Below, one piece after another: positions 1-51,915 of a stretch of DNA of 51,915 nucleotides. The notes under the pieces are model-generated. The model had not been told where the DNA came from. It was given only the letters and a program-made list of their open reading frames with translations, and did not search any database. Each line of letters begins with the position of its first letter. Position 1 is the stretch's first letter. Location of the stretch: positions 1-51,915 of the IMG/VR virus record IMGVR_UViG_3300050138_000383; one strand, 5' to 3'. The stretch comes from a virus. The position numbers and the translations under genes were made by a program.

Positions 1-649
1 CTGGGAATGTGATAACGCGATTTGCCGTTTGAGAAAAGAAAAGCGTTGTGCTGGTAGCAGTAGTAGATCCAGATGCCTGGAAAACAATCTTTTTGGTCGT
101 ATCCGTAGCGTCAACGATAGAAAATTCGCTTGCGTATACTGTTCCAACTCCGCCAAGACGCGAAGACTGACCAGCAGATAAAGCTTGACCATTGCGGAAA
201 TAAATCCGTTTAGTGCCGTCCGTAGAATCTACCCGTTTTGCGATTAGAACCACTTCTTGATTTGCATTATTTACGACTGGAAGCGCAGCAGCGTCAGCGG
301 TTACAACGGCAGTTCCAAGAGTGCGATTAATTACCGCATAAAGCATGTTCAAATTTGCAGTAAAGGCGGCTGTGGACGAGCCAAGACTAATTAAGGTAGG
401 TGCTCCGCCAGCAATTTGCGAGTTAACCTGTAAAGTTAACGCAGATGTGAATGTTACACTGTTTCCAGCAGCGGATAAAGCAATGATGCCGCCGTTGTCG
501 AGCGTAAGATTTCTGTCTTCAAATAATTTACCGATCAAAGGATCTGTAGCGATCAGGATAGAATCAACCTGAGCATTAACGGCAGTTCCTGCCATATTTA
601 ATGCTGAGCGTAATACTGATTGCCTGATGTCGAATTCTGTTGGTCCCAT
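1..649 (-). CDS. Tail-associated structural protein, 3' end outside window (partial)
   Basis: An open frame runs from an ATG at 649 to the window edge without a stop, giving at least 216 residues. A good ribosome binding site (AGAGGAA, about 6 nt before the ATG) supports the start. The product begins MGPTEFDIRQSV and is rich in Ala, Thr, Val and Gly, with short alternating segments that suggest beta structure. No catalytic motif or membrane segment is visible. It lies 32 bp downstream of the large fibre gene on the same strand, so it is probably co-transcribed with the tail fibre genes and may be a fibre, fibre tip or attachment protein. I do not recognise the family. The structural role is inferred from position and composition only. 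Confidence 0.7.
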   Translation of the reverse strand, partial: MGPTEFDIRQSVLRSALNMAGTAVNAQVDSILIATDPLIGKLFEDRNLTLDNGGIIALSAAGNSVTFTSALTLQVNSQIAGGAPTLISLGSSTAAFTANLNMLYAVINRTLGTAVVTADAAALPVVNNANQEVVLIAKRVDSTDGTKRIYFRNGQALSAGQSSRLGGVGTVYASEFSIVDATDTTKKIVFQASGSTTATSTTLFFSQTANRVITFP

Positions 650-681
650 TTTTATTCCTCTAAGTCTTTATATCATGATCG

Positions 682-3600
682 TTACGGGATAATCTCAACA
701 ATAATCCAAGCCACTGTGCTGGTATCTGTACCGCTAGAGCTTGTGATCACAAAACTGGTTCCAGCAGTTTTAGCGCCAATCCTTAAAAATCCAGGAGTGC
801 CGCCGTTTACTTGAGAAGTCAGGAAAATTTGGCTGTTAGCTGTTACGGAAGTATTTGCTACAGTTACAGTTCCAGCAGCCAAAACAGCCGTTCCGAGTTT
901 AGAATTGGTTCCAGTCTTAATTTGAAGACCTTTACCAAGTGTGCTGATAAGTAAATTACCAGTCGATACGTTTACGTCTCCGGTAAAAGTTGGAGTTGAT
1001 AAAGCTGGGTCAGTTGCCCAATATCCAGTTCCATCCGTTGCCGAGGCAACCCAAACTTGTCCGACAACTGCCGCTATTCCACTCTTAAGGAATTTGAAAA
1101 CGCCATGTGTTCCACCAGTACTAGTACCAGTAGTTAAGACGATGTCTCCAGAGTTGCCTGCGCCAGTACTGCCCGTATTACCAGTCGTTAAATTGATAGA
1201 GCCTGTATTGCCTACATTTGTGGTAGTAAGAGCAGCAGTAGAAATATTGATTGCGCCGCCAGATCCCGTTGTAGAACCGCCCGCAACACCGCCGCCACTG
1301 ATATTTACAGCGCCGCCGCCGCCAGTACTAGAGGCACTGGTTTGCCAACCACCCAATATGTTGACTGTTCCGGCATTACCAAGAGCGCCAGTCATGTTAC
1401 CTACGTAACCACCAGCGATATAAACGTTTCCGCCGTTACTTCCAGCTACCGTACTTCCTGTCCAACCACCCTGTACAACTATGTTTCCGCCAGGACCGTT
1501 CGCGGTAGAATTATTTTGTTCACCGGCCTGAATTAGAACTGATGCTGGATGTGTAGTATTACCATCAACGACAATACCAGGCCAAGCGCCAGGAGTAGAA
1601 CTATTATTGCCTCTACCTTGAAGCGTGAGCACTCCAGATCTGCCGCTGCCACTTGAAGCGTTGACAGCACCGGACTGAATATTGGTAGATCCACCATTTG
1701 TGCCACTCGCGCCCAATAAAGCTTGGCCTGCATAAATAGATATGTTTCCGCCGTCACTGCCAGAGAAACTTTGACCGCCGCAAACCAGACTAATATCTCC
1801 ACCATGTGTGGCAGAGTTACCATTATTTGTAGTGATGCTGATAGAACCAGCTATATTTCCTTGAGTAAATAGGTTGATTGCACCACCAGCCACTGTGGTA
1901 CTACTGCCACCACCACTGGTAATATTGATAGCACCATTTGCACCAGATCCGGTGTTAGTGCCTGAATTTATATTGATTGTACCGGCAGTGCCTGATCCAC
2001 CAGTATTTCCAGCCGTAAGACCGATATTGCCAGTGTTTCCGCCAGCAGACGAACCAGTAGAAATTGCGACCTGTCCAGAGTTACCTGTTCCAGCAGTTTT
2101 ATTTCCAGTAACGACCTGTATGTCAGCAGTAGCGATAGCATTTGCTGTAGCGTCGTTAGTTGTAACAAACCACAAAGGATCTTGCGCCAAAGCGAAGTTT
2201 GCGATACCGACCTGAGCGATACCCATACCTGTAACGCTAAGTCCGTTACCTGCGCTAGTCAACAGACCCATCAATAAAACGTCTGGACTAAAGAATGACC
2301 AATATCTCAAAGCAGAAGCTGCAAGGAATTGTATACTGCCTGCTGTACCCAGAGTAATAGCGTTGTTTGATGCAGGAACGATGTTGGCATTAACAGCGGT
2401 TGAAGCTAAGTTAGACAGAGCGGTATTTGCGCCGCTACCACCAGTTGCCCAATATCCAGTTCCATCAGTTGCGCTTGCTGTCCAGACTTGTCCGACAACT
2501 GAAGCGACTCCAGTTTTAAGGAATTTAAAAGTACCCTGTGTTCCACCAGAAGATGAACCAACGGTTAAACTTACGTTTCCAGAATTACCAGTACCACTAG
2601 TATTTCCAGAAGCAATTGTTACTGCGCCAGATGGACCATTTACCGAAGTTCCTGTTATGGCCTGAATAACACCTGAATTGGCGCTACCAGTACTGTTTCC
2701 GGTATTAATTACTACCGCACCAGAACCAATACTTGCTGCGGTTCCTGTGTTTATATTCAAGTCTTGACTAAATGTACCACTGTTCGCCGTTGATAATTGG
2801 CCAGCGACGGCGGCTCCAAAAACCAAACCAGTGTTTATAGCTACAGAAGCAAGATTTGATAATGCGGTGTTTGCGCCAGTAGTCGCGGTTGCCCACGCAG
2901 CGGTACCGCCAACAACTGTCAATACTTGACCAGTGGTTCCTATTGCTAAGTTAGCATATGTATTTGTACCAGATCCAACTATCAATCCACCAAGGGCGGT
3001 TGCTGGAGCCAATGCATTAAATGCGGCTGCTGCAGTCGTCTGACCCGTACCACCATGATTGATTGCTATAGTCGTAGCATTCCATGTTCCAGTGGTGATA
3101 GTTCCAACCGAAGCTAAGGACGATGCAGTCGTGAGTCCTGACAGTGTGGTCAGAGTAGAATTTGTAGTCGCGGACAAAACCGTGGCAGTCAATGACCCAG
3201 TGATATCACCAGTCAAAGTACCAACTAACGATAACGTTGGAGTCGTGGTAGGCGAAGTGACGGTACCAGTAAATCCACCGCCGTTTGTGAAAACAAAGTT
3301 TGTAACCGTGCCAGATCCAGAAAGCGTGGACCATGCAGGTAAACCGGCAACAACAGTCAGTACTTGACCAGTCGTTCCGATAGGTAGGCGAGAAGCAACG
3401 TTTGTGGCTGATTCATATTCCAAATCACCAGTCGTAGTCATAGGAGACAAAGCATTAAACGCAGCTGCTGCAGTTGTTTGTCCTGTTCCACCGTGAGCAA
3501 TTGCTATGGTCGTAGCATTCCATGTTCCAGCAGTGATGGTCCCAACGCTTGCTAAGGCTGATGCCGTAGTGAGCCCTGACAAAGTTGTCAGAGTAGCATT

Positions 3601-5643
3601 CGTGGTAGCAGACAAAACTGTCGCTGTTAGCGATCCAGTAATATCGCCAGTCAGGGTACCAACTAACGATAAAGTCGGAGTTGTCGTGGAAGTAGTAACT
3701 GTACCAGTAAATCCGCCACCATTAGTGAAAACGAAGTTTGTTACTGAACCACCAGAAGCAGGCGTTTGCCATGTTGGTACGCCACCAATTACAGTTAACA
3801 CCTGATTGGTAGAGCCGATAGTTAATTTGGATAAAGCAGTAGTCGAACTTGCATATAGCGTATCGCCTACAGCATACGTTGTCTGTCCAGTTCCACCATG
3901 TATTGCAGCAATCGCTGTTCCGGCCCATACGCCAGTTCCGATTGTTCCGACAGTTACTAGATTAGCTAAAGAAGTCAATGTCGTATTTGAAGTGGCTGAT
4001 AAAACTGTAGCAGTCAATGATCCGGTGATATCACCAGTCAAAGTACCAACCAATGACAGAGTTGGAGTCGTAGTGGGAGTTGTTACCGTGCCGGTAAAAC
4101 CACCACCATTAGTGAAAACAAAGTTGCTTACAGATCCAGAAGTAGGTGTGGCCCATGTTGGAACACCACCAGCGACAGTCAATACTTGACCAGTACTCCC
4201 AATCGTAAGTTTGGACAAAGCAGATGTCGAGCTTGCGAATAAAGTGTCGCCAACAGCGTATACGGTCTGTCCTGTACCGCCGTGATTTGCAGCAATCGCT
4301 GTTCCAGCCCATGTTCCGGTGCCGATTGTTCCAACAGTAGTTAAACTTGAAGTCACAACCGTGGCGTTTAAAGTTGTGCCGCTCAAAGTGCCAGCAGGAG
4401 CTATTACAGAAGCAGTAGTGACAGCGGTTACTAAACCTTTATTATTGAATGTAATTACGGGAATCGCAGTAGACGATCCAGTTGTAGCGCCCGTGGCAAC
4501 TGTGGCCAATGTAAACGCTACAGATCCAGGACCAGTCGCAGTTCCATCACCAGTCAATGCGGTGATTGCTGCAGGCGCTCCAGTGATCTGACCATATGGT
4601 AGACTCAAAGCAGACAGCGTAGTCAGCGTTGAATTCGTAATAGCCGAAAACACGGTCGCAGTCAATGGACCAGTTACGTCACCAGACAGAGTGCCAGTCA
4701 ATGATAAGGTCGGAGTAGTCGTAGGGCTTGTGACAATACCAGTAAAACCACCACCATTAGTGAAAACAAAATTAGATACAGTTCCAGCGCTAGATGTCAT
4801 CCAAGCCGGTAAACCACCGACAACTGTCAATATTTGACCAGTTGTTCCGATGGGTAATGCAGCAGAAACGCCAGGAGAAAGTTCGTATATCATATCTCCA
4901 GTGGTGGTCATAGGAGACAGAGCATTAAAAGCATCGGCTGCCGTGCCAGATATTCCAGTTCCACCGTTAGCAGTGGCAACGATTCCGCTCAAAGTTGCAG
5001 CAGATCCAGTAGTATTTTGGTTCAATACAGGAATATCAGCTGCGACGATTGCTCTAAATCCAGGAGCGCCCGAAGTGCCGTCTGGAGACGCAAAGAAAAC
5101 ATTTGGAGCTTGTGATATGAAACTGAAAGCCAAAGTTCCAGAAGACGTGATCGGTCCTCCAGTAACAGACATAAAAGGAGGTACGCTAGCATCTACGCTA
5201 GACACGGTTCCAACGGGTGCAGCCCAGCTTACGCCAAGCGCATTAGTCGAATCTGATGTGAGGACTTGGCCGTTTGTTCCGACTGGTACACGGGCATTAA
5301 GTGTCGAGAATCCCCATAGGTCGCCTTTTGTGCTTAAGGGTGACAGTGCGGCGATAGCGGCTGCCAGTGAACTAGCGCCAGTTCCACCATTTGCAGCTGA
5401 AAGAATACCAGAAGCATTGCTGAAGTTGGTAGTCATCTTCAAATTCAGTGAAGTTGAGATACCAGACAGTGCGCCTTTAACAGTTGCAGCAGCAGGAGTA
5501 AATCCAGAGTAAGTGTTACTATCACCAACAAGTGTCGATCCAGAAGCCGACGAAAGAAGGTTGCCGCCTGCGCCGCTTCCAGTTCCGCCAATGTTGATGT
5601 CTTTTACGAAAATTACGTCTGATATTGTTTTAATATTGCTCAT
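682..5643 (-). CDS. Very large repetitive tail fibre protein (1653 aa)
   Basis: The product is a long fibrous virion protein, probably trimeric, reaching out from the baseplate to the host surface. Roughly the first half contains repeated modules: four copies of NFVFTNGGGFTG, each followed by a segment with TLSLxGTLxGDxTG, alternating with four HGGTGQT modules that end in IG(T/S)TxQVLTVxxGxxxW. GGTGxT modules of this type are common in phage tail fibres. The middle (about 1000-1500) switches to short Gly/Asn/Thr/Ser repeats of the GNxGxIxIxSG type, which look like a beta-solenoid. The last ~100 residues (from about GDVNVSTGNLLIS to VAWIIVEIIP) resemble a terminal head domain seen in many phage fibres. 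There is no sign of a chaperone or enzymatic domain. The assignment as a fibre is strong; the receptor is unknown. Confidence 0.85.
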   Translation of the reverse strand: MSNIKTISDVIFVKDINIGGTGSGAGGNLLSSASGSTLVGDSNTYSGFTPAAATVKGALSGISTSLNLKMTTNFSNASGILSAANGGTGASSLAAAIAALSPLSTKGDLWGFSTLNARVPVGTNGQVLTSDSTNALGVSWAAPVGTVSSVDASVPPFMSVTGGPITSSGTLAFSFISQAPNVFFASPDGTSGAPGFRAIVAADIPVLNQNTTGSAATLSGIVATANGGTGISGTAADAFNALSPMTTTGDMIYELSPGVSAALPIGTTGQILTVVGGLPAWMTSSAGTVSNFVFTNGGGFTGIVTSPTTTPTLSLTGTLSGDVTGPLTATVFSAITNSTLTTLSALSLPYGQITGAPAAITALTGDGTATGPGSVAFTLATVATGATTGSSTAIPVITFNNKGLVTAVTTASVIAPAGTLSGTTLNATVVTSSLTTVGTIGTGTWAGTAIAANHGGTGQTVYAVGDTLFASSTSALSKLTIGSTGQVLTVAGGVPTWATPTSGSVSNFVFTNGGGFTGTVTTPTTTPTLSLVGTLTGDITGSLTATVLSATSNTTLTSLANLVTVGTIGTGVWAGTAIAAIHGGTGQTTYAVGDTLYASSTTALSKLTIGSTNQVLTVIGGVPTWQTPASGGSVTNFVFTNGGGFTGTVTTSTTTPTLSLVGTLTGDITGSLTATVLSATTNATLTTLSGLTTASALASVGTITAGTWNATTIAIAHGGTGQTTAAAAFNALSPMTTTGDLEYESATNVASRLPIGTTGQVLTVVAGLPAWSTLSGSGTVTNFVFTNGGGFTGTVTSPTTTPTLSLVGTLTGDITGSLTATVLSATTNSTLTTLSGLTTASSLASVGTITTGTWNATTIAINHGGTGQTTAAAAFNALAPATALGGLIVGSGTNTYANLAIGTTGQVLTVVGGTAAWATATTGANTALSNLASVAINTGLVFGAAVAGQLSTANSGTFSQDLNINTGTAASIGSGAVVINTGNSTGSANSGVIQAITGTSVNGPSGAVTIASGNTSGTGNSGNVSLTVGSSSGGTQGTFKFLKTGVASVVGQVWTASATDGTGYWATGGSGANTALSNLASTAVNANIVPASNNAITLGTAGSIQFLAASALRYWSFFSPDVLLMGLLTSAGNGLSVTGMGIAQVGIANFALAQDPLWFVTTNDATANAIATADIQVVTGNKTAGTGNSGQVAISTGSSAGGNTGNIGLTAGNTGGSGTAGTININSGTNTGSGANGAINITSGGGSSTTVAGGAINLFTQGNIAGSISITTNNGNSATHGGDISLVCGGQSFSGSDGGNISIYAGQALLGASGTNGGSTNIQSGAVNASSGSGRSGVLTLQGRGNNSSTPGAWPGIVVDGNTTHPASVLIQAGEQNNSTANGPGGNIVVQGGWTGSTVAGSNGGNVYIAGGYVGNMTGALGNAGTVNILGGWQTSASSTGGGGAVNISGGGVAGGSTTGSGGAINISTAALTTTNVGNTGSINLTTGNTGSTGAGNSGDIVLTTGTSTGGTHGVFKFLKSGIAAVVGQVWVASATDGTGYWATDPALSTPTFTGDVNVSTGNLLISTLGKGLQIKTGTNSKLGTAVLAAGTVTVANTSVTANSQIFLTSQVNGGTPGFLRIGAKTAGTSFVITSSSGTDTSTVAWIIVEIIP
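2880..4990 (-). repeat. Internal diverged repeat array within the tail fibre gene
   Basis: Related coding modules recur here. The NFVFTNGGGFTG coding segment appears near 3273, 3711, 4101 and 4752, with HGGTGQT coding segments between copies. Copies differ at many third positions and spacing is irregular (about 390-650 bp), so this is an old, diverging protein-repeat array and not a fresh tandem duplication. Such arrays allow fibre length change by recombination. Confidence 0.7.
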
Positions 5644-5652
5644 TTCAATTTC

Positions 5653-8600
5653 CTACAGCATTGACCAAGTGGTGCCGTCAGATACAAGCATGAAACTATC
5701 ATACTGAATGCTTGTGGTTTGAGAGCTAAGTCCGTTAATAGTATCTATACCTGCCGCTTGCATGGTCATAGCATTCGATGTAGCGTCTACTTTTGTGAAG
5801 TAGAATATCCGACCAGCCATAGAAGATGCCGATGGCAGAAGGAATTGTATTGCTCCGCTTGAACAGTCCGCCTTCAAAATACAGTCTCCGGTTAGAACGG
5901 TGTAATTTGAAATCTTCGTAGATATGGGTGCTGGTCCGCCTGGTCCTGCGCCCGATGGTCCTGCTGGTCCTGCTGGTCCTTCTGGTCCTGCTGCACCTGC
6001 GGCGGAACCGCCGCCTGAGTCAATGCGGAAAGTCAGTATATCGCCGACGACCAAGCTTCTATCGATTCGGATTTGATTCGAGAAAATATTGGGAGCGCCA
6101 ACTTCAGTCCAATCTCCGTTGGAGCCAGTCGTAATAATATCTAACTCAATAGCTGTAGTTGGATCTGATTGTGCAGACCAAACTGAACCCGTATAAGTGG
6201 CAATTGGATATTCACCAGTAAACGTGGTTTGAAGGCCAGAAGCAATTACTTGCTTATCGCCGCTATATACCAGAGGATTGTTAGAAGAATCTGTTTGGTG
6301 ATACAGGTTATCTGCGCCAAAGTTCTTGGACACTTGTCCAGTTAGATTTCCTGGAGAGGTTCCTGAAACCCTATAATTAGAACGAACATCCGAACCGCCT
6401 GGATTAGTCGAGCGTAATACAACCGCGTATTGATTTCCACTGGTTAACGTGTTCAGCCCAGAGAATGTCAAGGTAGTCAAAGCAGGATTCAACAATGTGA
6501 CCGGAAGGGTCGTAATGTTGATCGCAGCTGAAGACTCAATAAACGTCATAGTGGGAACGTTTGGAACCCCAGTATTGTCTGGAATTAGGAGATAAAGGTC
6601 TCCAACCAAATTTCCAGTGCCGCTAACAAAGGTCACCGATACTTGTGCTGAAGTGATCTTAGCCGTTTGTTGTGCAACGAACCAAGGACCTTCTATGATG
6701 CCGCTCGTATTGCTACCTAGAGTAATATTAGAAGCATTCGTTACAGCGGTGTGATTGATGAAATCAACAGGAGTAGTTCCAGAAGGTACAGAAATATTAG
6801 TTTCTTGAACAGTAATGCTTGCGCCGCCTGCTCCATCAGCAGTTTGGTAAGCGCCATTCGTCTCTAAAGAAAACCAATACGTTGTCCCGCCAGTGAGTGC
6901 AATTGGACTTGAAAATGGAAATAAGACAGTAGAGTTTGTGCCGAAAGTCAACGACGAGACCGCCTCATTAAGAGTTGAGGTCCCCAACACGCCGCCAGGT
7001 ATTCCTGCGGAATTGGATCTTACGGAAGCGGTAACTGTTCCAGTAGCCGTACCCGCAGAAGTTCTCGACATGATAAACTGAATGTCTGTTAAATTAACGT
7101 TTGATGCGGGGGTATATTTTATTGCCAATCCACCCTTACGAGCACCAGTTAAAGTGATCGCCAATGGATAAGATCCATCGGACATATGATACGACAACAT
7201 AGGAGCCGTAATGGGCGCGCTCGAAGTAGATAAATTCAGGTACTGTCCGTTAAGGAACAGCTCCAATGAACTCCTGCCCGTAATATATAGTTGAGCAGTT
7301 TCTGCTTCACGAGAATTCAGCGGCAGAGTAATATTTGTTCCAGGAGAGATTGGTCCAGTGATCTGATTAGAGTTGACTGGAACGCCAGCGATAACGTCCA
7401 AAGGTTCATCGTAATTGGGATTGTTGGCATTGGCCAGAATGAGAGCAAATTCTGCGTCCAGCAATTTGATAGCAAGAGTTAAATTATCGCCATTTTGAAT
7501 GATGGCGTTTCCGACTCCCGTTCCAAACTGAGTAGTGCTGATAGCAAACGGTGTGCCGACATTGAAATTAGAAGCAGCTGGGACTTCACCAGCAGAATTA
7601 TTGGTTACTGTTACGACGGCACCAGCTGCGCTAGCCGTAAAATCATTAAATAGCGTAGCGTTTAATGCGGAAGCAAGACTGGTCGCAGTTTGCGCTGCAG
7701 TTTGTCCTGTAGAAACTACCCATTGAATACCAGTTGCAGAGGCGTTAGGTGCTGGATCTACTCCAGTGCCATCTTTATTGACCCAAACATAATAGAATCT
7801 AGATGCACTAGACGAGTAAATTAGGAAATATTGATTTGAAGCAAGAGCGCTTGCGGCGGCGGCGGTAATGCTCGTTATTTGTGGAAGAGATCCGGTAATT
7901 AAAGCCGAAGTATAATCGGGCGTACTATCTGATTCTGAAGGCGAGCCAATGTATTGCAAGAGTTGTTTTGGAATTGCGCCATCAATTTGAAGGGATGAAC
8001 CATACTCAAGTTCCTGTCCAAGAAAATGAACATAAACAGTTGGAATCGGGCCACCGACGTCTTCTCGCGCAAAGAGCCAGAACGTATTTTGACCGACAGG
8101 AACATCGGCTCTAGAAGCAATATAGATGTCACGAGGACCGCTTGGACTTGCAACGGCGCTATAAGATCCAAGGGCATAAACACTAGGAACGCCAGCTGGA
8201 TTTTCCGAAGCTGGAACATAATTTCCGGTCAATGTGACTTGAGTGCCGGAATCAACGCTCTGAATTATAGCGTAATTGCTATCAGGATCTGCTGCTGCTC
8301 TGATGAAGTCACCAGCCAACAAGCTTCCGGTCCACGCGACCGCACCAACCGAAACGACGGTCGTCGTGTCTGGTATAGAATTGTACGTGTACAATAAATT
8401 TGGAGTGACCACAAGATCGCGGCCAAGAATAATGTATGCGACTTTATCATCAGCAAGTAAGATGTCGGCGGAAGTAGGATTAGCTGCAATCTCATACGAA
8501 AGCGCAGACCCAACTACTTTCAAATAAATAGGATCTGACCAATTGACTTGTCCCGCCGCCGTAACTTGAGCGGGATTGTAGAAAGAAATCGTTTCACCTA

Positions 8601-10404
8601 CAGCACTGATGACCGCAGAGTGAGACATTGTAACTGTTCCAGCGCCAATTGCGGTGATGGTAGTTCCGAATGGAATACCAGCTCCGAAAATAAATTGACC
8701 AATCACCAGGCCAACAGTTGAGGCCATTCCCGTTATCGTGTTCGCAGCACCACCAGAAGCACTGTTAATTGTATTGGTACCAGTTAAAGTAACGGATGCG
8801 GTCAATGAAATCAATCGACCGTTGATGGTACCCGCTTGTACTGCCGTAATTGCCGCAGATGCAATGACGTTACCATAGAAGGTAGCGCCAGCACTTGCGA
8901 CAGATTGGTTAATCGTAGCTGCAGAGCCAACTATCCAGTTGATGAACGTATTTGAGGGAGTCGCGCCACCAGTAAAAGCAAACGTTGGGACGTCGGTACT
9001 GCCAGTAGCTCCAGTAAGGAGAGTAGAGGCGGTATAGATAATGTAAGTGCCTGCACCATTGAAAGTAAGGGTGCTATTTCCAGACGTCAATGATAAACCC
9101 GCACTGCCTGAAGCGAATTTATAAGCTCCAGGAGTTAGGATTTGTCCACCAAGTTCAGATAGAATCGTGGTACCAGCTAAACCAGCAGCTTGACCTGCAT
9201 TGAATGCATTTTGAGCGTCTGTTTGAGCCTGTACGGCTATAGAATCAGCGGCATGGATAGTGCCATTGTCTACGCTTGGAGGAAAGTTGGTAACAGACGA
9301 CATGGTGCTTGGTGTAATGAACATGTCACCATTAACGATAGAGCCAGAACCAGTAGATCCAGTGATTGCCGAATAAGCACCAATCGCAAAATTGCCAGCA
9401 GTTCCTAAATTTAATGAACCGCCTGCACCGCCGCCTGCTCCAGACAGAGTGCCAGTAGTAGTTAAAACAGGATCATTGTTTGGCAATATGCCGTGAGTAA
9501 CTGTTCCTTGACCCACAGTGATCGTGTTTAGAGCATCTTCTCTAAGTTTGGTCAAAGATCCTGGACTTGGATTTAATCCACCCGAACCAGAGCCTGAATA
9601 CCAGAAAGTGCCACCCTTGACTTCTAACAGGGTCGTCATGATCGCGTCCATCCAGTCTTTCAGACTGAATAGCATCTTGTCGCCACCTTCGAAAGGATTT
9701 ACGCTATCCGAAGACGAGGTTGCAGAATTTTCTGTGCGACCTTCTGGTTGAGCGTTCCAAGGATAAACGTGGAACGGATCTGGTGCGGAACCACCAGTGC
9801 CAAGTCTGAAAAGCAGCCATCGACAATCGGTGATCGATACGACGTTGTTGCTGGCGTCAGTTTGGACGATTGCAATAGGAAGGAAGTTCGAAGCCCATGA
9901 AGTGGTCGAAACATTGATTTGGTATTGTAAAATCATCGCACGAGGTGCGGTGAGAGTCGTTTCGCTGTTTGTAGTGGGGTCCCAAAGATAGACCTGTGCG
10001 TCAGTCGTTGGATCGATAAAGCGCGTATAGTCAAGACCAATGTAATTGAGGGCATTTGGAGAGAAAGCGCCGGTTACGTTCGTGTTGACTGAACTATTCA
10101 GTTGCTGTAGGGGCGTGCCAGGAGGTACCATGAGGATGGTGCCTGATTGACTTGCCAGGATGTGCATTACGGAACTTGGGTTACTGCCAGGGTCCATGAT
10201 CATCTGTAGGTTAGATGCCGCGCCACCGATAGCTCCAGTCATGGAGAGTTCGAAGCCGCGCAGAATGTAGCCCTGCGTCACGTTGGTTACGAAGGCCTGT
10301 GTGCTTTGGTCCCAGTCGTTACTAGCTGCAGACTCGACGGCACGCATATCCGGCACGTCAACCCGTTGCTGCGAAATCCAATTTACTCGTCTTTGAACTG
10401 CCAT
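5653..10404 (-). CDS. Large tail fibre/baseplate-fibre protein with DUF3494 (ice-binding-like) and collagen-like segments
   Basis: This 1583-residue virion protein has a non-repetitive N-terminus (MAVQRRVNWISQQRVD) that probably anchors it to the baseplate. Residues about 329-551 form a DUF3494 domain, the ice-binding-protein-like right-handed beta-solenoid. The family's order of motifs is visible: LGTAGNFAIGAYSAITG, VNGDM, FPPSVDNGTIHAAD, ELGGQILTPGAYKF, GAGTYIIYT, INWIVGSAATI, ATFYGNVIA and INGRLISL. A second recurrent phage module (FYYVWVNKDG) lies at about 838-955. A short collagen-like GPEGPAGPAGPSG stretch is at about 1471-1495, ahead of a C-terminal domain ending in SDGTTWSML. The gene sits 9 bp upstream of the 1653-residue fibre gene on the same strand. 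In cells DUF3494 is found in secreted antifreeze and adhesin proteins. Here adhesion or a structural solenoid role is inferred. Confidence 0.85.
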   Translation of the reverse strand: MAVQRRVNWISQQRVDVPDMRAVESAASNDWDQSTQAFVTNVTQGYILRGFELSMTGAIGGAASNLQMIMDPGSNPSSVMHILASQSGTILMVPPGTPLQQLNSSVNTNVTGAFSPNALNYIGLDYTRFIDPTTDAQVYLWDPTTNSETTLTAPRAMILQYQINVSTTSWASNFLPIAIVQTDASNNVVSITDCRWLLFRLGTGGSAPDPFHVYPWNAQPEGRTENSATSSSDSVNPFEGGDKMLFSLKDWMDAIMTTLLEVKGGTFWYSGSGSGGLNPSPGSLTKLREDALNTITVGQGTVTHGILPNNDPVLTTTGTLSGAGGGAGGSLNLGTAGNFAIGAYSAITGSTGSGSIVNGDMFITPSTMSSVTNFPPSVDNGTIHAADSIAVQAQTDAQNAFNAGQAAGLAGTTILSELGGQILTPGAYKFASGSAGLSLTSGNSTLTFNGAGTYIIYTASTLLTGATGSTDVPTFAFTGGATPSNTFINWIVGSAATINQSVASAGATFYGNVIASAAITAVQAGTINGRLISLTASVTLTGTNTINSASGGAANTITGMASTVGLVIGQFIFGAGIPFGTTITAIGAGTVTMSHSAVISAVGETISFYNPAQVTAAGQVNWSDPIYLKVVGSALSYEIAANPTSADILLADDKVAYIILGRDLVVTPNLLYTYNSIPDTTTVVSVGAVAWTGSLLAGDFIRAAADPDSNYAIIQSVDSGTQVTLTGNYVPASENPAGVPSVYALGSYSAVASPSGPRDIYIASRADVPVGQNTFWLFAREDVGGPIPTVYVHFLGQELEYGSSLQIDGAIPKQLLQYIGSPSESDSTPDYTSALITGSLPQITSITAAAASALASNQYFLIYSSSASRFYYVWVNKDGTGVDPAPNASATGIQWVVSTGQTAAQTATSLASALNATLFNDFTASAAGAVVTVTNNSAGEVPAASNFNVGTPFAISTTQFGTGVGNAIIQNGDNLTLAIKLLDAEFALILANANNPNYDEPLDVIAGVPVNSNQITGPISPGTNITLPLNSREAETAQLYITGRSSLELFLNGQYLNLSTSSAPITAPMLSYHMSDGSYPLAITLTGARKGGLAIKYTPASNVNLTDIQFIMSRTSAGTATGTVTASVRSNSAGIPGGVLGTSTLNEAVSSLTFGTNSTVLFPFSSPIALTGGTTYWFSLETNGAYQTADGAGGASITVQETNISVPSGTTPVDFINHTAVTNASNITLGSNTSGIIEGPWFVAQQTAKITSAQVSVTFVSGTGNLVGDLYLLIPDNTGVPNVPTMTFIESSAAINITTLPVTLLNPALTTLTFSGLNTLTSGNQYAVVLRSTNPGGSDVRSNYRVSGTSPGNLTGQVSKNFGADNLYHQTDSSNNPLVYSGDKQVIASGLQTTFTGEYPIATYTGSVWSAQSDPTTAIELDIITTGSNGDWTEVGAPNIFSNQIRIDRSLVVGDILTFRIDSGGGSAAGAAGPEGPAGPAGPSGAGPGGPAPISTKISNYTVLTGDCILKADCSSGAIQFLLPSASSMAGRIFYFTKVDATSNAMTMQAAGIDTINGLSSQTTSIQYDSFMLVSDGTTWSML
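8750..9420 (-). other. DUF3494 (ice-binding-like) domain, copy A, in the 1583-aa fibre protein
   Basis: This is the coding segment for residues about 329-551 of the fibre protein. It carries the ordered DUF3494 motifs listed under the gene and is flanked by Gly/Ala-rich linkers (GAGGGAGG before, SASGG after), as expected for an inserted module. About 60-65% of residues appear shared with copy B by eye. The central part, TILSELGGQILTPGAYKF through IIYTASTLL, is identical in both proteins. Confidence 0.8.
9047..9168. repeat. 122-bp perfect repeat, copy 1 (in fibre gene DUF3494 domain)
   Basis: Bases 9047-9168 are identical to 17088-17209. With one mismatch, at 9169/17210, the match extends to 9186/17227. 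The flanks diverge quickly although the protein domain continues. This suggests recent gene conversion or recombination between the two domain copies and not simple selection on the protein, because third codon positions are also identical. Confidence 0.9.
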
Positions 10405-10407
10405 AAG

Positions 10408-10974
10408 TTATTGATTTCCTTCATAATTATCAGATTTTTTGATATTATCTGATGCCCATAATGGCTGCAAATTCGTATAATGGAATAGACTAAGCAGTTG
10501 ATCGCTGGTTTTTGCAGATGCTAATGGAATCTTGTGATCTATATGCCACTTGCCGTGATTTTCCCACGACATGCCTGGCTTAAAGCTTGTCTCAAGATGT
10601 TTTTTTATATCCACAACCGGAGCGCCAAGCATTTTGACGGTGGAGGCGGATTTTGACATATTTTTTATAACGTTATGCATTCTTGATCTTAGGCTCTTCG
10701 ATAATTTATACAGAGGGTCCTGCTGCAGTCTTGCTCTTTGCCGATTATTTCTAGAAATTCGTCTTTTTTCGGTACCCGATCTAGATTCATCGTATGCACT
10801 TTGAGTGGATTTGCGTTTTTCACTTTTATTATGATCTTTTTCACAATCCTTGCAATGAGGAGCGTATCCATCCTTACTATTAGATCGTCTATAAAATTCA
10901 CAAAAGTCTTTAACGGACGGGCATTTGCTACACGCTTTCATAGATAAAAGATTGCCATCTTGCATATCCTCCAT
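10408..10974 (-). CDS. HNH endonuclease with N-terminal zinc finger (homing type)
   Basis: The 188-residue product has an N-terminal CSKC...CKDC zinc-binding pair followed by a basic region. The C-terminus has the nuclease signature: MSWENHGKWHIDHKIPLA, then NLQPLWASDN with a final Lys/Asp/Asn-rich tail. The His-Asp-His core plus the later Asn fits the beta-beta-alpha-metal HNH fold, which makes DNA strand breaks. Two relatives occur in this window (25348-25896 and 50647-51246). This one lies directly upstream of a fibre gene on the same strand and is probably a free-standing homing endonuclease. The start is uncertain: related proteins begin close to the first Cys pair, so the internal ATG at 10941 (MKACSKC) is an alternative. 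Neither start has a convincing ribosome binding site. Confidence 0.8.
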   Translation of the reverse strand: MEDMQDGNLLSMKACSKCPSVKDFCEFYRRSNSKDGYAPHCKDCEKDHNKSEKRKSTQSAYDESRSGTEKRRISRNNRQRARLQQDPLYKLSKSLRSRMHNVIKNMSKSASTVKMLGAPVVDIKKHLETSFKPGMSWENHGKWHIDHKIPLASAKTSDQLLSLFHYTNLQPLWASDNIKKSDNYEGNQ

Positions 10975-10988
10975 ATATCACGTATACT
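10960..10988 (+). promoter_or_regulatory. Candidate sigma-70-type promoter for the lysis cassette
   Basis: TTGCAT at 10960-10965 and TATACT at 10983-10988 are separated by exactly 17 bp. The -10 element is strong (5 of 6) and the -35 weak (3 of 6). It lies about 40 bp before the TTG start at 11030, divergent from the HNH gene, and is the only obvious promoter for the plus-strand cassette 11030-12612. Confidence 0.45.
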
Positions 10989-11029
10989 GCAGTTGGGCTT
11001 GAATCTTTGTCTTTTGAAAGGAGCCTATC

Positions 11030-11410
11030 TTGAGCAAAAACACTCGTGGCGACAAAGAATATAGTCGTTTACAGACGGCTCTGAACGAAAATCGTAAATT
11101 AAAGAGAGAAAACGCTAGCTTACGCAAGGCCTTGTCCAAACTTGACCTAGACAGGCACGCCTATGTACGCGATATTGTTGACGAACATTACGCCCGCGAA
11201 GATAATGATGCCGCCATGTCTACTATAGAGGCTTCCAAGAGTTTTTGGAAGTGCAGGGAATGCGGCGAAGGCCACCTAGAAATAATTGAGTATCCAAAGA
11301 TGGGCGTTTCGTGGTACTATAGGAAATGTAATAATTGCAGACACAGAACCAAGAGTCAGCGATTAACGGCGGACGTTAAGGGTCCCAGAAAACCTATAGA
11401 AAAGGAGTAG
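11030..11410 (+). CDS. Coiled-coil/zinc-ribbon hypothetical phage protein
   Basis: This 126-residue protein starts at TTG. The choice is supported by AAAGGAG about 8 nt upstream and by the absence of a better in-frame start. Residues ~10-45 form a charged heptad-like helix (NENRKLKRENASLRKAL), probably a coiled coil. The C-terminal half contains CREC and CNNC pairs about 25 residues apart, a typical zinc ribbon, followed by a basic tail. Small proteins with this layout recur in phage genomes without a known function. It heads a plus-strand cassette with a transglycosylase and an exonuclease. It may bind nucleic acid or act as a regulator; neither role can be shown from the sequence. Confidence 0.75.
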   Translation: MSKNTRGDKEYSRLQTALNENRKLKRENASLRKALSKLDLDRHAYVRDIVDEHYAREDNDAAMSTIEASKSFWKCRECGEGHLEIIEYPKMGVSWYYRKCNNCRHRTKSQRLTADVKGPRKPIEKE

Positions 11411-11413
11411 TGT

Positions 11414-11878
11414 TTGAATTTCGTTCAAATTATCCTATCCGCAGCAAAGACTGTAAAAATTTCAGGCGCGATACTCGTAGCCGTATGCTCCCACGAGAGC
11501 GGACTCAACAATTTGGTAACTCCCCACGACGGCGGGTCCGCTTCCATCGGAATCTGCCAAGTCAAACACGAAACCGCAGTTATGCTTGGCTACCAGGGCA
11601 AACCAGAGGGTTTACTCAATCCTCGCACCAACGCCAAGTACGCCGCGATCTATCTGAAATATCAGTACGAGCGCTACCAAAATTGGTGCAAGGCAATCGC
11701 AGCTTACAACGCCGGTCGGTACAACGAGAGTCGGCGCGAGCCTGGACACCCGCGAAATATTAGATACGTTCTGAATGTAGGTAAAAAGCTAAATAAGAGT
11801 TTCCAGAAAGTGATCTCCTGTGATAGAGTCATTTCAGGAGACACAAATGTCGCAGAAAATAATGGTTTTGGACTGTGA
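11414..11878 (+). CDS. Lytic transglycosylase (SLT family), probable endolysin or virion muralytic enzyme
   Basis: The enzyme cleaves the glycan strand of peptidoglycan to form 1,6-anhydro ends. The 154-residue product shows the family 1 lytic transglycosylase signature in order: catalytic Glu at residue 28 in CSHESGLNN, the GxxQ motif as GICQVK, and AYNAGRY. The first ~24 residues are hydrophobic (VQIILSAAK, GAILVAVCS) but belong to the domain's helix, so a signal peptide is not clear. The start is TTG at 11414, 6 nt after AAAGGAG and just after the stop of the previous gene. The last 32 bp overlap the exonuclease gene. With the small membrane protein at 12406 it could make a lysis cassette. 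A holin is not recognised. Confidence 0.85.
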   Translation: MNFVQIILSAAKTVKISGAILVAVCSHESGLNNLVTPHDGGSASIGICQVKHETAVMLGYQGKPEGLLNPRTNAKYAAIYLKYQYERYQNWCKAIAAYNAGRYNESRREPGHPRNIRYVLNVGKKLNKSFQKVISCDRVISGDTNVAENNGFGL

Positions 11879-12431
11879 GTTCAATCAACCGAGTCGGAAG
11901 ACTATCCAAATTGGTGCCGCCGTATATGACGTGCGGTCTGCAGCGTGTTACGGGTCTCTCGATTTGTATGTCGACCCAGGAGAACCAATCACTCCCGAAA
12001 TCACAGCACTCACCGGCATCACCGACCGCGACGTTCACGGTGCGGTTAATATCTCTGAAGCCTGGGAGCAGTTGAAATATTTTCACAAACAACACAAAGT
12101 GTTCAAAAATCCTTTGGTTTGGGGATCTGGCGTAAGAAATGACAGTATCGCACTGTACAACGAATATTTATTGCACGGTGGATTTGATAAAGACAAGAAA
12201 GATCCAGAAAATTTCATGGGCTGGCGTGTTCTGGACGCAAAAACCCTGTTTCAAAGCCTGATGCTGTTCGAAAATCGTGGTTACGCGGGCGGATTATCAG
12301 ATTGTATGGACAGAGTTGGATTGAAGTTCGAAGGCGACAAGCATAGGGCCTTGACAGATGCTAGAAATACGTTTACCCTATGGTACTACTTGACGAGACT
12401 TGCGCATGACGGCCTCAAAGCAAAAAAATAA
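11847..12431 (+). CDS. DEDDh-type 3'-5' exonuclease (DnaQ/RNase T-like fold)
   Basis: Predicted 194-residue 3'-5' exonuclease acting on single-stranded DNA or RNA ends by a two-metal mechanism. Exo I is seen as VLDCEF (Asp9, Glu11). A central Asp is in GVRNDSIALYNEYL. Exo III is DKHRALTDARNTF, with the His five residues before the last Asp, giving the DEDDh class. The start at 11847 is chosen because AGGAG sits 6 nt upstream, and the nine earlier in-frame codons overlap the transglycosylase. It is a stand-alone exonuclease, not a polymerase proofreading domain. Its substrate is unknown; nucleotide salvage, RNA trimming and DNA repair all fit. Confidence 0.85.
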   Translation: MSQKIMVLDCEFNQPSRKTIQIGAAVYDVRSAACYGSLDLYVDPGEPITPEITALTGITDRDVHGAVNISEAWEQLKYFHKQHKVFKNPLVWGSGVRNDSIALYNEYLLHGGFDKDKKDPENFMGWRVLDAKTLFQSLMLFENRGYAGGLSDCMDRVGLKFEGDKHRALTDARNTFTLWYYLTRLAHDGLKAKK

Positions 12432-12612
12432 AGAAATTTTAGAGCTTATTTTCTTAGCGATTTCAGTAATCGCCATCGTTTACTCTTGCGAGCGCGCAAC
12501 GACTATGACCTATCTAGAGCAAACTGCGGAACAGTCCCAACAAAGTCAAAATTCAGCTGGTATGACGATTTTATCGCGACCACATGCGACTCAGAAGAAA
12601 CTTTCGCATTAG
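12406..12612 (+). CDS. Small single-pass membrane protein (possible lysis accessory)
   Basis: This 68-residue frame begins inside the exonuclease 3' end (ATG at 12406; a TTG at 12400 is also possible). It encodes a short basic N-terminus, one strong hydrophobic segment (ILELIFLAISVIAIVYSC) and a Gln/Ser-rich tail. That layout resembles an inner-membrane spanin or other lysis accessory protein, and it follows a transglycosylase. Against it, there is no clear ribosome binding site and its last 110 bp overlap the convergent tail gene at 12503-12928. It is included with modest confidence because of the membrane segment and position. Confidence 0.4.
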   Translation: MTASKQKNKEILELIFLAISVIAIVYSCERATTMTYLEQTAEQSQQSQNSAGMTILSRPHATQKKLSH

Positions 12613-12928
12613 GAATGAACAAAATATCTTCTGAAGTGCTTCTGTCTTGAATCCTGATCGAAATATAGGGATTTGCGGCCAAATCCTTTGCCAGATTCAA
12701 GGGTCGCATGTTCATGGCTTGCAATCCACCACTCAATTTCACTCTCATGCCAGTCACAGATCCGCTAATAGTAATGCCAGTAGAAGCAATTTCTTGAGCA
12801 AATAACGAGTCAATACCCTTAGTCGCCTGTTCGCCGTAATCAATTTTCACACTGATTGACTTGATGTAGGGATAAACCTTGTTGTTAATGTAGACTTTTA
12901 CGTCAGCGCCGACTATTGTTAAGATCAT
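12503..12928 (-). CDS. Putative tail/baseplate structural protein (141 aa)
   Basis: The 141-residue product begins MILTIVGADVKVYINNKVYPYI and consists of alternating hydrophobic and polar strands with few cysteines, consistent with an all-beta virion protein. Phrases such as ASTGITISGSVTG and YISIRIQDRSTSEDILFI resemble small tail tube or baseplate beta-barrel proteins. That comparison is an impression, not a firm family match. It is the last gene of the minus-strand baseplate operon, 12 bp after the 656-residue baseplate gene. It overlaps the small membrane protein on the opposite strand by 110 bp. Confidence 0.7.
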   Translation of the reverse strand: MILTIVGADVKVYINNKVYPYIKSISVKIDYGEQATKGIDSLFAQEIASTGITISGSVTGMRVKLSGGLQAMNMRPLNLAKDLAANPYISIRIQDRSTSEDILFIPNAKVSSESHVVAIKSSYQLNFDFVGTVPQFALDRS

Positions 12929-12940
12929 TATTCCTCTGAG

Positions 12941-14911
12941 CTATTTGCTGAATTGCGGCCAAATCAATCCGGTATCACCAATTGGATCGCCACCATACAC
13001 GTAGGCAATTTCACTATATTCGGTTCCCCATTTTCCCAATCCTATGTCGTTCGGATAAAGGATCGTGAAGACAATGGTGATTCCAGTCGCAACCACGCTA
13101 TTGATCAAATCTTGAGCATACTTTCGGCCCGCGACAACGTCGGTAAGGTAAAAGGGATAGTCCAGACCATCAGAACTGATCAATGGAGGACTCTTGGACG
13201 AAATCAGAGATACGTTCGTACCTGGCTGAAAAGTGTTTTGCAGCGTGTAGGTCGGACTAATAAGGATTGTGTCGCCAGATGGAGTCGAAATATAAGGGAC
13301 CGGACCTTCTTGATTCTGTGTTCCGTATCCAAAGATTATATAGCCCTGGCTATTTGGAAAATTGGCTGAACTTTCAACCGTAAACACTCTAGACTGTGAC
13401 CCATCAAGTTCTTGTGTTAAAAGCGTGCTTACGCTTCCTACCGTGAATGGCTGAGTGGTATCAAACATATATGGACCAAGCTGGTTTGGCAGTTCCGAAG
13501 TAGGGTCGCCAAGAGGTCCACTAGCCACAATATTTGCTGGATTCCCAGAATAGGTTCCAACCAAAGTCAAGGCTGGATCGTCTTGCCATACTGTCAGGAG
13601 TGGGTTTCCAGAATAACCATCGGTTTGCAGAGCATTTCCGCCAATCGCACTGATTCCTGGCACCCCAATAAGCGCGGTAACCATATTTGCAATAGTTTCG
13701 GGAATGGTTGCGGCGATTGCGAAGTCTGTTCCAGCAACCAGAAAGGTAGTGGTCGTAATCTGGAATACGTCTCCAAGCGATGGCTGAGTGTTGAATACGT
13801 ATTGTACGTTTGAAGGATCGTGCAAATGCGCTGAGCCGATTCGACTACGTCTTACGACCTTAGTTGTAGCTGGCAAAAACACTTGCAAAATTCTGTTCTG
13901 TGTTGAAAAGATAGCTGCATACGAATATTTACTTAAAATCGATTCTCTAGTTGGATTGAAAAATGATATGGCGTCATCGGCCCCTTGGATAAAGACTCCA
14001 GAAGATCCCAAAGGATTGCTCACCTCGAAATATGCTATTCCAACGGCTCCGCCTACAACATTTACGATTGTGTAGTTACCTTGATTAGTAGTGGCCAAAA
14101 ATCCGCCACCAAAAATATTGACGTAGTTTCCTGCAGTTACCCTTCCAAGATTTGGATTCGCTCCGCCAGTCCACATAAATCTAATAAGACCACCAGGACG
14201 AAGACTTAGCGTCCACTGCGTGAAGGAGTTTCCTCCAGCACCGACCGTAGATGGGAAAATAAGTTTATTCTGAGCGCTACCGCCCAAAACCGTAACGCTA
14301 GATGCGGGTCCAATAGTGGTACTGATTAGTTCGACGAAATATCCATTTCCATTATTGACTGCGATAGCAGATCCCGACAGCCCTTGTGTGCTTAATGAAG
14401 AAGATATTGCATCAGCCACTTCTTGAGCTAAAGCTGCATTGATGTTAGTAAATTGATTTGTATGAAAAACAATAGTCGCAGTTTCATGATCATCAAAATT
14501 TACTACTAGGGTGTCGCCGTCGACCAAATTGTATGGCTCGACCATGCTAGAAGAACTAGTTGCCTTAGTGAAATCATCGCCAAAAATGGCGTCCAGAAGC
14601 TGACCAACCAGATCACGCACCTGTTTTCTATTCTTTACGGCTATTCCGATTTGTCTAAATATTTCATCGGACAAACCAACTGCTGGGGGTCTGGAGATAC
14701 CGTACTGAGAAAGTCTCTCATCCAAATACTTGCCGGAAGCCGTGGTGATATATAGCTGATCATTGATTGCCGAAGCAGAATTGATCAAATACGCACCGTT
14801 TGAAGCTGCCAAAGCATTGAGAACTGCGTCGACATTCGGACCCTTGATAAAAGGATTCAAATATGAGCGCAGCCTCGTATACTGTTCTGCCTGAGTAGTT
14901 GGAATTGGCAT
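12941..14911 (-). CDS. Putative baseplate wedge protein (656 aa)
   Basis: The product is a 656-residue virion protein. The N-terminal ~110 residues are helical (LNPFIKGPNVDAVLNAL, KYLDERLSQYGISRP, KQVRDLVGQLLDAIFGD). The remainder is Gly/Asn/Thr-rich beta structure. The gene starts one base after the stop of the baseplate J-like gene, so the two are probably translated together, and their products probably contact each other in the wedge. No enzyme motif is seen. Assignment to a wedge component rests on operon position and the helical attachment region; I cannot equate it with a single T4 or Mu protein. Confidence 0.7.
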   Translation of the reverse strand: MPIPTTQAEQYTRLRSYLNPFIKGPNVDAVLNALAASNGAYLINSASAINDQLYITTASGKYLDERLSQYGISRPPAVGLSDEIFRQIGIAVKNRKQVRDLVGQLLDAIFGDDFTKATSSSSMVEPYNLVDGDTLVVNFDDHETATIVFHTNQFTNINAALAQEVADAISSSLSTQGLSGSAIAVNNGNGYFVELISTTIGPASSVTVLGGSAQNKLIFPSTVGAGGNSFTQWTLSLRPGGLIRFMWTGGANPNLGRVTAGNYVNIFGGGFLATTNQGNYTIVNVVGGAVGIAYFEVSNPLGSSGVFIQGADDAISFFNPTRESILSKYSYAAIFSTQNRILQVFLPATTKVVRRSRIGSAHLHDPSNVQYVFNTQPSLGDVFQITTTTFLVAGTDFAIAATIPETIANMVTALIGVPGISAIGGNALQTDGYSGNPLLTVWQDDPALTLVGTYSGNPANIVASGPLGDPTSELPNQLGPYMFDTTQPFTVGSVSTLLTQELDGSQSRVFTVESSANFPNSQGYIIFGYGTQNQEGPVPYISTPSGDTILISPTYTLQNTFQPGTNVSLISSKSPPLISSDGLDYPFYLTDVVAGRKYAQDLINSVVATGITIVFTILYPNDIGLGKWGTEYSEIAYVYGGDPIGDTGLIWPQFSK

Positions 14912-17900
14912 TTAAGTTCCTATCTGGCTTACGGACACGTCTGTGGTCGGATCGATAATCAAAGCTTTTTCACCAGTAGTCAATACGATCAAATCGTCGT
15001 TGACGTCGAATTTTGGGAAACTGACCGCTACAGATAAGATTCCTGGTATTGCGGTAACTGCAGATATGATCGAACTGATTGCTAAAGGCTGACCCAGTTT
15101 ATTAGAATTGACCAGAGCGGTAACAGTATTTTGAACCGTTTGAACCGTTTGGGCAAATGGAACGCCAGTATTCAAGCGAATTGCCAGAGAAACTTGGATT
15201 CTGCGAATCAGAGGACCACGAATAAAGATTTCAGCGCCTGCGGCAGCGACACCAGGGAAGGTGATATTATCTCTTGGGTTACCGTATACGATCTCGTTTG
15301 CAACTTGGATCAATCCAGTGTTGTACTGATAGCTGTCCAAACCGAATTTGATTACGGTACTGTAGTTCATCTTATTTAAAGAGAGCATTTGGACCAAAGC
15401 TGCCTGATTGATCTTGTCATACTGAGCATTCGTGGTGAACGCCATAGTGGTAAATGTAGGTGCTCCAGGTTGTGGAATGGCATACAGGATATTCTTGTAG
15501 CCAGAGTAAGCAACGCCTTCTTCAACATATAGTGATGACACAATACCGTTCAAGCTAACGTTCGATACGCTTACCAAACTTCCCCTAACAATTGCAGAAT
15601 CTTGACTCAAAACCTTAATAACGGGCCAGCTTCCAATATTATTTATGTTAAATGCATTATTGGTGATGACGACATTGTCGCCAGGCACAGTTGCGTCGTA
15701 TTCGTAGAATACAAGTTGAGGGCGATCAACCACTAAGGTGCTGGTTGAAACCGTTACGCTTGATTGTGTGAACGCAGAAGGATTTACCACTTCTAGGAAT
15801 GTTACTCGACCAGCTTGCAATACATTGATTGCAAATGGAGAAGGCATGGTTCCAGCCAAGGGCGCAGTGGTTGCTTTGAATCCCTGAGTAGTCACAGTCA
15901 AGGTTCCACTTGATGTTGCGGTAAAGAAGTCTAAGGACGTGTTTAAAGCGGAGATTACTGCAGCGGTATCGTTTGCGACAGTTGCTGCCGAATCGCCCGC
16001 ATTAACATTTACTTGCACAAGAGTTCGTCCGCCTGCTGATGGCGCAACGTTGGTTCCTGGCGTAACGTTAAACCATACCCTGTACAGATTTGCGTTACCG
16101 GCACTATTAATATCGAAATAAGCACCCGCTCCAGCAGATGGGAGGCTAGATGCGGTAGGCATAATGAAACTTGCAATTTCTTGTAGCTTCACGCCTGATT
16201 GCAATACCATGAAGCTTCCTTGGTTTGCAATGTTGAAATCTGTTCCGAAGGTGATAATATCACCCATGTTTACATTTCCAAGGAATGGCTCAGTTCCGGT
16301 GCCGTTCCATGTCAATAACAGGCTGCCGTTAGATGAGCTGACCGCAAATGACGTGGTAGCATCAAATCCTAAACTCACTGGATTTAACGGCAAACTCACC
16401 TCTTCTTCAACTACATTAGGATTTTCAAACCATACGCTATCGTTATATCGGCGAATAATTCTGAACTGACCTTGATTTAGAACGTTAAAAGGAGCGCTTA
16501 CGATCATGGTATCACCCTCAGATACCTGAGTGGTAGACGTGAAAGTGGTACCAGAGACGACGGCTGCACCTGATTGAACTACGCCATTTGGATTCAGTAC
16601 TTGCAATACCTGGCCGTTGCTAGAAATTCCAGTTACCAAGAAGGTACCGGAGTTCGATGCGTTAAGTCCTACGATAGTAACCAAATCGCCAATTGACAAT
16701 CCATTAAAATTGAGGGGGCCGCTTGCTACCGTATACTGCGTATTGCTAGAACCCGTAACAGGTGTAACATTGACGGTACCCGCGCCAGCTGGAGCATTGA
16801 CAGTCGTGACACCAGTAAGGGTTACAGCGCCGTTTCCGCCGCCAACCGCTAACAGTCGACCGTCAATAGTACTCGCTTGAGTCACTGCGACAGACGTGAA
16901 TGCAAGTACTGTTCCGTAGAATGTTGCTCCTGCGCTTGCGACAGATTGATTAATAGTGGCTGAAGAACCCACGGCCCAATAGATGAACGTGTTGGTTGGA
17001 GTAGCTCCACCAGTGAATGCCATAACTGGAAAATCAGTACTGCCAGAAGCTCCTACTAGAAGGGTCGATGCAGTATAGATAATGTAGGTGCCTGCACCAT
17101 TGAAAGTAAGGGTGCTATTTCCAGACGTCAATGATAAACCCGCACTGCCTGAAGCGAATTTATAAGCTCCAGGAGTTAGGATTTGTCCACCAAGTTCAGA
17201 TAGAATCGTAGTACCAGCTAAACCAGCGGTTTGGCATGCAAGAAAAGCTGTATTGCCATCGATTCGACCTTGGTTAGCAGCCGCGTCGGCTGCATGTATA
17301 GTGCCGTTATCGATGCCAGGAGGAAAATTAGTCACTGATGACAGGGTATTAGGATAAATGCCCATATCTCCGTTAACGACAGTACCAGAAGCAGCCGAAC
17401 CAGTGATAGCAGAATAAGCTAAAACAGCGAAGTTAGCCGCAGTGCCTAGATTAACAGACCCGCCGCCGCCGACGTCATTAAAATTGACGGCAGTCTGGAA
17501 CATTGGGCTGGTGCTGATATTTGGATTTGCACTCAGGCAAACCAAACTACCCTGCTTCTCAATTCTGAAAGTTCTTCCTTGAGGACGAACATTGTATCGA
17601 GGTGTACCGAAGTATCTTTGGTTAGAATTCCTGTTTAACAGAGTAATAATTGATTCGCCAGCGATAGGGCTGTTTCCAACGATTGTGGCGCTAGTGTTTG
17701 ACGAAAATCCAGTAGCCTTAGCTTGCTTATTTCCAGCCTGAAGTCTGAACCACTGTCCGCTTTGTACGCCTGCTGCAGCAACCAGAGTCGCATTTGCACT
17801 CATGATTACGTTATCTATTCTTTGAGCAGATCCGAAAATCGGAACTTCATATGAATTGGCTAACCCGCCAACGATTTGAATTGCGCCTACGCTACCCAGA

Positions 17901-20900
17901 GTCTGAGTAGACAGCTGAACGCGCGTTCCACGGTCGACTAAGTCTACGTTTCCGAGAGTTGTAAATCCTGTGACTGCCAAAACATTCAGGAATCTGTCGA
18001 CCTGCTCCATAGTAGTTGGAGAGAGTTCGATCTTTTCGCTGTTATTGAATGCATATCCATAGGCGGTTGGTAATGCCAAAGGATTTTTAAGTGAAAATTC
18101 AGGAGATCCGCCCAAATTGCTTGAAGCGATCCAGTTGATTCCATCTTTGAGCTGTATGTATGAGGTAGCGAATGCGCTGTCCTCAGAGGTTGAAAAGTTG
18201 ATGACGCCAGTACCATCGTTGCTAACTCCGTAATTTGCAAGACTTGCCGTCAAATACTGACTTAAGTTGGCGTTCACGTATGCGACGACAGCGTTGGCCG
18301 TAGTTGGTGCCGCATTATAGAACAAGACAGAGCCTGTTACGCCAGTCAAGACAGGACTTGCAGCAGAAGCGACTCCGTTAGGCATTTGCACACTGAATTT
18401 TATTGATGTTGGAGTGAATCCTGCAGCAGTTGAGACTTTGAAAACACCAGTGTTTGCTGAACTGAATCCAGAATTTACGCCGATGTTGACATATTCTCCA
18501 CCAACCAAAGTTAGAGCCGGATTGGTTCCAGATCCAACGAATGAGAATGCAGAATAATTTATGGTTGCGTCGCCAGTTCCGCTAATTTTTGTCAAAACGC
18601 TGGGCGCAGTATTTGGAGCAGAAAAGTTGCCGTTAGTTACCAGAGGTGTGCCGCTAAGTCCACCAGCCAAGGATGTAGTGCCAATTGCTGGAACTTGAGA
18701 ACCGCTGCCAGAAGTCAGAGAAACCTGATTAGAAGGATTTGCAGCATTCCAGTTTGCGATCAAAGTGGTAATGGTTGATACGCCATTTCCGGTCAAGACA
18801 ATGGAATTACCATTGGTGCCCAGATTGTTTGCGGTGAGTGTTACGCTCGTTGAAGTTCCAGTAATTACTCCAGTGAAGCTAGCAAACGTACTTACTATAG
18901 TGGCAGCTGCAGTGAACGTCTGACCATTAGGCGTAGAATAAACTGCTCCAATAGTAACATTCGCCGGAGGGACAGTGAACGTATACTGACCAGCCCAAGT
19001 GTATGTGACCTGATCTATGCCAGCAGGAGTGTTTGGAGTGACCAAAACATTCCATTTTGTGGTAGAAGTGATTCCGGTAGCGATTGGTAAGCCCGATGCC
19101 AAAACAATAGAGATGTGAATGTTTTCATCATTAGTTACGACGTTACCAATGCCCTGATTTGATGACGATGGATACGCATATGAGATACGCATTCTTTCGC
19201 CAGTTCTGCCCCAAGGTGCCGATCTGTATAGGATGGCGGTATTAGGCGGAGTAGGCTGCATCACATTTTTGGCCTGCATTAAAACTTTGAAATTCGAAAA
19301 ATCAAACGTTGAGCCGAAAGTAGACGAGAATGCTGCTCCACCTGCTGCCGTATCGGTAGCATTGAAGGTATTAGTATTTGATGAAACAACAGTATTTGTA
19401 GTTGCGACCCTAAAGAAAGGAATCGTAAAGCTTCCAGAAACTGGATTATTGTCGATAATTACCACTGCGGTGTCTTTAGGACCAAAATCCAATGGTGACG
19501 CCAAGAAATAACGATCAAGTTGTCCAGGAGTGTCGCCACGCAATCTGCGCATAGTTGCTTTTTCAGCAATGTCTACGATGGGATTAGTTGAGAGAGAAGT
19601 CTCTTGAACGAAATCGCCGTATGGCTGAGCGTCTCTGATTATTCCGTAAGGATGTAAAACAGAAATCAGATTATTAGGATCAGTTCCAGCCAAACTTGTA
19701 GCCGAAGTGAATTGGGTCAGGAAGCTATCGGGAGGATACGCTATTACTCCAGGTGCTGCCATAGGAGAGTGAAGGAACAGAGGCATCTGAGCGTCGTACT
19801 CGCCGCTGTCGTATGCTGCAAGCAGTGATGGATTGCTAGTCGCCATCACTCCAGTAGTAAAGTCTAGAGCTTGACCATTGGCATCAGCAGTCACGACCAT
19901 CAAGCTTCCGCTGATGTCTAAAGTGTTTGACGTGATAACTAGATATTGTTCCAAAAGAGTGGTGAATTTAACTTCATCACTTTGGGCCTGTAAGGCTTCA
20001 GCAACTGCGTCAATAGTCGAGGTTCCTAGAGGTATGCTGAATTTTTGAGGAGCTTCAGAACATCGGCAAACAACGAAACCTTGAGTAAAAGGAATGCCTG
20101 TAACAGGAGTATATGCAGCAAATTCTGTTGCTGTGACCGAGATGTCCAGAGTAGTAGAGGTAACGGCGTAAACTCGTCCCTCGAATCTGTCGCTTAGTGG
20201 AATGTCAGTAGACCAAACAATCACGTAGTCGCCAGTCTGTACGTTGCTAAATGCTCCAACCACGTTTGAAGTGTAACGGATAACGTTCGTAGATGGACTA
20301 GAAACCGTCAAAGCGGTATTACCTACGACGCCAGTGGGTATAATCACACCAGGATCATCGATCAATAACCAGATATATCCTTCTGCCGTGAGCACAACGC
20401 TTCCAGCTGCAATTTGCACGCTTTGGATTCTAGCTGCGGTTTGAGTTGTACCGGCTGCCAAACTATCTTTTGCAACCAGTGGTGCGGTCAGCTCAATTTG
20501 TGCGGTATTTCGATTTAATGTATAGTCAGAAGCTGCTCCCTGAGAGACAAGTCCTAAAGAGGACGAGAACATTCCTTTTGTGACCAGTGTTGATCCCGAA
20601 CCAATAACAATCTCTGCGCGATTGCTCGTACCCAAATTGCTGGTAAGTTGAATTTGTGATCCAACGATTGCAGCTGTTACGCCAGTCAGAACGTTATTAA
20701 ATACTTTGACCCAAGAAGCCAAACTATTCGTGTTGGCTACGCTAGTAAAATCTCCAGCTGCAATGAACATTGCGTTAGTAATCGTGTACGTGATTGGCGA
20801 AGTGCCATCTACAGACAGAACAAGAGTATCGCCATTCGCAATTGATGCTGACCACAAACTTTGATCTTGAGTTAGGATCGATGCGGTTGCACCGTCTTTG

Positions 20901-22597
20901 CTCAACGGCATATTGTTTTTATAAAGACGTAGGGTTTCGTATAAGCTCGAAGGGAATCCCATTTGAATCGAAGCATCGCGACCAGTGGTGATAGGGGTCG
21001 TGATCTGAATAGAATCTTTACCTTCGGTTTTGTCGCGCAAAACTACATAGGTTCCGCCGCCTTGAGTAAGGGCCTCAAAACCAAGAGTGGTGTCGCCATT
21101 AATAGACGCGGTGATCTCGTATGCAGTGGCTGCATTGGGACTTCTGAAATCTGAGTTTTGGAACGTATGCTGATAAGTGATTCCGCCAACTACTATGGCA
21201 AGAGTATCTCCGCCACGAATAGCGAATGGAGTACCCAAAGAACTTTGCAGGAAGGCTTTAGCAACGGAAGATTGGTTTCCGCCGCACGCTAATTGGAAGA
21301 ATTGTTCTCCGCCCAGCGCGCTATTTAGGATGGATTCGACTCCGACGCCGGTTGACGTTTCCTCGTATCCGCTTCCATTATCGAGATATAATACGGCACC
21401 ATATGATGCTTCTAGCATATCGGTGCTGCTGACGGTTGCCGCTACTGGAGTAGTGCATTGAGCGCCTTGAACGGCTGACTCGACCGCAAATACCGTGCCC
21501 AGGCCAATTGATGCGAGTGCATTTTTGATCGAAACACGTAACTGATCATCGGTTTCATTGTCTTGGCCAGTGGTAAACGCCAAAGGATTGCTGACCGTCG
21601 CTCCACTAAACGGAGCCGAAGCGAATTGTTTGATCGCGCCGATAGGAACGTTGCCGTCAGAACCTGGCAATTGAGCGGTAACGGGAACATTGTTGACAGT
21701 AGTTTCACCGTCAAGAACGATTGCCGACGCAGTTGTGTTATAGGAAATGCTTGGATTTGCACCCAATGCAGGAGCGATAACAGTAGAATTAATCGGAACA
21801 GATCTGTTTCCGCCTTGGGCTACGATAACGGTCTCGCCTAAGTTATGAAACTTTGCGGTTGGAACAGCAAGGGTGACCGTCCAGTAACTTCCGACCAAAA
21901 CGGGCGGAGTCGTATACGTAAGAGAAGCACCTATAGCCGTCGCGGTAGCTGCAAGAGTCAAAGTGATCTGGGTACTGGAGTCAATAGACTGAATCGTAGC
22001 GCCAGCTGGAATCATAGTTCCAGTAACTGGATAGCCAACCAAAAGATTTGCTGTGGATAAAAGTCCAGTGATGATTTGCGAATTTATAGTGGTATTGCCA
22101 GCTACCGATACCCCGACAAGATTGTAAGCCAAAGGTCCTTCGATGTTTGGCGTGCCGCGACCGATGTAAATTGCGCCAGTGGCAGGAAATTTTGATGCAT
22201 CGCCTACGGCAATTAGGGTAGAGCCAACGTTTGGCGCTGGAAGTCCAGCATAAACAGAGGTCGCGATTTTAGTAAAACTTGTATCTATTACAGAGACGAA
22301 TCCGGTTGCGGGGCTTGCGGTAATTGGAGTGATATTATTTTCTGTTGCAAGGCGTTGCAAAGCATCGCCGGTTGCACGGTCGACCGAAAAGTCTCTTAGA
22401 ATCTGGAACAAATCGCCGCTCGCGCGTGCAGTTGTAAGAGCTACAACTTCGAAAAAGCTAGTGACCGCTGAGCCTACGTTAAAATCGTCAATACCGATTT
22501 TTGCTGCATAAGCACTTAACGCATCAGATAAAATCTGCTCGTAAGACTGTGGTGTAGGGACGTTCGTAAATGAGGGTGTGTCGGGTGTAATTGCCAT
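14912..22597 (-). CDS. Giant baseplate J-like protein with embedded DUF3494 domain (2561 aa)
   Basis: The N-terminus (SYEQILSDALSAYAAKIGIDDFNVGSAVTSF as two adjacent segments) and the C-terminus (RRIQVSLAIRLNTG, then AISSIISAVTAIPGILSVAV) match baseplate J/gp6-type wedge proteins, which usually have about 300-660 residues. Between these ends lies a very long insertion of beta-rich modules. It includes a DUF3494 ice-binding-like domain at residues about 1712-1935 (LGTAANFAVLAYSAITG, FPPGIDNGTIHAAD, ELGGQILTPGAYKF, IYWAVGSSATI, IDGRLLAV). It also includes a LYRVWFNV module at about 2157-2254 that is related to one in the 1583-residue fibre protein. The protein should form part of the baseplate wedge with outward-projecting domains. 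It lies between the LysM/gp25-like gene and another wedge gene. The frame is open throughout, so this is one intact gene. Confidence 0.85.
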   Translation of the reverse strand: MAITPDTPSFTNVPTPQSYEQILSDALSAYAAKIGIDDFNVGSAVTSFFEVVALTTARASGDLFQILRDFSVDRATGDALQRLATENNITPITASPATGFVSVIDTSFTKIATSVYAGLPAPNVGSTLIAVGDASKFPATGAIYIGRGTPNIEGPLAYNLVGVSVAGNTTINSQIITGLLSTANLLVGYPVTGTMIPAGATIQSIDSSTQITLTLAATATAIGASLTYTTPPVLVGSYWTVTLAVPTAKFHNLGETVIVAQGGNRSVPINSTVIAPALGANPSISYNTTASAIVLDGETTVNNVPVTAQLPGSDGNVPIGAIKQFASAPFSGATVSNPLAFTTGQDNETDDQLRVSIKNALASIGLGTVFAVESAVQGAQCTTPVAATVSSTDMLEASYGAVLYLDNGSGYEETSTGVGVESILNSALGGEQFFQLACGGNQSSVAKAFLQSSLGTPFAIRGGDTLAIVVGGITYQHTFQNSDFRSPNAATAYEITASINGDTTLGFEALTQGGGTYVVLRDKTEGKDSIQITTPITTGRDASIQMGFPSSLYETLRLYKNNMPLSKDGATASILTQDQSLWSASIANGDTLVLSVDGTSPITYTITNAMFIAAGDFTSVANTNSLASWVKVFNNVLTGVTAAIVGSQIQLTSNLGTSNRAEIVIGSGSTLVTKGMFSSSLGLVSQGAASDYTLNRNTAQIELTAPLVAKDSLAAGTTQTAARIQSVQIAAGSVVLTAEGYIWLLIDDPGVIIPTGVVGNTALTVSSPSTNVIRYTSNVVGAFSNVQTGDYVIVWSTDIPLSDRFEGRVYAVTSTTLDISVTATEFAAYTPVTGIPFTQGFVVCRCSEAPQKFSIPLGTSTIDAVAEALQAQSDEVKFTTLLEQYLVITSNTLDISGSLMVVTADANGQALDFTTGVMATSNPSLLAAYDSGEYDAQMPLFLHSPMAAPGVIAYPPDSFLTQFTSATSLAGTDPNNLISVLHPYGIIRDAQPYGDFVQETSLSTNPIVDIAEKATMRRLRGDTPGQLDRYFLASPLDFGPKDTAVVIIDNNPVSGSFTIPFFRVATTNTVVSSNTNTFNATDTAAGGAAFSSTFGSTFDFSNFKVLMQAKNVMQPTPPNTAILYRSAPWGRTGERMRISYAYPSSSNQGIGNVVTNDENIHISIVLASGLPIATGITSTTKWNVLVTPNTPAGIDQVTYTWAGQYTFTVPPANVTIGAVYSTPNGQTFTAAATIVSTFASFTGVITGTSTSVTLTANNLGTNGNSIVLTGNGVSTITTLIANWNAANPSNQVSLTSGSGSQVPAIGTTSLAGGLSGTPLVTNGNFSAPNTAPSVLTKISGTGDATINYSAFSFVGSGTNPALTLVGGEYVNIGVNSGFSSANTGVFKVSTAAGFTPTSIKFSVQMPNGVASAASPVLTGVTGSVLFYNAAPTTANAVVAYVNANLSQYLTASLANYGVSNDGTGVINFSTSEDSAFATSYIQLKDGINWIASSNLGGSPEFSLKNPLALPTAYGYAFNNSEKIELSPTTMEQVDRFLNVLAVTGFTTLGNVDLVDRGTRVQLSTQTLGSVGAIQIVGGLANSYEVPIFGSAQRIDNVIMSANATLVAAAGVQSGQWFRLQAGNKQAKATGFSSNTSATIVGNSPIAGESIITLLNRNSNQRYFGTPRYNVRPQGRTFRIEKQGSLVCLSANPNISTSPMFQTAVNFNDVGGGGSVNLGTAANFAVLAYSAITGSAASGTVVNGDMGIYPNTLSSVTNFPPGIDNGTIHAADAAANQGRIDGNTAFLACQTAGLAGTTILSELGGQILTPGAYKFASGSAGLSLTSGNSTLTFNGAGTYIIYTASTLLVGASGSTDFPVMAFTGGATPTNTFIYWAVGSSATINQSVASAGATFYGTVLAFTSVAVTQASTIDGRLLAVGGGNGAVTLTGVTTVNAPAGAGTVNVTPVTGSSNTQYTVASGPLNFNGLSIGDLVTIVGLNASNSGTFLVTGISSNGQVLQVLNPNGVVQSGAAVVSGTTFTSTTQVSEGDTMIVSAPFNVLNQGQFRIIRRYNDSVWFENPNVVEEEVSLPLNPVSLGFDATTSFAVSSSNGSLLLTWNGTGTEPFLGNVNMGDIITFGTDFNIANQGSFMVLQSGVKLQEIASFIMPTASSLPSAGAGAYFDINSAGNANLYRVWFNVTPGTNVAPSAGGRTLVQVNVNAGDSAATVANDTAAVISALNTSLDFFTATSSGTLTVTTQGFKATTAPLAGTMPSPFAINVLQAGRVTFLEVVNPSAFTQSSVTVSTSTLVVDRPQLVFYEYDATVPGDNVVITNNAFNINNIGSWPVIKVLSQDSAIVRGSLVSVSNVSLNGIVSSLYVEEGVAYSGYKNILYAIPQPGAPTFTTMAFTTNAQYDKINQAALVQMLSLNKMNYSTVIKFGLDSYQYNTGLIQVANEIVYGNPRDNITFPGVAAAGAEIFIRGPLIRRIQVSLAIRLNTGVPFAQTVQTVQNTVTALVNSNKLGQPLAISSIISAVTAIPGILSVAVSFPKFDVNDDLIVLTTGEKALIIDPTTDVSVSQIGT
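16790..17460 (-). other. DUF3494 (ice-binding-like) domain, copy B, in the baseplate J-like protein
   Basis: This is the coding segment for residues about 1712-1935 of the 2561-residue protein, flanked by Gly-rich linkers (VGGGGSVNLG before). Motif order is the same as in copy A. The classic VNGDMGI and GTIHAADA motifs are kept better here than in copy A. Confidence 0.8.
17088..17209. repeat. 122-bp perfect repeat, copy 2 (in baseplate gene DUF3494 domain)
   Basis: This is a direct copy of 9047-9168, in the same orientation, about 8 kb away. It is long enough to be a substrate for homologous recombination. Recombination between the copies would delete the HNH, lysis and small baseplate genes between them and fuse the two virion genes. 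Confidence 0.9.
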
Positions 22598-22611
22598 ATG
22601 TACCTATATCA

Positions 22612-25260
22612 CTAACTGTTAGGTTTGGTGACTTGGAAAGTTATTGGGAAAATGCCCTGTTTGTTGGCCAAAATAACTCCCAAATTGATCGTCAAAGTCG
22701 GACCATTCAAAATAACCTGCAGACTGCCGACTCCAGCAAATCTGGGGTCCTGCTTAAGCTGAGAATTGATTGAGCTATAAATCTGCTGTGCGTTAATTGA
22801 ACCATTAATCGTACCTGGCTTGATACCTAGCCCGAATTCTGGATGCAATACGATAGAACCGGCGATTGAGCCAAATTTGATTCTAAGAGCCTGCACGATG
22901 TTCGTCATACCGTATGAAAACCTAAAGTCACCAAAGTTGTTGACTGCGATATCGCCACTGTCTGTCAGCAAAATATCCACTTTACTCATGCCAGTTAAAG
23001 GATCAACTGAAGTAAGTGCTGGCACAATAATATGAGGGTCCGTAGGAACCGCTTGATCGCTTGGGATGAAAATCTTTTGCTGACTGTTTACCGTTCCTGG
23101 TAAATATGCCTGCAGATAAGATCCCGCTAAAGTCGTAAAATTTTCTAAGTTGGCTTGGCCGTCCAGTGTCACCAAAAAGGCATTTGCCGACAATTGCTTA
23201 ATGCCTAAGATAATTCTTGAAGAAGGAATTTGTGCTGCACCCATTAGGGTTACCGTCTGTCCCAGATACAAGTCTTGCTGACCAGCAATAGTAATCTGCC
23301 GACCGCTTGCGTTTGATAAAAGAGGATATTGAAATCCATTTTCATCAATGTAAGGATCTTGCAATGTGTTCAGGGTCGCGATTTCGAGCCACCTTTGTGG
23401 ATCTCCAAGATATCTAGCTGCAATAGCCTCAATGGTCAAACCAAAAGGAACTGGAGCTAGGATCATGCTATTAGGAGTTGCAAATGGTATTCCAGCATTT
23501 TGTGCCAGTCCAGCTACATACTCCATATCACTCTGCCTTGCTTGGTCGTCGATCTGCGAACTCGCGGTCAGCAAGTCATACGATTGCATCGAATCATACA
23601 GAGCATTTAAAAAATCATAATCGTCAAGCGATATAGGAGCAGACGACACTTTTGGCGCTGGGAGCCCGTACACTGTATTGTAAAACGCAGATCCAGTTCC
23701 AAAAATATTAGAAAGCTGCAGAGCTAATTGCTGAATCGTTGCGCGGAAGGCTTTTAAATCAGCCACCGTAAGCGCGTTGGCGTTGTCAATAGCATTCTGG
23801 GCAGCATTTTGTTGTCGAACATTCAGCGCCAAACTGTCCAGCGGCACTTGATTCAAAAGAACAAAGTTTGCATCTGGGGACGCATAGATATTGTTGGACG
23901 GATTAATGGCGTTTGCATTTACTGCAGTGTTGCCCAACTGTCCACTAGAAACCGAAGCAAGGCTCAAACCTTCAGTTTGCGCCGTAGACGCCTTCGTTGC
24001 CGAAATTTGAGCCTTAACAGCTGAACTACTTGCGGGGTTGCCTATTGCAGGTCCGTTGTTTAGATTGTTAAAGTTCATATTGCCGATAAAACTGTTGATG
24101 GCTGACTTATAGTCCTGCTGTAGTTGAAGAGGCAAGTCTGCGACTGCAACCGCAACCCCTGCAAGACCTTTCACAAATAGTGCGGTTTGTCTGAGTGCCT
24201 CAAGAGGCGCTTCGACGTCACTTCGAACAGCGGCAATCAGATTCAAAGACTGACTACACACGGTACGAGCGGCTGAAATTGTATTCAGAACACGTTGCAA
24301 GATTCCAGGACTCAGTGGTTGAATGCCTGTAGCGGTTTCGCTGACACCCTCAACCAAGTTAATTCGACGCCAAGCCTTAAGCTGCAGGCTGTAATTGATA
24401 TTTAAAGGTCTCTCTTTATTTTGCTGCCAGTTAAATGAAACGGGCGTCACAATGAATGACTGATTCTGCTTAGGGATATCAAAAACCAAGCGCCAACTAG
24501 CATTCTTGGGATTCTTCTTCTGTTCGGCGTATTGTTCCAGAAACTGCTGGAGCGCCAGAGCTTGATAGTATCCAGTGCTAGCCAAGGTTGCATTTGTATC
24601 CTGTGGCTGCTTAGTAATGGGCTTACTTGCTGGATGTCCAGTGGTTGCAGTATTGATTGCGCGCTGAAACGATCCTGCTAGATTGCCAAAGGCCTCAATG
24701 GTTCCACCAAAAAGACTTTGAACTACACTGGGAGTTCCAGGAGGATCGATTATATTGTGGCGATTAGGCCATACCCCAAAGGTTCCAGAGGCGCTGATGT
24801 TCTTGAATTTTACGCCGTTATGCTCTTCCATGACACCTCGAAGGGTGGCAGAAGTCGCAATGGAGAATTGGTCAGAGATACTAAGCTGTTCTGGAGTAAT
24901 AGGCAACTGAATCGCCCATATAGGGCTCATGGGCTCAAAAGCTAAGACTCCGCCTGCGTCCATAGGATAAATGGAAATCTGGGCATTGATGTCAGGACCG
25001 TTTACGATGGTATTGTGCTTGCTTGTATCTATTACAAGAAATCTGTAGGGATAGGTCAGGTTCCAGCGCTGCCCTTCAATAGCTACAGGGAAGAAAAAAC
25101 GTGTAGGCTGGGATTTCCCACTTGGGTCCCAAGGTAGAGACGCGCTGACCGGCGCTGTCAAATTCTGAGCGTTCAGGATGGCATTGAGACCTGGAACAGT
25201 TCCTCCGCCAAGTGGCGTACCTATTGTTGATGCTGTTGACGGGAGACTAGAATCGGCCAT
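22612..25260 (-). CDS. Baseplate protein: LysM-like plus gp25-like fusion (882 aa)
   Basis: This is a multidomain baseplate protein. Residues ~1-310 are unassigned beta structure (FFFPVAIEGQRWNLTYPYRF). A helical Ala/Gln-rich region follows. Residues ~603-640 carry a LysM-like segment (TIEAIAARYLGDPQRWLEIA), as in gp53/tail-X proteins that bind peptidoglycan or neighbouring wedge subunits. The C-terminal ~100 residues look like the gp25/lysozyme-like wedge domain (IKFGSIAGSIVLHPEFGLG), the element that starts sheath assembly. In T4 these functions are on separate proteins (gp53 and gp25), so the gene appears to be a fusion. It lies 14 bp upstream of the baseplate J-like gene. The gp25 call is moderate to good; the N-terminal role is unknown. 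Confidence 0.8.
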   Translation of the reverse strand: MADSSLPSTASTIGTPLGGGTVPGLNAILNAQNLTAPVSASLPWDPSGKSQPTRFFFPVAIEGQRWNLTYPYRFLVIDTSKHNTIVNGPDINAQISIYPMDAGGVLAFEPMSPIWAIQLPITPEQLSISDQFSIATSATLRGVMEEHNGVKFKNISASGTFGVWPNRHNIIDPPGTPSVVQSLFGGTIEAFGNLAGSFQRAINTATTGHPASKPITKQPQDTNATLASTGYYQALALQQFLEQYAEQKKNPKNASWRLVFDIPKQNQSFIVTPVSFNWQQNKERPLNINYSLQLKAWRRINLVEGVSETATGIQPLSPGILQRVLNTISAARTVCSQSLNLIAAVRSDVEAPLEALRQTALFVKGLAGVAVAVADLPLQLQQDYKSAINSFIGNMNFNNLNNGPAIGNPASSSAVKAQISATKASTAQTEGLSLASVSSGQLGNTAVNANAINPSNNIYASPDANFVLLNQVPLDSLALNVRQQNAAQNAIDNANALTVADLKAFRATIQQLALQLSNIFGTGSAFYNTVYGLPAPKVSSAPISLDDYDFLNALYDSMQSYDLLTASSQIDDQARQSDMEYVAGLAQNAGIPFATPNSMILAPVPFGLTIEAIAARYLGDPQRWLEIATLNTLQDPYIDENGFQYPLLSNASGRQITIAGQQDLYLGQTVTLMGAAQIPSSRIILGIKQLSANAFLVTLDGQANLENFTTLAGSYLQAYLPGTVNSQQKIFIPSDQAVPTDPHIIVPALTSVDPLTGMSKVDILLTDSGDIAVNNFGDFRFSYGMTNIVQALRIKFGSIAGSIVLHPEFGLGIKPGTINGSINAQQIYSSINSQLKQDPRFAGVGSLQVILNGPTLTINLGVILANKQGIFPITFQVTKPNS

Positions 25261-25299
25261 TTGTATTTCCTATATTGTATAAGATTAAGGGGTTATATT

Positions 25300-25328
25300 T
25301 TGCCCAAAAACGCGATATTCATTACTAT
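25300..25328 (+). promoter_or_regulatory. Candidate promoter for the HNH/metalloprotease cassette
   Basis: TTGCCC at 25300-25305 and TACTAT at 25323-25328 are spaced by 17 bp, about 20 bp before the ATG at 25348. It lies in the divergent gap between the minus-strand LysM/gp25-like gene and the plus-strand nuclease. Both elements are imperfect (about 4 of 6). Confidence 0.4.
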
Positions 25329-25347
25329 GAATGGTAATCTATAGGGC

Positions 25348-25896
25348 ATGAACACATCAAAACACTGTAGTAAGTGTAAAATTTATAAAAACCACGAAGA
25401 ATTCCACGACAATAAAAAATCAAAAGACAAAAAAGCGAGTTGGTGCAAAGAGTGTTCGAATAAATTCAAAAAGCCATGGACAAACACTCAAGAAGCATCC
25501 AAAAGAAACAGCGAATATTTTCAAGAAAACAAAGAATCCATAAAGCTTAGAAGAAGGGAGAGATATGCCACAGACCTACAGTTTCGTATATCATGTAACT
25601 TGCGCAATAGATTGGGAAAAGCAATAAAAGGAAGGGTTAAAAAGGGGTCGGCCATAAAGGATCTGGGTTGCTCTATTGAAGAATTTAAGAGGCATATCGA
25701 GAACAAATTTAAGCCTGGAATGTCCTGGGAAAATTACGGATTTGGAATTTTAAAATGGAACGTCGATCATATCATTCCCCTATCCAGCTTTGATCTGCAA
25801 AACAGAGAAGAATTCGTTAAAGCCTGTCATTACACCAATCTGCAACCTCTCTGGCATATTGACAATATGATAAAATCTGATAAAATAAACACATGA
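25348..25896 (+). CDS. HNH endonuclease with zinc finger (homing type), opposite strand to tail genes
   Basis: The 182-residue basic protein starts with a CSKCKIY...CKEC zinc-binding pair. Its C-terminal nuclease motif is WNVDHIIPLSSF followed by CHYTNLQPLWHIDN. It is clearly related to the nucleases at 10408 and 50647, sharing the GMSWEN(H/Y)G lead-in. It probably cleaves DNA at a specific site and promotes its own spread. It is transcribed against the surrounding tail genes. Its stop codon overlaps the start of the next gene as ATGA, so it is coupled to a metalloprotease gene. Base composition is more A-rich than its neighbours, consistent with transfer. Confidence 0.85.
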   Translation: MNTSKHCSKCKIYKNHEEFHDNKKSKDKKASWCKECSNKFKKPWTNTQEASKRNSEYFQENKESIKLRRRERYATDLQFRISCNLRNRLGKAIKGRVKKGSAIKDLGCSIEEFKRHIENKFKPGMSWENYGFGILKWNVDHIIPLSSFDLQNREEFVKACHYTNLQPLWHIDNMIKSDKINT

Positions 25897-26462
25897 GGAA
25901 GTTTTCAGCGGTATTTCTATGCTTTTTGATCATTGGAAGCATAGTGGCAAAAGTCAACCCTTGGCATAAGCCCAAAACTAAGCCACAGCACATAGGAATC
26001 GACAAGGAAATCTTGTCTTTCAGGCAGATGTATGCCCTGGACGCCGCTACGAACGGAATAACGTTCTCAAAGCCAGTAACTATTGGATTTAATTCGATAA
26101 AAAGGCAAAAGGGCAAGCCAACAGTCATCGGGCTATGCACTTATGGTAAAAATTTCAGAGAAATCGACGTTGACATCAAATATTGGAAAGAATCTACCTG
26201 GACTTCCAAGCGTACCTTGATTTACCACGAAATGACTCACTGTTTTTGTGGCAGATTGCACAATTTCAGGGGCGGTACTTACCCAGAATCCGATGAAATC
26301 GAAAAAATGGGCATGGCAAAGTTCTATATGGTACAACCTGGCTACCTGGCAGATGGCTGCCCAATGAGCATTATGTATCCGTATGTTTTAAGCGATGACT
26401 GCGTGAATAAGCACTGGGATATGTACGACGACGAAATGTTCGATGACTGTAATCCGTACTAG
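25893..26462 (+). CDS. Exported zinc metalloprotease-like protein (HExxH)
   Basis: The 189-residue product begins with a signal peptide or anchor (MRKFSAVFLCFLIIGSIVA). It contains the zinc-protease motif HEMTH within LIYHEMTHCFCGRLHN at about residue 110. A conserved-looking MSIMYPY segment downstream may supply the Met-turn region of a metzincin-like fold. Several Cys residues (CFCG, GCP, DDCVN, DDCNPY) suggest disulfides outside the cytoplasm. The start is fixed by the ATGA overlap with the HNH gene, and the gene ends convergent with 26459-26740. The substrate is unknown; envelope remodelling, lysis and defence against surface proteins are all possible. The protease call is good, the biological role open. 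Confidence 0.75.
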   Translation: MRKFSAVFLCFLIIGSIVAKVNPWHKPKTKPQHIGIDKEILSFRQMYALDAATNGITFSKPVTIGFNSIKRQKGKPTVIGLCTYGKNFREIDVDIKYWKESTWTSKRTLIYHEMTHCFCGRLHNFRGGTYPESDEIEKMGMAKFYMVQPGYLADGCPMSIMYPYVLSDDCVNKHWDMYDDEMFDDCNPY

Positions 26463-26740
26463 TGAATTCTCAAAGGCATAATTCTCAAGAGTAAAAGACA
26501 TTTTTCAGCGTCTGCCTGCTCAACTTCATTTCCTTCTTTCTTCATGGCCTGCAAACCACCCAAAACATCGTCGTAAAGAGATTCAGCGCGCTGCAAGCTA
26601 AATGCCATTTTGCCATTCGGAGTTGCTAAAAAATCTTCACCAACTTGGATGACGAACGTTCCAAACTCTGTAGCCGCTATATCCTCTTCGGAATAACTTC
26701 TAAATGCGCTCTTTTTTGAAGATCCGATTTTGGGCGGCAT
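26459..26740 (-). CDS. Hypothetical protein (93 aa)
   Basis: This is a short, charged, soluble protein with no motif I recognise. The N-terminus is basic and Ser-rich (PPKIGSSKKSAFRSYSEED), followed by a predicted helical region with a leucine-rich C-terminus (CLLLLRIMPLRIH). Its start codon overlaps the stop of the upstream membrane-protein gene (TAATG), so it is co-translated with it. It is convergent with the metalloprotease gene, overlapping by 4 bp. Confidence 0.65.
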   Translation of the reverse strand: MPPKIGSSKKSAFRSYSEEDIAATEFGTFVIQVGEDFLATPNGKMAFSLQRAESLYDDVLGGLQAMKKEGNEVEQADAEKCLLLLRIMPLRIH

Positions 26741-27279
26741 TATGATCCTGCAATGGTCTTAAATGTGAAGAATGTGAGCAAATCATATACGATATGACAT
26801 ATCATGACAGTTCCAAACCCATATTTTTTACCAAGTCTGATCGTGAACGGAATATACATGGACATGACGATCATCGCCTGTAGCCCTTCATAGGCATGCA
26901 GTGCTCCGAATGTCAGTGACATTGCTGCCATCAACATTAGATAAAGCGGCTTGAGCCACTTCTTTCCTTCTATCATGGTGCCAAGTATCACTAGAGGGAT
27001 CGTGTTGCACATATCCTCCCAGTAAACTCCAAACATTGTCTGCCAGGGCATGAGGTCGGTCGCGTGTCTGATTTGTTCGAGTATGGCGTCTGGTGCGATC
27101 ACGCTTAGATAGAAAATTCTAGCTGCGGTCAACACTCCCAGAAATTTTGCAAACCTGATGAGGCCTTCTTTGCTTACTTTAAGCAGGTCTTTATGATCAG
27201 AATTCCAAACCAAATACATTATCCAAAGCCCCATGCACCAGCAGGGGAATAGTCCATCGGCAACCTGTCTAACATCCAT
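26740..27279 (-). CDS. Integral membrane protein, possibly CPBP/CAAX-protease-like
   Basis: The 179-residue product has about five or six hydrophobic helices. The start at 27279 (MDVRQVADGLF) is preferred because AAAGGAT precedes it by 5 nt and it clears the stop of the upstream gene; a longer frame upstream would overlap that gene. Three spaced polar motifs sit near or within membrane segments: WEDMCN at about residue 85, FGALH at about 123 and HIVYD at about 162. FxxxH and HxxxD resemble motifs 2 and 3 of CPBP glutamic-type intramembrane proteases, but the usual EExxxR motif 1 is not intact. It may be a divergent member or a plain membrane protein. It lies within the tail operon and may act at the host membrane. 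Confidence 0.65.
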   Translation of the reverse strand: MDVRQVADGLFPCWCMGLWIMYLVWNSDHKDLLKVSKEGLIRFAKFLGVLTAARIFYLSVIAPDAILEQIRHATDLMPWQTMFGVYWEDMCNTIPLVILGTMIEGKKWLKPLYLMLMAAMSLTFGALHAYEGLQAMIVMSMYIPFTIRLGKKYGFGTVMICHIVYDLLTFFTFKTIAGS

Positions 27280-27289
27280 AAAACATCCT

Positions 27290-27814
27290 TTACTGAGCCG
27301 GAAACGGCAGTGGTAGTGGAATTGGAGGGCCTGGAGGAGCCAATACAAGTCCGGTGACTAAAAAAATGAAAGCCTTAGCATAATCTGAAATGGCCTGCGC
27401 CATTGGCATCGCCGGATTATTTGACGATGTTACATTTTGTAATCCAGAAATTAAAACTGGAAGTGCTGCTGCCAGTCCCATATTGACTGGTGGAAGGACG
27501 TCCTTTAACGACGCGGTCCAAGCTGGATTTGTAACGGTGCCCGAAGCCAAAATTGCGGCTGAAGATCCTGCGTGTATGGCGTTCGCAAATGGAATTATCC
27601 AAGAATTGTCCGAGACTTCTTGCAATGTTAGAAGAAGCGCTATCGCTACAGCATTATTGTAAGTAAATATTCCAGGTGTCCCGCCAGATCCTGCCTGCAT
27701 TTGATTCATAAAGTCAGCTACTACCTTTACAAATTGAGTTACACCCTCAATCCCACTGTTTGTGGGAGGCAGCGCTAGAAACTTGTTATTCAGATCACTT
27801 ACACTTGGTAGCAT
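27290..27814 (-). CDS. Hypothetical tail-operon protein, hydrophobic (174 aa)
   Basis: The protein has Ala/Leu/Val-rich, weakly amphipathic segments (NNAVAIALLLTLQEV, MGLAAALPVLISGL, AFIFLVTGLVLA) and a Pro-rich end (PPGPPIPLPLPFPAQ). The pattern could be a small structural protein with buried helices or a membrane-associated one. The start overlaps the stop of the spike gene as TAATG, which makes co-translation and a role near the tail tip plausible. I do not recognise the family. Confidence 0.65.
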   Translation of the reverse strand: MLPSVSDLNNKFLALPPTNSGIEGVTQFVKVVADFMNQMQAGSGGTPGIFTYNNAVAIALLLTLQEVSDNSWIIPFANAIHAGSSAAILASGTVTNPAWTASLKDVLPPVNMGLAAALPVLISGLQNVTSSNNPAMPMAQAISDYAKAFIFLVTGLVLAPPGPPIPLPLPFPAQ

Positions 27815-28746
27815 TATTTTGTCTTCACTACGGTGCTTAAGGAATCTGGCGACATGGGCTCGACAGGAGGGCCTGATGGACCAATTGGTGTCGGATGAAT
27901 GTGTACGTCAAAGACCATTTTCTTAAATGTGTCGCCTTTTATTACCGCGTCGGCTGCGCCCTTGCCCAAAACAATAGCTGGAGCATCTATAGTTGCAGTT
28001 CCAGAGGCGTTTACGTTCGCGTCTCCAGAGGCCGTAATGGTTGCGTTCGTGCAGCTAACATTAACGTCCGCAGTAGTGGTCAAAGTTACGTCTCCACCAA
28101 TAGCTAGATCGAAAGTGACGGTCTTGTGCTTGATTTGGAAGGACCCATCAGCCGCTACGGACACCACGGTTGGAGTCAAATCTGCATTTACTGGAGTGCC
28201 ATCGTTATTTGTAGGACCCTTCCAAGTAAAGTTGGCGCTACCATCATCGTTTACTTGGATGTTTACGCCGTTAAATTCGCCTTCTAGGTGCGCCAGATGT
28301 CCAGCAAGCGTAGATTTTCTGTCTGGATGAGTGATGGAGCCTACAATGACGGCCTTCTCAGATACTCCATCGATACAATGAATCAAAACGACTGCGCCAT
28401 TCTGGTTTTTAGTATCAATGAGCTTGCTTTGATCAGAGGTATTCTCCCTAATCCTTAGTGTGCGCTCGAAGAAGTCGGCGATAGAACCCATACCTTCTGC
28501 AGATATACAGTTCTTGTACGTGATAATGGACGAACCTCTATCCTCAATCTGTTCGAATACTGAAACGTCATATTCGGTCGTTAACTTAGACAGATTTGAT
28601 TCGTCTGATACATCATACGACTTGATTACAATGCCAAGTCTCATAGCTGTATTTCTGTAGGTCTTATTGAAACCGGCAATGCTAGATTCGCCGCTTATAC
28701 CCATGAGGCCAAATGGTAAAACCGTTCCGTTAGGTAAAAAATTCAT
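27814..28746 (-). CDS. Baseplate spike/central puncturing protein (gpV/gp45-like, VgrG-tip type)
   Basis: The 310-residue product forms the membrane-piercing needle below the baseplate hub. The N-terminal region to about 170 resembles the OB-fold of gpV/gp5-type spikes (GAVVLIHCIDGVSEKAVIVGS). Residues about 190-270 are short alternating strands with periodic Asn/Thr/Ala (VTLTTTADVNVSCTNATITA), as in the triple-stranded beta-helix. Near the C-terminus, VHIHPTPIGPSGPP contains the HxH pair that binds an iron ion at the tip of such spikes. It lies directly downstream of the hub gene (2-bp gap), as expected. Confidence in the role is good; no lysozyme domain is present. Confidence 0.85.
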   Translation of the reverse strand: MNFLPNGTVLPFGLMGISGESSIAGFNKTYRNTAMRLGIVIKSYDVSDESNLSKLTTEYDVSVFEQIEDRGSSIITYKNCISAEGMGSIADFFERTLRIRENTSDQSKLIDTKNQNGAVVLIHCIDGVSEKAVIVGSITHPDRKSTLAGHLAHLEGEFNGVNIQVNDDGSANFTWKGPTNNDGTPVNADLTPTVVSVAADGSFQIKHKTVTFDLAIGGDVTLTTTADVNVSCTNATITASGDANVNASGTATIDAPAIVLGKGAADAVIKGDTFKKMVFDVHIHPTPIGPSGPPVEPMSPDSLSTVVKTK

Positions 28747-28748
28747 AA

Positions 28749-30674
28749 TTAGCTACCTTTCTTCGGATTGTTTTTGGTTGTAGACGGCTGCGGAAACGGA
28801 TTGATATGCGACGCGCTAGTTGCCTGTTTGGATGGGTCCAAATTGGCAGGTCTATAAACAACGTCCTGGCTTTCAGAAACGCCTGGCAGAATCTGCTGAT
28901 GATTGAAATCATTTGCGCGATCTGCATAACCATTAGTGAATGTCATTTCTGCGTATTTAGTTCCTTTGGCATTGCTGTTAACACTGACGCCATGACTAGC
29001 CTTAATGATAGTCCTAAAGGATTTTACTCCAGTAGAGACGTTTATGGAGCAATTGTGAACTATTCCTTCGATATGATAAACTACATGATCCACTTCCAGA
29101 TTATCGCCAACGGCAATGGGCTCTGTAATTCCAATGCAATTGAATGTGCCGTTCATCTTAAGGTGACCGCCAATTAATGCGTCTCCAAGAATTCTAGCCC
29201 ATATTAGAGCGAACTTGACAAGGGCGTCTGGCGAATCATTGAATTGATTCTGAACCACATATGGTCTAAGACCACTCCTCTGAATGTCATCTTGATCAAA
29301 AATATAATTTCCCGACGCGGTTTCTGCAGAAATCTCGACGCCTTTATCATTGTAGGCTGATTTTGCGTAATACTGAACAAAATTGATTCGAGCAGCTTCG
29401 TCTCTGCCAATATCCATGCTCAATATAAAAGCTGGATCTACCTTCCATCTAGGAAGATTCAAGAATTTTGTCACCTTAATACTTGAAGAAGTTGCGTCTG
29501 CGGGATTGCCAAGTTTTTGTTTAACAAAGTCTTCCGACGTAAAGGGTATTTGTCGAAATATTACGGTTGGCATTACTCGACCTTGTGGATTTATTTTGAA
29601 GCACGTATACAGTTCATTTAAAGGGGAGTTGGTATACTCATTCAACACAGACCAAAGTTTTACTTGATTCCAGTATTCCGTTTTTAATAGTGTGTTTCCT
29701 GGACATGGAGTTTGAGTGTACTCGAATCCTGGATATTTGAAATAAAGACCTGTAGGATTCATTCCGTGGGCCATGGTCAAATGTCCACCTGAAGCATATT
29801 GCTGTATTCCAAATACATATCTGTAAATGTCTTTTGCAGCAGTCACGGTCTTGTAATCAATGGCGTGTGGATGATCAGACTTTGTGACTCCTAAAAAGCG
29901 TCCTACGATAGTGGGCATCGAAAAGTGCGTATTATTTGAAATAATCAATCCACCTACTGTATGTTTCGAGTTTGTTGCGGTTCCGATAAATCCTTGGATA
30001 AGAGACGCGATAATTTCTTGCACGTATGGTTGACCACGCACACTGATAAGATTCGACCACATAGACGCCACGTCTGCGATGTAAAGACCAACGTTTTGTA
30101 GATTTTTTGCATTTATTAGGTTTGGATTGAAATATAGAGTATTGTTGAATTCAGTGAAAGCGTACCCGTCTATGTGATAAAGAAGAGTCTTGACGCCCGT
30201 GGATGGTTCAGTTTGAATATATTTTCTTACGCTCTGAACTTTAAACAGACCCTTGAATCCATCTTCGGCTCCATTGATAGGAGATATTGCGCGAGCGGCG
30301 TCCGCAACACGTCTAGAGTTTCTCTCCCAGTTCAGCATATTGACGAAAACAAAATCTCCAGGTTCAACTTGCGTTTCATAGTTAACATCGGTCTCAACCA
30401 ATGTCAGCTGGCATGAGGGAGTCAAGCTTCCTTTGTCATAACTTACACTTGCTTGAATGCAGTCGTTTTCTACGACTAGTGGGCGTCTAACCTCGTTTGG
30501 CGTAGCAGTTTGTGTTCGCAGAGTATCTCTGAATTGCCATCGAACAAAAGTCAACACCCATGTGGGACTAGACTGGTGAACTAGATGAGCACCCTTTCCA
30601 TCAGGCAAGGCTGTTTCATCAGGGCTGGAATTCTTTGGAATGATGGGATACGAATATGCTTTTTGATTTGACAT
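28749..30674 (-). CDS. Baseplate hub protein (gpD/gp27-like, 641 aa)
   Basis: This probable trimeric hub connects the tail tube to the spike. The 641-residue product has an N-terminal region with alternating strands (ASVSYDKGSLTPSCQLTLVE, then QVEPGDFVFVNM) and a later segment, MNGTFNCIGITEPIAVGDNLEVDHVVYHIEGI (as GTFNCIG and VGDNLEVDHVVYHIEG), typical of hub beta-barrels of the gp27/gp44/gpD type. The position between a tape-measure-like gene and the spike gene supports this. The C-terminal ~60 residues are polar and disordered. The family call rests on layout and short motifs, so it is moderate. Confidence 0.75.
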   Translation of the reverse strand: MSNQKAYSYPIIPKNSSPDETALPDGKGAHLVHQSSPTWVLTFVRWQFRDTLRTQTATPNEVRRPLVVENDCIQASVSYDKGSLTPSCQLTLVETDVNYETQVEPGDFVFVNMLNWERNSRRVADAARAISPINGAEDGFKGLFKVQSVRKYIQTEPSTGVKTLLYHIDGYAFTEFNNTLYFNPNLINAKNLQNVGLYIADVASMWSNLISVRGQPYVQEIIASLIQGFIGTATNSKHTVGGLIISNNTHFSMPTIVGRFLGVTKSDHPHAIDYKTVTAAKDIYRYVFGIQQYASGGHLTMAHGMNPTGLYFKYPGFEYTQTPCPGNTLLKTEYWNQVKLWSVLNEYTNSPLNELYTCFKINPQGRVMPTVIFRQIPFTSEDFVKQKLGNPADATSSSIKVTKFLNLPRWKVDPAFILSMDIGRDEAARINFVQYYAKSAYNDKGVEISAETASGNYIFDQDDIQRSGLRPYVVQNQFNDSPDALVKFALIWARILGDALIGGHLKMNGTFNCIGITEPIAVGDNLEVDHVVYHIEGIVHNCSINVSTGVKSFRTIIKASHGVSVNSNAKGTKYAEMTFTNGYADRANDFNHQQILPGVSESQDVVYRPANLDPSKQATSASHINPFPQPSTTKNNPKKGS

Positions 30675-30677
30675 ATA

Positions 30678-33179
30678 TTACCATCCACCGCTTGAACCGC
30701 GACTACTTCCGCCAGGAGTCGGCTTTCCACCTTGTTGGGCACTTGCGGCTGCGCGCTGCTTCAGCTGATCAGCCAGGCCTGCCAATGTAGCTCCTTTGTC
30801 TTTATCGGATGCAGCCGCTGCAACTGCAGCAAAAATTATCAAACTTTTACTAAAGCTGTCCAAAGCTGTTGCTGCAGGGGTGATTTGATCTTTGAATTCT
30901 CTGAAATTTTCAAGAAATACTTGCGCGGCTTTACCTGCACTGGCAATGATCTGATCTGCACCTCTATCTCCAGGCTGATTCGGTGGTGGTGGTTCGGGTC
31001 CATATACAGGAGGTTTAGCCTCAGTCTGTCCACCATGTAACATCTGTAAAAAATCTGACGTTGCTTTTTGAGGACCCTCATATTTAGTATTCAGAGAGGA
31101 GGCCTTCATGATCTCGCCATAAGCCGTGCGCACACTCTGCGGTGCCGCCTCTAATTGCTGTTGGCTCATTTCGCCATCAATTCCCATCTTTTTCTGATAC
31201 TCTTGTAAAGTGGTCCTAAATTTAGGATCTAGATTGACATCCGTATCTTGCATGGTCTGCTTTGCTCTCAAAAGCTTTTTCACCAAATCTTCTGGTTTCA
31301 TTCCATATTCTTCGGCCAATGCTACAACGCGGGTATTCGTGGACGTAAGGTCTTGTTCTGGCATTTCCATCAGCGAGCCAATAGCTTGCGCGCCCATCTT
31401 ACCCAGTCCTTCGTGTTGCATTGCTGAAAATTGCAAGGCACCTCTACGACCACTAGTTTCGGCTGATCGTCCTTGATATTCATTATACGAAGCCTTAGCT
31501 CCTTCAATGTCCTTCATGGTCATTTGGCCGCTTGCACCACCACCAAGATTTAAGAATCTACTGAAGCCCTCCATAATACGACTAGTATCTTCACCAGTCA
31601 CCGCACCTGTGCGTGCCACAATATCGGCAGTAATTTGAGAGGTTTTGCGAAGTTCTTCTGCGGTGTCTGACTTATCCAAACCATTTCTAACACCCTCTTC
31701 AAGAAGTCGTTTAAATATGCGTTCAGAAACCTCGTTGCCACCGGCTCCGCTAGAGATTGTTCCCATTAAAGAGCCAGCATTAGTTAAATTGTGGTCTCTT
31801 TGTGCTCTAAGGGCAGCCATAGAGGAGCTTCCCTTCATGGCGCTAGTAGATCCTCCAGCGCCTTGGATTTGACTGGCCATGTCCATTCTCATATCGCCAG
31901 TAAATCCGCCTTTATTTCCCTGTTCTAGAAATCCGCCCGCTCCATAAAACCCTTTGTCGTTCATGCCCATCATGCGTTGAGACCCTACGTCTCCTTTGTA
32001 TCTGCTTGACAAAAAGTCTACGGCCAAACCCTTCAAGGGATTTGCGGCTTGTTTTGCTGCTAAAATCTCTTCATAGTTTTTACCTAGATCGGCTATGCGC
32101 TCTGCTTCAAACGCCATTCTGTGTTTTTCTGATACACCAGCTAACATGTCTGGTCCGCCAGCCTTCACTGCGCCGAATATACCGCCTCCAACGCCGCCCG
32201 CTATAGCTCCCAATGGGCCACCAAGTAAAAGTCCGCCGATTGCGCCCGCAGTTGCACCCGCTGCCATACCAGCTATAGAATGAGCTAAATTTTCAAGTGG
32301 CTTAGTGATCATGTCGGATTTCATTTTATCTTGGGCCATGCCCATAGATTCCGCTCTTTCTTTTTGCCACGCCATTGCTGGGACCACATCACCGCGAGCC
32401 AATTGCTGAAGTTGATTCCCCAGAATACTTTGCGTACCAGAACCAATACCCTTAGCTGCACGCAGAGGAGTTGAAGTGTAATTATCAATTAGGGTTGCGC
32501 CTGTAGCCAATACTGCTGCAGCAGTTCCGAGAGAAGCCGAAAGACGTCCCATCATGCTGCCGCCTGCGCCGCCACGACCTTTTCCGCCGCCGCCTGGACC
32601 GCCGCCACCAGCACCTCCGCCGCGACCGCCCTCATCAGGCCAATTCACTACGAAGACTGGTTGAGTATTACCACCAGCTGCACCTCTAGCAGCATCAAAA
32701 TTTGTCTTACTGCTGCCAGCTTGACTATTGAGTCGTGCGATAGATTCAGCCGTTGCCTTCAACTCTTTTTGGATACGCAGTTCTTCTTTGAGGTCTTTGG
32801 TTTTGTTTTTCGATATTTTTTCTTGATCTTGAAGAAGCTTTCCACGACGCTCTTCTTCCTTGGCAATATCCTTCATGATCTTCATTTGTTCTTTGCCGTG
32901 CTGTGCCATAGCAGAATGCGCGCTTGAGCGCAATGCTTGCATGGACTTATAGAACGCTTCCATTCCTGGCTTGGTCATCATTGGATCGCCCGCGCCGCCG
33001 CCACCAACTGATGCTCCTCCGCCCGCAGGACCGCCAGGACCGCCAGGAGCGCCGCCACTAGGGCCACCCGCACCTTTACCAAGTCCAGAGATGGTCTTTA
33101 GCTTTTCCTGCATCTTACCCACGGCCTGATCAAAATCAGTCGTGTCGAATTTCATTGAAAATTTAATTTCTTTATTCAT
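30678..33179 (-). CDS. Tail tape-measure-like protein (833 aa)
   Basis: The 833-residue protein begins MNKEIKFSMKFDTTDF, with a helical segment, typical of tape-measure N-termini. Gly/Pro-rich linkers are at about 35-65 and 190-215. A charged coiled coil lies at ~100-160 (KIMKDIAKEEERRGKLL). A glycine-zipper hydrophobic region is at about 296-340 (GATAGAIGGLLLGGPLG). Long helical stretches rich in Ala, Gln and Lys follow. Such proteins fill the tail tube, set its length and can insert in the inner membrane. If this is the full ruler, the tail would be of medium length. It is the first gene of the minus-strand tail operon seen here. A helper or second tape protein is also possible. Confidence 0.75.
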   Translation of the reverse strand: MNKEIKFSMKFDTTDFDQAVGKMQEKLKTISGLGKGAGGPSGGAPGGPGGPAGGGASVGGGGAGDPMMTKPGMEAFYKSMQALRSSAHSAMAQHGKEQMKIMKDIAKEEERRGKLLQDQEKISKNKTKDLKEELRIQKELKATAESIARLNSQAGSSKTNFDAARGAAGGNTQPVFVVNWPDEGGRGGGAGGGGPGGGGKGRGGAGGSMMGRLSASLGTAAAVLATGATLIDNYTSTPLRAAKGIGSGTQSILGNQLQQLARGDVVPAMAWQKERAESMGMAQDKMKSDMITKPLENLAHSIAGMAAGATAGAIGGLLLGGPLGAIAGGVGGGIFGAVKAGGPDMLAGVSEKHRMAFEAERIADLGKNYEEILAAKQAANPLKGLAVDFLSSRYKGDVGSQRMMGMNDKGFYGAGGFLEQGNKGGFTGDMRMDMASQIQGAGGSTSAMKGSSSMAALRAQRDHNLTNAGSLMGTISSGAGGNEVSERIFKRLLEEGVRNGLDKSDTAEELRKTSQITADIVARTGAVTGEDTSRIMEGFSRFLNLGGGASGQMTMKDIEGAKASYNEYQGRSAETSGRRGALQFSAMQHEGLGKMGAQAIGSLMEMPEQDLTSTNTRVVALAEEYGMKPEDLVKKLLRAKQTMQDTDVNLDPKFRTTLQEYQKKMGIDGEMSQQQLEAAPQSVRTAYGEIMKASSLNTKYEGPQKATSDFLQMLHGGQTEAKPPVYGPEPPPPNQPGDRGADQIIASAGKAAQVFLENFREFKDQITPAATALDSFSKSLIIFAAVAAAASDKDKGATLAGLADQLKQRAAASAQQGGKPTPGGSSRGSSGGW

Positions 33180-33194
33180 ACTTCAAAGATTCCA

Positions 33195-33227
33195 ATTATA
33201 TAAGATGCGCAATCTACCTCATTTATA
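33195..33227 (-). promoter_or_regulatory. Candidate late promoter elements upstream of the tail operon
   Basis: On the minus strand a perfect TATAAT lies at 33200-33195, and a TATAAAT, similar to the TATAAATA box of T4 late promoters, at 33227-33221. Neither has a good -35 box. Both are within 50 bp of the tape-measure ATG. This pattern would fit a phage-modified, -10-only promoter, but it is only suggestive in AT-rich DNA. Confidence 0.3.
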
Positions 33228-33250
33228 TCAGGTATGAGGCCACAAAAAGC

Positions 33251-33279
33251 TTGACCATCTTGCAAAAAGATGACACTAT
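33251..33279 (+). promoter_or_regulatory. Candidate promoter with hairpin in the spacer, for the dUTPase operon
   Basis: TTGACC at 33251-33256 is followed after 17 bp by CACTAT at 33274-33279. TATAAA, offset by 3 bp, is a stronger -10 but at 20-bp spacing. The spacer holds a perfect inverted repeat, CATCTT-gcaaa-AAGATG (33256-33272), which could be an operator. It is divergent from the tail operon and about 22 bp before the GTG start at 33301. Confidence 0.4.
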
Positions 33280-33300
33280 AAAAACTACAAATGGAGCTTT

Positions 33301-33522
33301 GTGAAGAAGAGTGCTAAAAAACCGATCAAAAAGATGAAATCGCGGCCCACCCTGATGGACAAGCTGCCCAATAATCATGGAGAATGGCTCGAATTGGTTA
33401 TAAAAAATACAATTAGGTCTATTGGGTCTGACCCGCGACCGTCCGAAAAATATTTAATCGACCAAAAAGACCGTCTAACCAAGGAGTTAGCGGAATGGAG
33501 GAAAAATGAAGGTAAAAATTAA
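33301..33522 (+). CDS. Hypothetical small basic protein (73 aa)
   Basis: Starts at GTG with GGAG 6 nt upstream. The N-terminus is very basic (KKSAKKPIKKMKSRP) and the rest is probably helical (GEWLELVIKNTIRSIG, then KDRLTKELAEWRKNEGK). It could bind nucleic acid. Its last 17 bp overlap the dUTPase gene in another frame, so the two are translationally coupled. The family is not recognised. Confidence 0.65.
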   Translation: MKKSAKKPIKKMKSRPTLMDKLPNNHGEWLELVIKNTIRSIGSDPRPSEKYLIDQKDRLTKELAEWRKNEGKN

Positions 33523-33949
33523 GAGACTACATCCCGACGCCGTGATCCCGCGCTATGGCTCTCTGGGCGCTGCTGGATTCGATCTGGTTGCAGTTGAGGA
33601 CGTCCAATTATTTGGCGGTCAAACAAAGTTGGTTAAAACGGGGCTTTCTGTAGAGATTCCAATGGGTTTTGAGATGCAGGTTCGTCCGCGCTCAGGAACA
33701 TCTCTGAAGACGTCTCTGCGCGTAGCAAACTCTCCAGGAACAATTGATTCTGATTATAGGGGAGAAATATGCGTAATCGTTACTAATACCGTGATACCAG
33801 CAGGTGATATTGGCTCGGTCACGATTAAAAAGGGCGAACGTATTGCTCAGGGTGTTATTTGTGCCGTCGAACACGTTACTTTTGAGGAAATTGAAGAGTT
33901 ATCGGTCACTGGGCGCGGTACTGGCGGCTTCGGCAGCACTGGCGTTTAG
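33506..33949 (+). CDS. dut: dUTP diphosphatase (trimeric dUTPase)
   Basis: Hydrolyses dUTP to dUMP and pyrophosphate, keeping uracil out of phage DNA and feeding dTMP synthesis. The 147-residue length is normal for the homotrimeric family, and all five motifs are present in order: AAGFDL (22-27), RPRSG, GTIDSDYRGEI with the catalytic Asp, GERIAQG, and the flexible C-terminal RGTGGFGSTG. The ATG at 33506 overlaps the upstream small gene, and GAGGAAAA precedes it. The 3' end is convergent with, and overlaps by 51 bp, a minus-strand small gene. It appears complete and functional. Confidence 0.95.
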   Translation: MKVKIKRLHPDAVIPRYGSLGAAGFDLVAVEDVQLFGGQTKLVKTGLSVEIPMGFEMQVRPRSGTSLKTSLRVANSPGTIDSDYRGEICVIVTNTVIPAGDIGSVTIKKGERIAQGVICAVEHVTFEEIEELSVTGRGTGGFGSTGV

Positions 33950-34105
33950 GCACTCGTCGCCAAGCCACTCAATGCAGAGCGGTCCTATGGAGAATAGGTG
34001 ACAGCCGCAATGAGGATTAATATATTCGATATAGGGAAATTCGCAGGACGTGATTTTCCCGTCTTTGCGCCAAAACCCTATGTGAAGTCGCCTACTTATC
34101 TTCAC
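33899..34105 (-). CDS. Hypothetical small Cys-rich phage protein (68 aa)
   Basis: This GTG-started frame overlaps the end of the upstream HAD gene by 14 bp, with AGGA about 7 nt before the GTG. The product has an alternating hydrophobic core (LHIGFWRKDGKI, CGCHLFSIGPLCIEWL) that reads like a real folded beta protein and not a shadow frame. It ends in a low-complexity Ala/Ser tail that overlaps the dUTPase 3' end on the other strand by 51 bp. The real protein could be functional without that tail. Function unknown. Confidence 0.5.
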   Translation of the reverse strand: MKISRRLHIGFWRKDGKITSCEFPYIEYINPHCGCHLFSIGPLCIEWLGDECLNASAAEAASTAPSDR

Positions 34106-34526
34106 TCAAGATCCTGAGAGCAATTTCCGCGTCTTTCTGGGTAAATCCAACATATCCGTTTATTTTCAGGTAGTTATCGCCCAATTTTGGCAGTGGATAG
34201 TCGTCCAGGGCTACGAATTTTTTGACTTCTGGGTGAGCTTTGAGCCACGCTTTGATTTGGACGGCCCTGTTTTCTGGCATAAAGCCGCCATCAGCCTCTG
34301 TGAGTCCGATAACTTTGGTCGAATCGATGCCGTTTTCCTTAAGAATTTCACGAATCTTTTCGAGGCCCCATCGACGCCATGCACTAGATACGACCAGGCG
34401 AACGTTTGGGTCTTTGACTAAAACCGACTGCACGTTCGCGCACGCGCTCGCGGAAAACCCGCTGCTACTGTGGTGGAATGAGAGTGGGGCTATTACGCCG
34501 TCGAAGTCGAGGAAAATTACTTTCAT
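34092..34526 (-). CDS. HAD-superfamily phosphatase (HAD_SAK-like), copy 1
   Basis: The 144-residue product has motif I as VIFLDFDGV (Asp7, Asp9), motif II as LVVSSAWR, and an acidic motif IV as FVALDDY. The compact layout, with SSxWR after a short cap, matches the HAD domains found in Swiss-army-knife RNA-repair proteins and in stand-alone phage phosphatases. It probably removes a phosphate from a nucleotide or an RNA 3' end. A paralogue lies at 40627-41211. The gene is 19 bp after the deformylase gene in the large minus-strand operon. Confidence 0.8.
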   Translation of the reverse strand: MKVIFLDFDGVIAPLSFHHSSSGFSASACANVQSVLVKDPNVRLVVSSAWRRWGLEKIREILKENGIDSTKVIGLTEADGGFMPENRAVQIKAWLKAHPEVKKFVALDDYPLPKLGDNYLKINGYVGFTQKDAEIALRILSEDK

Positions 34527-34545
34527 AGGCTTAAGATTGTATCCA

Positions 34546-35031
34546 CTATTTTAGTCCCCATTTTTTTGCAAGCAGTTTTCTCTGAGCTTTTGGAATGCTT
34601 TTTGACTGAAGATGCGATTTGCCATCTAGATGGTCCATTTCGTGCTGTACGCACACCGCATGAAGGCCCTGAAACACTCTTCGATTCATCTGACCCTTTT
34701 CGTCCTGAAAGTCGATCTGAATCCAGGCGGCGCGTTCACTCAAAATCAAGAATTCGCCAGGCGCGCTGAGGCAGCCCTCTTTCAGATTGGCCGAAATTTC
34801 AGATTTCTGTACAATTTTTGGGTTTATGATGTAAAGTTTTTCGCTATCGACTCCGCCCATCACGAACATGCGACAATGAAGTCCTACCTGATTTGCAGCA
34901 AGACCTAATCCGCCGCGCTTGAGCATAGCTTCCCACATGCCTTCCAGCAGGATCTTAAGTTCTGGGCCGAAAACCGTGACGTCGTCACATTTTCTGAACA
35001 GGCTTGGATCGGGGAATTTTAAAATGTCCAC
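34546..35031 (-). CDS. def: Peptide deformylase
   Basis: Removes the N-formyl group from nascent proteins as they leave the ribosome, using a metal (Fe or Zn). The 161-residue length is typical. All three motifs are visible: GLGLAANQVG (41-50), EGCLS (85-89, Cys87 as metal ligand) and HEMDH (130-134, with catalytic Glu131 and the two His ligands). The start overlaps the upstream gene by 13 bp. Phage deformylases are known from marine phages and are thought to support translation of phage or photosystem proteins. Here it sits with tRNA and RNA-repair genes. Confidence 0.95.
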   Translation of the reverse strand: MDILKFPDPSLFRKCDDVTVFGPELKILLEGMWEAMLKRGGLGLAANQVGLHCRMFVMGGVDSEKLYIINPKIVQKSEISANLKEGCLSAPGEFLILSERAAWIQIDFQDEKGQMNRRVFQGLHAVCVQHEMDHLDGKSHLQSKSIPKAQRKLLAKKWGLK

Positions 35032-35342
35032 TTAAATACCAACTGTGTGAGTTTTTGACCAACGTCCATAGAAATTGGACCGTATATTCCGAAAGACGCT
35101 TTCTTTTCAGAGACCGATTTTCCTAACCAAACAGCGCCGCCGACAACTCCGACTGTTTCTTTACCGAACCAGTCGTAAGCCTTGTATTCGAGGCTTTTAG
35201 TTTGATGTTTTTCATATGAATTGACATTTTGCTCAACGCCACTCTGTTTTGCGCTAGCGGTCAGCGCTTTTTGACACGCATCATTAGATTGTCCAGAAAG
35301 TCCCACGCAGGCTGACATTATGAGCGAATCTAGTAAGGCCAT
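35019..35342 (-). CDS. Hypothetical phage protein (107 aa)
   Basis: The product has an N-terminal hydrophobic and Cys-containing region (LLDSLIMSACVGLSG), a polar middle, then GVVGGAVWLGKSV, which may be a short membrane or packing helix, and a beta-like end (QLTQLVFKWTF). No known motif is seen. The ATG directly follows the stop of the previous gene (1-base junction), and the 3' end overlaps the deformylase start by 13 bp, so it is part of the coupled operon. Confidence 0.7.
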   Translation of the reverse strand: MALLDSLIMSACVGLSGQSNDACQKALTASAKQSGVEQNVNSYEKHQTKSLEYKAYDWFGKETVGVVGGAVWLGKSVSEKKASFGIYGPISMDVGQKLTQLVFKWTF

Positions 35343-35552
35343 TCAATCCTCGTTATTTTCTTCGTGCCAGTTTTTTTCCAGGTCCTCGTCTTTTTCAGAC
35401 ATGGGCACTTCGTTATCTAGGATTGTATCAGAAACAGACATTAAATGTCTAGTCGTTTTTGGATCTGCCTTTCGCAGTGCGTCTCCAATACGTTTAAAAG
35501 CTTCTTTTGAATCGATTTTTTTATGTTTTAGGTCATCACAAATACTGCACAT
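35343..35552 (-). CDS. Hypothetical small acidic protein with CxxC (69 aa)
   Basis: The N-terminus is MCSICDDLKHKKI, with one CxxC pair. The rest is a charged helix with an acidic tail (PMSEKDEDLEKNW, then HEENNED). It is unlikely to be membrane bound. It lies 17 bp after the DUF1643 gene and directly before the 107-residue gene. Function unknown. Confidence 0.65.
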   Translation of the reverse strand: MCSICDDLKHKKIDSKEAFKRIGDALRKADPKTTRHLMSVSDTILDNEVPMSEKDEDLEKNWHEENNED

Positions 35553-35569
35553 GACTCATAGTAGGACGA

Positions 35570-36097
35570 TCAAGCCTTAATGTCAATAGGAATAGGTTTC
35601 ACATCGTAACCAATATACAGAGGGTGTGCGGGTGAGCCATCCTTATTGATTCTTAGTGCTCTAACCTTGCGTTTACCATTCCAGAAAATTAGCTGACCTA
35701 GAGTTTTTCCGCCCTGATTATTGAAAAGTATGCCATATTTGCCCCAGCCGCAAATTGTGACGTCGCACATTTGCGACACTTCGACTATTTTCTGTGGATT
35801 CCATAAACCTACTGGATCTTGACTCTTCTTGATCATTTTTTTAAGTTCTTCGGGATCTGTGGCGCGGTACGCGAATACGTTAGTCACTACGATACCGCCA
35901 TAGCCCATCATCTCAGCGCGACGCTTACAACGCTCTATGGTAGGATCGTTGGTGTTTTCGTCGGCAGTGCTAGGATTCAGCATGCAAAAATTAATGAGAG
36001 GTAAAGCCCCGTCCCAAATACGCCACAAGGAATAGCGGTACTTCTCGCATTCAGAAAATATGGCTCCAGAATACTCGTCACCGCGAAATTTGTTCAC
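35570..36097 (-). CDS. DUF1643 family protein
   Basis: The 175-residue product matches the DUF1643 family seen in many phages and bacteria. Characteristic segments are YRYSLWRIWD near the start, INFCMLNPSTADE, TIERCKRRA, VVTNVFAYRATDPEEL, CDVTICGWG and PAHPLYI near the end. The NPSTAD and GWG motifs are the usual family hallmarks. Biochemical function is unknown. The start is GTG, overlapping the stop of the upstream gene as GTGA, and its own 3' end is 17 bp before the next gene. Confidence 0.9.
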   Translation of the reverse strand: MNKFRGDEYSGAIFSECEKYRYSLWRIWDGALPLINFCMLNPSTADENTNDPTIERCKRRAEMMGYGGIVVTNVFAYRATDPEELKKMIKKSQDPVGLWNPQKIVEVSQMCDVTICGWGKYGILFNNQGGKTLGQLIFWNGKRKVRALRINKDGSPAHPLYIGYDVKPIPIDIKA

Positions 36098-37176
36098 AGA
36101 CCACCATGTGCAAAAGCATTTCCTGTGGGACGAATGTACTTGAGAATATATTTATTGAGCGCCTGCCCCTGCCTGCCCAGATACATAAACATCGCGTGCG
36201 GGTGTTTGAGATCGTTCTTGCCCTGAACCAACAATCCCAGCTGCTTTTTACCTTCTTTGGTGTCGATATCGATGTGGCGCAGCGTGCGCGCATCTTCGTC
36301 AATTGCAGCCAACGTGTACGAGTACTGTTTTTCAAGAGTTTCAATCATAGGCTCATATTCTGCGCGAAATTCTTCGGGCAATTGTTGAACGTAAAATCGC
36401 GAAACCCTGCCGTCTTCCATAGCCTCCCAGAAAGAAAGCGGAGACATTTGCGAGATCATTTTTGCGATCCGCATATACTCGTGACCCTTAATTTTGACTC
36501 GCGTGCCACCTTCAAAGCGCACAACGAAGCCTTCTTCGTCCTTGGGCATGGTTTTTTGCATCTCAATCATTTGGTCTATTGTGTAATCGTACTTTTTAGC
36601 TATGGGCATTCCTATTAATCGCGCGATTTGTTCAATCCATTCCCAGGCACCTTCTTCTTGGGATTGAACGCTGTATCCTCCCAACAACACGAGTTTTTGC
36701 TCATCACCGTAATTTACGATAATTTTATTTTCTGGATAAATGATTTCAACCAAGAAAGTACAATTGGTTGGCAGCGAGAATAGGTTGTATTTCTTCAAAA
36801 GCTCCGCGCCTTTGATTGCCTGCTCAGAGTTCAAAGACCCGCGCGTAGCAACATTCCATTTGCCACCGTAATAGTAAATTATACCAAGAGAGCCATCGCA
36901 TTTTTCGAAGACTTCGTATGGCTCTTTGGGCAAATTTAAAAGGCTGACTTCTTCCATTTCTCCCAGGTTGAAAAACTTAGGAAAGGGTTTGGCGACGAGT
37001 CGGCCCGTTTTCTTTTCGAATATGATACCTCGGGCATCACGAGTATAACAGGTTTGCCATGCTCGCTCAAACGTACACTGATCCGTGTACCCATAAAGAA
37101 CGAGGTCATTGTTTTCTGTCTTGCGCAAATAACCATGTTTCACCATGTCCTCAAAGGCATTAAGATCGTATTTCAT
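36094..37176 (-). CDS. rnlA: RNA ligase, T4 Rnl1-like
   Basis: Seals 5'-phosphate and 3'-hydroxyl RNA ends using ATP. The 360-residue product is close to the 374 residues of T4 Rnl1. The adenylated Lys is in motif I, KCDGSLG (Lys92). Motif III-like FLVEIIYPENKIIV, motif IV EGFVVRF and motif V VKIKGHEY follow in order. The start at 37176 (MKYDLNAFEDM) is set by an ATGA overlap with the upstream stop; a longer frame runs back into that gene. In T4, Rnl1 with Pnkp reverses anticodon cleavage of tRNA-Lys by the host PrrC nuclease. A polynucleotide kinase/phosphatase gene lies 700 bp upstream in the same operon, so the same repair pair is present here. Confidence 0.92.
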   Translation of the reverse strand: MKYDLNAFEDMVKHGYLRKTENNDLVLYGYTDQCTFERAWQTCYTRDARGIIFEKKTGRLVAKPFPKFFNLGEMEEVSLLNLPKEPYEVFEKCDGSLGIIYYYGGKWNVATRGSLNSEQAIKGAELLKKYNLFSLPTNCTFLVEIIYPENKIIVNYGDEQKLVLLGGYSVQSQEEGAWEWIEQIARLIGMPIAKKYDYTIDQMIEMQKTMPKDEEGFVVRFEGGTRVKIKGHEYMRIAKMISQMSPLSFWEAMEDGRVSRFYVQQLPEEFRAEYEPMIETLEKQYSYTLAAIDEDARTLRHIDIDTKEGKKQLGLLVQGKNDLKHPHAMFMYLGRQGQALNKYILKYIRPTGNAFAHGGL

Positions 37177-37403
37177 GTGCCAAGAGCCTTCCAAAATATT
37201 TCTTGTGTTTTTTTATGGTTTAGCTTTGGGTCTATTGAATTTTTTACGTATCTTCCTTTATACATTACGGTATGAGCAAATAAAACCCTTTGTCTCTTGG
37301 TTTTCGCCGCCTTGAAGCCCTCAAGGTTTTCTGGAGTAATGTGATAAAGAGCGTTATCAAAGTCAAATGTACTATATGAATATTCGTATTTACTATCAAT
37401 CAT
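37173..37403 (-). CDS. Hypothetical protein (76 aa)
   Basis: A small, Tyr- and Lys-rich protein (YEYSYSTFDFDNALYH, then KAAKTKRQRVLFAHTV). No domain is recognised. Its ATG overlaps the stop of the endonuclease VII-like gene as TAATG, and its stop overlaps the RNA ligase start as ATGA. It is therefore co-translated with both and may act with the RNA-repair pair, though nothing in the sequence shows it. Confidence 0.65.
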   Translation of the reverse strand: MIDSKYEYSYSTFDFDNALYHITPENLEGFKAAKTKRQRVLFAHTVMYKGRYVKNSIDPKLNHKKTQEIFWKALGT

Positions 37404-37846
37404 TACAAACCTCTCAGGTAAATAATAGCCTTACTTAACAACTCTGGATCGTCTTTCATCATTCCCAATGCGCGATTGCAATAGGAACACAATACTCCTC
37501 TAATTTTACCAGTTGTATGGCAATGGTCAACAACGAAATTTTTACTATCACTTTTATCCGATCTGCATACGGCACATCTCTTGCCCTGTTTTTCGAACAT
37601 GGCATTAAATTCATCCAAAGTAATTCCGTATCTGGATCTGAGAGTATAGTCTCTGGCTTCAGTCGGATTCAGTTCTCTATATCGCTTCTTATAAGCTGCT
37701 GTTTTCGATTTGTTTCCATTTTTCCAATGAATCGATCTTTTGTTGCAACACATGCGACAATAAATATTGAGACCATCCTTCTTCTGCCGATTTGCAGTAA
37801 AGCAGTCTAAACTCTTGAATTGCTTGCAGTCTTTGCAGTATTTCAA
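37403..37846 (-). CDS. Recombination endonuclease VII-like HNH nuclease
   Basis: The 147-residue product has two N-terminal zinc pairs (CKDC, CRMCC) and the endonuclease VII/HNH signature CAVC...VVDHCHTTGKIRGVLCSYCN, followed by a helical MMKDDPELLSKAI. In T4, endonuclease VII (gp49) resolves Holliday junctions and branched DNA before packaging. Small relatives such as this one are also mobile endonucleases. It lacks the long C-terminal dimerisation domain of gp49 and sits between RNA-repair genes, so a homing role is at least as likely. The start overlaps the kinase/phosphatase gene by ATGA. Confidence 0.88.
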   Translation of the reverse strand: MKYCKDCKQFKSLDCFTANRQKKDGLNIYCRMCCNKRSIHWKNGNKSKTAAYKKRYRELNPTEARDYTLRSRYGITLDEFNAMFEKQGKRCAVCRSDKSDSKNFVVDHCHTTGKIRGVLCSYCNRALGMMKDDPELLSKAIIYLRGL

Positions 37847-38724
37847 AAATCACCTACGTCGCACTGCAGTGTCACAAAGCCGCGCTTTCGCCACATATCG
37901 ACGACCTGCTGTCTATCATCAATCATGAAGACTGGCGTGTATCGTGTCAATATCTCAAAATCCAAAAGGATCTCTTTGACGATAGAATCCTTGCGAGAGT
38001 CACCGCGCTGTCTCATAACAAGATCGTCATATCCAACATCATGTCTGTTGAGCCACTCCATAGTGGCAGCACGCTGCTCTTCTCCGCGACCTGAGCACAA
38101 AACGATCTTATAGTTCTCTCTCATAGCCTCAAGAATTTCATTGCACCAATTGTGGATCGTGTCGTTTGGAATGCCGTCCATAAACGCCATCCAGTTTTTC
38201 TTGCCTTCACCGCGAACGTGGTGACGTCGATGCTCTATATTACAAAGCGTTCCATCCAAATCGCAGATGATCGCGAATGGCTTATCGCCATCCATGTAAT
38301 ATCGTTTTACCTCATTGGCTTCCCAATCCTCGACGCGCTCATAGGTCTTGAAAAAGAAGTTGAGGGCCTGACGTGCGTTCGTCTCATCCTTGATTGTTTC
38401 ATGTCCCTGGCGCGCTATGGCGCGCGTAAGACACTCGTGGTAAGGAACATGGAGAACGCGTATTACGATGTGATACGAGAGCTTTCGCGCTTGCTCCAAG
38501 TAATTGTTTCTTTGAGCTTTATTGAAATTCATGCGATCAACGATAACATGCTGACCTTTGCGCAAAGCTTCGCGGAATATTTCCATGTGCTCGAATTTGC
38601 CCTGAGAATCTTGATTTACGTAAACCGTGGCTGCGCCATGGTCACCATCATTTTCCAAGAGATTTTTTGCCATTGTTGACTTACCAGAACCAGGAGGGCC
38701 AACGAGCATTGTGAGTTGTTTCAT
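37843..38724 (-). CDS. pseT: Polynucleotide 5'-kinase/3'-phosphatase
   Basis: Bifunctional RNA/DNA end-healing enzyme: it phosphorylates 5'-OH ends and removes 3'-phosphates or 2',3'-cyclic phosphates, preparing ends for ligation. The 293-residue length matches T4 Pnkp (301). The N-terminal kinase P-loop is GPPGSGKST (9-17), with VDRMNFN later. The C-terminal HAD phosphatase has DLDGT (Asp155, Asp157) and VLCSGR. The start at 38724 is set by an ATGA overlap with the preceding gene; 15 further codons upstream would lie inside that gene. It pairs functionally with the RNA ligase at 36094. Confidence 0.93.
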   Translation of the reverse strand: MKQLTMLVGPPGSGKSTMAKNLLENDGDHGAATVYVNQDSQGKFEHMEIFREALRKGQHVIVDRMNFNKAQRNNYLEQARKLSYHIVIRVLHVPYHECLTRAIARQGHETIKDETNARQALNFFFKTYERVEDWEANEVKRYYMDGDKPFAIICDLDGTLCNIEHRRHHVRGEGKKNWMAFMDGIPNDTIHNWCNEILEAMRENYKIVLCSGRGEEQRAATMEWLNRHDVGYDDLVMRQRGDSRKDSIVKEILLDFEILTRYTPVFMIDDRQQVVDMWRKRGFVTLQCDVGDF

Positions 38725-39200
38725 TTCTTTTGCCTCATTTGGAATAAAAATGTGCCAAGTTTCGTACAATCCTGTCTGTCGGCCAAGTTAAACGTAGGAA
38801 TTCCACGCTCTTGAGCTAAAACAAGACCTGTTCGTGTTCCGCCGCGATTCTTGCCATCATATGTCCACGCTACAATGAACTCTGAGGGCTGATCGAGCTT
38901 CTCACCCAATATCAACTGTACATTACGGCCATGCAGTTTTCTAGCATATTCGTTACAAGCTGACCACATTGGATGAATCTGAGACGCTATTTTTTCAGCT
39001 TCAGAAGTTGAGTGCTTTGGTCTTAAAATGACTTTATTTTCGGTATTTTTTACGCCGCGCTCGAATGCAGAATCAGCGCCATCAGCGCCGCCAGAGCGTA
39101 ATACGAATCCGACAGCTTCCAGGTAGGCAGCTATCTTTGTGATCTTCTCTTGCTCACTGACAGGGGTATTTCTGGACCCTATGCCTGTGTAGAACTTCAT
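38721..39200 (-). CDS. SLOG/DprA-like nucleotide-binding fold protein
   Basis: The 159-residue product begins FYTGIGSRNTP and continues LRSGGADGADSAFERG, the glycine-rich loops of the SLOG (Rossmann-like, DprA/LOG) superfamily. IVAWTYDG and GGTRTGLVLAQERGIPTFNL supply the later nucleotide-binding loop. Proteins of this type are common in phages and are often annotated as DprA-like, but the DNA-binding features of DprA are absent. SLOG domains can bind or process nucleotide-derived ligands, and a sensing or hydrolase role is possible. It is coupled to its neighbours by ATGA and TAATG overlaps. Confidence 0.8.
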   Translation of the reverse strand: MKFYTGIGSRNTPVSEQEKITKIAAYLEAVGFVLRSGGADGADSAFERGVKNTENKVILRPKHSTSEAEKIASQIHPMWSACNEYARKLHGRNVQLILGEKLDQPSEFIVAWTYDGKNRGGTRTGLVLAQERGIPTFNLADRQDCTKLGTFLFQMRQKK

Positions 39201-39499
39201 TACTTCAATTCAACTTTGTCCGCCATGGCTTTTGCACCTTGCATGCAATAATCCTGGTATACCGGAATCAAAGGATCGCCCTGTTCCACATGTTTTACTT
39301 CAGAAATTGTATTCATGCATCCACCAAGATAGCCAATCTTGACTACGGTCTTGATCGCCTGTCCACAATCTTTAATGTCTTCCAGAGTGGCTTTTTCAAC
39401 TGCTTCGTTGATTTTTCTGTTCGTATTTCTGGACACGACGGCTAACGATATGACCAACCCAATGTTGGCCAGTAACGATAATAACATTCCTAGTTTCAT
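39200..39499 (-). CDS. Hypothetical membrane-anchored protein (99 aa)
   Basis: An N-terminal hydrophobic segment (MLLSLLANIGLVISLAVV) is followed by a soluble region with three Cys residues (KDCGQ, GGCMN, DYCMQG), suggesting location outside the cytoplasm with a disulfide. No cleavage site is obvious. Start and stop overlap the neighbouring genes (ATGA, TAATG). Function unknown. Confidence 0.7.
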   Translation of the reverse strand: MKLGMLLSLLANIGLVISLAVVSRNTNRKINEAVEKATLEDIKDCGQAIKTVVKIGYLGGCMNTISEVKHVEQGDPLIPVYQDYCMQGAKAMADKVELK

Positions 39500-40380
39500 A
39501 CCTTGCTCACAATCTGCTGGATTTGACGCAGCATATCCTTATAATGATCGGCGGTTTCTACCATTCCCTGGAGAGTGCCGAAATGCTCCTCAAGGACTTC
39601 TAACAAAAGTTTTTTGATGACTGGCTCATCAGGCTTATATTGCAGAGTCGACTTTGTGTAAGTCTCCTCTAGGGTCTTTTCCTTCATATGAAAATACTGC
39701 TCGATTTGTTCAATCGTCCACTGGCCCGCGCGAATCTCTTTCAGTTGCTCATTGTTCCTGCGAAGGTCCAAGTCATGCTCCGTGAGGATCATTTCGACTT
39801 CATTCAGTAGGCGGACAACGTGGTAAGCGAACTTGACGTCGTACCCATACTTCTGAATCATTTCGAAGCGCGTACCTTCAGGATTGGCCTCTTTGATTCG
39901 CATTTTATGCATTTGCGAATAGGCGTAGCCCTTGAAAGTGTGCCACGCGCCCTTGTGCAGGAACTTCTTACGATTGTCCCGTACATGCTGGGCGATCTTT
40001 GTCGCCTTAAGAACGCATGTTTCGTCCGTGAATAATGAGTCAATCATATTTGGATTGCAGCCCATTGTTAACTGGAAGTATTTTACGATGTTGTAGATCT
40101 GAAAGTCGTACTCTTTATTGCGATCTTTCTCGATAACATGATGCTGCTGGAATTGCTCAAAGCGCTGAATCTGCTGGCCGAAACCAGGAATCTCGCCGCG
40201 CAAATGCGGGAAGATCATGTCCTTTGAAGGAATGCAGAAGCCGTACACGTCCATATCAGAGTCGCTATTTGCGACGGCATAGGCCTGAGATCCCATCACA
40301 GTAAGATATTGGGTGCCGCCCTGAACGTATGGCGGCGGTTTGATGAGGCCTTTTGAGACTAGTCTTTCGATTAAATCCAT
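39496..40380 (-). CDS. Predicted nucleotidyltransferase (pol beta superfamily)
   Basis: The 294-residue product has the nucleotidyltransferase signature GSQAYAVANSDSDMDVYG (Gly30-Ser31, metal-binding Asp42 and Asp44). The remainder is largely helical (PNMIDSLF, HTFKGYAYSQMHKMRI). Proteins of this family are widespread in phages and in RNA-repair operons; their substrates are not settled, and RNA ends or nucleotides are likely. The ATG has no ribosome binding site, and a promoter-like element ends 6 nt upstream, so a leaderless transcript is possible. It sits in the operon with the kinase/phosphatase, ligase and CCA-type enzyme. Confidence 0.85.
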   Translation of the reverse strand: MDLIERLVSKGLIKPPPYVQGGTQYLTVMGSQAYAVANSDSDMDVYGFCIPSKDMIFPHLRGEIPGFGQQIQRFEQFQQHHVIEKDRNKEYDFQIYNIVKYFQLTMGCNPNMIDSLFTDETCVLKATKIAQHVRDNRKKFLHKGAWHTFKGYAYSQMHKMRIKEANPEGTRFEMIQKYGYDVKFAYHVVRLLNEVEMILTEHDLDLRRNNEQLKEIRAGQWTIEQIEQYFHMKEKTLEETYTKSTLQYKPDEPVIKKLLLEVLEEHFGTLQGMVETADHYKDMLRQIQQIVSKV

Positions 40381-40386
40381 ATGAAC

Positions 40387-40415
40387 AGACTACAATACCC
40401 TTGACATTAAGTCAA
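40387..40415 (-). promoter_or_regulatory. Candidate promoter abutting the nucleotidyltransferase start
   Basis: On the minus strand TTGACT (40415-40410) is followed after 17 bp by TAGTCT (40392-40387), then 6 nt and the ATG at 40380. The -35 is good (5 of 6), the -10 weak (3 of 6). TTGAC-TTAAT-GTCAA is also a small perfect inverted repeat, which could be an operator. The gene lacks a ribosome binding site. Confidence 0.35.
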
Positions 40416-40624
40416 TCGTTTTCGCGCTCATATTCTGCGACTGCCATCAAAAAGAAACTTATAGCAGCCAAAACAACTGCCGTGGACCATCCATTGAATC
40501 CGCCGCCGATCATTTTATGAATCATATCTCCTGCGCCCGCTCCCAAGCCAACACCGATCAGTCGAGAAGTCGCTGCTAATATGGATCTTCTAAACGCCCT
40601 TCGGTTGAGTTGAGGTCTTTTCAC
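40412..40624 (-). CDS. Small membrane protein (70 aa)
   Basis: The basic N-terminus (KRPQLNRRAFRR) is followed by two hydrophobic stretches: a Gly/Ala-rich one (LIGVGLGAGAGD) and a strong one (WSTAVVLAAISFFLMAVAE). The start is GTG at 40624, 2 nt after the stop of the HAD gene. Orientation is probably N-in. A holin-like role cannot be excluded, but the position in an accessory operon does not favour it. Confidence 0.65.
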   Translation of the reverse strand: MKRPQLNRRAFRRSILAATSRLIGVGLGAGAGDMIHKMIGGGFNGWSTAVVLAAISFFLMAVAEYEREND

Positions 40625-40626
40625 GC

Positions 40627-41211
40627 TTAGAAATTATCGTCGAGTTTGGGCTTGGGCAGCTTGTTGAATTCTTCTTTGGCAAGCTTTTCTGCTTCCAGTC
40701 TTTCTGCGACTTTCTTCTGGTTGAAGGAAGACAATTTATCAATCAATTCGACAGCATGGCTAATGCCCATACCGCGATCCCAGTCTGTTTGCACGAAACG
40801 ATCCCTGCCGTGTACTTCTGGAATGCCCCAGGTATTGTCGTCGATGACTGCGTAATGTGTAACTTCAGGATGTTCATTCAGCCACCACGCGATCTCGTAA
40901 CCGCGATTACCGCTTCCATGATCCTTCGGAGTTCTATCGATCACGCGCGAGGAATCAATGTGGTAAGACGCAAGTTTTTCCCTGAGCCAATCAAGCGAAA
41001 ATAGTTCGCGCCAAGTTGACGAGATCACGATTTTAACATCTGGATATTGGTTAAGTACGTGCTGGAATGCCGCACAACAATGGGGCGAAAGAGTCTCGTT
41101 TACTGGACCCTTGACTCCCTGCTCTTTATGCTTCTTCCTTCTATCGCTCTCGTACAGGAACGAGGTCTGAGAATTCAATACGCCGTCAAAGTCTAAAAAA
41201 ATTACCTTCAT
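40627..41211 (-). CDS. HAD-superfamily phosphatase (HAD_SAK-like), copy 2
   Basis: The 194-residue product shows VIFLDFDGVLNS (motif I), IVISSTWRELF (motif II), GYEIAWWLNEHPEV, and HYAVIDDNTWG (acidic motif IV) followed by RFVQTD. This is the full layout of HAD domains associated with RNA repair (HAD_SAK type). It probably dephosphorylates nucleotides or RNA ends. It has a charged C-terminal helix of ~40 residues not present in the shorter paralogue at 34092. The start at 41211 is fixed by ATGA overlap with the upstream HAD gene. Confidence 0.82.
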   Translation of the reverse strand: MKVIFLDFDGVLNSQTSFLYESDRRKKHKEQGVKGPVNETLSPHCCAAFQHVLNQYPDVKIVISSTWRELFSLDWLREKLASYHIDSSRVIDRTPKDHGSGNRGYEIAWWLNEHPEVTHYAVIDDNTWGIPEVHGRDRFVQTDWDRGMGISHAVELIDKLSSFNQKKVAERLEAEKLAKEEFNKLPKPKLDDNF

Positions 41212-41642
41212 TTGCAAAGTTCCTTAACCACCGCTGCCCAAGCTTTCCTAGGATTTCGGCGATCAAAATGAATAAACTGTCCATGAAACTTTTGGCCCCA
41301 GCGCGCCATATCGTCGTCGACCAGAACGTGGCCGCGTAAAAGCATCTTGTCGCACACCAGGACCATATTGCGTTTAAGCTCTGGGAAATGTTCTGCAATC
41401 CACAGCATCTTTTCGGTGGCGCAATTCGGAGCCTTGCTGGTCATCTTCGATCCAATGTAGACGTCGAGTTTCTTGTTGGCAAGTAGGATTTTGACAGCCT
41501 CTTTAGCGCCGTCCATGACGGCAAGATTTCGGAAAAATCCAGGAACGAACATTTCGGGCGGGTCGTTGATGTGATTTACGATGGCTGCGTCGAAATCTGC
41601 CATTACGCCGTCCATATCCAGAAACACAATCCTCTTAGGCAT
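41208..41642 (-). CDS. HAD phosphatase, 5'(3')-deoxyribonucleotidase-like
   Basis: The 144-residue product begins MPKRIVFLDMDGVMADFD, giving motif I DMDGV. FFRNLAVMDGAKEAVKILL is the cap region typical of NT5C-type 5'-nucleotidases. VYIGSKMTSKAPN carries the motif II Ser/Lys region, and LVDDDMARWG is motif IV. It may remove phosphate from dNMPs during host DNA breakdown. The ATG at 41642 forms an 8-bp overlap with the upstream stop, just as the next gene pair upstream does. A GTG 9 bp further upstream is an alternative start. Confidence 0.8.
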   Translation of the reverse strand: MPKRIVFLDMDGVMADFDAAIVNHINDPPEMFVPGFFRNLAVMDGAKEAVKILLANKKLDVYIGSKMTSKAPNCATEKMLWIAEHFPELKRNMVLVCDKMLLRGHVLVDDDMARWGQKFHGQFIHFDRRNPRKAWAAVVKELCK

Positions 41643-41925
41643 TTTCGTCACCGCTTTTTATGATTTTTTTAGCCTCTTCGTGAAATTTCACAGAATCTTG
41701 CGCGACAATCGAGTGCATCCTTCGGAATGTGAAAAACCCTATCACTACTGCGCCCACCATCAGTATAGATTTGTCGCCGCCAAGAGCGACTACGCCCATA
41801 AGCAAAACAATATTCATTGCGATTGCCATGAGCGCGTGGTGCATTCCGGTCCAAAAACTCTTAGCAAGCATTTTAACTCCAAGTTTGTTGAGTTGCTTCT
41901 GCTGTTCAGGCGTAATTTTATCCAT
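41635..41925 (-). CDS. Small membrane protein (96 aa)
   Basis: Two membrane helices are visible: HHALMAIAMNIVLLMGVVAL and ILMVGAVVIGFFTF. They are flanked by charged N- and C-terminal regions (KITPEQQKQLNKLG and KFHEEAKKIIKSGD). A helical hairpin in the membrane is likely. It overlaps both neighbours by 8 bp. No known family. Confidence 0.7.
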   Translation of the reverse strand: MDKITPEQQKQLNKLGVKMLAKSFWTGMHHALMAIAMNIVLLMGVVALGGDKSILMVGAVVIGFFTFRRMHSIVAQDSVKFHEEAKKIIKSGDENA

Positions 41926-42532
41926 TTTTTTCCTTTATAATACTTACAATTTGGTCTTCACTGATTGGGCAAAATCCGTTCACGTCCACACCAACATTGA
42001 TCATCAAGGAGCCCTTCGAGGACTTCTTGACGTGCCACTTCTCGTGTATATGTCCACACAGCAATACTTTGCCGTCGTCTGCAGGCCTCCACTTGGCGTA
42101 CTTATCCTGGTATCCAGCAGTTCCATGACTATTCTCGTCCGTGTATGGATGATGACACATATTGACAATGCCGACGTCCTTTAAGTCAAGAGTCGTTTGC
42201 TCTGGCAAAACAATGAAGCCGTTGTCACGATATTTTTGAGCCCACTTTTCTCTAGCTTCTGCGTTCCTGCTTTTCTTGTGGTAAGAATGACAAAAGTCGT
42301 GATTGCCAGGAACCAAGTATTTCGTGCCGTTCATCCTGTGCGGATACAGTTCTACGCCGCGAAATGCCAAAGACCAATCTCCGAGACAGTAGGCCTCGTC
42401 TTCTGGTTTTACAACCTCGTTCCATTTATTAACCATGTCCTCATTCATTTCTTCTACGGTCGCATATGGTCGAGTGCAATACTTGATTACGTTGTTGTGC
42501 CAAAAGTGTTCGTCGCTAGAAAAAAATTTCAT
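41918..42532 (-). CDS. Calcineurin-like metallophosphoesterase
   Basis: The 204-residue product carries the metallophosphoesterase motifs in order: SSDEHFWHNN (Asp/His), LGDW, GNHD, CHHPY and CGHIH, which ligate two metals. It probably hydrolyses a phosphodiester such as a nucleotide or cyclic nucleotide. Small phage members of this family are common and of unknown substrate. Location between RNA-repair and HAD genes would fit removal of 2',3'-cyclic phosphates or nucleotide salvage, but that is inference. The start overlaps the upstream stop by ATGA. Confidence 0.88.
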   Translation of the reverse strand: MKFFSSDEHFWHNNVIKYCTRPYATVEEMNEDMVNKWNEVVKPEDEAYCLGDWSLAFRGVELYPHRMNGTKYLVPGNHDFCHSYHKKSRNAEAREKWAQKYRDNGFIVLPEQTTLDLKDVGIVNMCHHPYTDENSHGTAGYQDKYAKWRPADDGKVLLCGHIHEKWHVKKSSKGSLMINVGVDVNGFCPISEDQIVSIIKEKNG

Positions 42533-42729
42533 TTCTTTGTGATCTCCATGAATTTGCGAATGTATCGCATGAATAGCATAGCCTTGTCTTCGGCCATAAA
42601 AGTTGCGTGGCCAATATCTTCGATTGGCACCGGGAATAAAAATTTAGTGTCAGACGTTTCGTAAAAAAGCATGCCGTCACGATAATACTGAAATTTCACG
42701 GTACCTTTTACGTGATCTTTGATTGTCAT
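42529..42729 (-). CDS. Conserved small phage protein (66 aa)
   Basis: The product has a beta-rich half (VKGTVKFQYYRDGMLFYE, then FLFPVPIED) and a helical C-terminus (AEDKAMLFMRYIRKFM). Small proteins with a FPVPIED...KALLFMRWI pattern recur in T4-like and other phages with no assigned function. Translation is coupled to both neighbours by ATGA overlaps. Confidence 0.7.
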   Translation of the reverse strand: MTIKDHVKGTVKFQYYRDGMLFYETSDTKFLFPVPIEDIGHATFMAEDKAMLFMRYIRKFMEITKK

Positions 42730-42944
42730 AAATCCTCATAAAATTCACAAGGAACATTGAAGCCAGAATCGCCGCTCTTTGCACATACAGACTTTCCTTT
42801 GGAATTCGTATATTTGCAATAAAAGCCCTGCCTCTCATCGCCCTTACAGTCCGTTTTAACCCCAATAGTACTCTGCTCATAGTGAATTTCTTTTCTATCG
42901 CACCCTATTACCAAAAACATAAGGGCGGTTAATAAAAATTTCAT
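42726..42944 (-). CDS. Putative lipoprotein (72 aa)
   Basis: The N-terminus MKFLLTALMFLVIGC has a short positive region, a hydrophobic core and a lipobox-like VIGC, so Cys15 is probably lipidated and the protein anchored in the host envelope. The mature part has five more Cys residues, suggesting disulfides. It could alter the host surface (for example superinfection exclusion), but no family is recognised. Both ends overlap neighbouring genes by ATGA. Confidence 0.75.
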   Translation of the reverse strand: MKFLLTALMFLVIGCDRKEIHYEQSTIGVKTDCKGDERQGFYCKYTNSKGKSVCAKSGDSGFNVPCEFYEDL

Positions 42945-43564
42945 AAACTCATCCTCTCGATTTCCATACGCACGCGCTCTGGGTTTGTCTTGGAGTATGC
43001 CTCATTAAACATCTCGCGGCAAGCTTTAAGTGATCGAATGTCGGGCTCGAATCCAAGTTTCGACAGGAATCTGAAGAATCGGAACACCCTCAGATAATCC
43101 TCTTTAATGCGGTCGTGAGGCTTTCCCACAAATTTAAGAGTTCGACTTTCAATATCCTTGCGACCGTTATTGGGATCGATAAATACGGCTGTGATGGGGT
43201 TGTAATAAATAGAATTGATAGTAAAATCCCTGCGTAGAGCATCCTCTCGTAGAGTCCCAATTTCAACTTTGTCTGGTCTTCGTCCATCTGTAAATCCTGA
43301 TTCCTTGCGGAAGTTTGCAATCTCGAACTGCTGGTGATTCTTTGATACTGCGTAGACAAGGAAATTCTCTCCCACTGCGTCAACCTGCCAACCATTCTCG
43401 ATGAGCGTTGGACGCAATTCTTCTATGTTTGCTTCCGTGACAATGTCGTAGTCCTTCGGCTTCTTTTTAAGAAGCATATCGCGCACGCACCCACCAACCA
43501 AGTAAGTCTGCGGGTTTACGTTGTAAATCATTAGGAAAATTTGAAGTAGAAGAAGGTCGTCCAT
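42941..43564 (-). CDS. CCA-adding/poly(A) polymerase-type tRNA nucleotidyltransferase, head domain only
   Basis: The class II family adds CCA (or A) to tRNA 3' ends. Visible motifs are GGCVRD (24-29), the catalytic DYD (Asp38, Asp40) with IVTEA, RRDFTINSIYYNP (template region), and EDYLRVFRFFRF, part of the neck. At 207 residues it is about half the usual length of bacterial CCA enzymes (~400): the body and tail domains that grip the tRNA elbow are missing. The frame closes with a normal ATGA overlap, so the short form looks intended and not broken. It may repair phage tRNA ends or have a narrower substrate. The start overlaps the upstream stop as TAATG. Confidence 0.88.
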   Translation of the reverse strand: MDDLLLLQIFLMIYNVNPQTYLVGGCVRDMLLKKKPKDYDIVTEANIEELRPTLIENGWQVDAVGENFLVYAVSKNHQQFEIANFRKESGFTDGRRPDKVEIGTLREDALRRDFTINSIYYNPITAVFIDPNNGRKDIESRTLKFVGKPHDRIKEDYLRVFRFFRFLSKLGFEPDIRSLKACREMFNEAYSKTNPERVRMEIERMSL

Positions 43565-43800
43565 TATGCCGCTTCTTGAAAGATGACGCTCGTGTCTTCC
43601 TGTGATGAGAGATACTGAATGTAGCTTATATTGTTTGAAGTGAAGAAGATGAAGGAGACTGCAAAATCTAGGGCAGACGCGCTATGGAGACTGAAATATT
43701 TTCCAAATGGAGGGAACACAATCGCTCTGGAGTTGTCGCTGTTTACGTACACCCTTACTTTATTCCCAGAAAAAACAACTTCAGTCATCGTCCATTTCAT
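43564..43800 (-). CDS. Hypothetical protein (78 aa)
   Basis: The start at 43800 (MKWTMTEVVFSGNKVRVYVN) is set by an ATGA overlap with the upstream stop; the frame extends further but inside the previous gene. The product appears all-beta, with alternating hydrophobic residues (VRVYVNSDNSRAIVF, then DFAVSFIFFTSNNISY). No motif is recognised. Confidence 0.65.
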   Translation of the reverse strand: MKWTMTEVVFSGNKVRVYVNSDNSRAIVFPPFGKYFSLHSASALDFAVSFIFFTSNNISYIQYLSSQEDTSVIFQEAA

Positions 43801-44090
43801 AACAACGAGAACTTTCTTAGATAATGCGGAAGCTTGATCCCGTATGCTGCGATGGCGGTCATTTGATTCTGCCAATAGGGTTCTTCAAAGAATGCTTTCT
43901 TTTTGCAAGGAAGCTTCTCGAAAACTTTTCTAAGAGTTTCCTCGTCTTTGACGCTCAGATAAATGAGCGTACCGTTCTTCCATCCGACCTTGTGGGTCAA
44001 AAGCAATTGCGCCAGGGCGTGGCCAGCCTGAACCGCTTGGTGGGACGAACTAAGATCCCGACGAACTATCACGTAAAGTTTGAGGCTCAT
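43797..44090 (-). CDS. Peptidyl-tRNA hydrolase, PTH2-like
   Basis: The 97-residue product begins MSLKLYVIVRRDLSSSHQAVQAGHALAQLL, here noted as LYVIVRRDL and QAVQAGHALAQL. This is the PTH2 family signature: conserved Arg-Asp, Gln-Ala-Gly-His-Ala. It should release peptides from stalled peptidyl-tRNA so the tRNA can be reused. PTH2 proteins (~115-120 residues) are typical of archaea and eukaryotes but small relatives occur in bacteria and phages. The start at 44090 overlaps the Fis-type gene by 41 bp in another frame, an unusually long overlap for this operon. It lies close to a tRNA gene and the CCA-type enzyme. Confidence 0.82.
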   Translation of the reverse strand: MSLKLYVIVRRDLSSSHQAVQAGHALAQLLLTHKVGWKNGTLIYLSVKDEETLRKVFEKLPCKKKAFFEEPYWQNQMTAIAAYGIKLPHYLRKFSLL

Positions 44091-44310
44091 TTGCTTTGTA
44101 CCCATCCAACTTATTGTAGATCGTTTTTACGCTAAACCCTAGTATTTTCGCAGTTTTCACTTTGTTGCCACCAGTTTGAGACAGAACGGCTTCTAGGTAC
44201 TTGCGTTCGACTTCCGCCATTGTGGGCAGCTGTGACACGTCCAGCACTAGAGTTTCTACCTTAACGTTGGGGAGCGAAGCGCCAACCGGCAAAGTTGTTT
44301 GTGTTTCCAT
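44050..44310 (-). CDS. Fis/NtrC C-terminal-type HTH DNA-binding protein
   Basis: The 86-residue product has a central segment VERKYLEAVLSQTGGNK, then KTAKILGFSVKTIYNKLDGY, the Fis-family (HTH_8) helix-turn-helix that ends NtrC-type activators. The ATPase and receiver domains are absent. The start ATG at 44310 has TAGGAGA 7 nt upstream, and a strong sigma-70-like promoter lies at 44331-44359. It is thus independently expressed, probably early, and may act as a nucleoid-like protein or transcription regulator for the operon. It overlaps the PTH2-like gene by 41 bp. Confidence 0.85.
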   Translation of the reverse strand: METQTTLPVGASLPNVKVETLVLDVSQLPTMAEVERKYLEAVLSQTGGNKVKTAKILGFSVKTIYNKLDGYKANEPQTLRDSSSGS

Positions 44311-44330
44311 TTAAAATCTCCTATATGCAA

Positions 44331-44359
44331 AATGTATCATAAAGAAACTACACTGTCAA
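44331..44359 (-). promoter_or_regulatory. Strong sigma-70-type promoter for the Fis-type regulator
   Basis: On the minus strand TTGACA (44359-44354, perfect) and TACATT (44336-44331) are separated by exactly 17 bp. The predicted start of transcription leaves a leader of about 15 nt with TAGGAGA before the ATG at 44310. The same pair of hexamers with the same spacing occurs at 46488-46516. Confidence 0.75.
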
Positions 44360-44377
44360 TAAAACTTACAAATAAAG

Positions 44378-44453
44378 TGGTGGAGCTTACAGGGTTCGAA
44401 CCTGCGACCTCCTGCTTGCAAAGCAGGCGCTCTACCAACTGAGCTAAAGCCCC
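44378..44453 (-). tRNA. tRNA-Ala (anticodon TGC)
   Basis: The 76-nt gene reads 5' GGGGCTT ... AAGCTCC-A-CCA 3' on the minus strand. The 7-bp acceptor stem includes a G3:U70 wobble, the main alanine identity element. The D arm (AGCTCAGTTGGTAGAGC), anticodon stem CCTGC/GCAGG with loop TTTGCAA, and T arm (GCAGG-TTCGAAC-CTGT) are all regular. The CCA end is encoded. The anticodon TGC is at 44420-44418. No internal promoter is needed if it is read through from the upstream GIY-YIG operon. It probably supports phage codon use or replaces a cleaved host tRNA. Confidence 0.95.
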
Positions 44454-44466
44454 ACTCTAGAGTATA

Positions 44467-45378
44467 TCACGCCCTCTTCTTCTCTACGATCTTATATTTC
44501 ATATGAGCGCAAATTTCATCAAGAATGCCAGCCTTAAAGGCGTAAGCGTATGCTCCGCCGTCATGGTCGTGAAAATCGGATCGAAAAGAGTATTTGCTAG
44601 CCATCGCTAGTGCTTTTTCAAAAGTCCAAATACTTATAAGCGGCTTTCTCGTCATGTGAGCACATATCTGATCTATAATGCCTCTTTTATGGGCGACGGT
44701 ATACGCCGAAGCCGACCCGAGCCTAAAATCATTTCTGTATTTGTATTTACCGGCTTCTTCAGCCAATCTTTCATTTGTCCATAGATTAACTTTGGCTCCC
44801 AAGCCTCCAGCACGATTTTTATTCAAAATAGTCCATCCAGAATTCCTGTAAATTTCTATTAAATCTTTCTCTTTAGATCCAGCAATTTGCATTGGATACC
44901 ACACATCAAATCTGACATAGTTCTCGCTACATTTCGATCTTTTGTCGACCAAAAACGAGTTGGTTTTATGCTGGGCGTGTCTTTTTTCATAATTGTAGGT
45001 AAGACCAACATAAACCGACCTATCGGAATACTCGTAGGCGTACAGCGCTCTACGTTCTAGTCCAGCATTTGGAATCATATGAGCACAGACTATATCTAGG
45101 ATCTTTCTTTTTTTAGCTATGGCAAAAGCTTTAGGGGATTTTTTTAAAAAATCCCCACGATGCACATATTGTGATGCCTCCTGCTTAATTTCGTCCATGT
45201 TCCAGTCTCTATGTTTGGATTTTATATTGGCATGATCCCACAATTCGGACAAGAATCCACGACGAAAAGCATAATGGTAAAAACTACTAAATTTTCTGTA
45301 GAATTCCATTTTGGATGAACACAGTAGCGCTTTTTCCAGGCAATCTTCAAAAGAATATTTATTAAATCCCTTTATCAC
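44467..45378 (-). CDS. GIY-YIG endonuclease with four flanking repeat modules
   Basis: The 303-residue product has a GIY-YIG-type core (YAYEYSDRSVYVGLTYNY, then KRHAQHK and IEIYRNSGWTILNKNRAGG). Arg, His and Glu residues expected for the fold are present. About 43-residue repeats lie on both sides: two before the core (ending YHYAFRRGFLSEL and FAIAKKRKILDIVCAHM) and two after it (YTVAHKRGIIDQICAHM and YAYAFKAGILDEICAHM). Each has a helix, an (R/K)xDF segment, then A(Y/F)xxAxxxxIxDxxCAHM. The repeats probably bind DNA and set the site. It is likely a mobile or intron-homing-type nuclease. The start is GTG in a GTGA overlap with the upstream stop; the tRNA follows 13 bp downstream. Confidence 0.85.
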   Translation of the reverse strand: MIKGFNKYSFEDCLEKALLCSSKMEFYRKFSSFYHYAFRRGFLSELWDHANIKSKHRDWNMDEIKQEASQYVHRGDFLKKSPKAFAIAKKRKILDIVCAHMIPNAGLERRALYAYEYSDRSVYVGLTYNYEKRHAQHKTNSFLVDKRSKCSENYVRFDVWYPMQIAGSKEKDLIEIYRNSGWTILNKNRAGGLGAKVNLWTNERLAEEAGKYKYRNDFRLGSASAYTVAHKRGIIDQICAHMTRKPLISIWTFEKALAMASKYSFRSDFHDHDGGAYAYAFKAGILDEICAHMKYKIVEKKRA

Positions 45379-46001
45379 TTCTTAGGTCCCTTTTGGCGAA
45401 AACTCCACTTATCAAATCCGTGTTTGGATATTTTATCGGCATCAGAAATCTTAACCATTTTGTTTTCTGGGTGATTCAGGACTCCCGCGACGAATTGGAA
45501 AATGTCCTGATACGTCGTGTAAGAATCCCTGATGCGCTGAAATCCTATTTCTTTCAGATTTGGATTAAGTATCAGTTTACACTTATGTTTTTCTTCAGAA
45601 AATTTCACCAGGAAAATGGGCGTCTGGTATTTGTGAAAAAATTCCTTTAGTGGAGCCGTATCAAAATCTGCGAACTTATCGAATGATCCCTTCCACCAAC
45701 GTCGGCCAAATTCGTATTGGCTTGCGGCACCAGTCGCCAATGCCTGTTCCTTAAAGTCCTCGTACAGATAGAAATGCATCGTAGGACCCTTGTCGTACTT
45801 GATCCTGTAAACCTTGTGGATTTCTCCGCAGAAGCCAAGATAGAAAAGACTACAGCTGGCATACGTGGATGCGCGACTACACACGTCGTACTTGTCGTCG
45901 ATTAAGCTTACGATTTTCTCGCGCACGTATACGACTTCACGGTCCATGCCGGTTTTCATCACGCCATCGTAATAGTCTCGGAACTTGGAAATAATTCGCA
46001 C
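45375..46001 (-). CDS. Conserved phage protein of unknown function (208 aa)
   Basis: The product begins RIISKFRDYYDGVMKTG and contains several aromatic-rich strands (YVREKIVSLIDDKY, FYLGFCGEIHKVYRI, PIFLVKFSE). A closing region has many Lys/Asp residues (KISDADKISKHGFDKWSF). Proteins with this N-terminal phrase are common in large phages and have no known activity. No catalytic motif is apparent. Start is GTG in a TAGTG overlap; the end overlaps the GIY-YIG gene as GTGA. Confidence 0.75.
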   Translation of the reverse strand: MRIISKFRDYYDGVMKTGMDREVVYVREKIVSLIDDKYDVCSRASTYASCSLFYLGFCGEIHKVYRIKYDKGPTMHFYLYEDFKEQALATGAASQYEFGRRWWKGSFDKFADFDTAPLKEFFHKYQTPIFLVKFSEEKHKCKLILNPNLKEIGFQRIRDSYTTYQDIFQFVAGVLNHPENKMVKISDADKISKHGFDKWSFRQKGPKK

Positions 46002-46225
46002 TAGTCGTCCTTGCGTCTCTGTTCTGGACCGCAGGCTGCAGAATAATCACTCTCAGCATTTTTGATGAAAATGTACAGGCACGGCTCGTTTGGATTGCGT
46101 TGCTTGCAACCGTCTTTTCGAACGGAAAGCAGCGCTTCCTGGTCCTGCTGGACCCATTTATCGGTCTTGTTTTCTAGCTTTGGCGACGCGCAAAACAGAG
46201 CGCCAGCGATAAGTGGAATGATCAT
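46001..46225 (-). CDS. Small exported or lipoprotein-like protein (74 aa)
   Basis: The N-terminus MIIPLIAGALFCASP is a short hydrophobic signal-like segment, with Cys12 in a poor lipobox (ALFC). The rest is polar with three more Cys residues (DGCKQRNPNEPCLYIF, SAACGPE), suggesting disulfides in an oxidising compartment. It is coupled to its neighbours by ATGA and TAGTG overlaps. Function unknown. Confidence 0.65.
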   Translation of the reverse strand: MIIPLIAGALFCASPKLENKTDKWVQQDQEALLSVRKDGCKQRNPNEPCLYIFIKNAESDYSAACGPEQRRKDD

Positions 46226-46482
46226 TTGTACGTTCCTTTGTATATTTCTGTGATTTTCTCGTCCACAAAGACAGAAACATTGATTTCCTCGTGGGTTGCG
46301 TATAGCATAAACTCGTTTTCAGGGTATAGGGCGTCTACGTACCTATCCAACTGAAATCCAGCAGGGGCTAGGAACGTACTCTTGACTTTGCCATTAAAAT
46401 CAATGACTTCGACAGTCATTGGTCTGGTGGGCGTGGGGCTTCGGCTGATGAATTTAGATAAGTCTTTGATATTGTTATCCAT
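46222..46482 (-). CDS. Hypothetical protein (86 aa), first gene of the large accessory operon
   Basis: The start is placed at 46482 (MDNNIKDLSKFISR). A longer frame begins at 46503, but that ATG lies within the promoter spacer and so could not be transcribed from it. The product is soluble with a beta-rich middle (MTVEVIDFNGKVKSTFLAP, then INVSVFVDEKITEIYKG). No family is recognised. The ATG is only 5 nt from the -10 box and has no ribosome binding site, so its mRNA is probably leaderless. The 3' end overlaps the next gene as ATGA. Confidence 0.65.
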   Translation of the reverse strand: MDNNIKDLSKFISRSPTPTRPMTVEVIDFNGKVKSTFLAPAGFQLDRYVDALYPENEFMLYATHEEINVSVFVDEKITEIYKGTYK

Positions 46483-46487
46483 ACCCC

Positions 46488-46516
46488 AATGTAACAAATA
46501 CAAAGGGTCTTGTCAA
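46488..46516 (-). promoter_or_regulatory. Sigma-70-type promoter of the accessory operon, probably leaderless
   Basis: TTGACA (46516-46511) and TACATT (46493-46488) are separated by 17 bp on the minus strand. The next bases are GGGGT then the ATG at 46482, so transcription should begin at or within 1-2 nt of the start codon. It is the only recognisable promoter ahead of a long chain of overlapping genes and also points toward the tRNA. Confidence 0.7.
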
Positions 46517-46526
46517 GGGCAATCTT

Positions 46527-47000
46527 ATGGGTATGTCAATAGATAGAAACAAGGCTCACGCCGCTGCAATTGCTAGTCTGGCCGCGAAACAAAGCGCAGC
46601 AGACGCCGTATTCATCGCCAGCGTGAACACCCAAATCACGACAGCTGACAAATTAGGCAAAACTTCGGTCACGGCACACGCCAACAAAAACACCGACATT
46701 GTGTTCCTCTATCTCTATTTCACGAACCTTGGCTATTCTGTCTATTTTCCAGATTATGCGAACCAACATGCCGGTGTTTGGCCTGGCCTATACAATCAGC
46801 CAGCCGATCTTTTTGGATGGCATTGGGTTGATTTCTGGGCCGACAAAATTCGCCTATATGGTGCAAAAAGTCCTACCAGACTAACGGTTTCGTGGCCCAC
46901 TGGAGCCCTGCCGCCTACGCCAGTCGCAGACGCCTTGCTTCTTGAGAACGGAGATTTCTTCGAGCTTGAAGATGGCTCTGGCGACATTTTACTGGAGTAA
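46527..47000 (+). CDS. Tandem paralogue 1, putative virion-associated protein (157 aa)
   Basis: The product starts MGMSIDRNKAHAAAIASL, with an Ala-rich helix of about 40 residues, then NLGYSVYFPDYANQ and a Trp-rich region ending RLTVSWP. A C-terminal extension LLLENGDFFELEDGSGDILLE (split here as LLLENGDFFELED and GSGDILLE) is a phrase seen at the ends of several phage structural proteins. The ATG at 46533 (MSIDR) is an alternative start. It is followed directly by a paralogue. Both are on the plus strand inside a minus-strand region, so they form a separate transcription unit. Function unknown; a virion or decoration protein is inferred. Confidence 0.7.
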   Translation: MGMSIDRNKAHAAAIASLAAKQSAADAVFIASVNTQITTADKLGKTSVTAHANKNTDIVFLYLYFTNLGYSVYFPDYANQHAGVWPGLYNQPADLFGWHWVDFWADKIRLYGAKSPTRLTVSWPTGALPPTPVADALLLENGDFFELEDGSGDILLE

Positions 47001-47410
47001 TGATTATGTCAATTGATAGAGATACGGCACACGCAAATTCAATGGCCGCTTTAGATGCTAAGCTCGCGGCTGGCGACGCAGAGTTTATTGCCAACGTTGA
47101 TGCCCAAATTACCGAGGCTTGCGCCCAAGGTCAATTTACGGTTACTGCACTGACCAATCTGAACGTCAGCATTATCGACGTCTACACGTACTACACGAAC
47201 CTTGGATACAACGTTTATTTCCCAGACTATGCCAACCAAAATGGTGAGACGCTTCCAAGCATCATCAACAACCCGTCAAATTTCTTTGGATACAACTGGA
47301 CCCAATACTGGCTCATGACAATCACAAAGTACAACATCACGAATCCAGCGCGCATGACGGTATCGTGGAGATCGTTCTCTCCACCTGATAATCCTGAAGG
47401 TCCAGTCTAA
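47000..47410 (+). CDS. Tandem paralogue 2, putative virion-associated protein (136 aa)
   Basis: The product mirrors its upstream neighbour: MSIDRDTAHANSMAALDAK at the start, an Ala-rich helix, TNLGYNVYFPDYANQ in the middle and ARMTVSWR near the end. It lacks the acidic C-terminal extension. About 35-40% of residues look identical by eye, so the duplication is old. ATG at 47000 overlaps the previous stop. The ATG at 47006 has GGAG at a better distance (8 nt) and matches the MSIDR start of the paralogue, so it may be the true start. Confidence 0.7.
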   Translation: MIMSIDRDTAHANSMAALDAKLAAGDAEFIANVDAQITEACAQGQFTVTALTNLNVSIIDVYTYYTNLGYNVYFPDYANQNGETLPSIINNPSNFFGYNWTQYWLMTITKYNITNPARMTVSWRSFSPPDNPEGPV

Positions 47411-48330
47411 TCTCTCCTGTAGCTATACAGGTCTTCAATCTTCCCATCCTTAGAATCATATCTGACACCAAGATAACGAATTCCCAGAACCAAATTGAAC
47501 TGCTTCAGGGTTTCGTTCTCGCCCTCTTTGGCCAAAGCAACCTCTCGAACATACTCAAGCTCCACACGCTTCACTTTTTGTAGTAATGGATTACGAAATT
47601 TCAATTCGAATGGCATCGAAAGATCCATGATAGCGGTCGAACGGTAGCCAAGAAATTCTGTGCCTTCGGGTAAAAACTTCAAAAACTCTTTAACCTGATC
47701 GAAAATCCTAGACTCTTTACTTTTGGCTGGTGCCATCATAGCGAGTTGATGAGTCAAGCGACATTCCGCCAAAAACTCCCCAGGTGGAAGCTCGATATCG
47801 AAGCTATGAAGATTTTCTCCAACTCCGCCTTCCAGTGTGCGATACTTAACGTTCTTAGCCACTTCTGCAAATTCGGGCTTGATATGCGCAAAACAAAATA
47901 CAGCGCATTTGTCCATTTCAAATGGCATCTGAACCAATTTGATTGAAGAAACTGGTGCCAAGCAAGAATGGATAGCTCCCATTGCCGCCAATTCGTTCAT
48001 TGATTCTGAAATGGCCTTAACGCCATCTTCGATCTTGTCCACTCTGACACAAACCGCGTGGTACTGGCAAATCGCATGCTTTTGTATGTACTCGCTCTGC
48101 TCCATGCCGTCCTGGCTAGTGCTTTTGCCAACTTGCTCGTTATAGGATTCGATCAGATTCTTGCCCTTCTTGGATAAGGCTTTTTTTGCTGCATCGCTCA
48201 AATACTTTCCAGCCAATTCCATCAGATCGTCGACCATGAGCGTTGCGCCCTTGTGCTCTTTTTTGCTTGCTTCAATAGCTTTCTCTAATGCCTCAACTTC
48301 TTCCGAAAGAGACCTTTCTCGTTGTTCCAT
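47407..48330 (-). CDS. Hypothetical coiled-coil protein (307 aa)
   Basis: The N-terminal ~35 residues (REERSLSEEVEALEKAIEAS-like, in sequence RSLSEEVEALEKAIEASK) form a charged coiled coil. The body is mixed alpha/beta with a few Cys residues (ICQYHAVCVRVDKI, KCAVFCFAHIKPEF) and a C-terminal strand-rich part (FNLVLGIRYLGVRYDSKDG). No catalytic signature is recognised. It appears to be its own unit, starting 123 bp after the ATP-grasp gene and convergent with the paralogue pair. SD-like AGAGGAT precedes the ATG. Function unknown. Confidence 0.7.
   Translation of the reverse strand: MEQRERSLSEEVEALEKAIEASKKEHKGATLMVDDLMELAGKYLSDAAKKALSKKGKNLIESYNEQVGKSTSQDGMEQSEYIQKHAICQYHAVCVRVDKIEDGVKAISESMNELAAMGAIHSCLAPVSSIKLVQMPFEMDKCAVFCFAHIKPEFAEVAKNVKYRTLEGGVGENLHSFDIELPPGEFLAECRLTHQLAMMAPAKSKESRIFDQVKEFLKFLPEGTEFLGYRSTAIMDLSMPFELKFRNPLLQKVKRVELEYVREVALAKEGENETLKQFNLVLGIRYLGVRYDSKDGKIEDLYSYRRD
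47416..47431. terminator. Stem-loop between convergent genes
   Basis: CCTGTA-GCTA-TACAGG is a perfect 6-bp stem with a 4-nt loop, 5 nt after the stop of the second paralogue. It lies within the last codons of the convergent gene. There is no T-run, so it may be a weak bidirectional terminator or an mRNA-end stabiliser. Confidence 0.35.
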
Positions 48331-48379
48331 AATATCCTCTAGGCGATGTGCCGTTATTGTTCAGAGGTTATATCATGTA

Positions 48380-48415
48380 AGTCGAGCGCAGCGAGGTGCG
48401 CGTAGCGCATAAAGG
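48380..48415. other. GC-rich inverted-repeat patch in an intergenic gap
   Basis: The 123-bp gap between 48330 and 48454 holds a GC-rich stretch with GAGCGCAGCGAGG followed by TGCGC-GTA-GCGCA, a perfect 5-bp stem. It is unlike the AT-rich surroundings. It could be a terminator remnant for the upstream ATP-grasp operon or a repeat-type element. No T-run follows. Confidence 0.35.
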
Positions 48416-48453
48416 GGTACAAAAGATTTTTGGTAGCGCAATGCGTAATTATT

Positions 48454-49233
48454 TCAGAATAGTGCTTCGACTGCCTGAATGATGGGGAGGACTGGCGCGG
48501 CATAAATGCCTGACGCATTGAAACAATTCAGTTCGAGAAGCTTTAGCTCTCCGCCGTCAGTCTTGCAAATGTCCATAACGTAAGCTTTTTCTGGACTCCA
48601 TATCTGGGCCATACGATTTGCAAAATCTACAATCTCTGCGGGCGCGTTTGGCTTCTTGTCGAGGATTGTGCGAAGGCGATATTTGGATGAAGAGACGACC
48701 TTGCCGTCAACGACGAACATGCGATATTCTTCGAACAGCGACTTGCACGGTGCAGCATAGACTTCCAGCTGATCGTCAAAAGTGTAGCCGCCTTCTTGTA
48801 CAGACTTAAGAAATTTCTCCCAGCCGTAGTAATCAACAACCGAACCTGAAAAGTCTTTGAAATCCCCGTTAGGCCTAACGAAAGTGAGGCCGTCTTTGTC
48901 CGCTATCCCTGGTAGGGATAATTCGCACATCTTTTGGACGCAGCCGTCGTAGTTGAGGAAGTTACGTCCGTACTTCTGTTTCCACAGACCTGGCCGGAAA
49001 TTGTCAGGATTAAAGAAAACGCCCCAGCCTTTCTTATGAGCATTCTTGATCAGACTTGTCGTGCCGTGGCAAACCGTGTTTGCACCTGGGGTGATCTCGA
49101 CGTCTGGGAGGTCGTCGGAAAAGGGAACGATCTCGATCATGCGGAACGAAGACTTGTTCTCAAGGAGCGCCATTTCCCAGCGGTGAACCTCTGAGGTCAA
49201 ATTTTTCTGCATGATCCAGACGACGTCTTTCAT
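48454..49233 (-). CDS. ATP-grasp domain protein (R2K clade)
   Basis: The 259-residue product is an ATP-grasp ligase-type enzyme, which joins a carboxylate to an amine or thiol using ATP. The C-terminal half shows the family's nucleotide and metal sites: EYRMFVVDGKVVSSSKYR, then YVMDICKTDGGELKLLELNCFNASG, noted here as YVMDICKTDGG and LLELNCFNASG with Glu and Asn metal ligands. The R-x-x and K residues fit the R2K clade common in phages. The start at 49233 is fixed by an ATGA overlap with the upstream stop; a longer frame would lie inside that gene. The substrate is unknown; peptide or protein tagging is suggested for relatives. Confidence in fold is good. Confidence 0.85.
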   Translation of the reverse strand: MKDVVWIMQKNLTSEVHRWEMALLENKSSFRMIEIVPFSDDLPDVEITPGANTVCHGTTSLIKNAHKKGWGVFFNPDNFRPGLWKQKYGRNFLNYDGCVQKMCELSLPGIADKDGLTFVRPNGDFKDFSGSVVDYYGWEKFLKSVQEGGYTFDDQLEVYAAPCKSLFEEYRMFVVDGKVVSSSKYRLRTILDKKPNAPAEIVDFANRMAQIWSPEKAYVMDICKTDGGELKLLELNCFNASGIYAAPVLPIIQAVEALF

Positions 49234-49544
49234 AACTTCTTCAATTCCTTTGCGGTCTCGCGCGCCCATCTCTCAAGATGCTTTGGAATCGGCAACTGAG
49301 CTTTTACCTTAGTTGTAAAAAGTACTCTAATGCCCGCAGGCGCTGAGGCTTCGATTTGCTCTTGCTGGTGACGAGTCAGGGCTTCGCTAGTGATTACATT
49401 GACTCTGCCTGTGCCGTCATCGCGAATCTCACAAGACTTGTGCCCCATCTTCTCAAGCAGATCCATCATGTCATGGGTCGACATTTGCGACAGACTTGGC
49501 GCTGTGTTTAAGAACGCTTTGGGATGATGACCGCAACGACACAT
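49230..49544 (-). CDS. Hypothetical protein (104 aa)
   Basis: The product begins MCRCGHHPKAFLNTAP and has a possible N-terminal metal site (CRCGHH). A helical segment (THDMMDLLEKMG), a strand-rich middle (GTGRVNVITSEAL) and a basic C-terminal helix (LERWARETAKELKKL) follow. It is translationally coupled to the ATP-grasp gene (ATGA) and could act with it. No family is recognised. Confidence 0.65.
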   Translation of the reverse strand: MCRCGHHPKAFLNTAPSLSQMSTHDMMDLLEKMGHKSCEIRDDGTGRVNVITSEALTRHQQEQIEASAPAGIRVLFTTKVKAQLPIPKHLERWARETAKELKKL

Positions 49545-49566
49545 TAGACTAACCTGTCACTTAGCT

Positions 49567-49794
49567 TCACCGGCTCACCTTTTTCAGAGCCTTGATAAGC
49601 TTTTTCACAGCATTTAAGGGCAATGAAATTTCCTGACTGACTGACCTTTGGGACTCGACGTGCTTGGTATCGACGAAGACGAATTTCTGACCCAGATCCT
49701 TTGTCAGATCGGACACCATAACTTTCACGGTCGTCTTGATCTTCTCGCCGTCGTTCTTGTCGGTGTATTTGTAGGAGAATTTAGCCTTTTTCAT
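49567..49794 (-). CDS. Hypothetical protein (75 aa)
   Basis: The start at 49794 (MKKAKFSYKYTDKND) is set by an ATGA overlap with the small membrane-protein gene upstream; the frame continues 11 codons further but inside that gene. The product is Lys-rich, with beta-like alternation (KIKTTVKVMVSDL, FVFVDTKHVE) and a basic C-terminal helix (LNAVKKLIKALKKV). Function unknown. Confidence 0.65.
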   Translation of the reverse strand: MKKAKFSYKYTDKNDGEKIKTTVKVMVSDLTKDLGQKFVFVDTKHVESQRSVSQEISLPLNAVKKLIKALKKVSR

Positions 49795-49928
49795 AAAAAG
49801 AAAAACCATATCCCCAGCGTCGCCCACATAAGCTGGCTGGAATGAGGGTCGTTGTTCATATAGAGATACAGGGAAGCTCCCAGACCGCCGCAGATAATGA
49901 CTGATTTCCTGACTTCACGTAATGTCAT
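49791..49928 (-). CDS. Mini-gene: 45-residue membrane protein
   Basis: A short frame from ATG at 49928 encodes MTLREVRKSVIICGGLGASL and continues to MWATLGIWFFFL. It has two hydrophobic segments, so a small hairpin membrane protein is likely. Its start overlaps the end of the previous gene by 14 bp and its stop overlaps the next start as ATGA, the same junction style used throughout this operon. That is the main evidence that it is real. It is too short for usual ORF length limits. Confidence 0.6.
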   Translation of the reverse strand: MTLREVRKSVIICGGLGASLYLYMNNDPHSSQLMWATLGIWFFFL

Positions 49929-50310
49929 TTGGTGCCTTATGTTTGTGTTCGACGTAGTTGTGGATCGCATTGTCTATGAGTTCTTGGAAGTAGCTTCCCG
50001 CGATAAAGGCGCACAGCATGCATGACCCAAGGCTATCACCAGACTGAGCGTTAAGAAACCCCATACCGCCCCAAACGATGAGCATGGCTAGTGGCATTTT
50101 CCAGCGTTTATACATGGGAGTCTCCCTCTTTATTTTGAGAGCCAGGGCTCGTTTCTGAAATTGTAACATACGCGCGTGCATTTGATCAATCTTAGCATCA
50201 GGGCATTCGGCAAGGGTCTTAAAAAGCCTTGCACCGTCCGACGCCCATTTGGGCGCATTGGTCGTTTTGAAGTACTCGAAAAGGGCAGCCCTTTTATCAA
50301 TATCGCTCAT
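49915..50310 (-). CDS. Membrane protein (131 aa)
   Basis: A soluble charged N-terminal half (ALFEYFKTTNAPKWASDG, QMHARMLQFQKRALALKIK) is followed by two hydrophobic segments (MPLAMLIVWGGMGFL and CMLCAFIAGSYFQELI) and a His-rich end (HNYVEHKHKAPND). It is probably anchored in the inner membrane with the N-terminus in the cytoplasm. It overlaps the upstream gene as ATGA and the mini-gene downstream by 14 bp. Function unknown. Confidence 0.7.
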   Translation of the reverse strand: MSDIDKRAALFEYFKTTNAPKWASDGARLFKTLAECPDAKIDQMHARMLQFQKRALALKIKRETPMYKRWKMPLAMLIVWGGMGFLNAQSGDSLGSCMLCAFIAGSYFQELIDNAIHNYVEHKHKAPNDIT

Positions 50311-50537
50311 ACAATCTGACCCTCTGTAATAAACACCCAGTCGGTAGCGCGAAGCGAATCGCAGTGAAACGACAGGGAGACATAAGCATCGTACTTATTG
50401 GACCAGTTTATGCGTCCTTTGGAGTTTTCTCGATACGTGTCAACAACGCGCCATTTTCCATTTTCACCATGTAACTCGCGCGCGAAGACTAGCTTAGGAT
50501 TGTGCCTAGTTTGGAGCAGTACTTCTTGCAGGGTCAT
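50307..50537 (-). CDS. Hypothetical protein (76 aa)
   Basis: The product has an N-terminal helix (TLQEVLLQTRHNPKLVFA) and a beta-rich rest (NGKWRVVDTYRENSKGRI, AYVSLSFHCDSL, DWVFITEGQIV). It is coupled to the 21-codon mini-gene upstream by an ATGA overlap and to the membrane-protein gene downstream in the same way. No family is recognised. Confidence 0.65.
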   Translation of the reverse strand: MTLQEVLLQTRHNPKLVFARELHGENGKWRVVDTYRENSKGRINWSNKYDAYVSLSFHCDSLRATDWVFITEGQIV

Positions 50538-50599
50538 GTTTGATCTACCTTACATTCCTTTTTACAATATGAACAAGACAGCGTTTTAGGTTGTTTCAT
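50534..50599 (-). CDS. Mini-gene: 21-residue Cys-rich peptide
   Basis: ATG at 50599 follows AAAGGG at 7-nt spacing and a promoter-like element at 50623-50650. The product MKQPKTLSCSYCKKECKVDQ (plus Thr) has three Cys residues in a CxxC-KKEC arrangement, similar to half a zinc knuckle. Its stop overlaps the next start as ATGA. It could be a tiny metal-binding protein or a translated leader that couples ribosomes onto the downstream gene. Confidence 0.55.
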   Translation of the reverse strand: MKQPKTLSCSYCKKECKVDQT

Positions 50600-50622
50600 T
50601 TGGCACCCTTTCTACTGTTTTC

Positions 50623-50650
50623 AGAATACCACATGGGTTATGCAGGTCAA
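50623..50650 (-). promoter_or_regulatory. Candidate sigma-70-type promoter for the 50599-to-48454 operon
   Basis: On the minus strand TTGACC (50650-50645) and TATTCT (50628-50623) are separated by 16 bp. The -35 box overlaps the stop of the HNH gene. It would start transcription about 15 nt before the mini-gene's ribosome binding site. Confidence 0.5.
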
Positions 50651-51246
50651 GTACTTTTTACAGACTTCTTTTCGCGTATGAGACGAATGTCGTTATTAGT
50701 CTTAACAATGTGGTCTTCCCACCATAGCGGGCGCAAATTCTCAAATCGACAAGCTGCGGCAAAACTTTCTGGACCTTCTAGATAGGCCAAGGCCAGACTT
50801 TTAATGTGATCTATCTGCCAGGTGGCGGGACCATGGCCGTAAGTCTCCCAGGTCATTCTAGAATCAAACTGGGCTTCTAGATGGGCGATCAAGGTGACGC
50901 TCGTACAACCAAGGGTCTTGGAATATCTACAGGATTTAGACTTCATGAATTGCCAAGTCCATTTGCCCACGTTGTAGACCGCCCTGACCTGTGGATTGTC
51001 CACGCGCTTTTTAACAGCCTTCTGATTGAGCACCTTCTTATTGGTTTCGTAATATTGTTTGCGGTATTCCCTCCTATTGGTTTTGGGGCGCTTGTCCGAT
51101 ACTTTCTTCGTACAGCCCTTGCAGTGTGGAGATAGGCCGCATTGTACGCGATTTGAGACCTGAAAATGATCTGTGGTTGCTGGGAACTCATTTAGACAGG
51201 TTAGGCAGACTTTGTGATCGGGCTGAGACGGCAGTTTCTTTTTCAT
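50647..51246 (-). CDS. HNH endonuclease with zinc finger (homing type)
   Basis: The 199-residue basic protein has N-terminal CLTC and CKGC zinc pairs and a C-terminal nuclease motif: WQIDHIKSLALAYL, then ENLRPLWWEDHIVKTNND. The lead-in MTWETYGHG matches the MSWEN(H/Y)G of the two other copies in this window. The middle is an Arg/Lys/Tyr-rich linker likely to contact DNA. It is probably a free-standing homing endonuclease. It sits beside the repeat-rich intergenic region at 51247-51769, which could hold its target or reflect past insertion. Its own promoter is not clear. Confidence 0.85.
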   Translation of the reverse strand: MKKKLPSQPDHKVCLTCLNEFPATTDHFQVSNRVQCGLSPHCKGCTKKVSDKRPKTNRREYRKQYYETNKKVLNQKAVKKRVDNPQVRAVYNVGKWTWQFMKSKSCRYSKTLGCTSVTLIAHLEAQFDSRMTWETYGHGPATWQIDHIKSLALAYLEGPESFAAACRFENLRPLWWEDHIVKTNNDIRLIREKKSVKST

Positions 51247-51498
51247 ACAAGGAAGATTGCATCAGATGACACAGACACACGCAGTTAAATATGGTAGAAT
51301 TTTTTTGGAAATTTTCTAGTCCGCACAGCAGGTAAATTATCTACAGGGCTAGATGCAATCCATATGCCAGACCCCGAGATACGCCTCAGAGTGATAATGC
51401 TCAATTGATTCAGTAAGTTAAGACGTGTCAAAGCTCTAGACGCCTCAGTCTGGTATGTCAAATGAGACTAGCCATGCCAACTTCCCCCTTGCAAGACT

Positions 51499-51709
51499 TA
51501 GGCCAACGTAGCATAGTGAGACGTGACAGATGCAGATTCCCATTATGAGACATTGGGTGTTGACGTCTTAGACATTGACCAATAGTTCGTCAATCTGCAT
51601 AAGTGCATGTATTGACTAAGCTATTGACCGATTTACTCAATTAGTGCCCAATAGTTCGACGTTTCTCATATAGGGATAACGTGTGATTTCAATGGGTTAC
51701 GTTGGCCTA
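51499..51709. repeat. 12-bp perfect inverted repeat with 187-bp loop
   Basis: TAGGCCAACGTA at 51499-51510 is the exact reverse complement of TACGTTGGCCTA at 51698-51709. The arms enclose the other repeats and all four TTGAC hexamers. This is too long a match to expect by chance in a few hundred bases, so paired protein binding or a large stem is plausible. Confidence 0.7.
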
Positions 51710-51752
51710 TTCCGTGCAATAGGTTAGTGTATCCAATGCATAACGCATGGAT
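51706..51752 (+). promoter_or_regulatory. Two hairpins in the leader of the gene at 51770
   Basis: CCTATT-ccgtgc-AATAGG (51706-51723) is a perfect 6-bp stem. ATCC-a-ATGC-ataac-GCAT-GGAT (51731-51752) is an 8-bp stem with one bulged A, ending 3 nt before AAAAGGAG. Leader hairpins of this type can protect a strongly expressed mRNA or control access to the ribosome binding site. Confidence 0.45.
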
Positions 51753-51769
51753 CAAAAGGAGACATTACC

Positions 51770-51915
51770 ATGGCACTATTAAATCAGTCCGGCCAACCCC
51801 TCGTCGCGACTCAAAGTGAGACACCTGTGAATAGCTTCACTCAAGAGCAGCGCCACGAGTCCAAATCGGCCAAATTCGTTCCAATCGCTCCAAAATGGGG
51901 CGCTGAAATCCTGCG
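51770..51915 (+). CDS. Start of an unidentified gene (partial, cut by right edge)
   Basis: ATG at 51770 follows AAGGAG with 8-nt spacing and two leader hairpins. The 48 visible codons read MALLNQSGQPLVATQSETPV and on to PIAPKWGAEILR, with no stop before the edge. The Gln/Ser-rich, flexible N-terminus would fit a processed or disordered start of a virion protein, but the visible part is too short to assign. The elaborate leader suggests strong or controlled expression. Confidence 0.65.
   Translation, partial: MALLNQSGQPLVATQSETPVNSFTQEQRHESKSAKFVPIAPKWGAEIL

Follow-up and report, generated by a model that had tools for sequence, protein, structure and literature searches.

A 51,915-base viral record of IMG/VR (IMGVR_UViG_3300050138_000383), analysed here in its entirety, probably a fragment and called the window below, carries the DUF3494 domain twice, once in a fibre-like protein and once in a baseplate-J-like protein. 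Ice-binding domains are known from cells. We propose that in this phage DUF3494 serves as an exchangeable, recombined module displayed on the virion surface, its likeliest effect being adhesion to ice or some other regular surface, and we put the probability of this reading at roughly 0.6. That virions display the domain, that they adhere through it and what they bind are all inferred, with ice as the leading and plausible ligand. The features on which the argument draws are the following.

5653..10404, minus strand: fibre-like virion protein with DUF3494, 1583 aa, ORF intact
5653..5993, minus strand: collagen-like Gly-Pro-X stretch and C-terminal domain of the fibre-like protein (from sequence; tandem repeat 5929-5993)
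8530..8754, minus strand: small module with a 'GIP' motif (residues 551-625), directly after DUF3494, optional in relatives
8776..9381, minus strand: DUF3494 / PF11999 domain of the fibre-like protein, residues 342-543 (Pfam; AlphaFold2 and Foldseek)
9047..9168, minus strand: 122-nt tract in the fibre DUF3494, identical to 17088-17209
9589..10404, minus strand: conserved N-terminal region of the fibre-like protein (residues 1-272), 34-74% identity in IMG/VR relatives with or without DUF3494
12503..12928, minus strand: 141-aa structural protein, synteny marker
12941..14911, minus strand: 656-aa structural protein, homologue of the Mx1 'kelch repeat protein', synteny marker
14912..22597, minus strand: baseplate-J-like protein, 2561 aa, with the second DUF3494 (matches the baseplate wedge subunit family phrog_6, E 4.5e-18; colinear with the baseplate J of Mx1)
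16811..17425, minus strand: DUF3494 / PF11999 domain of the J-like protein, residues 1725-1929 (E 1.2e-22), after FNDVGGGG
17088..17209, minus strand: 122-nt tract in the J DUF3494, identical to 9047-9168

Two copies of an ice-binding-type domain in one phage

An earlier note, made from the sequence alone, had placed a DUF3494 domain at 8750-9420 (residues ~329-551) of the 1583-residue protein. PF11999 (Ice_binding, DUF3494) bears this out with E=1.2e-23 and 84.3 bits, far over the curated cut-off of 28.7, across profile positions 2-205 of 208, and the proposed coordinates agree with it to about 10 residues. When a profile of both window copies is compared with solved structures, the closest by sequence are ice-binding proteins (6EIO, 1.4e-23; 7BWX, 8.3e-16). 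The AlphaFold2 model of residues 318-625, built from an alignment of 48 window and IMG/VR sequences, has block means of pLDDT of ~94-98 over most of the solenoid, with a few blocks at 78-91, and predicts a long helix (model residues 71-92) alongside the solenoid strands. Foldseek returned 31 PDB matches with E<=0.001 for this model, all 31 of them DUF3494 ice-binding proteins (7BWY: TM 0.85 normalised to the target, rmsd 2.3); the Ig fold is absent from the domain, these significant matches all being DUF3494 solenoids. The beta-solenoid with an alongside helix that the note had expected is thus predicted, the right-handedness it had assumed being a minor point (the DUF3494 solenoid is left-handed according to PMC12337378). 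Where the note had set two outcomes against the domain, no HMM match or another fold, we found a Pfam match and a predicted ice-binding solenoid. Fold matches of 55-62 residues to many phage structural proteins, the aligned residues of which are not shown, are consistent with the small 'GIP' module.

No PHROG tail-fibre family matched the 1583-aa protein. We call it fibre-like on the strength of synteny, its relatives, the collagen-like stretch and the C-terminal domain, the last two together being typical of phage fibres. At 682-5643 lies a Gly/Thr/Ser-rich protein of 1653 aa in which GGGFTG...TPTLSL...LTGDITG segments recur; it is a putative second fibre with no family match.

The second PF11999 domain, in the J-like protein, had been overlooked in the earlier note. 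It scores 81.0 bits against the cut-off of 28.7, covers profile positions 1-204 of 208, and shares 73-75% protein identity with the fibre copy. The 122-nt tract common to the two is the sole exact direct repeat of at least 40 nt within the window; none of its ~33 synonymous sites differs, whereas synonymous divergence on either side approaches saturation (pS 0.54-0.96). Because an identical tract sits amid saturated synonymous sites, recent recombination or conversion between the fibre and J copies is indicated, and the pattern points to two older paralogous domains overlain by such a tract, the mechanism being inferred. Three endonuclease VII/HNH-like ORFs are also present (10408-10974, 25348-25896 and 50647-51246), one of them directly adjoining the fibre gene; as possible homing endonucleases, these could promote conversion of adjacent tail genes.

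Insertion, permutation and descent among related phages

Over residues 1-272 the fibre N-terminus shares 40% identity with WNM70277.1 of Myxococcus phage Mx1, and the genes for J, the 656-aa protein, the 141-aa protein and the fibre follow one another as in Mx1 and in IMG/VR relatives. On our best reading, the DUF3494 carriers here are contractile-tailed phages distantly related to Mx1; contractile sheath genes are seen in the relatives only, the window being a 52-kb fragment. The window also encodes an RNA ligase / tail fibre attachment catalyst (phrog_562) with a polynucleotide kinase (phrog_505) at 36094-38769, which we take to be a T4-type tRNA repair pair, as well as a tRNA-Ala (44378-44453) and a tRNA nucleotidyltransferase (42941-43564).

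Among these relatives the fibre site exists in three states between conserved flanks, since both the N-terminus and the region after the variable stretch are conserved. Most IMG/VR loci have 33 aa there (41 in L083 and L084); L077, L078, L079 and L085 have 111-118 aa, with the small module and no DUF3494; and the window, L010, L080 and L081 have 320-348 aa, with DUF3494 followed by the small module. J orthologues have at least three DUF3494 insertion sites: that of the window, after FNDVGGGG, which is shared by G004 and empty in L048, L065 and others, a second in L110 and a third in L069 and L111. DUF3494 occurs in J and fibre together in four further IMG/VR records (G004, G023, G039 and G040). 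Against our preferred reading we count that most relatives manage without the domain: of the 41 records with a related J or fibre, 35, Mx1 among them, lack it, many records being fragments. A further small module (Y-VWFNV-G...DPAP-GG...) is common to the fibre and J of relatives (P0001 residues ~840-960, J ~2140-2260), and in L012 DUF3494 sits inside it.

DUF3494 is also found in the N-terminal part of 906-924-aa proteins of four related loci (L018, L020, L026 and L038). These proteins align with the Mx1 tail sheath over ~460 residues at 39-45%, and the two that were profile-scanned both match the tail sheath family phrog_279. In the sheath copies the C-terminal part of the domain comes ahead of the N-terminal part, and a DUF3494 profile rotated by a cut before the helix scores 165-179 bits on them, against 118-126 in normal order. 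The 523-aa proteins from L012 and L015 and the J protein of G023 likewise score higher with the rotated profile, and the fibre copy of L008 fits this order too. The permuted copies listed here exceed the normal-order score by about 47-59 bits.

Circularly permuted DUF3494 in sheath: L026:7362-10133; L018:1028-3772; L020:2287-5049; L038:1835-4552
Circularly permuted DUF3494 in J and other proteins: L069:9971-17221; L012:7398-8966; L015:5398-6966

Both window copies score higher in the normal order (143.6 and 132.3 bits, against 85.3 and 82.3 rotated), and none of 79 bacterial loci has the rotated order, near-ties in fragments aside. The sheath copies thus read as circularly permuted, and the rotated profile led us to reject two tandem half-domains in favour of a single permuted DUF3494. 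This topology rests mainly on sequence, because the AlphaFold model of the L026 sheath region gives 80-96 in most blocks of helix and solenoid but a mean of 63 for the relocated part and flanks; Foldseek aligned only the larger part of that model, ~144 columns. In the literature searched, no account of a circularly permuted DUF3494 was found. The first and last solenoid coils of AnpIBP lie side by side (PMC7277481), which should make both loop insertion and circular permutation structurally easy, and the permuted viral copies constitute a natural experiment on the fold. Where related sheaths hold DUF3494, the Mx1 tail sheath (L193, Mx1 39019-42471, 953 aa) holds an unrelated sequence, so this region seems to accept different modules.

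The earlier claim that no characterised virion protein has this domain holds in the collections searched. Four DUF3494 queries gave no tblastn match in 50,697 phage records (INPHARED), and in BFVD Foldseek found full-domain matches only to three proteins of Hyperionvirus, a giant virus. Profile scans found no relatives with the two window copies alone in IMG/VR or with one window copy alone in GTDB; a wider alignment including 6EIO and AnpIBP found 42 DUF3494 loci in IMG/VR. Of these 42 records, 7 have a TerL match, and 7 of 35 match a portal family; the phage status of the remainder comes from the IMG/VR classification and, for some, from virion-protein neighbours. In the tree, the window pair, L005/L006 and L007 form one group of five (98 SH-aLRT), nested in a viral-only branch of 32 rows (support 94). 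Recent capture from a sequenced bacterium was rejected, as the nearest tree rows are other phages and the closest intact bacterial matches have ~42% identity. A contig labelled Candidatus Wolfebacteria (L179:635-2180) has a DUF3494 that is 53% identical to the window copy in its best segment and split over two frames.

The conserved face and what it may bind

The ice-binding residues of AnpIBP are backed by mutation (PMC7277481), and we mapped its B-face positions by alignment onto 17 phage copies, as a comparison of composition only. At the outward B-face positions Ser/Thr make up 63% (pool: 27%; permutation P<1e-4) and charged residues ~1%; these positions are also less variable than other columns (entropy 0.67 vs 1.15, P=0.0015). 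The face is therefore kept, though ice binding does not follow from this, as bacterial copies have the same composition (87% AGST). The fold itself could account for part of the Ser/Thr face.

We propose the following mechanism. In-frame insertion would have placed a phage-held lineage of the ice-binding domain in loops of structural tail proteins, a position suited to a fold with adjacent first and last coils, and copies of the domain would recombine between genes within one phage. Each copy would keep the flat, uncharged Ser/Thr/Ala/Gly face that is the ice-binding face of characterised relatives, so that the tail end would bear many weak binding faces. Most likely, virions would then adhere reversibly and multivalently to ice or some other regular surface of the habitat, which could concentrate them near hosts or shield them during freeze-thaw. 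It is tempting to go further and to speculate about a group of contractile-tailed phages whose virions adhere to ice through DUF3494 faces on baseplate, fibres and sometimes sheath, permuted versions included; such particles would partition to ice or survive freezing by means of their own structural proteins and without host antifreeze genes. This bolder version is tentative, and we consider it doubtful.

A narrower form of the adhesion reading would have the face bind a repetitive host glycan or exopolysaccharide instead of ice. The location of DUF3494 in fibre and baseplate, closest to the host, fits a host-cell adhesin, and modular adhesins on virions have a precedent in Ig-like domains (PMC13370021). 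Against this, the chemistry of the face equals that of validated ice-binding proteins, and the sheath copies of relatives are ill-placed for receptor specificity. Moreover, to our knowledge glycan binding has been demonstrated for no DUF3494, and we hold this narrower form to be possible but on the whole unlikely.

The insert might instead be a passive structural spacer, a stiff and stable solenoid that alters reach or protects fibre and J, with the Ser/Thr face as a by-product of the fold. Phage fibres are made of beta modules, and other modules swap at the same sites (the 'GIP' module in the fibre, the unrelated sequence in the Mx1 sheath), as such a reading would expect. However, the B-face positions are more conserved and richer in Ser/Thr than the rest, which argues against a mere spacer, and the domain occurs in J, fibre and sheath, proteins of differing architecture, and not just where length matters. 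We therefore regard a purely structural role as rather improbable.

An auxiliary gene for host cryoprotection has been proposed for PF11999 in Arctic viral contigs, in three vOTUs of which it is annotated as an AMG (PMC11515562). A gene of this kind may exist in L022 (6090-7031, 314 aa), where a DUF3494 protein with a lipoprotein-like N-terminus is perhaps truly host-directed; it adjoins the major capsid gene. The window copies, by contrast, lie inside 1583- and 2561-aa structural proteins with no export signal, and DUF3494 has orthologous placement in other phages, so for them we reject this explanation as very unlikely. With N-terminal hydropathy as a crude proxy for a signal peptide (threshold 1.6; some viral rows repeat one record), a strongly hydrophobic N-terminus is found in 2 of 57 viral DUF3494 proteins and in 79 of 90 bacterial ones; the window proteins have maxima of -0.12 and 1.17, and their domains are internal. 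Similarly without a signal are the DUF3494 genes of two phages of another type (L009:7671-8822 and L011:5283-6389), which lie between portal and major capsid genes and are possible head-module proteins; the L022 gene occupies an equivalent position but has the signal-like N-terminus.

Finally, although the window is one metagenomic contig, an assembly chimera joining a bacterial ice-binding gene to phage DNA can practically be dismissed, because separate IMG/VR records carry in-frame copies at the same fibre site (L010, L080, L081) and the same J site (G004), and the GC content of the domains (0.469 and 0.482) is close to that of the surrounding genes (0.471 and 0.463).

Comparison with known systems

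The closest known counterparts are the DUF3494 ice-binding proteins (6EIO; AnpIBP, 7BWX; SfIBP_1, 6BG8), which share with the window copies the sequence family, the predicted solenoid-plus-helix fold and the Ser/Thr B-face. Those are secreted or anchored proteins made by cells, the bacterial ones that we fetched being mostly ~245 aa with an N-terminal hydrophobic segment, whereas the window copies are internal domains of virion proteins. Some related phage copies differ further in being circularly permuted. Mx1 (OR576727.2) is colinear in J, the 656-aa homologue, the 141-aa homologue and the fibre N-terminus, but its 169.6 kb lack any PF11999: its J site is empty, its fibre is short and its sheath has another insert. 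The Hyperionvirus proteins resemble the window copies in full-domain fold but belong to a giant virus with no phage tail context.

The Arctic vOTU genes belong to the same Pfam family in viral contigs and were read as host cryoprotection, with no virion placement stated in the excerpted text (PMC11515562). That paper names Synechococcus phage S-SKS1 as holding a homologue; this was not confirmed here, as PF11999 had no match in NC_020851. Viral PF11999 matches need rereading, since many are parts of virions and not host cryoprotection genes. If our proposal is true, ice-binding domains borne on the tail would give viruses a new mode of interaction with their physical surroundings and would make the survival of viruses in frozen soil or ice directly testable.

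The nearest functional parallel is offered by the Ig-like accessory domains of tailed phages, for example the adhesins of gut phages, which are likewise optional, mobile modules in several virion proteins. Such adhesins are displayed and adhesive and target epithelial surfaces (PMC13370021), whereas DUF3494 has an unrelated fold and a proposed target in ice or another regular surface. Its repeated insertion in unrelated virion proteins would set DUF3494 alongside the Ig-like domains as a second type of mobile display domain in phages.
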